Source of the DNA: Owenia fusiformis
Taxonomy: Eukaryota; Annelida; Polychaeta; Sabellida; Oweniidae
DNA: 64,000 nucleotides
Direction: 5' to 3'
Assembly (NCBI GenBank): GCA_903813345.2
Contig: CAIIXF020000006.1
Coordinates: forward strand, 39,874,848 to 39,938,847
The notes under the pieces were generated by a model that did not search any database, was not told the origin of the DNA, and was given only the letters and a program-made list of their open reading frames with translations. The translations under genes were made by a program, and so were the position numbers. Below, one piece after another: positions 1 to 64,000 of the stretch; positions within the stretch are counted from its first letter, which is position 1; every line of letters starts with the position of its first letter.

Positions 1-531
1 GTTTAAGGCCATTTCAAAGTCAAATCAACTGCAAGTTAAAAGCATCCTATCAACCCCAAACTTAAAATATGTTTCACTGTGTGATCACAAACAAAAGGAG
101 AGATTTAAAATATGTAAAGAAAGGGATATCAAATTAAAAAATAGTTTTGCTGCAGTACTTATACATTTTTATTTTATATTACGTGCAAAAGTCAATGTTT
201 TTGCTATAAATCGGGCAACAATGGTCTACACGACCTGTAATAAATAGGTATAAGGGACGTTATTATCACAATACTAATGACATTGCTCACTTTTTAAAGT
301 TAGTGTCCATGTGTTATACAAAAAATAATTGAAATAAATTAATATTGGATGGAGGGGGGATAACGTGTATATAAGACGTTGGTGATGATGCGCCTTTTTA
401 AATAGATCTCATATCTTAGAATGGTATCAGTTCAAAAAAAAAACTTAGATGACCTAACATATTTTGCCATGCACTGCGCCTATTCATTTGGCAATTCAGT
501 TGTAAATTTTCTCTTAAAAAATAAATCTTCC

Positions 532-1260
532 AAAGGATAGGTATCGATATGGAGAACTAAATTCAACAATGTTTTTCTCTTGAACCAATCATTGAAAACA
601 TTCTGTAAAAAACATGGTATTTTATGTAATGTTGACTGATTGACAACAATTTAATGCGAAAATTATTTAGAAATATTTTGTTTTTGTTAACATTTTTTGT
701 TTTTTTAGTGCAATTGTTTTTGCTCCTTTCTACCAATTCTGGAGAATGAAATAAAATGTCTTTCTGAACCTTGTTGGAACAAAATAGCATATACCACATG
801 TTTTTAGACCTCTCAATATTAAAGTTGTACAAAGGAATTTTTGGTTGATTTTAAAAAAGTATTCAAAAAATTAAAACAAAATCCCCCAAAATAGATAAAA
901 ATCAAGAAAACCCTATTATTTCATTAACAAGATACTTTTTTTAAAATCAACCAAAATTTCTTTTGTACAATTACAATATTGAGAGACTTAAACATGTTGT
1001 GTTTATGTCGTTTTGTTCCAATGAGGTTTGGAAAGATGTCTCATTTCACTCTGGAAACATGATACCAAGAACAAAATAAGTGTTTGATGTGTTTTTTAAA
1101 ACAATATAGATGAAAGTATGTATATCTATTTCAAATTATATTGCTACCATTCAAAAGATGGCCATTAAATTGACAATTTGTAAGGTTTTCAGAAATTTTT
1201 GATGACTGGTTTAAGAGAAACGTGTGTTCAAAAAGTTCGCCATATCGATACCCATTCTTT
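532..1260. mobile_element. About 0.73 kb inverted-repeat element, family M1 (copy in gene D intron 5)
   Basis: The ends are AAAGGATAGGTATCGATATGG and the inverse CCATATCGATACCCATTCTTT, with longer imperfect inverted repeats inside. It is related to the copy at 27599-28305. There is no transposase, so it is a MITE-like non-autonomous element. Confidence 0.75.
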
Positions 1261-1659
1261 ATTGAATTTTCTGGCAGAAATCGCCTAATCTCCCCCCACC
1301 ATCATTTTTGTATGATCACCAGGCGTGTATACAACAGGTGATGCTCAATTAAGTGACATAAGTCGGCAGAGATCACTTCTACACATTTTTAAACATTTTT
1401 GGTGTATATTGGACGAAAATTGTCAAAATTAGAGCAATTTCAGTGAAAAATGTTGGGACAAATTTTCTTGTCACTCTAGGTTTCTAGGTCATTTCCAATG
1501 TGACAAGAAATCTCGTCACTCTGGGGAGTCAAGAGGTTAAAATGAATGCCTTAATTAGGCGATTATTCATGATGCCCCTGTGTATCAATTACTTTTAATT
1601 ACCCAAAGTTTGCATTTTTGTTGACATTTTCCCCATACTACAATAATGTAAGTACTTAC

Positions 1660-4600
1660 CTAATGCTTGCATTATGATCCTAAAGGATGTTCCATCATCA
1701 ACCCCTATAGAAGTGACATTGGTCATATATTTCTCTTTCTCGCTCACAAGTACAGTATTATCACAAAGTCTAGCCAGTTCCAGTGCCCCTGATGCATTTG
1801 TCATCCCAAGGGTCTCATACTCTAGGTCTTTTAAGGCTACCCTAACCCCAGCTAGAGGGACATGTTTTGTATTGTACACATTAATGTGCCTTGTTGCCAG
1901 TGGACATTCACATGCTGTGCAGTCCTGTTTTCGTTGTTGGCCTACTGGACAAACCATACTACAGTCTGAAAAGGCATTCTTAGTTATTTATCTGAAATAG
2001 CTTTTATGTACAAAACTCAGTCACATGCATTTTAATCATGGAAATTTACTTAAATGGTGTAATCTTATGAATTTCATGAATAACATAAAAATAGATAATT
2101 GTTATGAAAATTTACCTGGACATCTGCCATTGTTGCATGCTCTAGTGACCTCCTCTGAACCATCACAGTCAACATCAGTTGGGGAAGATTTTTGACAAAC
2201 ACGTGATCTTTTCTGTATCCCATCTCCACATGTCACACTGCATTGCACCCATGCTGACCAACTGCTCCAGAGACCATAAACAACTAGGAAAATTAGGTGA
2301 AAAATTAAGGTTTTTGCATTTTAAAATCACAAAATTTAAGAATATGGGACACATTATACCTGAAGTGATTAACAATTTTAAAGATAACATTTTCAATATT
2401 TTTCAATTTCTCTTGACACATAAAATATATTTTGATTAAATGGATTTCAAACTAAAACTTTTTTCATAATTTACCTATTCTTGCTTCTAGTCCATTTATT
2501 ATGGAAGTAGCAGTTGTTGACATAGGGGTTGTTGTGGTTGTCGTAGGAATTGTTGTTGTGTCAGTGGTTACAGTATCAGCAACTGTTGTTGTGTTAGTGA
2601 TTACAGTATCAGCAACTGTTGTTGTGTCAGTGATTACAGTATCAGCAACTGTTGTTGTGTCAGTGGTTAGAGTATTAGCAACTGTAGTTGTGTCAGTGAT
2701 TACAGTATCAGCAACTGTTGTTGTGTCAGTGGTTACAGTATCAGGAACTTTTGTTGTGTCAGTGATTACAGTATCAGCAACTGTTGTTGTATCAGTGATT
2801 ACAGTATCAGCAACTGTTGTTGTGTCAGTGGTTACAGTATCAGGAACTTTTGTTGTGTCAGTGATTACAGTATCAGCAACTGTTGTTGTATCAGTGATTA
2901 CAGTATCAGCAACTGTTGTTGTGTCAGTGGTTAGAGTATTAACAACTGTAGTTGTGTCAGTGGTTACAGTATCAGCAACTGTTGTTGTGTCAGTGGTTAC
3001 AGTATCAGCAACTGTTGTTCTGTCAGTCATTACAGTATCAGCAACTTTTGTTGTGTCAGTGGTTACAGTATCAGCAACTTTTGTTGCACTGGTGATTGTT
3101 GGTTCAGCAACTGTCAATGTACCCGTGGTTGTTGCATCTGCAAATGTTGTACCAGTGATTGTTGTATCAGTAACTGTTGTTGTGTCAGTGGTTACAGTAT
3201 CAGTAGTTGTTGTTTCAGTGACTGTTCTTTCAGCAACTGTTGGTGAACCAGTGGTTGCAGTATCAACAACTTTTGTTGTACCCCTGTCAGTTGCATCTGC
3301 AATCGTTGTAGCAGTTGTAGCTTTTGCAGGAGTTGTGGTTGTCACAGGTATTATTGTGGTATTAATTTGAGTTTTCATTGGAGCTGTTGTGGTTGGTTTA
3401 TTTGAGGTGTCATTTAAATGCAAAGCTCCACTCCGATTTCCTGTAATAATTTTAATCGCATGTTAAACAGTATATTTTTATGGGTGCCTAACAGCATAGA
3501 AAAGAGAAAAATAATATCAATTAAAAGACCACGTGCAGTATGGCAAGTGTTTTTAGACAGTCATATCTTTTACCATGAGTACTTTCTGGCCATAAATACA
3601 GTGGCTTTTATTAAAACAATATGTTTTCTTTCAAGTGGAGTCCCCATTGTAAAATATCAATCCAACTATCTGAAAATTATGGATTAGGGCCCCACCTTGG
3701 CACTTTTTGAAAAATGTTAGACTTATTTTCTAAAAAGAGGATCTTGTTTTTCTCAATTTAAACATATTGAAAGTCTCATCTACACTGTATTAACAATTTC
3801 TGAAAAGGGGATGCGTATTGAAATGAGTTAAAGTTAAAAACCACATATCCCATGCTATTTTCCCATAGGGAAAACTCGTGCTATCCATTGTTTTCAGCAT
3901 CATTTTGGTCATCAAAAATTGATATCTTCAAAACTAGACATGCAATACCATTCTATTTTGGAATATGTCATAGACCCCTTGTTGAGTAATCTTTGCATGA
4001 AATAAAAATCAGGAAAAGAATATCCTCTTTTGAGTAAATAGGTTCGATATTTTGAAAAAAATGTTAACATGGGGTCCCTATTCATAGTTTTTCGAATTGT
4101 TTGATTTATATTTTTAGCATCATGGGTACTTGACTTGAAAGAAAACATATTGTTTTAATATAAAACACTGTATTTATGCCCAGAAAGTACTCATGGTAAA
4201 AGATATGACCGTCTATACTGCACATGGTCTTTTGAGAAACCTGCTGTACTGCACTGAGTGGCAACACTGGGCGAAGTGACCAAATATAAACAATTTTAAT
4301 CACAAATAATCAGTGAATAAATGATTATTATCTGGTTAAAACCTATTATCGAGACTATTATTGCTGGTTATCGCTGATTATCGAGACTTATTAATCAAAA
4401 ATAACCAGTGTTTTCACTGGTTATTACGATAATCAATTCTTATTAATGTGTAGCCAATGGCAAAAATTCCAACTGATTATTATGTCAAGTGATTATTCCC
4501 CCAACTGATTATCGCTTTGTTTTCATTAGCAATTAAGAACCGTCTGCCTTTTATGCGTCTAGCGCTTCCAATTATTATCCGTTGAATAAACAAACTATAG

Positions 4601-7600
4601 CTTTTGTCCAGCTAAAGAATATTAGTTTTTGCGAAATTGAATTTTTCATTCAAATATCTTTTTTTTTAATTCATTATCAACCAAACAAAAAATAAAAGAA
4701 ACACATTTTTAGAATTTCATTTAATGTTAGATTTTATTTAGCTGTCCAACTTCAATTACCAGGATTCGAGATTTTTCATTAGCAATTATAATGCAGCAGA
4801 TTTCTGCAATCCAATCAATAGTTTATACTTATTAGTAGTAATTAAAGAATATCACCAAGAAAATATTTTATCATCGTGTAGAAAGTCCAATCCAAATTCT
4901 GGTAAATGTGTTGCATTTATAGAAGCAATAACGTCGTGATACCACTGTAAAACTATAATTAAAATGTTTGATATGAAATTCGATTGTCGGGAATAAGAAA
5001 TACACATCAATACTTTTACATAATATCCAGTGTATTGAAATAAGATGTTATAACAAAGGCAATTGAAAAACTTCAATCTCAATGAAACTAGTAGTGAAAC
5101 TCCCTAAATCTGTTAAAGGGAAGCCATCATTCAAGCACTGAAAATTAAGTTTAAGAGGAAGAATTCAGTATCCCGTGTGTTCACTACCCCCTCCCATACC
5201 CAATCATTTAACTACATGTATGCTCCAATGTGTTTCATTTCTGTGTTTAATAAATGCAATCAATATGATAGTTCTATATTACTCATTATTACCGTAGAGC
5301 AAATGTGCGCAAGGTTAAATTTTAATCTTATTGAATTATGTTAATTAGTTGCTTGGATGGTAGATTGTTTGTTTGCTTGTTTATTAGCACGATTGATTGC
5401 TTGATTGGCCGTTTACTTGTTAACATTCTTTCTTTGTTGCTTTGCTGCTTCCTTGGTTTCTTGCATTAGAGTTTAATTAGCTACTTGCTTGGTTGGTTTG
5501 TCGGTTGTTTGCTTGCTTTATTTGTAAGTTGCATCGTTTGCTTTTTTACTTGCTTAGTTTCCTGCTTGCTTGGATGGTCGTTTGCTTGGTTGCTTGGTTG
5601 GTTACTTGCGTGGTTGGTTGCCGAGTTATTGATTTGAAACTTTCTAAATATCCATAGGCGTAGCCAAGGAGGAGGGGGGGGGGTTGCGAAAACCAATAAA
5701 AATTAAAACTCCTGAGAAAGAGGACTCAAAGAGCTTTTAAATGCTTTTTATTTGAAGCTTCTAGCTCACTTTGGAAGGAACTTGCATCCAGTTTTTGTAA
5801 AATTCAATATAAAAATCATTTTTGGCTTGTTTATGTCATAATCGCACCCCCTTGTTTATGTCACAATCACCCCCCCCCCCCCCCCGACTGAAAACCGAAA
5901 TATTTTTGGCAATCACACTCCCCCCTGACTGAAAGTAGGCTACGCCCCTGATATCTGTTATTGTGTTATAACAATAAACTATATTTATATTGTGATCATT
6001 TATGGGTTTTGATAACACTAGGCTTTATACGTGTATAATTAATCAAATTTAATATTGTATCATGTTGGCTAAATCGTTTCAAGTGAAGAATTAAGAACTG
6101 TAATCGGGTTTTGCTTAGTTTGAGCAAGGGAACAAAATGTAATCAGACGGACGTATTAATTAATATTTGTTTTGATAAATGAGTATTATAGCTTATAGGC
6201 AGTATCATGGGAACCAAGTAATCGTGTATAGGATTATTTTTTGTTTACTTCAGAATTGAGTGAACCATCTGTAGTTTTAAAAACAAGATCAATAAATACA
6301 TCTAATCAAGATCAAATATTAGAAATCTGTTTTTGACTGGACAAATTCTTGTTCTAGAATGTCAAACAGAACCTTCATTATCTTTATTCATTTTGAACTT
6401 TGATTTGAATTATTTCAATCAAACGTGTGTTGATGCTCCGAGCTAATACTATTAATTGGAAAAATGTTGCAATAGGGGGGGGCATTATTGTCTTTATTAC
6501 ATTACTTTTGTACATTATTACATACACAGTAAACGCGACCTGATCGGGGAGGGGATTCGGGTTGTGCACAGTGCACAATTTGTTATCTCTTTATGCATGT
6601 TTTATTGCCAAATTAATATAAAAACAAGCTGGAGAAACATAAGTATTTATTTTGTATTTTGTTACCACACGTCAAAAGGTGCATTTGAAGTTCAGAAAAT
6701 GTAAGAAGACTTGGCTAGAAATTATGTACTTATATATTTATATGTTACGTATTTATTTTGTATTCAATTCGAATTCTGTTCACTCGCACTCCTTGAACCA
6801 CCCCACCCCTTGGCTACGGGTATAAGTACTTTCGGCACACGGAGAGAATAACATTAGACTTCTGCAATGCAACTACATGTAATAAGAAAGACCTAAAATG
6901 AAAATATTGTAAGAATATACAATTGTAGTCCATCACAAAGTTCATTTATTTCATTAAAGCGTCAAGGGACAATGCCTCTAAACACTAAGATAAACAAATT
7001 AACTTCCAGAAACATCCTGTTGTGGAAAAGACAAATGGCTTTTCATAACGGATTAAAATAGCCAGTCTGTCTAATTGTATAATATATTAGATACATTTTA
7101 AATTCCTTTATACTTCTTATCACAGACAGGTTGATCATTTTATTTAGACAAGAGATTGTATTCCAGCAGTGTCATTTGTAATTAGCCCTTTGAAGTTTAA
7201 TCAATCACGATAATCAGTTGGTCGGTTATTCAGTAAAGAAAAAAGTGATTATCGCCAGGCCATGCCTGTTGCCATTGTATCTAGCCTTTAAAAGTTATAA
7301 TTAGGTCAGGATCAGACTGTGTCTGGTTATTAATGATTATTCTAAAAAATTAATCGCTGATTATTATGTGTTAATTCCAACCTGTTTGTCTAGTGCAATC
7401 ACTTGTCAGTATAAGACCATGGTCCATTGGCATCGTCTTATGAAATATATTGAGATTCTATTTTTCTTGTTTCAGACTTCACTGATCAAAATTCATTATA
7501 GTAAATCATAGTATAGTGTCTCAACTGCTAATTGCATTGAGTTCTACACTGACTTGAACATGTTCCATCCATACAACAGAATCATCAGATTCCAATCATC

Positions 7601-9452
7601 TTAATCATTTTGAAAAAAAATCTGAGATGTAATATTTTGAATTAATTTTATCAAATAATGGTTTTGATCCATGTTAACTCAAATGTGGAAATACTTATTT
7701 TGATTGTGAAATTATACTGTATTTACCTGTAAAAATGCCTGCAAAATACATTCCTACTAGTGCACCTCCTATGGCAATAAAAAGAGCCACTGCTACCCCT
7801 GCTACAATCTTAGCATAGCTTGTAGACTCTGTCGATTTAGGCCTAGGGTTTCTCTCAATATAGGCACTGTCAATGTACTTCTTATGTCTTGGGATGAAGG
7901 ATTGAGGTCTAGGAGGAAATGGATTCTTAGGTCTGCAATATAAGAACTAAATATCATGAATGCATTTGGAAAGGTTTTACCACTTCATCTGATATATTAT
8001 GTTTTACATTGTCCATATTTCCAAAATACAGGCACAGCCAATTAAAAGTGACATGAGACGAGTCAAGGTACAAATGGGAGGAAATTAAAGTTTTACAGTT
8101 GAGATACTATAGAATTAGAAAATTGAACTGGGTTTGTCTTGTTTGTTCTGATCAAAAAGCAGCTAGTGCAAAAATGTTTATCTTTTTCAAGAAAGTCAGA
8201 CAGATTGATTCTTAAAATTCAGCCAATTCTATGACATTCTGTTTTGCCACAAATATATCACAATAAGCTTTTCATCTATGTCTAGAATACTTTTCATGAT
8301 TCAGAATTACTGTACTCCCACCAATATTAATTGACGTTTTTACCTATAATCGCCCATCACTGGACGGAAATATTGTCAACATTGAAATCCCTGGGAATTT
8401 CCTTGGAATTTTGCGACTATCAAATTTCGTGAATTAAAACTGGAGGAATTTCACGGCTATTGCATTTCGGGAATTTTTCAAAACTCGCAAAAAGTCAGCT
8501 CACGAAAATTACCGGGAGTACAGTATTTGTTTGGCAGTGGCAGCATAACATCTTACCTCAAAGGTGGAAATGAACCAGCACTATTGAAGGTTGTGTAAAT
8601 GTTGCCGATACTTTCTGAGGCTACCCCAGAATCACTCCAAACGCTGTGAGAAGTCATTCTAGAATCAGAAATTATGTTGAGTAACTTTTGTATCCTCGTA
8701 TTTAAATTGTGTATTTTAGAAATTGTTACAAATATTACACATTTTAAATGCGTATGTGTGTGAGATTTTGAAATGACTGTCTAGTACGTTTATTTAGTTT
8801 TACAAAACATTAATTCATTATTATATAATTTAAATGTTAATCCTAGATCACATATAATGTGTAACAGATAATGGATTTCAGATTTGTATTCTGTGAACCT
8901 TGAATTATAACGAAGATGTACCAAGATGTGTTACTTTTATAGTGAAATATCATTTTTTGTTAAATGAAATATGATAAAAGAAAGATTAATTTCAAATGAT
9001 ATCTGCTTCCACATTTGTAATTAAATTAGAATTAAATAGTAACATTTAGCAAACCTTATTTTGTTCATTGGAAATTACTAGACTAGGTGAAGTTTTTTTC
9101 TACCAATTTATAGTTCATATGTCAAAGGTTGATACTATTGAATACAGTTATGACTTGACAGCTAAAGGGATGCATTGAATCATTGAAAAAATTGTGAAAT
9201 AACGATGCATAATACATCATTTGTATGTATGCATCATTTGTATGTATGAATATTGTTAAAATTTATGTATACTAATATATTGTTTATTTACAGGACTTCC
9301 ATTATAGTGAAATTATCTACATCTTGCGATTAATGCCTGTATTGATTTTTGGCTTATTTGCCAACTTTGCATTTCTAGGGATTGTTAATTACATATTATT
9401 TTTAAAAATATCGAATACTTACCTAATTTTGGTAATGGATCCAGGATGTCAT
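1660..9452 (-). CDS. Gene D: type II transmembrane mucin/TSP1/CILP-like protein, 5' part (3' end lies beyond the window)
   Basis: Coding exons, 5' to 3': 8657-8557 (start ATG 8657), 7932-7727, 3440-2475, 2283-2116, 1965-1660, all with GT-AG borders and in frame for 582 residues. A non-coding leader exon ends at 9423. The tail (residues about 1-75) has a Pro-rich PFPPRPQ stretch and Tyr motifs ([10 protein letters not shown]), then a transmembrane helix with a GGALVG motif, a Thr-rich stalk of 11-residue TDTTTVADTVI-type repeats, a TSP1 domain (WxxWxxW and CSVTCGDG motifs) and the regulatory-like domain ending in QALG. The Ig and CILP exons found in its paralogs are not in the first 1.66 kb, so they lie left of the window or are lost. 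It is the closest paralog of gene A: same tail, same leader exon, same stalk flanks. Its role is unknown; by family it is an adhesion or matrix-type surface protein. Confidence 0.85.
2475..3440 (-). repeat. Gene D mucin-stalk exon: 33-bp coding repeats
   Basis: The exon is a tandem array of a 33-bp unit coding TDTTTVADTVI and close variants, roughly 2550-3070, flanked by less regular Thr-rich sequence shared with gene A ([25 protein letters not shown]). Such Thr-rich segments are expected to carry dense O-glycans. Long open frames on the opposite strand are a by-product of the repeat. Confidence 0.9.
3524..4233. mobile_element. About 0.71 kb inverted-repeat element, family M2 (gene D intron 2)
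   Basis: Inverted repeats of about 130 bp: the left end carries accacgtgcagtatgg, tttaccatgagtactttctg and acaatatgttttctttcaag, and the right end their inverse. The empty site is seen in gene A near 21230 (atatcaataaaatttgagaaacc). Confidence 0.8.
5340..5640. repeat. Degenerate TTGCTTGG tetranucleotide-type microsatellite
   Basis: The stretch is a run of ttgc, ttgg and gctt words with little else, lying just left of a small inverted-repeat element. No coding is supported. Confidence 0.7.
5653..5950. mobile_element. 298-bp MITE with ATATC target duplication
   Basis: The ends are CATAGGCGTAGCC and GGCTACGCCCCTG (inverted), flanked on both sides by ATATC. The inside has G-run and C-run tracts. 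It is nested in the 3.1 kb insertion. Confidence 0.75.
8309..8526. mobile_element. About 0.22 kb inverted-repeat element near gene D exon 1
   Basis: TACTGTACTCCC at the left matches the inverse GGGAGTACAGTA at the right. It ends about 30 bp before the gene D start-exon splice donor. A shortened relative lies at the same place in gene A (22075-22120). Confidence 0.6.
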
Positions 9453-9470
9453 ACTCTACATGTTTATCTT
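9423..9470 (-). promoter_or_regulatory. Gene D leader exon with 9-residue upstream ORF
   Basis: A splice donor (ag|gtaagtattc, minus strand) follows position 9423. The exon contains an ATG at 9452-9450 that opens a 10-codon ORF (MTSWIHYQN-stop). Its TAG is the last three bases of the exon. After splicing to the coding exon, which begins A-ATG, the upstream stop sits one base before the main start codon. The arrangement is the same in gene A, which argues that both the exon and the uORF are real. The 5' limit of the exon is not defined. Confidence 0.6.
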
Positions 9471-11572
9471 TTAAAATGTATAAAGTAAAATACTCGTGCA
9501 TAACTTCGTAAAATGAATAAGATAGCTAAGCAGGAAGTTAAATTAATGTGGATTGAAAAGTTGCTGGAATTCCCAGGGATAACTGTATACACCTTGTATC
9601 TGATGAATGACTTTTTTATTGATTGTTGTAAGTTCAAAGTTCATTTAAAGCAGGACAGAATAACAAAATATAGTAAAATATTTATACTTCCCGCCCGCTC
9701 TATCGGGGAATTAATAAACTGACAAGTATAATTTGGTGTGTCAAGAGCCATCCTGTGGCCATCTATTTTGATTTATTATTTTTACATAAAAACATTACAT
9801 AATCAATTTCCTAACATTAAATAATATTACACAAATTAACAATAGTATAAATTCGTTTACATTGTCTTACATAATTGTATAAAGTATTACATAACCTTAC
9901 ATAATGTTTGAAATGGACGCTAAAAAGCCGTAACCTAATGTAAAATAAAAACATATAAAAAAGGTTAGTTAGGACTGTACAAGCTTACTAACACATGGTG
10001 ACAGCTATGTGAAAGTCTCTTTCTCAAATAGGTTTGCGAAAAACGTGACATAGTTAATTACAGTCTGTAAACTAAAACAACGTGAATTTCAACAATAATA
10101 CATTTGTGTTATTGGAGTCGAAAATTTTCGTCGTAGTAGTTCCAGTCCAAATGATTTTCCGCTAATTTCCTTTTATTCTGGCCATAGTGCATTAACGGAA
10201 TTGCATCCGTGCCATATTTTGTGCAATGTATGGTGGTGAAAATATGGAAAGCGGAAATCCATTCTTCAATGGAAACTAATTTAAAATTACCTTGGGCCTT
10301 GTTGGATAAATAGTGTTCTTTCTTATGTTATATAATATTTTCTTAATATAACAATGCTGAATAGCTTGTAAAGTTGAAACAATAATTTTTTAACAAATCA
10401 ATGCTTATTTATGTTGTCTGTTTCGAAACATGAAACTGAATGAAGGATGCTGTCTAGCTAGGAAGTAGTAGATAGACCCAAGATGTAACTCGAGACACAC
10501 GTGTATAACTGAAAGTGAAAGCCAGTACATGATTGGATATCCGGCCAGTCGGTATAAATCCATTTAAGGTCCACTTGCAGATTCCTTAAATTACTTTTAA
10601 GCAGGGGTTTCACTAGAATTTCTCACAACAGGCTAAATAAATGAAAACAATAGGCAAAATTAATGGAAATCATATATTCAACAATGAAAAGTCCCTAAAA
10701 CGACAGGCTATTAGGGAATTTAGTTTGCACAGCACTTCCTCATTGGAACTAATGGAAAAGATCAACAAAAACTTAACTTTTTTTTAACTCACAGCGATAC
10801 TTAAGTTACGATATGTACTTTTTAATTTGAAAAATAGGGGTTGGTATTTATCACTTTCAACTTTGTTTAGGGAACATTCTTTTTGGTGCTTGTGCCTAAA
10901 CATCACACATCAAGCTAAAGTTTTATGAGTCCAATTAGATGAGATATGAGCAGGGATGAAAGATCTCAAAAATCCTCAAATTTGGGCTCTCCTAGATCGC
11001 CAAATCAAGCTCATTATATCATGGCATATCAGGGCTGAGAAGATTTGAGATGTCATGGTTTATCATGATGTCATTTACACCAAATACAAAGAATAAACAT
11101 TGTTTTATAATTCTCTTTTGAAATACAGTAGTGATATTGCTGTTGAAAGGCTGTATTTATTCCACTCAGATGGCACTTCATGAAGTTAACTTTCTCTGCA
11201 TAAAACTGTATTTCACATGAATCATTGAATAAATAACTAAAGTTTTAAAAAAAATATTAAAAAACTTTTATTCAAAAATTCTATCATGCATAGATAAATT
11301 ACATACTAAAAGATAAAGTTAGATACTTCTGTTCCTAGAAAAATAAAACCATTTAATAAAAATTATGATAGTTTGTTTTGTTGTACAGTATATACATAAG
11401 TCAATCAAACTTTTACATTGGTTTAAAGGTCTCAAGAAGCATGATGTTTGCAATAATTTGAATATCAACAATTATATCCACTGAAAACATCAATTGTTAA
11501 TATCCATATTGTAAAGAAAACCAAACCAAGGAAATCATATACATATTTACAAGTAATGAGGCACACAAATTA
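9471..11572. other. Upstream region of gene D and flank of B'
   Basis: No gene is supported. About 9690-10595 has no counterpart upstream of gene A and is rich in acattacataa words. From 10597 (aagcaggggtttcactag) the sequence matches 23251 onward, the shared flank of the B-type genes. Confidence 0.5.
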
Positions 11573-12569
11573 CAGGGTGGTCCAAAAAAAAGTGAACCCC
11601 TGCAACAGGCTACATTTTTCTAAATACATGCATGAATTGGCTCATATTATCACATGTTGTAGAGAAAGGTCTAACATTTTGGTTGATGCCATAATTTATT
11701 CCCAGTCTTAAATTTTGAAGAAATTACAAGCATTTAACAAACACGCCTGGAAATTAGATATTGTACAAAATTTTACAAATGTGATTCACGGAAATTGTTG
11801 AAACACATTGGATGATCTTAAACAGCTTTCAGTTAGAGATACAAGTTTAAAACCCTACCATATGACAAAAGGGACACTATTCAAGCAGAAAACACATTTC
11901 ACACTTTCATTGATCATTTTGAAGCATTTTTAACTGTTCAACAGTTCAGGGGTATGTTACCTACACAAACAGTTAGAGGGGGGCCTCTTATGGAAGGAAG
12001 TTGCCCCCTGTGACCAGGAATCTGATAACCCCTTCATCAAATATCTTTAAAAATTCAAAAGAATATTCAATATTCAATGTTTTGAGCCATATATCATTAG
12101 AATTGGTCCATGATTTATGAAGATATTGACATTTCAAGATCATATAGGGGTATGTTCATGATTTCACTGGAAAATGTTTTCGTCTGTGGAAGCTCAGCAC
12201 ATCTCTTTGGATCACAATAACTTTGCAACTAACAAATGAAGAATGCTAGTTTTAAGCCATAATGTGCAGGATTTAAAATTGAACAAAGTCAGAAAATATT
12301 AGTTCTTTAAGACTGCAGCTTAAAAAATTCTAAGGGAAAGGTGTTAAAGGGTTGAAGAATCGCGGATATTGAAAATCACAATTTGTCCATTTTCAGTAAT
12401 GTTTGGTTAGGGCTTATAATTTCTGCAAATTTCAAGACTAAGAAAAATGTATGGTACCAACATAAATTTTAGACCTTCCTCTACAACATGTGAAAATAAA
12501 AAAGAATTCTTGCAAGTAATAAGGGAAATATGGCCAGTTGCAGGGGTTCACTTTTTTTGGACCACCCTG
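11573..12569. mobile_element. 1.0 kb mariner-like element without transposase
   Basis: Perfect 35-bp ends (CAGGGTGGTCCAAAAAAAAG... and its inverse), extending imperfectly to about 150 bp, flanked by TA on both sides. The paralogous flank of gene B (25067-25080, caaattatatcc) shows the empty site. Confidence 0.85.
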
Positions 12570-12642
12570 TAAAAATACATGCTAATTGTTTGCTCATAAT
12601 TGTCTATGACTTTTTTAAATTATAATAATTGAAATGTTGTTC

Positions 12643-13353
12643 TTATAACCGTGTACACTTAAACAGTAAATCAAATCCAGCTCTTGGGTCTCTTTTATTA
12701 CACCGTACAGTGCTATGTTGTACCACTGCATTGACACGCTGCCCTGGCTGTCTGTCTCGCTGTTTCCATGTCTCCATCCTCGTTAAAATATAAACCTGTA
12801 CTTGGCCCAGCATGAATGATTCTAGTTGGTAGTTTGAATGTTGCTTCATTCTGGATTTGTTGATAGGGTTTCAGTCCATTTGAATTAAAGAAGGGACACA
12901 ATTAGGCCCAACTGCCAAGATTTTAATGACAGTCTTATCTTCAGTTGTTTGCCCACTTGATTTTATTATATCCCCACTTCCCTTGTACTCTAGGCAAGCA
13001 GTCCAGGGCTCTCGCCAGGCTTTTAGACTGTGGTGCAGCACCACACTCTATTGAGCTCCCTCCACACCCTATTGGCAAATCATGACTGTTTCCACAGTCT
13101 AAACTTGACTGAATATACAATAATAGCATGTAAAAATGATAAAACATAACATAAATATGATTTATCACGACTGAATGATTATTCTGAAGATGTTAGCACC
13201 ACACCCTAAATATTTCCTGGTGAGAGCCCTGCAGTCCTATCTTTGATCAAATCCTCCCTTCTGCCAAATAGCTTGTCTTATGTTTCAGTGTGTGTATGTA
13301 TCCCCATAGCTTGATTCATCTAGGAACAGTATTCAATCATTTGAAGACAAAGA
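12643..13353 (-). pseudogene. Gene B': broken 3' remnant of a CILP-like C-terminal exon
   Basis: On the minus strand this stretch matches the last about 230 residues of gene B (GLKPYQQ, TFKLPTRIIHAG, TGLYFNEDGDMETARQTA, KCTRL) but in shifting frames. It lacks the short piece around the GxTHTE segment, is interrupted at 13004-13231 by an inverted-repeat element, and stops near 13353 with no upstream exons. The 2 kb that follows it (10.6-12.6 kb) matches the 3' flank of gene B (23.25-25.17 kb), so this is the second gene of an older D+B' unit parallel to A+B. It is very unlikely to make protein. Confidence 0.85.
13004..13231. mobile_element. 228-bp element in B' with CAGTC duplication
   Basis: The ends CAGGGCTCTCGCCAGG and CCTGGTGAGAGCCCTG are inverted, and CAGTC lies on both sides (12999-13003 and 13232-13236). 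The insertion splits the homology of B' to gene B. Confidence 0.8.
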
Positions 13354-13482
13354 AGCAATACACCATGAAACATTAATATACGCACTTATGTTTGATATAT
13401 TTCTTTGACTAACCTTTTAATTTTATATATATGTTTACCAACTGGAAAAGTGAATACCCATGCACTCTTTTAAATGTTCCTT

Positions 13483-16400
13483 TTATGCTCTCCTGCACTT
13501 AATAAGAATACCATATCCTGTTGGCTTTCGAGTATCACACTGTACACTGTTATGCTGTGCTTCACTGCATTCACATGCTGCCTTGGCTGTTTGTCTCGCT
13601 GTGTCCCTGTTTGAATTGTCATCAAAGTATAATCCCGAATTTTCCCCAGCATGTATGATTCCAGCTGGTAGTTTGAATGCTGCCTCACCCTGGGTATATT
13701 GTTGTAGCCCAGCTGTGACCCTATAAACACAGTCTGTCCCTTCAGCCATTACTTTAATGACAGTCTCATCTGTAGCCGATTGTAATGTTGATGTTATAAT
13801 GTCCCCACTTCCCTTGTATTCCAGGCATACAGTCTTATCTCTTGTCACATCCTCTCTGCTACCAAACAGCTTATTCAGTGTTTCAGCATGCTTACCTCCA
13901 TAGCTTGATACAACTACTCTTGATTCATCTGGATATAGTGTTCCACCATTTGCACCATTACTCCAAACTTCAACTCTGACCTTGATAAACCAGGCCCAGA
14001 AAACAGCCGGAGCACCAGGAAACCAAATTAATGGAAAAAGTGAATTTTCACCAGGGCAAGAACTATCAGAAGTATCAAAATTATCATCATCAACTAAACA
14101 GGTACACGCTGTATATTTAACTAATGTGTTAGCTGGTCTGTAGAATCCGTAATGTGAGTTCCCTTGTCCACTATTCATACAGTTGGCATAGGCCAGTGTA
14201 TATGAATGTTGACAGGCAGTTTGGTGACATAGAATACATTTTGGTTCCTTTTCAACTAGATTAGAGCAATATGCGCAGTAATCACTCTCTTGGTCATAGC
14301 ATGTTGATTGCAAACTGTCATATAAAGGTCCTGATGTTGTCAATGGGCTTACTGTGGTGTTTAATATGGTAGGTTGTGGGACTCCTGGTTGACTCTCTGC
14401 TATTGTAGTCAACACTGAAGGAACTACTTGTCCCCCTTGTGTAGTTGAGCCATGGAGTGGTCCGTCAATAGTGTCAAACATTAGGTAACCATGGAAGTGG
14501 TTAGCCTCACACATTGTTAATACACAGTCACCATTAGAACCAACTTCTCTGAAAGCAACATGCACAAAGCTTTGTTTGCCAGTTATGTGCTGCCATGTCT
14601 CTGCCCTGTTCCGTGCAATTACAGTTGGTTCATTTGTAGGAGCTTCAGGAATTTGTGTGGTCATATCATCACTATCATATGCCTTAATATTAACAAAACA
14701 GAAGTCTTCATTGACGCTGTCAAAATTGTACCAATATCTTCCTACTATCGTCATGTTCCCAATGAAGAAATCACTCTCAAACCGAGATTGGCTTCGCTTC
14801 CTTCTTCTAGAGAATCCCTTTCTTAATGAGCCTTCAATCTCCCATCTTCCTGAAGAAGGATTCAAAGACCAAAGCTTGACATTTGTAGTTTCATTTGCTC
14901 CTATTCTTTCTGCACTTATGGCCATTTCAACATCACCTTCGATGTTAAGCTCATTTCCAGCAAGATCTTCAAAGCTCATATGAAACATGCCAAATGTCTG
15001 CAGGTTTCCTGTCTGTCCATTGTTGTCCATGAATGACAGATCTCCAGGCATTGTATCTATGCTTTCAATGTCTGTTGGATCAAGGAAGTTAACACTTGCC
15101 TGAACTTGTCCATTATATTTTGTTCCATCCTTGGTATAAAATGCTTCATCAGGAATGATCACCTCGGCAAAGGATATGTTTGAACTGGTGTTTGCAAGGC
15201 TTAATGTATTGATATCAGAAGAAGATATTTCAACGATTGTATTTTTCCTAAGCATTAGAATATCTCTATAGAGAGTTCCTGTAAAAGCATTTGGGATGTA
15301 AATTGTTTTGGTAGTTTCAATGAAGTTTAACTTCTGATAGCCCTCCTTTACAGTTAAAACGAGCCGGGATACTTTTGGCACAAGGAACTTATATTCACCT
15401 GTAAAACTTGTATGGGTTTCTAATTTGTCAAAAAGGTAAATTTCACCAAATCTAAGGGGTACACCTTTGTCTAATACATCATATATATTGCCACTCAAAT
15501 ATACTTTTGGATCAGATGTCAGAACGTTTCCATCTACTTCAACTTGGTTACATATCTTACAACCACACTCTATAGTTTCTGCAATGTCAATGGTGTAAGA
15601 ACTACATGTTAATGTCCTCAGTTCCTGTCTGATTGGTCCACAGCAATACTCTTCCTTGTCTGTTATTGGTCGTTTAATACATGGATTTCCAAGGCATTTC
15701 TTAACATCATAATGGTAGGGCGTTTCACCGTCTTGTGGACAGTCCTTTGGAAAGGATTTAAGATGTGATATTGGTGTTGAATTACAAAAACTCTCTCCAT
15801 CATCTATAAAAAATTGAAGTGTAAAATGTAATGCATTGTTCAAAGGGCAAACCAGAATTGATGTGGGAAATAGTCATGACTTAATGTTTGCCATGTGAAT
15901 CTCCCCATTTTTGATTACATAAGACATCTTAAATTTTCAATATTTGATTATTATCTCATTTTCTTGACCAGAACATAAATTAAGATTGTAAGGCTAAATT
16001 AGTGTGATGCTTTATACTAAAGTATGTGATGGAGAAGCCACCGTAGTTCTTTTCTCTTGATGAATTTCCTGAACTAAGGAAAATTAGAATGAATTGTTGG
16101 TCTATACCTCTGACAAGGAGTATAGCAGGATTAGAGTAGGCAACACTAAAGTCAGACTGTGCTAGACACATGTAGGAAGCACTGTCATTGGTTGTAACAG
16201 CTTGTATGATCAGTGTGTTTGTGTTACTTCCAGTTGATGTCATTTCTTTGCCATTCTTATACCTATATTGAACAAATATTTTTACAATGTCACTGTCATA
16301 TATTTCACTCTCTGATTGTTTTATGCCCTTCTCTTGATTAGAAGACAACAAGTGATATTCAATGGAATTTACATGATTTCTGTTAAATATTGTACAACTA

Positions 16401-19400
16401 TTTCATACTATTGACTCAGAGGTGAATTGAATTGAATTATTGAATTGAAGCCCATAGGGCCAGGTGAATACACCTTGTCAAATCATTGAGAGTGCAAGAG
16501 ATATTCACTGAAAATAGTGTGAAATATTTGTTTTGTTTTGATGAAATTGTGAAAAGTATGATAATGTTAATGATAGTGATTAGTGATAATTGAATGATAT
16601 AAATATATTGGGCCAATGGTCTCTTCTATAAAACAGGCGCATAACAATAAAAATATGAAAATATAATTAACGGAAGGGAGGAATATAACAGTGAATTATA
16701 AATCAAGCATTTAATTTTATTTTTTGGTAAACACATGAGCCACTTTCACAAGATGATATTCCATTAGCCCATGTGGCTTCATGGAATATTACTTGTGAAA
16801 TATATAGAGGATGTTCTTTTTATTTCATAGTTAAAGTCATCATCAGAATCGTCGGAAATTGATTTAACTCAAATTTTCCAAACGATCTGGCGATATTGAC
16901 ACTTAGCCTCATTTTGAGTCTGAAGTAGCAAAAATCCATAATTCATAGCATACGGCGCCTTTTGTCATGGCTTAAACACGGTATGCTATGGTTAAGTGAA
17001 AATTTGTCAAAAATATCATATTTTACCACTGATTACAAAAATACCGTTTTTTTTTTGACTTGTTATCCTATGAATATCATGCTAACTATGGAATAAGTAC
17101 AGATATTCAGTGATTAAATATTTGTATATTGTCCAGTATGGCAATTACATGATACAATACATAGAATAATAGCTGATTTTTTGGAAACATGGCATAAAAT
17201 ATATGAATGTATGCACCTACCATGTGTATGTATCTGGAGGTGGTTTTCCAATTGCTTTACATGTAAAGTTAACATTGTCTCCTACAAGGGCAACTTTACT
17301 CAAAGGATGACGTGTGACTTCTATTCCCTCTGAAATAAAAAAATTGAAGCATAAGGATGTAGAATTTCAAGCCTACATTAAGTGCAAAAGAGATAAAGAG
17401 AACATTGATCAAATCAAATGTTTGGGTGAAAAACCTGTTGATTGACATGTTTTCTGGATGATAAAATATTTTAAACTTTGTATTGGGGTTTTTTACATTA
17501 ACAAGACCAGCAATTTTTATTCTGAGTCATGATGTCATACTTTTTCTGAAACATGATATTTTCTTTTTTACAAGTGCTTCCTTATTGAGTTTTGTTTCTC
17601 GATAATGTTTTTAATGGCAAAAACTAAGTATTAAACAATTTTTATTGTAACTTAATGTTTTATCCGCGACAATGTTAAGATAAGTTCTAAACTTGACATT
17701 GATAATTTTACTTCCTGGTTCATTTCAAGTCATTTCATTCAGCGACCAGAAACAAGAAATGCTCTTATGTGCCTCAAATTTGAGATATTTGGCAATTGGG
17801 ATTGTAACAAAATTTTGCACTTTTGTGTAAACATTCTGTTAATTCCTTAAAATGAGTTTGTTTTGTCCTATAATAGTATAGAATAACTTACCTAATGCTT
17901 GCAATATGATCTCAAAGGGTGTTCCACCATCAGCACCAATAGAAGTGACATTAGTCATATATTTCTCTTTCTCACTCACAAGTACAGTATTATCACAAAA
18001 TCCTGGCAGTTCGAGAGCCCCTGATGCATTTGTTAACCCAATAGTCTCATACTCTAGATCTTGCAAAGATACCCTAACACCAGCTAGAGGGACACGTTTT
18101 GTATTGTACACAGTGATATGTCTTGTTGTCATGGGACATTCACATGCTGTGCAATTCTGATTCCGCTGTTGGCCTGCTGGACAATCGAGGCTGCAATCTA
18201 GACAAAATAAATAATAATTAAAGGACCCATGTAAAGTTTGGAAGTTTTGTTTAATGAAAAAAAACTTATTATTGAACCATTAATTTCAAAAAGCTTTTTT
18301 TAAGTCATACAATCAATCCCATGTTTGAAAAAAAAATTTTTTAAAGAGTTAAAATTTCTGTTCCATTTGTATATTGAAAACTAAAATTTATTCGATATTC
18401 GTAGAATGCCGGTCCTCATAGCGGCACACAGATAAACTGCACAATTGACTCCTACAGACGAATTACAAATTTGATGCATACTAATGTAAAACATTGTCAA
18501 TTGTTGCTGTTACATTAAGGAAGAGCCAAATTGTCCCACTTTTTCCAAGAACATCTATTCAAACAATGTTATGTTACATTATGTTAAGTATGTTTTAATA
18601 AATATTTTATTGATATTAAAAAGAGTTGTGTATAATTACCAGGACATCTGCCATTGTTGCATGATCTAGTGACCTCCTCTGAACCATCACAGTCAACATC
18701 AGTTGGGGAAGATTTTTGACAAACACGTGATCTTTTCTGTACCCCATCTCCACATGTCACACTGCATTGCACCCATGCAGACCAAGTGCTCCAAAGACCA
18801 TAAACAACTGCAAAAGTTTTATGTCTCAGGATCTTTCATATGTTGAATGTATTATTTAATGATTTAAGCCCTGGAGTGCAATATGGGTTGAATCATTCCT
18901 TAAAAAGATATTATTTTAAATGTTGCTCAAGATCTGCTGCATCGAGTGTGAAGTTTAGGAAACAAAGTCAGAGTGGAATGAATGAGCCACAATGCATCAA
19001 GTCTTGGGCTTAAATTCTTTTCACATATTGCAAAATATTTTCTATGAAATCACCTGAAAGATACAAAATTACTTAAAGAACATATTTATAACGAAACTTT
19101 TTGCAAGGGTCAAGTGAGCAAAGCATCATTATCAATATGTAGAGTCAAGTTGTCACCTCGACAACCATTTAACGAATGACTTTGGGTGAGTTATTGGTTA
19201 TATAATGTTGTATATTTAAATGAAATACTGTGTTCAGATTGGCTTGAATTGGACCCTGACCAGCTATAATTCAAAATATAATGATAATACATTATAATAA
19301 TAATTATAATCCTTTATTCACCTATTTTCGCTTCTCTGCCATCAATTATTTCAGTGGATGTTGAAGGCATTGGAGTTGTTGTGGTTGTTACAGGAGTTGT

Positions 19401-22400
19401 AGGAGTTGTCACAGGAGTTGTTGGGGTCGTCACAGATGTGGTTGTCGTAGCAATCGTTGTTGTGTCAGTGGTTACAGTATCAGTAACTGTTGTTGTTGTA
19501 ACTGTTGTTTCTAGCCCAGTTGTTGTTACTGGTCCAGTTGTTTTGCCTGGTCCAGTTGTTGTTTCTGGTCCAGTTGTTGTTACTGGTCCTGTTGTTGTAC
19601 CTGGTCCAGTTGTTGTTACTGGTCCAGTTGTTGTTACTGGTCCTGTTGTTGTACCTGGTCCAGTTGTTGTTACTGGTCCAGTTGTTTTGCCTGGTCCAGT
19701 TGTTGTTTCTGGTCCAGTTGTTGTTTCTGGTCCAGTTGTTGTTACTGGTCCTGTTGTTGTGACTGGTTTTGTCGTTGTACCCGGAGCAGTTGTTGTACCT
19801 GGTGCAGTTGTCATTTCTGGCATAGTTGTAGTACCTGGTCCAGTTGCTGTTACTGGTCCAGTTGTTGTTACTGGTCCAGTTGTTGTTACTGGTCCTGTTG
19901 TTGTACCTGGTCCAGTTGTTGTTTCTGGTCCAGTTGTTGTTACTGGTCCTGTTGTTGTGACTGGTTTTGTCGTTGTACCCGGAGCAGTTGTTGTACCTGG
20001 TGCAGTTGTCATTTCTGGCATAGTTGTAGTACCTGGTCCAGTTGCTGTTACTGGTCCAGTTGTTGTTACTGGTCCAGTTGTTGTTACTGGTCCTGTTGTT
20101 GTACCTGGTCCAGTTGTTGTGACTTTTTTTGTCGTTGTACCTGGAGCAGTTGTTGTACCTGGTGCAGTTGTCATTTCTGGCATAGTTGTAGTACCTGGTC
20201 CAGTTGTTGTTACTGGTCCTGTTGTTGTACCTGGTCCAGTTGTTGTTCCTGGTCCAGTTGTTGTTACTGGTCCAGTTGTTGTTACTGGTACTGTTGTTGT
20301 ACCTGGTCCAGTTGTTGTACCTGGTCCAGTTGTTGTTACTGGTCCAGATGTTGTTACTGGTCCGGTTGTTGTTTCTAGCCCAGTTGTTGTTACTGGTCCA
20401 GTTGTTTTGCCTGGTCCAGTTGTTGTTTCTGGTCCAGTTGTTGTTACTGGTCCTGTTGTTGTACCTGGTCCAGTTGTTGTTACTGGTCCAGTTGTTGTTA
20501 CTGGTCCTGTTGTTGTACCTGGTCCAGTTGTTGTTACTGGTCCAGTTGTTTTGCCTGGTCCAGTTGTTGTTTCTGGTCCAGTTGTTGTTTCTGGTCCAGT
20601 TGTTGTTACTGGTCCTGTTGTTGTGACTGGTTTTGTCGTTGTACCCGGAGCAGTTGTTGTACCTGGTGCAGTTGTCATTTCTGGCTTAGTTGTAGTACCT
20701 GGTCCAGTTGTTGTTACTGGTCCAGTTGTTGTTACTGGTCCTGTTGTTGTACCTGGTCCAGTTGTTGTTTGTGGTCCAGTTGTTGTTACTGGTCCTGTTG
20801 TTGTACCTGGTCCAGTTGTTGTTTGTGGTCCAGTTGTAACTGGTCCAGTTGATGTGCCTGCTCCAGTTGTTGTATCAGCAACTGTTGTTGTACCAGTGGT
20901 TGTTGCATCTGCAAATGTTGTACCAGGGATTGTTGTATCAGTTACTGTTGTTTTGTCAGTGGTTACAGTATCAATAACTTTTGTTGTACCCCTGTCAGTT
21001 GCATCTGCAATTGTTTCAGCAGTTGTAGCTTTTGCTGGAAATGTGGTTGTTGCAGGTGTTATTGTGGTATTAATTTGAGTTTTCATTGGTGGTATTGTGG
21101 TTGGTTTATTTGAGGTGGCATTTAAATACAAAGCTCCAGTCTGATTCCCTGTAATAAATTTAATCGCATGTTAAACAATATTCTTAAGGCTGCCTAACAG
21201 CATAAATAAAAGAGAAAAATAATATCAATAAAATTTGAGAAACCTGCTGTTCTACATTTAGTGCCCATCACTTGTCAATTCAAGACCATGGTCCATTGGC
21301 ATTCTCTTTGAAATATGCTGAGATTCTATTTTTCAGACTTCACTCATCAAAATTCATTAAAACAAATAATACTATACATGTAGTGCCTCAATTGCTAATT
21401 ACTTTTAGTTCCACACTGTCCTGAAGAGGTTATTAAGGCCTTTGCTTCCAATTTCCATCCATATTATTTATGACAAAATCACCAAGTTCTGAAAACTGGA
21501 ACGCAGAAATAGTTATTTTGATTGTGAAATATATTTACCCGTAAAAATGCCTGCAAAATACATTCCTACTAATGCACCTCCTATGGCAAGAACAAGAGCC
21601 ACTGCTACCCCTGCTACAATCTTAGCATAGCTTGTAGACCCCGTTGACTTAGGATTAGGGTTTCTCTCAATATAGGCACTGTCAATGTACTTCTTATGTC
21701 TTGGGATGAAGGATTGAGGTCTTGGAGGAAACGGATCCTTTGGTCTGAAGAATTAGAAATCAGTATCATGGATCCACGGAGACTAGTTTTCCCAATTCAT
21801 CTGATATATTATGTTTTACATTGTCCATATATCCTAAATACAGGCACAGCCACTTAAAAGTGACATGAGACAAGTCAAGTTACAAATGGGAGGAACTATA
21901 ACTTCTTAAGTAAGTTCTTGATAAGTTTTTTAGTGATTAAAAACTTACAGTATTTTGAAAAATAAAACACAATTATATTCAAGCAAAAATCGCAGTGATA
22001 TTGAAGTTTTACAGTTGGGAGTACTATAGAATTAGAAGATTGAACTGGGTTTGTCTTGTTTACTCTGATCAAAAAAGCGCGAAATATAGTAGCACGCGAA
22101 AATTACTGGGAGTACAGTATTCATTTGGCAGGGGCAGCATAATATCTTACCTCAAAGGTGGAAATGAACCAGCACTATTAAAGGTTGTGTAAAAGTTTCC
22201 GATACTTTCTGAGGCTACCCCAGAGTCACTCCAAACCCTGTGAGATGTCATTCTAGAATCATGAATTATATTGATTAACTTTTGTATCCTAGTTTTTAAA
22301 TTGTTTATTTTAGAAATCCTTACAAATATTCAACATTTTGAATGCCTATGTTGCAAGATTTCAAATGACTGTCTAGTACATTTATTTAGTTTTACAAAAC

Positions 22401-23044
22401 ATTAATTTATTATATAATTTTAAAGTGTTAATCCTAGATCACATATAATGTGTAACATATAATGGATTTCAGATTTGTATGCTGTGAACCTCGAAATATG
22501 ACAAAGAAGCTGGTACACAGATGTGTTACTTTTATAGTGAAGTGTCATTTTTTGTTAAAAGAAATATGATAAAAGAAAGATTAATTTCAAATGATATCTG
22601 CTTTCACATTTGTAATTAAATTAGAATTAAATAGTAACATTTTCATTGGAAATTACTAGACTAGTTGAAGTTTTTTCTAGCATTTTATTGTTCAAATTTT
22701 AAAGGTGAATACTATTGAATACAGTTATGACTGCATGGGCAAAGACATGCTTTAATGCATTGAATCTTTGAAAAATGGTGAAATAATGATGCTAGACATC
22801 AATCCTATGTATGCATCCAAATAATAAATGTATCTAAAATTGAAATTTATGTATACTAGATATTATATTGTTTGTTTACAGGACTTCTTGGTCTATTAAT
22901 GATATTATCAACATCTTGCCATCAATGCCTGTATTGATTTTTGCCTTATTTGCCAACTTTGCATTTCTAGGGATTGTTAATTACATATTATCTTGAAAGA
23001 TATTGAATACTTACCTAATTTTGGTTATGAATCCAGGATGTCAT
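13483..23044 (-). CDS. Gene A: complete type II transmembrane mucin/TSP1/Ig/CILP-like protein, 1730 residues
   Basis: Coding exons: 22251-22151, 21744-21539, 21148-19322, 18807-18640, 18197-17892, 17329-17221, 16262-16108, 15803-13483 (stop included). The lengths sum to 5193 nt, an open frame. There is also a leader exon ending at 23015. Layout: cytoplasmic tail 1-75 (Pro-rich [17 protein letters not shown]), transmembrane helix about 76-99, Thr/Gly/Pro mucin stalk about 103-711, TSP1 712-767 (WSTWSAW), carboxypeptidase-regulatory-like 768-869, Ig 870-957 (CxxxGxPPPxxxW, YKNGKE, YMCLAQ), CILP-like Cys-rich C-terminal region 958-1730. A furin-type RRKR-S site lies near residue 1294, as expected in the CILP family. 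There is no signal peptide, so a type II orientation is inferred from the Lys/Arg-rich tail next to the helix. Compared with B and C one codon is missing in VPK(D)VSRL. The molecular role is unknown; cell-surface adhesion is an inference from the domains. Confidence 0.9.
16744..16800 (-). other. Conserved intronic hairpin (gene A intron 6)
   Basis: TTTCACAAGATGATATTCCAT pairs with ATGGAATATTACTTGTGAAA across a 16-nt loop. The same hairpin lies in the matching intron of gene B (30317-30373) and gene C (47422-47479). Confidence 0.6.
19322..21148 (-). repeat. Gene A mucin-stalk exon: [10 protein letters not shown] repeats with large internal duplications
   Basis: The 1827-bp exon is built on a 15-bp unit coding TTTGP plus V, G or E. 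Superimposed on it are longer duplications. The block starting at 19499 (tttctagcccagttg) recurs at 20367 for about 290 bp, and the block with ggttttgtcgttgtacc recurs near 19766, 19970, 20130 and 20630. The 3' side of the exon (first translated) keeps the same non-repeat head as gene D. Array length is expected to vary between individuals. Confidence 0.9.
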
Positions 23045-23070
23045 ACTCTTCATGTCACTATATCTTTTAA
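23015..23070 (-). promoter_or_regulatory. Gene A leader exon with 9-residue upstream ORF
   Basis: This is the same arrangement as in gene D: ATG at 23044-23042, codons [12 protein letters not shown] at 23017-23015, then the donor gtaagtattc. Only one residue differs from gene D (N for Y). The coding exon begins A-ATG at 22252, so the spliced leader would read TAG-A-ATG, a geometry that could favour reinitiation. The transcription start was not located; AT-rich TTTTAAAAG and TATACA stretches lie just upstream on the minus strand. Confidence 0.6.
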
Positions 23071-23089
23071 AATGTATAAAAGTATAATA

Positions 23090-25170
23090 CTCGTCGTGAA
23101 TATTATAGCTAAGCAGGAAGTTAAATGTGGATTGACAATTTGCTGGATTTCCCAAGGACAACTGTATACACCTTATATCTGATTAATGACTTTTAATTGT
23201 TTGTTGTAAAGTTCATTTAAAGTACTACAGAATAACAAAATATACTAAAATATTTAAGCAGGGGTTTCACTAGAATTTCTCACAACAGGCTAAATAAATG
23301 AAAACAACAGGCAAAATTATTGGAAATCATATATACATCAAAAAGTCCCTAAAACAACAGGCAATTTAGTGAAAAAAACTGATACTAAACATTCAGTAAC
23401 CATATGTTCATTTGCCTTTTCTAAGCACATGGCTCCTAAATTGTTAGTACTACATTTGACAAAAGTTTGCAAAGCTCTTCCTCATTGGAACTAATGGTAA
23501 AAATTGACAAACATTTAACTTTTTTTAACTCGCAGAGATACTTAGTTATGATATGTACTTTTTATTTTGAAAAATAGGGGTTAGTATTTATCACTTTTAA
23601 CTTTGTTTAGGGAACATTATTTTTGGTGCTTGTGCCTAAACAGTTCATATTTATATTTACTTTATATAGTTGTATTTGTAATTTTAAAAACTCAAATGTA
23701 ACTTATTTTGACTTTCCAATTTTTGATAAAAGAACTTTTTGTTTCCAAGTATATTTTGATATTTGATTCATAGAGAAAATAATTGCTGTTTGAACATCCT
23801 CGATGTGGATGCTTTGCATATTTATTGTTCATATGTTGCCCTTTGCATTTTTTTCATCATGATATGATGGATGTCTGATTCTTTAATTGCATATATGTTC
23901 TCGTATGTTGCATGTTGTTTATATGTTTGTATGTTGCATATATGTTGTTTATATATTGCATATATGTTGTTTATATGTGCAGATTACCTGGTATGTTTGA
24001 TGCAGATTGTGTTATATTTAGTTGATAAAATGAACAAATTGAAAGTATCATCATTAGTCTTAACAAAAGAAGTTGAGATGACCTGCTGTAAATACTGTGC
24101 ACTAGGCAAAAAAATGATCATTGGTCTGTTGATGCAGTATTCTCTTTACAAAATGTCTAAAAAGTTCAATTTGAGTGTTATTTAATGTGAGCTTTATTGA
24201 GACCCATAGGTTGCAGAGAATGTAACATCAGAGATGTTCGTCACGGATTTAGGAACCATTATGATCTTTGACATTAAAATCAACATTGACACTGACATTA
24301 AACTAAACAACTGCAAATGACATCAAATGTACAAAACATTATATTAGCTAATGTGTTTTGATAGTGCATGTTTAAGTAGGCTCAATGTAGAATAAAATTC
24401 AATGGATTATTTTTTTACACTATGATATAAAGGGCCTTCTACATTTCTGTGTGATGTAAATGCATCCTATCATGCTGAGTTATAAAGAATACATTCATAA
24501 TACACAGTGGCATCTCATGTCGTGGCATGTCACATGCTTGGTTTATGTTTAAAATTACTATGGCATCATATACGCCAAACACAATAAATAAACATTGTTT
24601 TATAAATTCTCTTTTGAAATACAGTTGTGACATTGCTTTTAAAAGGCTGTATTTATTCCACTCAGCTGGGACTTCATGAAGTAAAATTTCTCTGCATAAA
24701 ACTGTATTTCACATGAAGCGTTGAATGAATAATTAAAGTTTTAAAAATATATTAAAAACAGTTTTTCAAAAATTGTATAATACATATTATAGATATAATA
24801 CATACTAAAGGATAAAGTTAGATACTTCTGTTCCTGGAAAAAATAAAACCATTTAATAAAATTATGATAGTTTGTTTTGTTATACAGTATATACATAAGT
24901 CAATCAAACTCTTACATTTATTTACAGGTCTCAAGAAGCATGATGTTTGCAATGATTTGAATATCAACAATTAAATCCACTGAAAACATCAATTGTTATT
25001 GCCCATATTGAAAAGAAAACCAAACCAAGAAAATCATAAACATGTATACAAGTAATGAGGCACACAAATTATATCCTTTGGGATCAATGTTGTTAAAAAG
25101 TGAAAACACCTGCTAATTGTTTACTCATAATTGTCTATGATTTTCAATTATAATAATTGAAATGTTGTTT
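23090..25170. other. Intergenic DNA between gene A 5' end and gene B 3' end
   Basis: No coding region. It includes the repeat beginning caggggtttcactagaatttc (23255), ATGTTGTTTATAT-type short repeats (23880-23990) and, at 24917-24922, an AATAAA (minus strand) about 250 nt past the gene B stop that could be its poly(A) signal. Confidence 0.4.
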
Positions 25171-28100
25171 TTATATCCTACTGCACTTAATCAGTAATCC
25201 AAATCCAGTCGTTGGGTCTCTTTCTTGGCACCGTATACTGCTATGTTGTGCATCACTGCATTCACACGCTGCCTTGGCTGTCTGTCTGGCTGTTTCCATG
25301 TCTCTGTCCTCATTAAAATATAAACCTGTACTTGGCCCAGCATGAATGACTCCAGTTGGAAGTTTGAATGCTGCTTCATTCTGGACTTGTTGATAGGGTT
25401 TCAGTCCATTTGAAATAAAAGAAGGTACACAATTAGGCCCAACTGTCAAGATTTTAATGACAGTCTCATCTTCAGCTTCTTTCCCACTTGATGCTATGAT
25501 ATTCCCACTTCCCTTGTACTCCAGGCACACTGTCTTTTGACTTGTCACATCCTCTCTTCTGCCAAATAGCTTGCCCTTTGTTTCAGTATGTGTACCCCCG
25601 TAGCTTGATACAATAACTCTTGATTCATCTGGATACTGTGTTTGACCATTTGAAGACCAAACCTCTACCCTGACTTTGATATACCAGGCCCAGTGAACAG
25701 CTGGAGCACCAGGAAACCAAATTAATGGATAGAGTGAGTTTTCCTTAGAACAATCTTTAAGCAAACGGGCACATGCAGTGTAGTCATTAGATGTGTTACC
25801 TGGTTTGTAGAAGCTGTAATGAGAGTTCCCTAATCCACCTTTCATACAGTTGGTATAGGATTTTGCAATGGAATATTGACAGGCCCTTTGGTCACAGAGT
25901 ACACATTCTGGGTTCCTTTCCACTTGGTTAGGGCAATCTCTGCAGAACTGTGATTTAGGATCACGACAAAACGATTTTGTTTTGGTCATAGAGTATTTGT
26001 ATACAGGGCCTTGCGTTGTCAATGGACTTAAAGTTGTGTTCAGCACTGTACGTTGAGGAAGCCCTGGTTGAAACTCTGGATATATATTTTTCAGGGATTG
26101 AACCGCTGGTCCACCAAGTTCAATAGACCCCTGGAGTGGTCCGTCAATTGTTTTAAAGGAAATGTAGCTGTAAAAACTGTTAGAATCACACATTGCCATA
26201 ACGCAATCTTCGTTACTTCCCACTTTAAGCCAGTTTACTCTGCTTTGCCTACCAGTGATATGTTGCCATCTGTCTGCCTTATCCCTAGCAATGATAGTTG
26301 GCTGATTGGTAGGAGCTTGCGGTATTCGTGTGGTCATTGTATCATCAGTGTATGCTTTTATGTTCACAAAACAAAAGTCATCATAAACTTTATCAAAATT
26401 ATACCAATATCGTCCAACTATTTTGATATTCCCTATGAAGAACTCTGTCAATCCCGATTGGCTTCTTTTCTTTCTCTTCGATACACCTTTTGCCATTGAA
26501 CCTTCTATCTCCCATCTCCCAGAAGAAGGATTGAAAGACCACAGCTTGACATTTGTTGTTGCATTTGCTCCTATTTCATCTGCACTTATGGCCATTTCAA
26601 TGTCACCTTCGATATTAAGCTCATTTCCAGCTGGATCTTCAAAGCTCATATGAAACATACCAAAGGTTTGTAGGTTTGCTGTCTGTCCATTACTATCCAT
26701 GAATGTTAGATCTCCGGGCATTGTGTCTACACTCTCAATGTCTCTTGGATCGAGGAAGTTAACACTTGCCTGAACTTGTCCATTATACTTTGTCCCATCC
26801 TTGCTAAAAAATGCTCCATCAGGTATGATCACCTCGGCTAGAGATGCATTTGAACTGGTGTTTGCCAGGCTCAATGTATTGATATCAGAAGAAGATATTT
26901 CAACAATTGTATTCTTCCTTAGCATTGGAATATCTCTATAGAGAGTTCCTGTAAAATCATTTGGGATGTAAATTGTTTTGGTAGTTTCAATGAAGTTCAG
27001 TTTTAGAAAGCCCTCCTTTACAGTGATAACAAGCCGGGATACATCTTTTGGCACGAGAAACTTAAATTCACCCGTAAAACTTGTTGTGGTTACTAATTCA
27101 TCAAAGAGAAAAATCTCACCAACTCTAAGAGGTATACCTTTGTCTAATACATCATATATATAACCACTCATATATACCTCTGGATCAGATGTCAGAACAT
27201 TTTCATCTACCTTAACTTGGTTGCATATCTCACAACCACACTCAATAGTTTCTGCAATGTCAATGGTGTAAGAACTACATGTCAATGTCCTCAGTTCCTG
27301 TCTGATTGGTCCACAGCAATATTCTTCTTTGTCGGTTATTGGCCGTTTAATACATGGATTTCCAAGGCATTTCTTAACATCATAATGGTAGGGCGTTTCA
27401 CCGTCTTGTGGACAGTCCTTTGGAAGTGATTTAAGATGTGATATTGGTGTTGAATTACAAAAACTCTCACCATCATCTATAAAAAATAAAGTGTTAAATG
27501 AAGTGCATTGTTTTGTGGACAAACCAGAGTTTATGTGATCATGACTTAATGCTTGCTTTGTGAATAACTCTTTTGATCCCAATTACAAAAGACATCTCAA
27601 AGGAGTGGTATCGATATGGGGAACTTTTTGAACACACATTTCTCTTAAACCAGTCATCAAACAATTCTGAAAATTTTACACATCGTCAATTTAATGGTCA
27701 TCTTTTGAATGGTAACAATATGATTTGAAAAATATGTATATACTTTCATCTATATTGTTTTAGAAAACACATCAAACACTTGTTTTGTTCTTGGTATCAT
27801 GTTTCCAGAGTGAAATGAAACATCTTTCCGAACCTCATTGGAACAAAACAACATAACACAACATGTTTAGGTCTCTCAATATTGTAATTGTACAAAGAAA
27901 ATTTTGATTGATTTTAATGAAATAAAAGGTTTATCTTGATTTTTATCTACTTTAGGGGATTTTGTTTTAATTTTTTTGAACACTTTTTTAAAATCAACCA
28001 AAAATTCCTTTTTATAACTGTAATATTGAGAGATCTGAAAACATGTTGTATATGCTATTTTATTCAAACGAGGTTCGGAAAGACATTTTATTTCATTCTC

Positions 28101-31100
28101 AAGAATTGGTAGAAAGGAGTAAAAACAATTGCACTAAAAAACAAAAACAGTTATATAAAATATTTCTAAATAATTTTCGCATTAAATTGTTGTCAATCAG
28201 TCAACATTACATAAAATACCCTGTTTCTTTACAGAATGTTTTCAAAGATTGGTTTAAGAGAAAAACATTGTTGAATTCAGTTCTCCATATCGATACCACT
28301 CCTTTTCGATATATGATTAGATATCTCAATTTTTCAATCAGAAAATAAAATTGAGATTGTAAGGCTAAATTAGCTTGATACTATATATTAAGTATGTTTT
28401 GGAGAAGCCACCGCACTCTATTGATGAATGATATGATTCTATTGATGAATTTCCTGACCTAAGGAAAATTAGAATGAATTGTTGGTCTTTACCTCTGACA
28501 AGGAGTGTAGCAGGATTAGAGTAGGCAACACTAAAGTCAGACTGTGCTAGACACGTGTAGGAAGCACTGTCGTTGGTTGTTACAGATTGTATGATAAGTG
28601 TGTTTGTGTTACTTCCAGTTGATGTCATTTCTTTGCCATTCTTATACCTATATTGAACAAATATTTTTTATTATATCACTGTCATATGTCGCACTCTTTG
28701 ACTAATTCATGTCATTTACTTGATTAGAAGACAACACGTGATATTCAACAGAATCTATTTTGCCCAGTGCAATTTAATTCTGTATATCCCCAGAGAATAC
28801 ATTGTTATCCCATCGAACGAAGTTCGGAGGGATATAGGGAACGCCTCCGTCCGTCCGTCCGTCCGTCCGTACGTACGTACGTCTGTCCGGGCGATAACTC
28901 AAATACCGTTTGCCCGATTTTGTTCATATTTTATACACAGCTGCCCTATGAGGGTAGAAGTTCTGCTCGAAAGCCGATTTTCAAAATGGCTGCTCATTTC
29001 AAAATGGCGGCCATTTTAGTGCCGAATTTACAGTAATTTAGGTGCAATATGTAAAACTGTAATAGCAATATGTTTTAGATGTAAAAAAATTATATAGGAC
29101 ATTAATAAAGCTAGAAATGTAGATATTAAAGAAGCACATGGCAGCCATCTTGAAAAATGGCGGCCTTTACTCGTTATTTTATGATTTTTGCTGTAACTCG
29201 AAAAGTAGTGGAGCAATTTTGTTCATATTTGGTATTTGAATACTATAAACATTGCACACTGTCTAAAGACACTTTTGGTAGAAGGTGGCTATTTTAAAAA
29301 ATGGCCGCCATTTTGAAAAATGGTCGCCATTTTAACCTATTTTACTATAACTCGAAAAGTAGTGAAGCGATTTTGTTCATATTTGGTATGTGAATACTAT
29401 AAGGATGGCACACTGTCTAATGACACTTTTGGTAGAAGGTGGCCATTTTTCAAAATGGCCGCCATTTTAATGTATTTTACTATAACTCGAAAAGTAGTGG
29501 AGCGATTTTGTTCATATTTGGTATGTGAATACTAAAAGCATGATACACTATCCTATGACACTTTTAGTAGAAGGTGGCCATTTTGAAAAAAATTTGAAAA
29601 ATGGCCGCCATTTTTATGTATTTTATAATAATTCGAAAAGTAGTGAAGTGATTTTGTTTATATTTGGTATGTGAATACTGTAAGCATGGCACACTGTCTA
29701 ATGACACTTTTGGTAGAAGGCGGCCATTTTGAAAAATGGCCGCCATTTTAACGTATTTTACTATAACTCGAAAAGTAGTGGAGCGATTTTGTTCATATTT
29801 GGTATGTGAATACTATAAGTATGGCAAATGGTCTAACGACACTTTTGGTAGAAGGCGGTCATTTTTTTTGAAAAATGCCTGCCATTTTTGCTATATACTT
29901 TGTTTGTAAAAATGCCATCCATGGCTGTTCGATGGGATTCGCCACGCTTTGGCGTTGCCGTTGTTCTAGTTATTAATTAATTAGACATAGATAATTTGTT
30001 ATTCCATTTTTAATATCAAAATCAATGTAACATAATCTACAGTTTATTGTGGCTACCCCCAAGAGGGACTATTAAGCAGTGCTACATAAGGTATTTACAA
30101 TGATGTTATAATATATTGTATGAAATGAAAATAAGATTGTCTTAAGTATGATAATGTAAATGATATGAAAATGTAAATGTAAATGAAATAATTCAATGTC
30201 TCTTCTACAATAACAGGTGCATAACAATAAAAATGTGAAAATATAATCAATGGAAATGAGGAATGTAACAGTGAATGATAAAACAACATTTTATTTTCGG
30301 TAAACACATGTTGCACTTTCACACGATGATATTCCACTAGTTCATTGGGCTTCGTGGAATATCATGTGTGAAACATGTATATTCAGTGATTAATATTTGT
30401 TCATTGTCTTAGTATGGCAATATGATACAGTTGAAAGAGTACAGCAATATAGCCTTTTTTGTAAATCTGATATTAAAACATGTGAATGTATACACTTACC
30501 ATGTGTATGTATCTGGGGGTGGTTTACCAATACCTTTACATGTAAAGTTAACATCGTCCCCCACAAGGGCAACTTTACTCAAAGGATGACGTGTGACTTC
30601 TATTCCCTCTGAAATATAGAATTTGAAGCATTAGGATGTAACATTTCAAGCCTATATTAACTTTAAGTTTAAAAAGGATAATGAGAACATTAATCAAATC
30701 ATATTATTGGGTGAAAAACATGTTGATTGATATGTTTTCTGGATGATAGAATATTGAAAATTTTGAGCAAGGGATATTAACAAGACGAGCAATTTTTATT
30801 CTGAGAAATGATGACGTACTTTTTCTGAAACATAATATCTTAATTTTCTTTACAAGTGCTTCCTTATTGAGTTTTATTTCTCGATTTTAATGTTAATAAC
30901 TTAGTATTAAACAGTTTTTATTGTACCTTAATGTTTTATCCGCGACAATGTTAAAATAACCCTGAAGGTTTACATTTAATAATTTTACTTCCTGGATCAC
31001 TTCAAGGTCATTTTATTCAACAGAATTAAGAAACATTTTCATGGATTAAGATTTAGATAATTGGCAATTGAGATATGTCCTATGTTCGATGTCCTATAGA

Positions 31101-34100
31101 AGTATAGAATAACTTACCTAATGCTTGCATTATGATCTCAAAGGGTGTTCCACCATCAGCACCAATAGAAGTGACATTAGTCATATATTTCTCTTTCTCA
31201 CTCACAAGTTCAGCATTTTTACAAAGTCCTGGCAGTTTGAGAGCCCCTGATGAATTTGTCAACCCAAGGGTCTCATATTCTAGGTCTTTTAAGGCTACCC
31301 TAACACCAGCTAAAGGGACATGTTTTGTATTGTAAACATTAATGTGCCTTGTTGTCATGGGACATTCACATGCTGTGCAATCCTGATTCCGCTGTTGTCC
31401 TGCTGGACAATTGAGGCTGCAATCTAGACAAAATAATTAAAGGACCCATGTAACGTTTGGAAGTTTTGTTTAATGAAAAGTCATACAATCCCTGATGTTT
31501 GAAGAAAAACACTTTTAAAGTGTTAAAATTTTTGTTCCATTTGTATATTGAAAAAAAAACTTTTTAATTTATTCCATATTCGGAGAATGCCGGTCCTTGT
31601 AGCGGTACACAAATTCACTGCACTATTGACTCCTCCAGACAAATTTCAAATTTGGTGCACATAAATGTAAAATGTTGCTGTTATATTAAGGAAGAGCCAA
31701 ATTGTCCCACTTTTCCTGGAACACTTTTCAAAAAATGGTATATTACATAATGTTAAGTATGTTTCAATGAATATAGAAGAATATAATAAGTAATATTAGA
31801 AAGAATTGTGTATAATTACCTGGACATCTGCCATTGTTGCATGATCGAGTGACCTCCTCTGAACCATCACAGTCAACATCAGTTGGAGACGATTTTTGAC
31901 AAACACGTGATCTTTTCTGTACCCCATCTCCACATGTCACACTGCATTGCACCCATGCAGACCAACTGCTCCAAAGACCATAAACAACTGCAAAAGATAT
32001 TATTTTTACCTTTGCACAAGATGTGCTGCATCGAGTGTGAAGTTTAGGAAACAACGCCCGAGTGGAATGAATCAGCCACAATACATCAGGTCTTGGGCTT
32101 AAATTCTTTTTACATATTGCAAAACATTTTCTATGAAATCTCCTGAAAGATACAAAATTACTAAAAGGACATATATATAATCAACTTTTTGCAAGGGCCA
32201 AGTTAGCAAAGCATCATTATCAATCTGTAGTCAAGTTGTCACCTCGACAACGATTTAGCAAATTACCTTGGGTGAGTTATTGGTTATATAATGCAGTGTA
32301 TTTAAATGAAATACTGTGTTCAGATTGGCTAGAATCAGACACACCTTCCCCAGCTATAATTCAAAAATTAATTATAATACATATTATTTATTTACCTATT
32401 TTTACTTCTCTTCCATCAATTATTTCAGTGGATTTTGTGGGCATTGGAGTTGTTATGGTTGTTACAGGTGTTGTTGTGCTTGTCACAGGAGGTGATGTAG
32501 TTGTCACAGGAGTAGTTGGGGTTGTCACAGGAGTAGTTGGGGTTGTCACAGTTGTTGTGGTAGGAGTTGTGGTTGCCACAGATGATGAGGTTGTCACAGA
32601 GGTTGTAGGTGTTGTCACAGTTGTTGTGGATGTCACAGGAGTTGTTGTGGTTGTCACAGGAGTTGTTGGAGTTGTCACATGGGTTGTGGTTGTATCAGGA
32701 GTTATGGTTCTTACAGTAGTTGGCAAACTAGAGGAAGGTGTTGGTGTCATTGGTGTGTCCATTATAGAAGAGCACTTTGGCAGCCATGCTTTAGTACAAC
32801 ATTCTTTTGTAAGAGCATATTCCCCAACTCTCAATTTTCCATTTTCACAATGAATGTATCTGCAATCCACTATCATTGTTTCTTGACCTTCACACTCAGT
32901 TTTTTGTGTGGATGTTGGGGCAGTGGTTGGGATTGCAGGAGTTATTATGGTTGTCACAGAAGTTATCTTGGTTGTCACGGGAGTTGTTATGGTTGTCACA
33001 GAAGTTATCTTGGTTGTCACGGGAGTTATTGTGGTTGTCACAGGAGTGTCTGAATGTATCCAATATCATCTAAATTACAGTTTAGTAAATGGAAGGTTAA
33101 GTGGCCAAAATTGGTTTTGTATTGATGCTAGGACACTAAATATTATATTCTCAAATACATGTACCTGTAAACAATCCTGCAAAGTACATCCCTACCACTA
33201 TCACTCCAATAGCAATTACTACACATATTACCACAATTGCTATGATCTTGGCCAATTTTGCAAACCTTGAGGGATCTTCTTTCTCTGCAAACTTTGGGGG
33301 ATCTTCTATCTCTGCATAGATTGGTTCTGATGTGTAACCATCATACCTGAAATATCAAAGACAATGAATAATGTTTGCAAATGCTCTCTCTGTTTGATTG
33401 TTTTTGAAAATGTCAATCTATTTGGAATGTTTGTGAGTCAAAATATTTCTCATTAATATACTTTATGTTGATATGGCTTTATTGACAACAGAAAATTATT
33501 TTCAATATTAAAAAAACGGTTCTTTTGAAGGGCTAGATAACATATGCGAGGATGTCATATTGATGTCATTCTGACGCAAGTACGAGGGGTGATCAATAAG
33601 AAATGGACGCTTTTTTACACAGATACTTTTTATCGACCAATCCCTTTGATTTTCCTACCAGTGATACATCATTCACTTATCTATCAATTCTGAAGATTTG
33701 AAGACAAAATCTGTAATACATGTTGATCTATCCTTATTTCTGTGAAGGAGGTACAGGTACCCCGGGACCGACATTTACGTCACATATTCAGTTTTTAGCC
33801 AGTTTGGCAAATTTCAGTTACATTTAAACTTTTTTTTTATATGCAACAAGTGTGTGTTGTTTCAAACATTTTGCTGACTGGTTACACGTAAACAGTGAGT
33901 GATGTGAAGTGATGTCAGAGTGTTGTATGGTCAGGGTTTGCAGTTCTATTTGAGGAAGCATTGTGGAAGAAGGGGTTGGTGAGAAAATGAAACACCCCAC
34001 TCCATATGGACAATTCACCTGCCCACATATCTCAAAATGTTCAGAAAACAATATTCCCGGACCTCAAAATTGAGTCCTTGGCCAATGCACCATATTTTCC

Positions 34101-35112
34101 AAATGTGCTCACATGTGCAACTGCATCTTGCTCCCATGTCAGAGAATGGATTCAGCCTTGTCTCACAATCTTGAGTTAAGAGGATGAGGAATCGTGTACA
34201 TGAAGGACTTGATGGAACCTATGTAGAGGGCCCTGTAGAATGAATGTGACATGAATACCACATAGTGATGATAAAATATTCAAAATCAACTATGGCATAA
34301 CAAAATGGGGTAATTCATGACCAAAATGTTTTGTTTTGTTCAGCCTGCATTCAACTGCATTGCATGTTAAACAAGCTATAATAACCTGAGAATGTTTGAC
34401 GTAAATGTCGGTTCCGGGGTACCTATACCTCCTTCACGGAAATAAAGATATATCAAAATATATTACATGTTTTGTTTTCAAATCTTCAGAGTTGATAGAT
34501 AATTGAATGATGTATCACTGGTAAGAAAATCGAAGGTATTTGTCTATAATAAGCATCCGTGTAAAAAAGCGTCCATTACTTATTGATCACCCCTCGTAAT
34601 ATGTTAGATGTGAAGATGTAAGTCACAAGGCTGAGCCACTTCCATCATCAATATCCATTTGAAATAGAATTGTTCTTGACATTTGAAATAATTTTCTATT
34701 GTCATAAATTGTCATGTGCTGGATACAAAGTTTTGTCTTCCTATCTTTAGTCCACCTATGTAGCTCAGTGGTACTGTGTTTACCAATTACGCAGGTCACC
34801 GGATTTTTCAATTCCTTGTTCAGGCAAGACTAATTTGCTTGTTTGCTTAAAGTATTTCAGGGTGTATGACGTGGTCCATTACTTTTACAAAAGGATATGG
34901 TTTGTACCTAAACAAAAATATAATACAATAATGATGCCTTACCTTGGTTTTGGAGTCAGATCTTGTTTGGGTCCATAAATGGGATGTCCCCCACCAGTGA
35001 GGCCTGTGTAGAAATGTTCTCCTCGAGGCCCATTTAGACCAGCATAGGCAGATTCCTTGCTAGATTTGGGATTTGAGGGTACCATATAAATGCTACCTCT
35101 ATTAGAAGACAT
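25171..35112 (-). CDS. Gene B: type II transmembrane CILP-like protein with ITAM-like tail, 1349 residues
   Basis: Coding exons: 35112-34943, 33346-33165, 33049-32396, 31987-31820, 31423-31118, 30608-30500, 28647-28493, 27476-25171. Total 4050 nt, in frame, all GT-AG. The tail (1-90) carries YMVP (Y9), YAGL (23-26), an 8-residue spacer, YTGL (35-38), and EPIYAEIED (Y67). The transmembrane helix is about 91-114. The stalk (118-335) is short and Thr-rich, and is interrupted by a six-Cys module at about 168-211. Then TSP1 336-391, regulatory-like 392-493, Ig 494-581 and the CILP-like region 582-1349 with a KRKKR-S furin-type site. Intron 7 (27.6-28.3 kb) holds an inverted-repeat element, intron 6 a Helitron, and intron 1 a mariner-like element. 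The first coding exon starts one base before the ATG, so the 5' UTR lies in an upstream exon, possibly ending at 37131. A signalling role is inferred from the tail motifs only. Confidence 0.9.
27599..28305. mobile_element. About 0.71 kb inverted-repeat element, family M1 (gene B intron 7)
   Basis: The ends are AAAGGAGTGGTATCGATATGG and CCATATCGATACCACTCCTTT. The matching intron of gene A lacks it (gacatcttaaattttcaata near 15940), which shows the empty site. Confidence 0.8.
28808..29969 (+). mobile_element. Non-autonomous Helitron in gene B intron 6
   Basis: It starts A|TCCCATCGAACGAAG and ends with a CGCCA-cgctt-TGGCG hairpin (29940-29954), 11 nt, then CTAG|T: the TC...CTRR ends, subterminal hairpin and A/T insertion site expected of Helitrons. 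GTTCGATGGGA near the 3' end repeats the 5' end in reverse. Inside are a GTCC/GTAC microsatellite (28849-28889) and about five 140-bp repeats with AAAATGGCCGCCATTTT palindromes (29190-29870). No RepHel protein is present. Confidence 0.8.
30317..30373 (-). other. Conserved intronic hairpin (gene B intron 6)
   Basis: TTTCACACGATGATATTCCAC pairs with GTGGAATATCATGTGTGAAA. Both arms changed relative to gene A (CCAT/ATGG to CCAC/GTGG), which keeps the pairing. Confidence 0.6.
32396..33049 (-). repeat. Gene B mucin-stalk exon with embedded six-Cys module
   Basis: Thr-rich PVTT/ITSVTT repeats flank a non-repetitive segment at about 32772-32897 with Cys residues at protein positions 170, 180, 185, 201, 202 and 210 (TECEGQ, DCRYIHCENGKL, KECCTKAWLPKC). 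The module is absent from the stalks of A, C and D. I do not recognise the fold. Confidence 0.8.
33583..34596. mobile_element. 1.0 kb mariner-like element in gene B intron 1
   Basis: Ends CGAGGGGTGATCAATAAG and its inverse, with TA on both sides and inverted repeats reaching about 200 bp (including ggtaccccgggaccgacatttacgtc and its inverse). The gene C intron shows the empty site (gacacaagtaatatgttat, 51440-51458). No transposase frame is intact. Confidence 0.85.
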
Positions 35113-35113
35113 G

Positions 35114-37317
35114 CTGAAAAGTTGATAATGTGTTAGTCTTTTGTGTTGCATTGTATTTTATTTTAGTGCCCTGGGCTACATATTAGACTATTAACGGTCT
35201 ATAAGACACTATGAAATAAATACTCGGTATATCACATTAACTAAGTTAAAATGATCTTGACATAATGTCACTTAAAACTTGGTAAGTCAGTTATGAATAA
35301 TAAAGCGCTGAATGTCATTTTACGAATGAAATACATTGATACTAATTTAGTAAAATATAATTTAACAAAATATAAATCACAATATAAGTGAATTATTTCT
35401 TATATCTATAATTATAATTAATAATAAGCATATAGCTACAGGCCTTTGAAACACATAGGTGTATATTGGGCAAGTATTTGACAAGTAAGTTCTCAGCAAT
35501 AGATAAGCTGAATTCTTTGATAAATTCTTATTTTATATTTGTAGCTTCTCGCAAAACATGATAACTTTAACAGCTCAAAGTAGTATTCTAACAACACTCC
35601 CAAGCTATGTGTGATATTGTTATATATCTATTATAGTGATGAAGTACTATTTTGTAATTTTAATATGACTTTATAGTGCCCTACCCCTTGTAAATAGAAG
35701 AAGGTTGGTGTGGTTTTTCTTCTGGTTTTAACATTTTATTGACTTCTTAGTTGAAGATATAATTAATTTTGTCAGTTTACCATGAGTAGCTTTACAATGG
35801 TTAACTATTCCCATGAATAGAGGGTTGGGACCTAAAAAATACCAGAACTGTTAAGTGGCATCCTTGGGCAACCCTCTTCAGAGCATTTTCCTTACACATA
35901 AAAATAAAATCTGCAGGGAATACTATAAGAACCTTATATATCTTAGATACTAATGAAGATACTAACTTCAAATTTTCAGGATTTGGTCCTGGTATGATAG
36001 GTAATCTGTATGACAAAAATGACTAAAAGAAAAAACGCTGTTGCCATAGTAACAAGAATACCACACTATTTGTTTCCTAAGAAATGTGTTTTAAGAGGTT
36101 TTGTCATTCTCTTCATATTTTTTATTCTAAATATGTCTACAATGTTGGATGATTAAAATTATGGTAAAATAATCATTTCTATTGTTTATGCAATGTTTCT
36201 AAAACAGAAGTTGATACGGCGACACATAGACCATAGCAAAAATCCTAGGATGATCGTTCTATTTGTCAGGAAATTAAAATGGAAACTGAAAAATAAGTTT
36301 CTTCCTACTGAATAGCAATTTGGTAGACCATGGCTTACACACACAAGAGAAAACGTTTATCAGTTCTATCTCATTTTGTTGTAATTTTTTTTTATCGTGC
36401 TCTGGGACTTATAACACCTATTGCCGAGTCTTCTCCAACTGCAAAGGAAGGCAAGATTTTAATAATGAACATTCATATATCTCAACAAATATGGCCTAAT
36501 ATTTGGACAATGATGAGGAAACTCTGAGGGAAAATTAGACGATTATGGGAGTATTGTCAATTTAAAAGCAGCATGCAAAAATATCCAATTTCAACATAAA
36601 AGTCACTTATTTCAGTCTAAAAGAAGCTGTTATTTCTAATCAGAAATGCTTTTGTGCATTCCTCCCAATGATATTGCCTCCCATGACATATCCTGTCTTT
36701 TAATGCATGTTGAATGTAGTACATTTTTGTTCATAAATGAATTTACAATTACATGACGCCAACTCTTGCCCTTTATTCCTTTTATAGGCATTTTATACTA
36801 AACGGTGATCAACACCAGAAAAGAGTGTTCGATTTGCTAAATGATATGCGTCGCCCATTAAGTCACTACATTACATGCTGAGGAATCAATTTTAATTGAT
36901 AACCAATATGCATACCGTCAAAAATAGTATTGTTTCTAATAAAATACAAGTGAAGTTGAACATTACATATATCATAAGTTGAAGAAAGTGAACTTTATGT
37001 GTAAAACAGTTAATAAATATATACGCAAATATTGTTTCCCACGAGATAACATCATCAACATTCATGCATTTAACTTTTCTGAGAGTTTTCTATAATTTTT
37101 CTTAATATTAAATAATTTATATATATTCACCTGAGTTTTTACTTTAATTGACCATTCATAGCCTTCAGCATACGATTGTAAAAATGATTAAAATAACTTA
37201 TGAAATAAGTATAAACCAGGAAGTTTTTTTTAGAAATTATTCACCTGTTTACAGGAATTCCCGTATTGTAGTTCGCACACATAAAGGCTTACATTATTGC
37301 CATTCTCTGGTAAAATA
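35114..37317. other. Upstream region/leader intron of gene B
   Basis: No coding sequence is supported. Parts match the gene C flank (36950-37250 against 52470-52800). The only candidate signal is the leader donor near 37131. Confidence 0.45.
37131..37170 (-). promoter_or_regulatory. Possible leader-exon donor of gene B
   Basis: On the minus strand a conserved block (caattaaagtaaaaactcag) ends at a consensus donor (|gtgaat). The same block with donor |gtaaat lies at the matching place upstream of gene C (52674). Because the first coding exons of B and C begin one base before the ATG, a leader exon must exist upstream, and this is the best candidate I see. Confidence 0.35.
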
Positions 37318-38208
37318 TTTTTATTAGGAGACCCCAACAGGGGGCCTCCTCTCAATTTTATAGATATTATTAATATTTATTTATTTATTAATTTTTTATT
37401 CTTCCCCACACTTTTTCTCATACTTCCTACTAGGTTTCAACTAGCTAGTACATACTCCTACTGGGGACCTAGTCTGAACTTGGCGAGAAAGAGATTTTTA
37501 TCTAGGCCAAGGTCAAAATCTAGGTCAAATATTAGTTTTTTCAAGTTTCTCAAAGCCTGACACTACATTTCAATATTTTTGTCTGATGTTTTGCATACGG
37601 ATAGATATTAGTATTCTCTTAGTGTTAGCCTTCTGCTGTCTAAACACATTTTACCTAGATTTTGAGATGTTGAAGGTCAAAAAGGTATTTTTTCAATGTT
37701 TTTTAAAGATCATCTACAAGTTCCCAGGAGTTCAAATCTGACCTTAATTATGACCTGTGACCTTTGGTTGACCTACAGTGACCTTTGAAATGCAAAAAGT
37801 TGAATTTTTCAAATTGAATTTTTGAATTCAAATTTAGGTATCACAAATTGCTTTTTCAATTTTTGTTGCATCAATATGTTGCGTTTTGACACACAGTCGA
37901 CCCCTTTAAACGACTAAGTGATTTTTTCGGGGGTTTTAAAGATATCCATTATAGATGACCAAAGTTATCTGAAAGCAATGGATCACATAAGTTTTCCCTA
38001 TGGGAAAATTACATGGGAAATATTGTTTTCAACTTAATCTAAAAGGAATCACTTATTCACATATGACTGTCCGAAATCTGTTGCGATACTTTCCCTCCTC
38101 ATTTCAACTTGGTTCAATTTTAACAAATCTTTTTTTAAACAAAATTTACAAGTTTCGTTGAGTTCTTACATGACCTTAGGCATACAGCTTACGCCTATGG
38201 GGCCTCAA
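37318..38208. repeat. About 0.9 kb dispersed repeat with AGGTCA-type words
   Basis: The left end ttattaggagaccccaacagg and the right end gcctatggggcctcaataag are loosely inverted. The inside repeats aggtca and tgacct words and shares catctacaagtt...agttcaaatctgacctt with the repeat at 40863-41290. It lies in the gene B upstream flank and is absent from the matching gene C flank. Confidence 0.45.
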
Positions 38209-39554
38209 TAAGATTGCTTGCAATCTTAAAACTGTCGTTATTCAATATGTTTATGATTGTTAAATATTTAGTATTTAAGAATATCAAAAGGGTACTCAGA
38301 AAGTCAGATCGAAATATTTATGTGTCAAGAGTTGTACACTTTTGTTCTATGTAACACAAAAAGGAATGATATAATCAAGGTTGTCAACCCAACAACCTGA
38401 ACATTAAGGACCAATGAAGTATACATAGTATATAATTAATAGTATTATTAATCCTTGTATATCATTATAATCAAAATACAGCTACGTATACAAAGAAGAT
38501 GAACAACACTTCATATGATTTGTTAGAAAAACACTACAGAAAGAAAACTTTGTTAGACACCCTTAAAACAATTTAATTTTGTAGGCAGTCCTGACTTTAC
38601 GTTTAAAAACTGATGTCTCATAAAAAGTCTTATGTCATTTTACATTTGGCAAAGTTCAACTATCATTCACTCAATAAATTGGATTAATGTGTCAACGATA
38701 CATCACACTGATATTTCTAAATTTCTGTCAAGATGTATCTATATTTTACAATTATCTTTTATTTTTGTATTTTACATTTGATGATGTTGTAATTAGAATT
38801 GTATTTTACAACAACTTTATTTTTGTACTCAGTGGTTAGTTTAGACTTAGGTCAATTTTGTATAGCGTAGTTTTTAGTTTTTTATTGACTAATATATCAT
38901 TTAATACTTTGGATTCAGTGGGATGATATTTCGTGAATTTCCTGTGATCTCCCCCTCATTGAAATATGTTATAAATCCAATAGGCTAGTCTTAAATCAAG
39001 TTTTGTGTGACCCGCCTCCCCTTGTTTACATTATATTGTTAAGTAAATGGGTGTTGGTTTGCAGACTTGATATAAAACTCAAATCTTCACTTTATGGTAT
39101 AAGATAAGTAACAAGTGTGTTTTACACATTTTTACACCTATTTATTCATGAAATGAAATAAATGAAAATAAATTTAGAATATTTTGGTAATTTTAATGTT
39201 TGATGATAGTAATGCCAATGGTGGTTAAGCCATTGAAATTATTTATCAAAAAATAAAAAATTGGAAATGTGAAAAAAGAAAAATATTAAGGGTTGATATT
39301 AAATATGAATTATTATATGTAGTGATATGAAACATGTATTGATATTCAGTATGTTATGTGGTTATGATGAACAAGTTATTTTGGAAAAGATTTGATGATA
39401 AGAACATGATAAGATTGGGAACTTCACATATGAAAAACCTATAAGTATGTAAGTCAGACCTGTATATCCAAACACCACTCTATTCTGAACACTTTTTCTC
39501 TCATAGAATCATATACTTCAAAAACTTGAAATGCGAACACTTGTTAATTCAAAC
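38209..39554. other. Flank between gene B and the NAT10 tail, copy 1
   Basis: AT-rich, no gene. 39270-39420 matches 53680-53830 beside gene C and contains the empty site of the 53825-57364 element. Confidence 0.45.
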
Positions 39555-40028
39555 ACTTGACTGGTCCTTTCAGATAAAGCAGGTTTTATAAAAAACACTT
39601 GACTGGTTCAAGAAGCTTTCAGATTAAGCAGGTTTTATTGTAAACACTTGACTGGTCCAAGAAGCTTTCAGATTAAGCAGGTTTTATTGAAACACTTGAC
39701 TGGTCCAAGAAGCTCTCAGATTAAGCAGGTTTTATTGTAAACACTTGACTGGTCCAAGAAGCTTTCAGATTAAGCAGGTTTTATTGAAACACTTGACTGG
39801 TCCAAGAAGCTTTCAGATGAAGCAGGTTTTATTGAAACACTTGACTGGTTCAAGAAGCTTTCAGATTAAGCAGGTTTTATTGTAAACACTTGACTTGTCC
39901 AAGACTCTTTCTGATTAAGCAGGTTTTATTGAAACACTTGAATGGTCCAAGAAGCTTTCAGATTAAGCAGGTCTTATTCAAATACTTGACTGGTCCAAGA
40001 AGCTTTCAGATTAAGCAGGTTTTATTGA
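39555..40028 (+). repeat. Tandem array, about 48-bp unit, upstream of NAT10 copy 1 exon
   Basis: About ten copies of cttgactggtccaagaagct + ttcagattaagcaggttttattgaaaca. It ends 32 bp before the penultimate-exon acceptor, and each unit carries several AG dinucleotides and short pyrimidine tracts. NAT10 copy 2 lacks it. Confidence 0.9.
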
Positions 40029-40059
40029 AAGTCATATATGTTGTTGTCAATGTTTTCAG

Positions 40060-41861
40060 ACTGAAGCTGCAAATGAAGTTCTTGATAAACAGAAGAAAGA
40101 TTTAGCAGTATTGGGAGACATGGACCTTAGTCAATATGCCATAAAGGGATCGGAGCATGAGTGGGACGAGGCTTTGGCAGATGGCAGTGTGAAGGGAACA
40201 GTTAGCATGAAAAGGTATAGTATGATATGTATCTATTGGGAGGCATTGAGTCATATGCCATAAAGGGATCGGAGCATGAGTGGGACGAGGCTTTGGCAGA
40301 TGGCAGTGTGAAGGGAACAGTTAGCATGAAAAGGTATAGTATGATATGTATCTATTGGGAGGCATTGAGTCATATGCCATAAAGGGATCGGAACATGAGT
40401 GGGACGAGGCTTTGGCAGATGGCAGTGTGAAGGGAACAGTTAGCATGAAAAGGTATTTAGTCTGATATGAATATGAATGTATAATGTACCTACATTATGA
40501 TACTCGCATCCCCTTTGTCTCGAACTTTCCCAAGCAAGTGGCAGATATGGGGGGATTTAGTAAACATTCAAATGAAGAAATAATGTGTTAGAATTACAGT
40601 ATTTGGATTGTTATTTAAGAAATAGTGTTCGCATGGACCTGACATTTTCATTGCCAATATATATAGACATGTTACCACTTTTATTTTTGACAGTTTTAGA
40701 TACCATGGCAATGAATATATGTTACCATAGAAACAGATTATTTTTTGTGACTGTTAGAGGAACCCAACATTTGGTTCTGTAACGTTGTTTCACTTCTGTA
40801 ACTATTTGTAATAAATTACTTGGTGGTGACACTTTGTCATTAATGGCTTGTTTAGTGTTTTTATGTCACCACCAAATAATGGTGACATATTGTTATGGTC
40901 GGCGGTTTGTGTTTGGCATCTGTAACAAATTTTTACAACTTCCAATAAAATAACAGATACTGTTTAGACTGACTTCAATTTTTTCGAAATCATCTACAAG
41001 TTTTCAAAAGTTCAAATCAGACTTTAAGATTTGACCTTCAATGACCTTTTAAAGGTCAAAAAAGTCAACGGGTCTTTTTTCAACTTGCTTCAAGTTGACC
41101 AATTTTCATCTACAAATTCTCAAAAGTTCAAATCTGACTATAGATTTGACCTTCTCAACGTCAAAATAGATGATTTGACTTTCTCAAGGTCAAAAGCCTT
41201 TTTTCAAAATCATCTTCAAGTTCGACTTGAGGTTGAACTCACATGTTGTCATGTTGATGCCTTGTTATGTTATTGTTATACTGTTTATTCTTTTGGTAAT
41301 TTAATATTGTCAAATACAGCATCAATCTTCCTGCCATACTCAGGTTTTGACATTTCATTTGTCAAAAGCAAACCATAGACTTTTCATTTATATTATTATG
41401 AGGCAAAATCACCATTCACTTTTGTTTTGAGGTCAAAATGCTCCCCCGTTTGTTTTAAAGGAATTGACCCCCAACCTCATCAGAAATCAACTTCATATAG
41501 AAAATCCAATATTCCAGTAATCAGTATGACTCAAATAAATTTATTTCATCATATTTCTTTTAATGGATCATATTGTAGGCGTACTAACATTAAGTACATT
41601 GTTATTCCAATAAAATTTACTTCACGAAACTATACTTAAAATGATTGAGTGACACATAGAAAAGAACTTGAAATGTGAACACCTGCAAATCCAAACACTT
41701 TTGGCCAGCCAGTCATATGTTTCTTTTAAACTTTTAAATGTCTGTATTTTAATTGCAGTGAGAAGAGAAAGGTGGATGAAAACAAGACTCCAGGTCACTC
41801 CTCTCACAAGAAGTCGAAAAAACAGAAGACACCAAAGTCAGGGAAGAAAGGAAAACATTGA
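40060..41861 (+). CDS. NAT10: NAT10 (RNA cytidine acetyltransferase) C-terminal exons, copy 1
   Basis: The exon at 40060-40214 (acceptor tgttttcag, donor gtatag) joins the exon at 41759-41861 (acceptor aattgcag, stop TGA) in frame. It encodes the extreme C-terminus of NAT10: a helical EAANEVLDKQKKDL segment, then MDLSQYAIKGSEHEWDEAL, matching the MDLSxYxIRGxDxEWxEVL block of animal NAT10, then a Lys-rich basic tail ending KKGKH. NAT10 makes N4-acetylcytidine in rRNA and tRNA in the nucleolus. Only this tail is present; no acetyltransferase or helicase exons are recognisable in the 5 kb upstream, so it is a terminal fragment. An AATAAA lies at 42061. It may be a duplicated fragment rather than the working gene. 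Confidence 0.8.
40130..40455 (+). repeat. 119-bp triplication of the 3' half of the NAT10 penultimate exon
   Basis: The stretch from agtcaatatgcc through the donor and 35 bp of intron is repeated starting at 40250 and 40369. The extra copies carry the 5' splice donor but no acceptor, and they differ from the first by one base at their start (agtcatatgcc). Only the first copy completes an in-frame exon. Confidence 0.9.
40863..41290. repeat. Dispersed repeat in the NAT10 copy 1 intron
   Basis: It begins with the palindrome ATGTCACCACC-aaataat-GGTGACAT and continues with gaccttcaatgacctttt-type words related to 37318-38208. NAT10 copy 2 lacks it. Confidence 0.45.
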
Positions 41862-42602
41862 GACATTCAGAAGCTGATTACACTTTGAACAATATAATTT
41901 TGAAACATTTTATCAGGATCCCTTTGAGTGGAAATGTCTCTATTTCCTCATGCATCATTAATATCAAGATTATTTACGTTAAAGGAGGATCGAAACATTT
42001 TACTGTATCTGATTTTTAAATCAGTGTATGTGGAGATCAGTATCCTGTCATTTGTTATCAAATAAAGATTAGAATATAAAAAAATCATTAAGAATGAAAT
42101 CTGATATGTTTCTGAATGCATTCATTTGATAAAATGTCAATGTCAAATCTTAAATGATTATTATGCTTTGACTACACTCATTTGCTCAATTTATATACTT
42201 TACTATAAATTGTGATAATGGTCTTAAGGACTGTCAACAGATGGTTCAGAATTCAATGGGTTTATTATCTCAACAAACAAAGTTTGGTAGGGAATTAGTG
42301 AAGCTCTCTGTTTGTTTGGTCAGTCAATCCTGTCCAGAAGATAACTCGAAATTCTAGAAAACAGAAAACAAAAATACTCCTAAAATTTCAGATCCAATCC
42401 AAGAATATGTATGCAAACGTGCCAAAGGGAAAGGACCAACAATTGCAAAGTAACCCAGCGATACAAAGAAAATATCTAAGTGTACACCAGTCATGTGGAA
42501 AACAAACCCCAGTTTTAAAATGTTTTGGCTTAAAAAGTCTGATTGGCCCTAGATTTTCGTGTCATGAAATATCTCTGAAAATTTGAAATCAGTCCATCAA
42601 AT
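41862..42602. other. 3' side of NAT10 copy 1 and unit junction
   Basis: It has an AATAAA at 42061 and a short sequence (gtgccaaagggaaaggaccaa, 42420) that recurs at 52181 in the gene C flank. No coding region. Confidence 0.45.
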
Positions 42603-42672
42603 GGTTGTCCCTTCAGCCACTACTTTAATGACAGTTTCATCTGATTCCTGCTCAGAGATTGATGTTATAATA
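42603..42672 (-). pseudogene. About 70-bp fragment of a CILP-like C-terminal exon
   Basis: The plus-strand stretch beginning cccttcagccactacttt and running to gatgttataa repeats the segment of the gene C terminal exon that encodes (Q)ESDETVIKV(V)AEG, found intact at 43535-43600. It lies 600 bp past the gene C stop. It is probably a scar of unequal exchange at the junction of the tandem units. Confidence 0.7.
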
Positions 42673-42992
42673 AATTACAGTCAAAAATTGACAGTTGATT
42701 CAACAGGAAGTGAGCATTGGATATTTATAACACTTAAAACACATAAAACCAAATGAACATGGAATTTGACACACAAATCAACAAAATAATTATGTGTAGA
42801 TTTTTATATTTTTCAATAAGTATTAACACATCCTTAAATGTACATTGGATATAAATACACTTGCACATTTAGTAAAGGTTCTAGTAAGAAAAACCAAGAC
42901 TTGTATACATGAATGTATCTTTAGTTACCCATATTATTTACAATATGTTCACATAGAAAAGCAACACACCATAAAATATTAATGTATATATA

Positions 42993-43221
42993 CAGGGTGT
43001 TAAACAAATATGTTCTCCCCCTTAATTTCAAGAGTATGAACTTTTATGCATAAAAGTGCATCTAGTTGAGCTAGTCATCTGAAACTTCTTGTTGAGTTGC
43101 TCCTTGAAGCCTAGTTTTAACGTGCTAAAGAACAATCCAGATATCTTGCAGATTAAAAAGCAATACAACATTATGTTGATGTTAAAGTTACAATGGGAGA
43201 ACATATTTATTTGACACCATG
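42993..43221. mobile_element. 229-bp mariner-type MITE in the gene C 3' UTR region
   Basis: CAGGGTGTTAAACAAATATG at the left and its near-inverse CATATTTATTTGACACCATG at the right, with TA on each side. It lies 51 nt past the gene C stop, and the minus strand carries AATAAA at 43206-43211, which may serve as the poly(A) signal. Confidence 0.75.
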
Positions 43222-43271
43222 TACATGTTAAGCAACAATTAGTACCCATGTACTATTTTAAATGTTCCTTC

Positions 43272-46200
43272 TTATGCTCTCCTGCACTTAATAAGAATAC
43301 CATATCCTGTTGTTGGCTTTCGAGTATCACACTGTACACTGTTATGCTGTGCTTCACTGCATTCACATGCAGCTTTGGCTGTATGTCTCGCTGTGTCCAT
43401 GTTTGAATTGTCATCAAAGTATAGTCCTGAACTTTCCCCAGCATGTATGATTCCAGCTGGTAGTTTGAATGTTGCTGTTGCTTCACCGTGAGCGTATTGT
43501 TGTAGCCCAGTCGTAATAGTATAAACACAATCTGTACCTTCAGCCACTACTTTAATAACAGTCTCATCAGATTCTTGCTGAGAGGTTGATGTAAAAATGT
43601 CCCCACTTCCCTTGTATTCCAAGCATACAGTCTTATCTTTTGTCACATCCTCTCTGCTGCCAAAGAGCCTGTTCATTGTTTCAGCATGCTTACCTCCGTA
43701 GCTTGATACAACAACCTTTGATTCATCTGGATGTAGTGTTCCACCATTTGCACCATTACTCCAAACTTCAACTCTAACCTTGATAAACCAGGCCCAGTGA
43801 ACAAAGGGAGCATTTGGAAACCAAGCTAATGGAAAGAGTGAGTTTTCACCAGGACAATCAAGCAAACTGGTACATGCTGTATATTCAACTAAAGTGTCTG
43901 CTGATCTATAGAATCTATAATGAGAGTTATTATTTTCACTTGTCACACAATTGATATAAGCCTGTGTATATGAATGCTTACAGGCTACCCGGTCACATTT
44001 CATGCATTCTGGTATCTTCTCAACTAGGTTAGAGCAATACATACATAATTCACTGTCTTCATCATAACATATTGATGTCTGGCTGTCATATAAAGGGCCT
44101 GATGTTGTCAATGGGCTGACTGTTGTGTTCAATACTGTGTATTGATCAGCCCCTGGTCGAATTTCTGCCCATGCATTTGTCACACCAGGGACTGATGGTC
44201 CCCCAAGTGTAGTTGAGCCATGAAGTGGTCCATCAATTGTGTTAAATGTTAGGTATCCCTGGAAATGGTCAGCCTCGCACATAGTTAATACACAGTCCCC
44301 ATTGGACCCAACTTCTCTAAAATTCACATGAACAAAGCTTTGTTTGCCAGTTATGTGCTGCCATGTCTCTGCCCTGTCCCGTGCAATTACAGTTGGCTCA
44401 TTTGTAGAAGCTGGTGGTATTTGTGTGGTCATGTTATCACTATCATATGCCTTAATATTAACAAAACAGTAGTCTTCATTGACCCTGTCAAAATTGTACC
44501 AATATCTTCCTACTATCGTCATGTTCCCAATGAAGAACTCCCTCTCAAACTGAGATCGACTTCGCTTCTTCCTTCTAGAGAGTCCTTTTCTTAATGAGCC
44601 TTCAAGCTCCCATCTTCCTGAAGAAGGATTGAAAGACCAAAGCTTGACATTCGTGGTATCATTTGCTCCTAATCGTTCTGGACTTATGGCCATTTCAACA
44701 TCACCTTCGATGTTTAGCTCATTTCCAGCAGGATCTTCAAAGCTCATATGAAACATACCAAAGGTCTGTAGGTTTGCTGTTTGTCCATTGCTGTCCATAA
44801 ATGTCAGATCTCCAGGCATGGTGTCTATGCTGTCCATATCTGTTGGATCAAGGAAGTTTACACTTGCCTGAACTTTTCCATTATACTTTGTCCCATCCTT
44901 GCTATAAAATGCTCCATCGGGAATGATCACCTCGGCAAGCGATGTGTTCGAACTGGTGTTTGTTAGGCTTAATGTGTTGATATCAGAAGAAGATATTTCA
45001 ACTATTGTATTCTTTCTAAGCATTGGAATATCTCTATAGAGAGTTCCTGTAAAATCATTTGGGATGTAAATTGTTTTGGTAGTTTCAATGAAGTTCAGTT
45101 TTTGGAAGCCTTCCTTTACAGTAATAACGAGCCGGGATACATCTTTTGGCACAAGAAACTTAAATTCACCTGTAAAACTAGTGTGGGTTACTAATTCATC
45201 AAAGAGAAACATCTCACCTAATCTAAGAGGTATACCTTTGTCTAGTACATCATGTACATATCCACTCAAATATACTTTTGGATCAGATGTCAGAACGTTT
45301 CCATCTACTTCAACTTGGTTACATATCTTGCAACCACACTCTATAGTTTCTGCAATGTCAATGGTGTAAGAACTACATGTCAATGTCCTCAGTTCCTGTC
45401 TGATTGGTCCACAGCAATATTCTTCTTTGTCTGTTATTGGCCGTTTAATACATGGATTTCCAAGGCATTTCTTAACATCATAATGGTAGGGCGTTTCACC
45501 ATCTTGTGGACAGTCCTTTGGAAGTGATTTAAGATGTAATATTGGTGTTGAATTACAAAATCTCTCGCCATCATCTATAAAAAATTGAAGTGTAAAATGT
45601 AATGCATTGTTCAAAGGGCAAACCAGAATTGATGTGAGAAATAGTCATGAGTTAATGTTTGCCATGTGAATCTCCCTATTTTTGATTCTAATTACATGAC
45701 ATCTTAAAGGTCCATGTGTAGTATGGCAAGTGATTTTAGACAGTCATATCTTTCACCATGAGTACTTTCTGGCCATAAATACAATGGTTTTTATTAAAAC
45801 AATATGTTTTCTTTCAAGTGAAGTCCCCATGATAGTAAAATATCAATCCAACTCTCTGAAAAATTATGGATTAGGGCCCCACCTTGACACTTTTAAAAAA
45901 GTTTAGGCTTATTTTCTAAAATAGGATCTAGTTTTTCTCAATTTAAACATATCGAAAGTTTCTTTTACACTATATTAACAATTTCTGAAAAGGGGATGTG
46001 TATTGAAATCCGTTAAAGTTAAAAACCACATATTCCATGTTATTTTCCCATGGGGAAAACTTGTGTTATCCATTGTTTTCAGCATCATTTTGGTCATCGA
46101 AAATTGATATCTTCAAAACTAGTCTTTCAATACCATTATATTTTTGAAGATGATTTAGACCCCTTGTTTAATAATCTTTTCATGCAATAAAAATCAGAAA

Positions 46201-49200
46201 AAGGAGGTCCTCTTTTGAGTAAATAGGTTCAATGTCTTGAAAAAAATGTTGACATGGGGTCCCTATTCATATTTTTTCGAATTGTTCGATTGATCTTTTT
46301 TATCACCATGGATATTCCACTTGAAAGAAAACATTTTTTTATAAAAACCACTGTATTTATGCACAGAAAGAACTCATGGTGAAAGATATGACCGTCTAAA
46401 ATCACTTGCCATACTGCACGTGATCTTTTTCAATATTTCATTGATATCTCAATTCTTGATCAGAAAATAAATTAAGATTGTAAGGCTTAATAAGCTTGAT
46501 GCTATATACTAAAGTATGTTATGGAGAAGCCACCGTAGTCCTTTTCTCTTGATGAATTTCCTGAACTAAGGAAAATAGAATGATTTGTTGGTCCATACCT
46601 CTGACAAGGAGTGTAGCAGGATTAGAGTAAGCAACACTAAAGTCAGACTGTGCTAGACACATGTAGGAAGCACTGTCATTGGTTGTCACAGATTGTATGA
46701 TTAGTGTGTTTGTATTACTTCCAGTTGATGTCATTTCTTTGCCATTCTTATACCTATTGAACAAATAGTTTTACTATATCACTGTCATATATTTCACTCT
46801 CCGATTGTTTCATGTCCTTCACTTAATTCGAAGATAACAGGTGATAATCAATGTAATTCATATGATTTCCATGGAATATTATACAAATATTTCAGAAGTG
46901 AATTGAATTATTAAATTGAAGCCTATAGGCCCAGGGGAATACACATTGACGAATCATTGAAAGTTCAAGAGGTATTCACTGAAAATAGTGTGAAATATTT
47001 GTTTTATTATGATGAAATTGTGAAAAGTATGATAATGGAATAAATAGTGATTACGTGATAATTGAATGTTTTAATAGAAATGGCCAATGGTCTCTTCTAT
47101 AGTTTATAGTTTATTTCATAATATAACAATGTAAAGTACAAAACGTGTGCACACGACACCCTTAGTAATTGGGCGTATCAGTGCTTATTTCAAAATGTGT
47201 TGCAGAGCAACCAAAATTACATATAATATAACATATAACAATACAGATACAATTAATAGATACAATACAGAAACTTTGAAGTCTTGAGAGAAATAATTAA
47301 ATAAACAAAATAAAACAGGCGCATAACAATAACATGTGAAAATATAATTAATAGAAAGGAGGAATAAAATAGTGAATGATAAATCAAGCATTTATTTTAT
47401 TTTTGGTAAACTCATATGGCACTTTCACAAGATGATATTCAACTAGCCCCTGTGGCTTCATGGAATATCATTTGTGAAATATGTACAGATTTTCAGTGAT
47501 TAAATATTTGTTTATTGTCCAGTATGGCAATTACATGATACAATACATACAATTTAGCTAATTTTTTATAAACACGGCATAAAAACATATGAATCTATGC
47601 ACCTACCATGAGTATGTATCTGGAGGTGGTTTACCAATAGCTTTACATGTAAAGTTAACATTGTCCCCCACAAGGGCAACTTTACTTGAAGGATGACGTG
47701 TGACTTCTATTCCCTCTGTAATAGAATTTGAAGATGTAGAATTTCAATCCTTCATTAGGTCCAAAACGGTTAGAAAGAACATTCAGATCAAATCATATGT
47801 TTGGTGATAACAAAAACCATGTTGAACGATATGTTTTCTGAATGATAAAATATTTTAAATTTTGTATTGGGGATTTTTATATTAACACACCAATTCTGGT
47901 GGATAAAATAAACATGAATAAATAAACAAGACCAGCAATTTTTATTCTGAGTCATACTTTTTCTGAAACATGATTTTATTTTTTACAAGTGCTTCCTTAT
48001 TGAGTTTTATTTCTCGATGATTTAAATGTCAATTACTTAGTATTAAACAATTTCTATTGTTACTTAATGTTTTATCCGCGACATATTAGGTATGAAACTC
48101 GACATTGATAATTTTACTTCCTGGTTCATTTCATTAAACAAACAGAAACAAGAAATTTTCTTATGTGCATCAATGTTGGAGATATTTGGCAATTGGGATT
48201 GTAACAAATTTTGAACTTTTTAAGTGCAGACAGGTTGTGCAGACATTCCGTTAATTCCTTAAAACGAGTTTGTTTTGTCCGATAAAAGTATAAAATAACT
48301 TACCTAATGCTTGCATTATGATCTCAAAGGGTGTTCCATCATTAGCACCAATAGAAGTGACATTGGTCATGTATTTCTCTTTCTTGCTCACAAGTACAGT
48401 ATTGTCACAAAGTCCTGGCAGTTCCAGTGCCCCAGATGTATCAGTCAACCCAATAATCTCATACTCTAGGTCTTTTAAGGCTACCCTAACCCCAGCTAGA
48501 GGGACACGTTTTGAATTGTACACAGTGATTTGTCTTGTTGTCATGGGACATTCACATGCTGTGCAATCCTGATTCCGCTGTTGGCCTGCTGGACAATCAA
48601 GGCTGCAATCTAGACAAAATAATTAAAGGACCCATGTAACGTTTCGAAATTTTGTTTAATGAAAAAAAATTATATGATATTTTCTTTTATTTTCCATTCT
48701 ATAAGGATGAATAAAGGAAAACATTAATTTTTAAAAGCTTTTTTAAATCATACAATCCCATTTTGAAAGAACCATTTTTAAAGTGTTAAAATTTCTGTTT
48801 CATTTGTATATTGAAAATTAAAATTTGAAATTTATTTTTCTGAAATATAGTATAGCTCATTCATGTACAAAAACAACTAGACATTAAACTCGTGGGTAGC
48901 AATATTCGTAGAATGCCGGTCCTCGTAGCGGCAGCAAATTCACTGCACAATTGACTCCTACAGACAAATTTCAAATTTGGTGCACACTAATGTAAAACGT
49001 TGTCAAATGTTGCTGTTATATTAAGGAAGAGCCGAATTGTCCCACTTTTTCCAAGAACATCTATTCAAACAATGTTATGTTACATAATGTTAAGTATGTT
49101 TTAATAAATATAGAATAAGTTAATAAGTGATATTAAAAACAATTGAATAATTACCTGGACATCTGCCATTGTTGCATGCTCTAGTGACCTCCTCTGAACC

Positions 49201-51828
49201 ATCACAGTCAACATCAGTTGGTGAAGATTTCTGGCAAACACGTGATCTTTTCTGTACCCCTTCTCCACAAGTCGCACTGCATTGCACCCATGAAAACCAA
49301 CTGCTCCAAAGACCATAAACAACTGCAAAAATTGTATGTCTCAGGACCTTTCTAATGTTGAATGATTATTTAATGATTTAAGCCCTGGAGTGCAATGTAG
49401 CCTGAATCATTCCTCAAAAAGTTGTTATATTAACCTTTGCACAAGATGTGCTGCATCGATCGAGAAGTTGAGGAAACAACGCCTGAGTGGAATGAATCAG
49501 CCACAATGCGTCAAGTCTTGGACTTCCTTTCACATTTTGCAAAATATTTTCTATGAAATCTCCTGAAAGATACAAAATTACTAAAATTAGATATTTATAA
49601 TGAAACCTTTTGCAAGGGTCAAGTTAGCAAAGCATCGTTATCAATATGTAGAGTTAAGTTGTCACCTCAACAACCATTTAACAAATGGCCTTGGGTGAGT
49701 TATTAGCTATATAATGTAGTGTATTTAAATGAAATGCTGTGTTCAGATTGGCTAGAATCGGACACACCTTATCCAGCTATAATCCAAAAATAATTATAAT
49801 ACATTTATATTAATAATAATCCTTTATTCACCTATTTTTGCTTCTCTTCCATCAATTATTTCAGTGGATGTAGTGGGTATTGGAGTTGTTGTGGTTGTCA
49901 CAGGTGTTGTTGTGCTTGTCACAGGAGTTGACCTAGTTGTCACAGGAGTTGGTGAGATTGTCACAGGAGTTGTTGGGGTTGTCACAGTTGTTGTGGTTGC
50001 CACAGGAGTTGTTGGGGTTGTCATAGTTGTTGTGGTAGGAGTTGTGGTTGCCACAGTTGATGAGGTTGTCAAAGGGGTTGTCACAATTCTTGTGGTTGTG
50101 GTAGGAGTTGCCACAGTTGATGAGGTTGTCACATGAGTCGTTGGGGTTGTCACAGTTGTTGTGGTAGGATTTGTGGTTGCCACAGTTGATGAGGTTGTCA
50201 CAGGAGTTGTTGGGGTTGTCACAGTTGTTTTGGTTGTGGTAGGAGTTGCCACAGTTGATGGGGTTGTCACATGAGTTGTTGGGGTTGTCACAGTTGTTGT
50301 GGTAGGAGTTGTGGTTGCCACAGTTGATGAGGTTGTCACAGGAGTTGTTGGGGTTGTCACAGTTGTTTTGGTTGTGGTAGGAGTTGCCACAGTTGATGGG
50401 GTTGTCACATGAGTTGTTGGGGTTGTCACAGTTGTTGTGGTAGGAGTTGTGGTTGCCACAGTTGATGAGGTTGTCACAGGAGTTGTTGGGGTTGTCACAG
50501 TTGTTGTGGTTGCCACAGTTGATGAGGTTGTCATAGGAGTTGTTGGGGTCGTCACAGTTGTTGTGGTTGCCACAGTTGATGAGGTTGTCATAGGAGTTGT
50601 TGGGGTTGTCAGAGTTGTTGTGGTTGTGGAAGGAGTTGTGGTTGCCACAGTTGATAAGGTTGCCACAGTTGATGAGGTTGTCACAGAAGTTGTTGGGGTT
50701 GTCACAGTTGTTGTGGTAGGAGTTGCGGTTGCCACAGTTGATGAGGTTGTCACAGGATGGGTGGTTGCCACAGTTGATGTGGTGGTGGTGGTTGTTGTGG
50801 TAGGAGTTGTGGTTGCCACAGATGATGAAGTTGTCACAGGAGTTGTTGTGGTTGTCACGGGAGTGTCTGAAATGATTTAATATCATGTTAAATCACAATT
50901 CAATAGATAGAAGGTTAAATGACCAAAATGTGTTCTGCATTGATGCTAGGACACTAAATATTAAATTCTCAAATACATGTACCTGTAAACAACCCTGCAA
51001 AGTACATCCCTACCACTGCCGCTCCAATAGCAATAACTACACATATTACCACAATTGCTATGATCTTGGCCGATTTTGCAAACCTCGAGGGTTCTTCTTT
51101 CTCCGCAAATTTTGGGGGATCTTCTATCTCTGCATAGATTGGTTCTGATATGCAACCATCATACCTGAAATATCAAAGACAATGAATAATGTTTGAATCT
51201 TTTTTGAGTGTTTATTTGTCAAAATAGTGTACAAGAATATTCTGTATGTTGATTTCGACTTGCACCTTGGGTTTATTGTCATACAAGAAGATATAGTATA
51301 TCGAACAGTGATTAAATTTTTGCCAACAAATATTGTCAAGTGACCCAAACACTTGTAATCAGAAATAGGTGTTGATACTCGTGATTAGGATATTTTAGAT
51401 AGATATCATTTGCAAGGACATCATACTGATGCCGTTATGACACAAGTAATATGTTATCTAGATGTAAATTAAAGATGTAAGTCACAGGGCTGAGACACTT
51501 CCACCATCAATATCCGCGGGAAATGAATTTTTCTTGAGGTATTAATTCAGATATAAAATAATTCAATATAAAATATTGACATTTTCTCTGTCAGTTGGAG
51601 ACATAAGCTCAAGCATTTCAATATACCTGAAATAATGTCTTACCTTGGTGCTGGAGTAGGATATTGTTTAGGTCCACTTAAACCTGGGTAAATGGTCTCT
51701 TCTCCACCAAAAAGAGATGAGTAGAAATGTTCTCCTCGAGGCCCAGTGAGACCAGTATAGGCAGAGTCCTTGTTAGAGTTTGGAGGTGTAGGTACCAAAT
51801 AAATACTCCCTCCTCTATTAGAAGACAT
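43272..51828 (-). CDS. Gene C: type II transmembrane CILP-like protein with triple YxxL tail, 1480 residues
   Basis: Coding exons: 51828-51644, 51164-50983, 50866-49832, 49322-49155, 48609-48304, 47715-47607, 46753-46599, 45574-43272. Total 4443 nt, in frame, all GT-AG. The tail (1-95) has YLVP (Y10), then YTGL (24-27), 8 residues, YSSL (36-39), 7 residues, YPGL (47-50), and EPIYAEIED (Y72). The transmembrane helix is about 96-119. Then a Thr/Pro/Ser stalk 123-467 (PTTPVTTSSTVATTTPTTTT units), TSP1 468-523, regulatory-like 524-625, Ig 626-713 and the CILP-like region 714-1480 with an RRKKR-S site. The tail and transmembrane exons match gene B, while the C-terminal exon (for example [31 protein letters not shown]) matches gene A, so it looks recombinant. 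A 229-bp element lies 51 nt past the stop and carries the first AATAAA in sense orientation. Confidence 0.9.
45706..46428. mobile_element. About 0.72 kb inverted-repeat element, family M2 (gene C intron 7)
   Basis: This is a second copy of the 3524-4233 element: the same inverted ends (AAAGGTCCATGTGTAGTATGG and the inverse GCCATACTGCACGTGATCTTT) and the same inner sequence. It sits at the intron position where gene B carries an M1 element. Confidence 0.8.
47422..47479 (-). other. Conserved intronic hairpin (gene C intron 6)
   Basis: TTTCACAAGATGATATTCAAC pairs with ATGGAATATCATTTGTGAAA, with two mismatches near the loop. Confidence 0.55.
49832..50866 (-). repeat. Gene C mucin-stalk exon: Thr/Pro/Ser repeats
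   Basis: Repeats of [22 protein letters not shown]-type units with higher-order copies of about 120 bp (compare 50215-50335 with 50335-50455). Translation in the spliced frame stays open from D123 to I467. Two other frames are also open across much of the exon because the repeat lacks stop codons. Confidence 0.9.
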
Positions 51829-51829
51829 G

Positions 51830-53822
51830 CTACAAAGTTGATAATGAGTTAGTATTTTGTATTGTATTGTATTGTATGTTATTGTATTGTTTTTATAATG
51901 TACTGTATAGTGATTTTCAAGTGTCCCGGGCAAAACCCTAGACCATTGACAGTCTTAAAAGAGACTATAAAATAAAAACACTGTATATCACATTAAATAA
52001 GTAATAAAATATTATACTAAATTAATACTTACATACATGTACATGTATAATAACTTATAAATTATATTCTTCAGGCCTTAAGCATACAGCCACGGGATTG
52101 AATAAAACGTTTATTCTAAGATTTTACACTTTCTAGTTTTTTTGTTGCTGTTAAGTAATTATCAAATATGGTGAACAAGTGCCAAAGGGAAAGGACCAAA
52201 CATTATCATATAACACAGCAAGAACAAAAGAAAACACCTAATTTAGAGTACACCATAAGTAAAACAAAATATACATCCCAAACCAAGATCTAACTTGAAA
52301 ATGATAATCATATTGTCTTATACCCTACTCCCTAGCCATTGAAGCATCATAATCACAATCCAAAGAATAAGTATTGAAGAATTGATTTAAATTTATGACC
52401 AATATGCAGCAAAATTATTGGTAGATACTTGTATTAATACATAATTCCGTCTCAAAAGGTGTTCAATGAAAAAGTGAAGTTTAACATTATGCTGTATTCG
52501 TATATACATCATAAGTTAAAAAGTTAACTGCGCAAAACAGTAAATAAATATACGCAAACATTGTTTACCACAAGAATACTCATAAGATAAACACTATCAA
52601 CATTCATGTATTTAAACCTTTATGAGCATGTTCTAAAACTGTTCTTTAGATTAGATAATTAATGTATATTTACCTGAGTTTTTTTTACTTTAATTGATCA
52701 TTCAGAGGCATTAGGATGCAACAATTGTAATAGAATGATTCAAATCTTATATAAATATATAAACCAGGAAGTTTCTGAAAAATATTCACCTGCATGATCA
52801 CTGGAATTCCCAAATTATGGTTTTCAGACACAAAAGCTCGCATTCTCAGCTAAAACACTTTACTTGTTTCTTTCAGGACTATTCAACATTTTTATTATTG
52901 TTAAATGCTTGCTATTTAAATACATAAACACTGTGCTCAAAAATGTTGAATAGAATCTTGGTGTAGGTCACGTTTTTGATATTTTAATACTCTTTTGTAA
53001 GAAGAGATATGATTAACAAAAAGTAATAGCGTAATCTTGGTGGTTTGCCAAGAACCTGAATATTTAGCACGGAAGAATTGTACATGTTACATAAAAAATG
53101 TATACGTATCATTAAAAAAGAAACTGCAGAAACAACAATCAAAACAATTGTTAGTTTAAATATTTATAAAATATGCTTTGAATTCAATGGCAATTACTCA
53201 GATGCGAGTAGGTAGTTACCAGTTTCGCCACCAGGTGGCTGATTCGGGGGGAATTAACATGGCAGGGTATTACAAAATTCCCTTTAACTTGAATATGCAT
53301 CAGTTTTAGTGGTTCACTTTTCATATTACCCTTATGTATCTTATAGTTATACAAATTAAAATATGTCCAGTAAAATAAAATATTATCTGCCCAACACAAG
53401 AAAAGATACTTCACTTTTTGTGGTTTTACAACATGGGGTCTATGGGGAATCTCCCCGACCTAGAAGTCTCATTTTCAAAGAAAATTAAATTTTCAAAGTT
53501 GATAAACTCTTTTCAAAACGACATTTCTAAATGTAATTTCACATGTAGATTCCAAATATAACATCGGTTTGACTAAACTGTGAATTTTTGATGACGTATA
53601 TCAAGATTATTTCTACTCGCATCTGGGATATTTAAAAAGCCATTGAATTTATTTATCAATAAATGAAATATAGTACTTGTAAATGTGAAAAATAAGACTC
53701 ATGTGGCGATATTGAATATATTATGAATTATTATATGTAGCGATATGAAACTTTATTGAAATTCAGCATGTGAATTATAGTGGACAAGTTATTTTAGAAA
53801 AGAATTGGTATTAAGAACAGGA
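51830..53822. other. Upstream region/leader intron of gene C
   Basis: No coding sequence. It is homologous to the gene B upstream region, with the candidate leader donor at 52674. Confidence 0.45.
52674..52715 (-). promoter_or_regulatory. Possible leader-exon donor of gene C
   Basis: This is the counterpart of the 37131 candidate: the minus strand ends ...aaaactcag|gtaaat. Conservation between the B and C flanks and the need for an upstream 5' UTR exon are the only support. Confidence 0.35.
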
Positions 53823-53896
53823 TACAGGATGTCCCGAAAGTATGCCCCCCCCCCCACAGGCAGACATAAACAAATATCTCCATAGTATCCATCATA

Positions 53897-54957
53897 CAGG
53901 GTGTTCCAAAAGTAACAGGACTGGTGCTGGCATTTTGTTAAATATACACCAATCGTCTTCCAAATTTTACATAATGTACTTTCATGTATCGTTACTAAAA
54001 TTGCAAAGTTTCGACAAAAAATATGTAACTCGGGTAGAGTTATGGTTGCTATGGTAACATGACATCACAATACCCGGGGCAACATTCCAAGCAGAACGTT
54101 ACATTAAGACAGAAAGAGATATTAAGCATTTTGTACATCCCATATCAAAGTTGAAATGCAACAACTGTTGGGAATTACATTTGTTTTACATAATTTGATA
54201 TTCCTATGTATCCTATGTACTTTGAAAAATAGGCTCCTCTTTGGTCAGTAGAAGAGTAGCACTCTGTATCCATGACTCAAACACATGAGTGAACCCATTT
54301 GAGGCACGTATCACGCATGGTCGATTGAACAACTTGGAGAAGGTCATTCTCATCTTTAAAGATCTTACAGCACTGATTAGCATTCCATTCTCCATGTAAG
54401 TAAAAATTGGATGTTGCATGATCAGAAGAGTATGGTGCATGGTTTTAGAACTCAAGACCTAGCTCCTCTCTAGCTGCATGGTCTTTAATGGTGACCTGCG
54501 GGCAGACGCACTATCAAGGTGGATGACTGGCTTCAAATTGGGTCTTTTCAAAAACTCAACCATGAATTGTTCGGACTGTAATTCATAGTGATATTCCAGG
54601 AAATTGAATAAATATTATCATTATTATGGAATTATACTTGAATCTGAGTTTTATAGCAACACCTTTACAACAAAGCAACTAATAAAATAAACAAGAAATG
54701 TTGTATTATAATAGGTGAATTAGATACTACCTTCAGTAATACAAAAAATGTTAGATATCACATTTTCAGAAAAAGTTGCCCCGGGTATTGTGATGTCATG
54801 TTACTATAGTAACCACAACTCTACCCGCATTTCATCATTTTTTCTGAAACTATACAATTTTAGTTGCAATACTTCAAAGTACAATTTGTGAAAATTTGAA
54901 GATGGTGCAAAATTGACAAAATGCCAGCACCAGTCCTGTTACTTTTGGAACACCCTG
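53897..54957. mobile_element. 1.06 kb mariner-like element nested in 53825-57364
   Basis: Ends CAGGGTGTTCCAAAAGTAAC (43 bp near-perfect, about 190 bp overall) with TA flanks. On the minus strand, 54200-54600 has a decayed coding look (VIHLDSAS..., then VVQSTMRDTCLKW) that could be the end of a mariner transposase, but frames are broken. Confidence 0.8.
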
Positions 54958-55172
54958 TATATCATTTTAAAGCTCAGCCAAAGTTTCATTGATTTTCCAA
55001 GTATCATGGTTAAACTCAAAAATGTCAAAAAATTACAGACAGTTCAAAATATGTGTTTGGCCAAAATTAAAGTTCAGTGTTTTGCCAAATTAATAGTCAG
55101 TGTGTCCTCCCTCCCTTTCAGATATGACCTAAAAACGCTTCATATAGAGTTGTGGCATTTTGTAATCCACTT

Positions 55173-55873
55173 CCCAGATAGCACAACTCTGATGGGCCAA
55201 CGTTGGCCCAACAACTACGTATCTGTTGGCCCAACGTTGGCTGTCGTGGTTGGCCCACCGTCGCTATGTCCATCGGTCCAACGTTGGTCCACCGTCGCTA
55301 TGTTCATTGGCCCAACGTTGGTCCATTGTTGGCCCAACACGATTTCAAGCTACGTTGGCCCATAGTTGGCCCACTAATAGTAAGAAGACTGGTTGGCCCG
55401 ACGTTGGTCAACAGTTGGTCCGACAATGTTAAGAGGGATGTTGGCGCATTGGCGGTCAAAACTGGTTGGCCCAACGTTGGTCAACAGTTGGGCCAACTTT
55501 GGCCCAACGATTACGTATATGTTGGTCCAACGTTGGCTGACGTGGTTGGCCCACCGTCGCTATGTCCATTGGCCCATGGTTGGCCCAACATTGGTCCATT
55601 GTTGGGCCAACCATATTTTCTTTCGGTGGGCCAACGTTGGGCCAATGGACATAGCGACGTTGGGCCAACCACGTCAGCCAACGTTGGTCAAACATTGGCA
55701 GCCACCACAGAACCAACGTTGGCCCACTGTTGACACAATTTACCTTTTTGTACAGCCATTGTTGGCTCCCTGGGCAGCCAACGACAGGCCACATGAATAA
55801 TTTGCCAACTGCAACCTTGAGAACCAATGGTCACCGATAGCGACGTTGACCCAACGTCTTTGTGCTATCTAGG
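55173..55873. mobile_element. Palindrome-rich MITE, CCCAGATAGCACAA ends
   Basis: CCCAGATAGCACAA at the left, TTGTGCTATCTAGG at the right. The inside is almost wholly copies of GGGCCAACGTTGGCCC and variants in both orientations, interspersed with tcgctatgtccat. Confidence 0.75.
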
Positions 55874-56232
55874 CATTCAGTACTGCTACTGTAAATGTGT
55901 TCACATATTATATCCGTTTTACATCAATAAAATATGGTGGCTTGTTTTTCCATACTAAATATATTTGGTAGCCTTATAAGTGGTTTCAACTGTATTACAA
56001 GGCGAAAATCCATATTTTTGAGGTGAACAACATTATCAGATAATTTTGAAAGAAAATATTACAAAAATTTACCTTAATTTTTTTTAATGACTGCTGGTAT
56101 GTTTTCTTCTATTTTTAAGCATTTGCAATGATTTATCGATAGGTGGCTTCCTGGTATTAGCGGCAGCCAACAACGGGCCAACGTTGGCCCAACTACAATT
56201 TGCCAACTGCAATTTTGCACTGATCGATAGGT

Positions 56233-57064
56233 CCCAGATAGCACATCGCCAATGGGCCAACGTTGGGCCAACAACTACGCATCTGTTGGCCCAACGTCGG
56301 CTTGAGCGGTTGACCCAACGTCATTTTGTCCAGCGGGCCAACGTTGGTCCAACAGTGGCAAAAAATTATATTGGCCCAACGTTGGTCCAATGTTGGCACA
56401 GATAGCACACCGCCAGTGGGCCAACTTCGGGCCAACAACTACGCATCTGTTGGCCCAACGTCGGCTTGAGCGGTTGACCCAACGTCATTTTGTCCAGCGG
56501 GCCAACGTTGGTCCAACAGTGGCAAACAATTATGTTGGCCCAACGTTGGTCTAATGTTGGCAAAAATTATGTTGGCCCAACGTTGGTCCAATGTTGGCTC
56601 GACAGTGCTTTAGTGCTAATGGCAATGTTGGCCCAACGTTGGCCTTGCAGAGGGAACAGATAGGTGGGTGGCCCAACGTTGGCCCAACAGTACTTTAGTG
56701 CTACCCAGATAGCACAACGACGTTGGGCCAACGTTGGTCCAACATTTGCAGCGTCTACAACGTCAGCGTACAGCCGTAAAATTGCTGACTTCAGGCCAAC
56801 AGAAAAGTGTACCTTGACGACCTCGTACCAACGTCGGCCCAACGTCAAAGTACCGCCCTAAAATTGCTAACTTCAGACCGAAAAAGATGTGTCATTTGCC
56901 AACCTTGTACCGACGTCGGTACAACGTGAGCTTACAGCCGTAGATTTGCCGACTTCAGGCCAACGGAGAAGTGTGCCTTGACAACCTTGAACCAACGTCG
57001 GCCCAACGTCAAGGTACCGACGTAAAATTGCCGACGTTGGGCCAACAAAGACGTGCTATCTGGG
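56233..57064. mobile_element. Compound of three palindrome-rich MITE copies
   Basis: Left ends (C)CAGATAGCAC occur at 56233, about 56398 and 56704; a right end GTGCTATCTGGG closes at 57064. The copies at 56233 and 56398 are near-identical for about 150 bp, so the block grew by tandem or nested insertion. Confidence 0.7.
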
Positions 57065-57435
57065 TTTAAACCTTTAAAGGCGCTTTAGAAGAGTTTCCTT
57101 GGATTATCTGCCATCACTGTTCTCTTTTTCCAATGCAATATCCATCCTATCCTTGATGAATATTCAGAGACTATTAATTTGGTGTACTTTTGGCCAAACA
57201 TTTTGAAATGTTTGTAACTTTTTCCCATTTGTTAGTTTAATCAGGATACTTGACAAATCAATGCAACTCTGGAAAACCTTTAAAATGATATGTGACACAT
57301 ACCCTGGAGACATTGGTATATGTCTGCTTAGGGGAGGGGGTCCCGTGCTTTCAGGACACCCTCGTAAGATAGGGAATACAAAACACTTTAAGCATGCATA
57401 AAAATGTAATACAATTTATTGACTGATGTTTTTAG

Positions 57436-57842
57436 ACTGAAGCTGCAAATGAAGTCCTTGATAAACAGAAGAAAGATTTAGCAGTATTGGGAGACATGGA
57501 CCTTAGTCAGTATGCCATAAAGGGATCGGAACATGAGTGGGACGAGGCTTTGGCAGGTACCAGTGTGAAAGGAACAGTTAGCATGAAAAGGTATTGAGTA
57601 TATTGACTTTAATATGCATTGATTCTAGATTTTGCTATAATATAATTTATTCCATAAAATTGTTCACATGAGTTTTTCGGTGGCTTTTGGGTCAAACAGA
57701 TTCCACCATAGCTTTTAAATGTCTGCATTTTGATTGCAGTGAGAAGAGAAAGGCGGATGAAAACAAGACCCCGGGTAACTCATCTCACAAGAAGTCCAAA
57801 AAACAGAAGACCCCAAAGTCGGGGAAGAAAGGAAAACATTGA
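57436..57842 (+). CDS. NAT10: NAT10 C-terminal exons, copy 2
   Basis: Exons 57436-57590 and 57740-57842 are the same lengths (155 and 103 nt) as in copy 1, with intact acceptors, donor, frame and stop. They differ by a few substitutions (for example AGTS for ADGS, and KADENK for KVDENK). The intron is only 149 bp against 1.5 kb in copy 1, where extra exon copies and a repeat have been inserted. No upstream NAT10 exons lie between here and gene C. The intact frame suggests recent duplication or selection. Confidence 0.75.
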
Positions 57843-58660
57843 GACATTCAGAAACTGATTATTTTGAACATTTTATCTTGACAGTTGGAGCCGAAATGCC
57901 TCTATTTTATCATGCATCATTAATTCCAAGATTATTTAATATGTTGAAGGACTTTTTGCAATTATTAAGTCTATAACTATTACTATATCTGATTTTTAAA
58001 ATAATTTGAAGATCGATATTCTGTAATTGGTTAAGCAAAATTAAAAATAGAATACAAAAGTAATACAGTATCATTATGTGATTGTCAATGAAATCTATAT
58101 TTTGGAATCGGGTTTCATTCCCGTATTCTCATTTTAGATATATCAATACATAGGTTATACTATTGCATTTTATATTCTCGAAAAATCTATTTGATTTTCA
58201 GACTTTATAGCTAATTTCGTTGAATTATGAAAATGCAATTTCAATATTATTTCTCCGGGAGGGACTATTTCAATATAAATGATAGATACGTTCAATAAGT
58301 TCATGCAAAGACCTGATATACTATACACATCCAGGATGTATGCGGGGCACATGCATATTTTTGTAAAAGCGATCGTGATATGATCGATTGAGACTTGCAA
58401 CCCTGACGTCACCAATTTTGAAACATCCGGGGGCATAGTCAGAATCGAAAATAACTTTAAGATGAGTTAATACGTGAGGAAATTGAGGCCAAAGAAGGTA
58501 TGATACAGGATGTCCATAAATTATCTACACTTTACATAGACTTTGTATTGTAATTGTAAAGAGAGTCTGGACACACTGTACTACATTTGAACTCCATTTC
58601 TACAGTTTTTATTAAAAAACGCCTGAAAATAAATTTCATAACATAACATAACAATTGCCT
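57843..58660. other. Flank after NAT10 copy 2
   Basis: No gene. A lone mariner-like end (tacaggatgtccataaatta) occurs at about 58504 without a visible partner. Confidence 0.35.
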
Positions 58661-59135
58661 CGCCTGTCTCATGGCCATCAGAATTGATTGCATGCTGGCT
58701 ACGCCTACGTACGTCTGACCTATGACCTCCCATTGGAATTGATTACATGCATGGATATGCCTACGTACGTCTCACCTATGACTTTCCATTGGAATTGATT
58801 ACATGCGTGGCTACTCATACGTACGTCTCACCTATGACCTCCCATTGGAATTGATTACATGAATGGATACGCCTACGTACGTCTCACCTATGACCTCCCA
58901 TTGGAATTGATTACATGCATGGATACGCCTACGTACGTCTCACCTATGACCGCCCATCGGAATTGATAACATGCTAGCTACGCCTACGTACGTCTCACCA
59001 TGACCTCCCGTCGGAATTGATAACACGCTAGCTACGCCGGCGTACGTCTCACCTATGACCCCCAATTGGAATTTATTACATGCATGGCTACGCCTACGTA
59101 CGTCTCACCGATGACTTCCCATTGGAATTGATTTC
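58661..59135. repeat. Tandem array, 56-bp unit
   Basis: About eight copies of ctacgtacgtctcacctatg + acctcccattggaattgattacatgcatggatacgc. No gene overlaps it. Confidence 0.9.
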
Positions 59136-59151
59136 AACTCACATACGTGGA

Positions 59152-59308
59152 AATAAATTGCCAAGAGCCATCACAGTTTTTTGTTTCACTAGACACGTTC
59201 TTGGGAGACGTCAGATGCCACGGTATATCATGGTGGCCAAGAGCATGAAATAAGAACGTGTTGTCCCAGACTCTACCTGAGTGGCATATATCCTGCTGAC
59301 AAAAACTA
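59152..59308 (-). other. Possible isolated coding exon
   Basis: On the minus strand an acceptor (tttttgtcag) near 59309 and a donor (|gtgagt) near 59140 bracket an open stretch with a non-repetitive composition (CHSGRVWDNTFLFHALGHH, then a KNCDGSWQFIS segment). It may be an exon of an unknown extracellular protein, or chance. Confidence 0.2.
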
Positions 59309-59904
59309 AGCGCGACAAAAAAAATCAGCAACGCTGAAATATCAAAAGTATTGGGCTCTTAAAAAATTTGAAATAAACACATTTATGTCCCAATTAAAAT
59401 GTTTAAACTATGTGCAACATGTTTACTCTATGTAAAAGACAAACAATGATGTCATTGTCATTTTGACGCACTGCCATTCTGTTATTTCATTAAGCATTTC
59501 TGTCCTTTAACTCATTATGTTCGACCGAAAATAAAATTTAAAATAGCAACTGACCTTAAAAGGCTTATTTTAGGCCGAAAATAAAAAGTAAATTGGGACA
59601 TGAATTATTTGAGGCCCACACTTTTGAAGAATTCAACTGCATCTCGAAAAGAAAGACATCTTTGCTCAAGACTTCACTATGTGCAAAACATTATTGGATT
59701 CACGATCATATGTCTTCACCCTCTGATCCCTTGGAGGGAGGACGAACACTTGCTAAGGTTGATCATGGTCACTCTGACTTACCTTCTTCCAAGGCCGTCT
59801 GTATTCATTTCTTGTAGGCATCATGATGTGCATGATCATGTCTCGTCGCTTCACCTAAAGTATCAATTCAGCGGCATTGCGTCAGACGTCATGTGCGCAA
59901 GTGT

Positions 59905-59912
59905 TATAAAAT
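59905..59912 (+). promoter_or_regulatory. TATA box of the secreted-protein gene
   Basis: TATAAAAT lies about 48 bp before the ATG of the signal-peptide exon. A start site about 30 bp downstream would give a very short 5' UTR. Confidence 0.45.
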
Positions 59913-59952
59913 ACAAAGCAGCTTTCATTGAGATCTTTCAGTGGGGAAGATC

Positions 59953-60217
59953 ATGTATGTGTTATTGGCCTTCTTGATCATTGGGGAAGTGACTGCTATC
60001 AACGTATCCCAAACAAAGCCAAATGGAGCTCGCTTTCGTCGCAAACTTGAACCTAAAAAAGCCATGGCAACGTTGGTGGCGGCAACGGCGTTGATGAAGA
60101 TAACTGACCTGGACCATAAGATGCTCGCAACGGTTTATCGAAAGAAAACCATACACTCGGTGGTGACGGTGCAGAAAAGGACAAGTCTTTCGTATATCAC
60201 GATTCCTTGCGAACAAT
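59953..60217 (+). CDS. First exon of an unrecognised secreted-protein gene
   Basis: The ATG at 59953 opens a signal peptide (MYVLLAFLIIGEVTA, predicted cut before INVS) and about 73 further residues, basic in the first part (RFRRKLEPKK) and ending near a Cys (ITIPCEQ). A consensus donor (gaacaat|gtaagt) follows at about 60217. A TATA box lies at 59905-59912, so transcription would start close to 59935-59940, just before the ATG. No second exon was identified downstream. I do not recognise the family; a small secreted factor is a guess from length and Cys. Confidence 0.5.
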
Positions 60218-62004
60218 GTAAGTAAATATAAATAACGCCAAGCATTGGCCATAACTTTATGGCAATCGTGAGGCTCCATTTGGATCGTTAATGCCAAAGT
60301 CTGCTTATGTTTGTCATCCAATATGTTATAACTTTTTGAACATTGACAGGCTTTGATATAAAAAGGGTTGTTCAAAAAGTTTTGCACAAATATATCTAAT
60401 TATTAACATATATAATTAACCAATCTTGTTCATATTTGGTCAGTTTGTTCCCCCATCTTATTCCCTTATACTGTTAAGTTTTCGTATATGTATGACCATA
60501 ACTTAACATTTGATGGTTGCTAAGGGAACAAAGGTGATGGTGGCACGGTCATTTTTAAAGAGAAAACAAGTAATATATAAAGCACAATATCACTAAACGT
60601 GCCCAAATTTAGTATTGTTCTCGTGGCAAAAATGAATCTTATATCAATACTTCTCATCTTATTTTCTTTGGAAATGCCAAAGAATGACCGTAAACATACT
60701 CTTCAAAAGTCTTGAACAAATCACCTGATTTTATGACATTATCAAAGTTCTCATACCAATTTATGAAATATTGGAGAATATGGCTCAAAATGATAAAGCT
60801 GAGGCAGGAAACATTGATAGAATACATGTTAAAGAATGGGAAAACAGAATTACACAAGTTGAAATCATTCATGCATTAAGACATTGTATACGATGACTCC
60901 TATAGGCATTGCTAAGTATTCCAAGATGAAATTAGACAAAGGGAAATGTATTGAAGAAAGCTGTAGTTATCAGAAGGCTTGGCATCCTATAGATATAAGG
61001 GTTCAGACATGGTTTCAAAGACTGGTGGACAGAATGCTACAAGTAATGCATTCCTGCTACGGAAGACTACACGTCAAGAACTCTATATTTCGATTGATTA
61101 TAAGTCAATTTATAACATAACCTGACTAATTATTCAAGGAACACAGACTGACCGAACAATTTCAACCTTTCATGGCATTCACAAAATTAATTCAATTTAA
61201 TGACGTCATATGGACCATGCGACCCAGATTGGTTCACATTTTAAAGTCGATGTATATTGTGTATGGTCCTGAAATTCCAGATATGAATGGATAATTATAC
61301 TATATGATATAAATTATGATATGATGATTTTATTATTTTTACATGAACTTTTTTACGGATATAGTATCGCAGTATCATTTTATGACATAAACGGTATGGG
61401 TTAAAAGTGCAGATCTTAACTTTTTTTTCAAAATACCGTTTATGTACATGTAACTTAAGTAAGGAATGAATGGCATTTGCCGCAATCTTTGTATGTGTGA
61501 TGTGATTTAACATTATATTTAATAAACATAAAATGAAAATAGTGGGCAAAGGAAATAAGATTGTGAAATAAGATCTAGTTATTGTGATACTTTCTTGCCT
61601 ATGGTGTAGTAAAATAAAGCAGGACATATATTATTTGAACGCTTAGTTGTTATCCTATTTCGGGTGAATCATATCTCCTGTTGTTCAAATTCAGTATTGA
61701 AAATCATGGGAAAATGAAATTCAATGCTTATAGTTTTACGCCTATGGCATTTCGTCATGTGTAAAAGAAATTATGGTCCCCTGGGGATTATGGTCCCCTT
61801 TCCTTACGGCCCTTACTGGCCCTGACTGTGGATAAATAATAAGGAGAATAATTGTATATGGTCATCATATAAATAAATATAGAATAGGACCAAAATTTGA
61901 TAGGACCACCTACCCTGTTACACCGGTTTACTTTTAAATTTAGCACACGCTTTTGATTTGCATGAATACATTGTTTTCCAATGTTGGTTCTTATTCTATG
62001 TTCA
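60218..62004. other. Region downstream of the signal-peptide exon
   Basis: Presumed intron or intergenic DNA. I see short open stretches at 60780-61100 but no convincing splice-bounded exon and no recognisable protein. Confidence 0.35.
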
Positions 62005-63347
62005 GCTACGTTCACACCAACGGCACTTTGATGGCACTTTAAAGCGCCCTCCGAAGCGAAACAAAGCTTGATTAAACGTCAGGGTCGTAATAGATTGTGG
62101 AAAAGCTCGGAGTAAAGCAGGACACTCAGCAAGAATGACAAAAAATTTTAAACTGTTTAAAATTTTGGGCGCTCTGTTACGAATTGATTAAAGCGCTGAG
62201 AGCGTATCAAAGCTTAGCAAACCGTAACAAAGCTCAGCAAAGCTTGACCCAAAGCGTAGATAAGCTTAACAGCGCTTGGTCCAAAGCGGGGACCCCAGTC
62301 TCTTCACGTTCTGTTCCCACTTGAAACGCTTCGTTGAAATGTCTCAAGTTTTGCTATGATCTGGCATGAAGACACTCTTTGTTACACTTTCGTGAAGGAC
62401 TCTCAAGCTTTCTGACGAATTGAAACGCTTTGATCAAGGATCGAAACGCTTTGTTAAGCTTTGTTACGCTTGCCAAGCTTCCTCGTGCTCTCTAACGCTC
62501 TTTCACGCCGTGCGACAAACATCATGTCTTCTTCAGATAGGTCATGGTATGGTCCATCTAGAATTTCTAGATCTTGTTGTTCTGCCATCGTGTTCTCGAG
62601 TAAAATATGCAATGGTTTTATAAATCTACAGCATAAATCTACTGCATCTTCATATAGTCATTGGATCAAAAGCGGGATGAAATCGGCGATCTCGACATTT
62701 TCAAAGCGTGACAGAGCTTAACAGAGCGTAACAATGCACAACAGAGCTTGGCAGTCGTATCAAAGCCTGATTTAAAGCGTCATAGTCACATCAAAGCGTA
62801 ATAATGCTTATCAAAGCTTACCAAAGCGTGATTTCAAGCGAAACGAAGCCTGGCCGAAGCGGGATCAAAGCGAGAGGAACCGTAACAAGTCGGGAAATCA
62901 GCACTCTTAAAAATTATTACTTGGATTTCCTTATATTGAGAAATTGTACTACTCATTTTAAGTCAAAAATTACTTAAATAATCTTGAACTACTGAGTAAT
63001 TTTTAAGTAATTCATTTATGGTGAATTTACTAATGCAAGGAGAGAAATTGAAATACTTACTGTAGTAATTGTAATACTCATTTACATAATTAAGCAATTA
63101 AAAAACTCAAAATGACAATATAAGTTAAACCTAAGTAAAATGAAGTAAAACTAAGTATTTAACTTTAAGAAATTTTTATACTTGAGAAATACTTGGGAAA
63201 TACTCAAGTAATTCATTTTTAAGAGTGAGAGCGTATCAGAGCTTATCAGAGCGTAACATTACTTAGGGGATCGTGGTATTTTTGGAAAAGTAAACAAAAA
63301 TGACGGCCGATTTAAAGCATGCCATTCGCCGTTGGTGTGAACATAGC
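62005..63347. mobile_element. 1.34 kb inverted-repeat element filled with AAAGCG-type subrepeats
   Basis: GCTACGTTCACACCAACGGC at the left and GCCGTTGGTGTGAACATAGC at the right are near-perfect inverted ends. Inside, aaagcgtaacaaagctt-like words run one way at 62040-62300, the opposite way at 62325-62520, and back again at 62690-62890. No transposase was recognised. Confidence 0.8.
62902..63227. mobile_element. 0.33 kb inverted-repeat element nested in 62005-63347
   Basis: The ends CACTCTTAAAAATTATTACTTG and CAAGTAATTCATTTTTAAGAGTG are inverted. The inside is rich in AAGTAA and AAGTAT words. Subrepeats of the host element resume directly on its right. Confidence 0.75.
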
Positions 63348-64000
63348 TTTTATATGTGTTTTAAGAAATCATATTTTCGGCACCAAGAACGCAAGTAAAC
63401 GCATCCCCCTTGTTTTTGCAGTTTTTTCACCATGACGACCTCCGTTATGATTAAAGTTTTCCGGCAGACACGAAACAAATCAGATTCACTCGATGAATAA
63501 TCTGTGTGTTTTGTAAATTCTAAAAGTAGATGGTGAGACCGTACATGTTCGACGTCCAAGGAATAGACTGTAGTTCACCCCATAGAGTATTGTATCGCAC
63601 GAAGAGGAGAAAAAACCATGATTCAATTGATGACATACGATTTCCTCCTTCGCGCACCTCCTTTCCCGGAAGTACACACCATCCATCTTGGTTTTCAAAG
63701 TTTTCAAATTGACTTAGTTTTAAACCAATCAAAGATCGACTCCCTAAACCAATCAGCGACGATGTCATCTCAAAACAGATTTACATTATAAGCGTATGTC
63801 ATCTTTGAACATTGGGGTTTCTCCCCCTCTTTATCGCACGTATCGGTACCGGACACGACCCGGGTCTTAAACCAGTACCTTAAACAGATTTTTATTTCGA
63901 ATAGATTATAATTAAATACTAGTAAATAAAAAATAGAGAATTGTGAATCAGTAAATGAATAAATTATTGATTGTATTAAAGAGCAAAAGTCTTTTCTGGG
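63348..64000. other. Right-edge region
   Basis: Several short overlapping open frames lie around 63350-63770 on both strands without codon or motif support. Nothing could be called. Confidence 0.3.

Follow-up and report, generated by a model that had tools for sequence, protein, structure and literature searches.

The window analysed here is a 64,000-nucleotide stretch of the Owenia fusiformis genome (contig CAIIXF020000006.1, positions 39,874,848 to 39,938,847; C6:39.87-39.94 Mb of the 498-Mb assembly). Its minus strand carries gene C, together with exons of the paralogous genes B, A' and A. For gene C we assembled a model of eight minus-strand exons with GT-AG ends and matching phases, which together form an uninterrupted 1480-residue frame that stops at 43272. 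The predicted product consists, in order, of a 95-residue tail, a helix, a Thr-rich stalk, a TSP_1 domain, a domain of about 100 residues, Ig_3, CILP_5th and CILP domains, a weak CILP_8th match and a CILP_C domain.

Exon 1 (51644..51828), which runs from an ATG to an AG followed by the donor GTAAGA, translates to MSSNRGGSIYLVPTPPNSNKDSAYTGLTGPRGEHFYSSLFGGEETIYPGLSGPKQYPTPAPR, a predicted cytoplasmic tail with the motifs YLVP, YTGL, YSSL, YPGL and YPTP; four paralogous tails (B, D, E and F) have the start and the exon-end phase in common with it. Exon 2 (50983..51164; acceptor TTTCAG, donor GTACAT) joins exon 1 in phase 2 and encodes YDGCISEPIYAEIEDPP... with IYAEI, a juxtamembrane stretch containing K/R and a predicted hydrophobic transmembrane helix, as the initial annotation had proposed when it continued the tail through EPIYAEI. 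The mucin-like stalk, about 55% Thr, is encoded by exon 3 (49832..50866), the TSP1 domain by exon 4 (49155..49322; Pfam TSP_1, E 3.6e-9), and the domain of about 100 residues, which had no Pfam match at E 0.1 or better, by exon 5 (48304..48609). The Ig domain is divided between exon 6 (47607..47715) and exon 7 (46599..46753), with an Ig_3 match of E 4e-18 across both. Exon 8 (43272..45574) contains CILP_5th (E 7e-18, 65 bits), CILP (E 3e-19, 69.2 bits), a weak CILP_8th (E 1.9e-4, below its cut-off), a furin-like RRKKRS at residue 1048 of the product, CILP_C (E 2e-15, 57.1 bits) and the stop, the Pfam cut-off being 27 bits. The CILP domains thus lie in one continuous reading frame with the tail and the helix, in agreement with the initial annotation.

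A ninth exon at 49435-49562 was tried and rejected, because it breaks the frame and its omission restores it. A similar open stretch is conserved between stalk and TSP1 in gene C (49435-49551), gene B (32010-32099) and gene A' (18930-19010), all on the minus strand, and may be an alternative exon or an intron relic.

Gene C shares with CILP1 and CILP2 the TSP1, Ig, CILP_5th, CILP and CILP_C domains, with TSP1 and Ig N-terminal to the CILP domains as in the CILP family, as well as a basic, furin-like site that precedes CILP_C; CILP undergoes furin processing. Vertebrate CILPs are secreted and have a signal peptide, and to our knowledge they have neither a helix nor a tyrosine tail. In contrast, the gene C model begins with its 95-residue hydrophilic tail and helix, as judged at the level of hydropathy and with a further 5' exon possible. 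On the basis of its predicted domains, we class gene C with the relatives of CILP rather than with the secreted CILPs. Four K/R stand in the 15 residues that precede the helix and none in the 15 that follow it, which predicts a cytosolic N-terminus and supports, as a prediction, the type II topology claimed earlier; such counts cover 8 of the 15 helices found in the family, several of them with few residues on the outer side.

Directly before the ATG we noticed a splice-acceptor-like AG, reading AG/C in genes C, B, D and F (with a poor pyrimidine run in F) and AG/A in gene E, so at least one exon further upstream of gene C exon 1 probably exists. Two other features lie upstream of gene C. At 53894-54960 of the window, terminal inverted repeats (58 nt, 93%; 131 nt, 82% complementary) surround about 0.7 kb, resembling a non-autonomous DNA transposon, and at about 55170-57060 a dense array of palindromic TTGGCCCAACGTTGG-type repeats was seen by eye.

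Tail motifs of gene C and its close relatives

The array YTGL-x8-YSSL-x7-YPGL reported for exon 1 was found again with the same letters, coordinates and spacers. It fits the ITAM consensus, worded as YxxL/I(x6-8)YxxL/I in PMC10008955, in two overlapping matches with spacers of 8 and 7, as had been claimed. By motif, gene C is a candidate ITAM receptor, a class defined biochemically by dual phosphorylation and binding to the tandem SH2 of Syk. We shuffled the 62-residue exon-1 peptide 100,000 times at constant composition: three or more YxxL/I occurred in 0.41% of the shuffles, a pair at spacing 6-8 in 0.57%, and three consecutively at spacing 6-8 in 8 of the 100,000 (0.008%). Composition alone cannot account for the triple array, but the figures are not proteome-wide probabilities, because only composition was preserved, the motif was picked after being seen, and the even spacing may come from a repeated unit. 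YTGLTGP, YSSLFGG and YPGLSGP do resemble copies of one unit, and tandem copying of Y-x-G-L-x-G-P may have produced the spacing.

Five genes have a tail of this type: C, B and D on C6, E on C3 and F on C7. Gene G on C1 is a more remote member with an incomplete tail sequence, and for G, A and A' we placed the tail splices by eye. The paralogous tail exon of gene B (34942..35112, minus) encodes YAGL-x8-YTGL, having lost the third motif, and its exon 2 (33166..33345, minus), with IYAEI and the helix, is 90% identical to that of gene C. A pair at 6-8 spacing, present as two overlapping pairs in gene C, is kept once in each of B, D and E and is absent from F and from the partial G tail. In gene F the three YxxL motifs are replaced by NVGL, HIGL and HAGL, so that the leucines are retained and the tyrosines lost. 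IYAEI in exon 2 is conserved in all six tails of the group.

The tail evolves as coding sequence: dN/dS was 0.41-0.61 in all ten paralogue pairs (0.30-0.74 for exon 1 alone), and the phase at the end of exon 1 is identical in all five tails of the gene C type. When the seven tail tyrosines of gene C were compared with the paralogues, 21 of 28 comparisons showed the tyrosine retained; the remaining residues scored 198 of 348, with gaps counted as not kept. This is a modest difference among related rows, and gene F contributes four of the seven losses. A separate feature of gene B is a Cys-rich segment in its stalk exon (window 32757-32912, minus), ECEGQETMIVDC...CCTKAWLPKC, for which the sole other match in the window had an E of 0.54.

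The wider family and the SH2 proteins of the genome

A CILP_C profile gave at least 29 matches at 28 or more loci in the genome, two matches at C4:23.216 Mb being taken as one locus. Upstream of 15 of the 28, on the same strand, we found a predicted helix after a Tyr-rich tail; nine of these loci include the group of gene C, A and A', and six came from 17 further upstream stretches. In the other 11 of the 17 stretches, a hydropathy filter over 6-10 kb each found no tail and helix, by which absence is not proven; the survey of upstream DNA took in all loci but C4:1.65 Mb and C4:23.216 Mb. Gene C is the one member for which we built a complete model; at the other loci, the link between tail and CILP exons is based on order and strand. 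Two pairs, L016/L017 and L022/L023, are almost identical, have one member each on a small contig and may represent alleles. TSP1-like exons taken from five of the six further loci with tail and helix all match TSP_1.

Tyrosine makes up 102 of 1416 residues (7.2%) across the 15 tails, and the motifs in which it stands vary. An ITAM-spaced pair occurs in five tails, those of C, B, D, E and the distant L024. Three YxxL/I consecutively at ITAM spacing occur, among the 15, in gene C and, with other motifs, in L024 (G000:C9:611979-621978, 4819-5328), whose tail reads DIYEEI-x7-YQTL-x8-YATL followed by YQTV, YATL and PPPYDTI; judged by its motifs, L024 is in our view a better ITAM candidate than gene C. 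The L015-L017 tails carry YTNP or YANP together with YVKP, YNTK (DYNTK), YETL and PPxY, that of L020 carries YEEI and YQQV/YGQV, and that of H carries YEEI and DYLTM. YxxL/I is absent, among the 15 tails, from those of A, A' and L025. With a single pair left in B, D and E, none in F, and tails of unrelated sequence in A and A', the ITAM arrangement is no fixed trait of the family; its recurring feature is the Tyr-rich tail.

In a tree of 27 CILP_C rows, midpoint-rooted, with a long-branch warning and leaving out C4:23.216 Mb, genes with a helix form four groups, and the ITAM-spaced tails belong to two well-supported clades (100/100 and 99/99). The ITAM label requires four changes on this tree, and as few were needed in 227 of 500 sets of shuffled labels. 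A single origin of the ITAM spacing is therefore unsupported by the CILP_C tree, the trait being no more clustered than shuffled labels.

The helix exon of A' (matched part 21540..21626, minus, near 21626) belongs to a tail with MTSH..FYTTF..AYIER, and that of A (matched part 7728..7865, minus, near 7865) to an almost identical tail. The two are identical at 95 of 102 residues of tail and helix but at only 270 of 413 residues of CILP, whereas the CILP of gene A is nearer to that of gene F on C7 (332 of 422 identical), with the A and F tails identical at 32 of 91 positions. The CILP exon of gene A lies outside the window and is linked to the A tail by order and strand. These figures suggest that gene conversion or unequal exchange moved the 5' module and so gave a tail a new outer part. 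Between A' and A, at about 12646-13000 (minus), two reading frames hold degenerate CILP_C-like fragments, noticed by eye and probably left over from another gene copy.

An ITAM receptor would be expected to have a Syk-type tandem-SH2 kinase in the same organism, and we found a candidate at C1:53.027-53.043 Mb. With human SYK as the query, four exons for the N-SH2, interdomain and C-SH2 parts were found in order at C1:53,027,444-53,031,599, with a fifth segment besides. When the joined tandem-SH2 translation was compared with PDB, the 12 best matches among the best 60 of 206 were SYK or ZAP-70 (E 3e-43 to 6e-24), followed by PLC-gamma at 6e-15. Three collinear kinase exons with 51-64% identity to human SYK lie about 9 kb downstream, at C1:53,041,327-53,042,569. 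Several longer kinase exons at other places in the genome reach better E-values than these short ones, the best of them with 42% identity, so that we assign the kinase by its identity, exon order and neighbourhood. We infer that the SH2 and kinase exons form one gene, the intervening stretch having been partly read. Judging from these exons, the genome encodes a predicted tandem-SH2 protein of the Syk/ZAP-70 type with Syk-like kinase exons downstream. SHP-2-like SH2 domains were found at C1:48.42 Mb with a slightly inexact query. On the minus strand of G000:C4:17803395-17824578, a kinase exon 53% identical to SYK lies beside two SH2 exons and is possibly part of a second Syk/Shark-like gene.

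Reading the tail

We favour, at a probability of about one half, the reading that the product of gene C is a CILP-family surface receptor, single-pass and of type II, whose tail is a docking platform for phosphotyrosine and SH2 domains. If the gene is expressed as modelled, the 95-residue N-terminal tail would lie in the cytosol with the helix as its anchor, and the Thr-rich stalk would hold the TSP1, Ig and CILP domains outside the cell, where cleavage at the furin-like site may split the CILP part. Engagement by a ligand, or clustering, of the outer part would lead Src-type kinases to phosphorylate the tail tyrosines. A tandem-SH2 Syk could then dock on the YTGL/YSSL or YSSL/YPGL pair, whose tyrosines are 12 and 11 residues apart, and partners with a single SH2 domain on IYAEI, while paralogues with other tyrosine motifs would send different outputs from similar outer parts. 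Signalling from ITAM to Syk is plausible for gene C, and the link of the Syk-type pathway parts to this gene is one that we infer. The docking reading is supported by the single 1480-residue frame, the helix and tail at 15 of 28 loci, the ITAM pairs in 5 of 15 tails, the retention of tyrosines, the dN/dS of the tail, and the Syk-type exons and SHP-2-like SH2 domains of the genome. It is weakened by the loss of all three tyrosines in F, the lack of YxxL/I in A, A' and L025, the unclustered ITAM trait and the fact that YxxL is also YxxPhi.

This last point opens a different reading, less probable in our judgement but a serious rival, in which the motifs are YxxPhi sorting signals bound by AP-1/AP-2 on the unphosphorylated tail and drive the endocytosis or polarised delivery of the protein, which would be a mucin-like receptor for scavenging or matrix uptake. 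All four YxxL/I of the tail (YTGL, YSSL, YPGL and YAEI) fit YxxPhi on the predicted cytosolic side, as does the IYTTF or FYTTF retained in the A and A' tails, which does not fit ITAM. One YxxPhi motif suffices for sorting, and the differences in motif number and spacing between paralogues would follow from this, but the 11-12 residue spacing would then be unneeded; we know of no such requirement in sorting, whereas this spacing suits tandem-SH2 binding. Several of the paralogous tails have motifs that act as SH2 ligands and not as sorting signals. YANP, YVKP, DYNTK and PPxY do not fit YxxPhi, and YEEI, a Src-SH2-type motif, recurs in three tails (H, L020 and L024). It is because of the tyrosine spacing, these non-sorting SH2-ligand motifs and the encoded Syk-type protein that we favour docking.

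The tail could also inhibit or tune, with single YxxI/L motifs recruiting phosphatases of the SHP-2 type or kinases of the Src type; the ITAM spacing would then be a by-product of a repeated unit. The conservation of IYAEI in the whole gene C group while the triple array is not conserved, the likeness of the array to tandem Y-x-G-L-x-G-P copies, and the SHP-2-like SH2 domains of the genome would suit this reading. Compared by eye with the ITIM consensus (I/V/L/S)xYxx(L/V), in the wording of PMC10008955, SAYTGL fits formally, but HFYSSL, TIYPGL and EPIYAEI lack I/V/L/S at -2. Since B, D and E each retain a pair with 7-8 residues between despite their divergence, we consider the inhibitory reading unlikely. 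Finally, the main product might be secreted or started elsewhere, exons 1 and 2 being minor or unused with the CILP exons. The acceptor-like AG/C directly before the ATG, which makes an upstream exon probable, and the secretion of vertebrate CILP point in that direction. We regard this as very improbable, as the phases of gene C fit from exon 1 to the stop, a tail and helix followed by TSP1 recur upstream of other CILP loci, and the tail evolves as coding sequence.

Receptors that carry tyrosine motifs in their own tails are known. Dectin-1 and CLEC2 are type II, like the predicted gene C product, whereas Draper is type I with EGF repeats in place of CILP domains, an own-tail motif of the ITAM type being common to Draper and gene C. 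In Dectin-1, CLEC2, DNGR1 and MICL, a hemITAM or ITIM of the YxxL type in the receptor's own tail is read by Syk or phosphatases (PMC10008955); such C-type lectin-like receptors have a lectin fold and one YxxL, whereas gene C has CILP, TSP1 and Ig domains and at least two YxxL at ITAM spacing per chain. In Draper/CED-1/MEGF10 with Shark/Syk, the own ITAM of an invertebrate receptor is read by Src- and Syk-type kinases (PMC4503800). Botryllus FcoR and Hydractinia Alr are candidate allorecognition families whose tails combine ITIM, hemITAM and core YxxI/L/V in varied ways, and thus resemble the gene C family as invertebrate receptors with varied tyrosine-motif tails; FcoR are type I Ig/sushi proteins, and the passages that describe them mention no CILP domains (PMC12065747). 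The suggestion that gene C represents an undescribed receptor type may hold for the combination of a CILP outer part with such a tail and not for the own-tail motifs. Among the matches listed in a search of literature titles and abstract openings, with most subscription journals outside it, no CILP protein with a helix and an ITAM-like tail appears to be described.

A broader proposal, which we put forward as speculative, is that the family forms an undescribed multigene class of CILP-based type II receptors for sensing self/non-self or damage, in which varied outer parts and interchangeable phosphotyrosine tails (ITAM-like, YEEI, PPxY), ITAM-spaced in two separate branches, would be re-paired by recombination. 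The paralogues, of which C has three motifs in exon 1, B, D and E a single ITAM-spaced pair each and F none, form a natural series suited to testing the need for ITAM spacing against the Syk-type kinase of the genome. If our reading is true, a family of matrix proteins would have turned into signalling receptors with tyrosine tails in the style of immune receptors, and such tails would occur beyond the Ig and lectin receptors in which they are usually studied.
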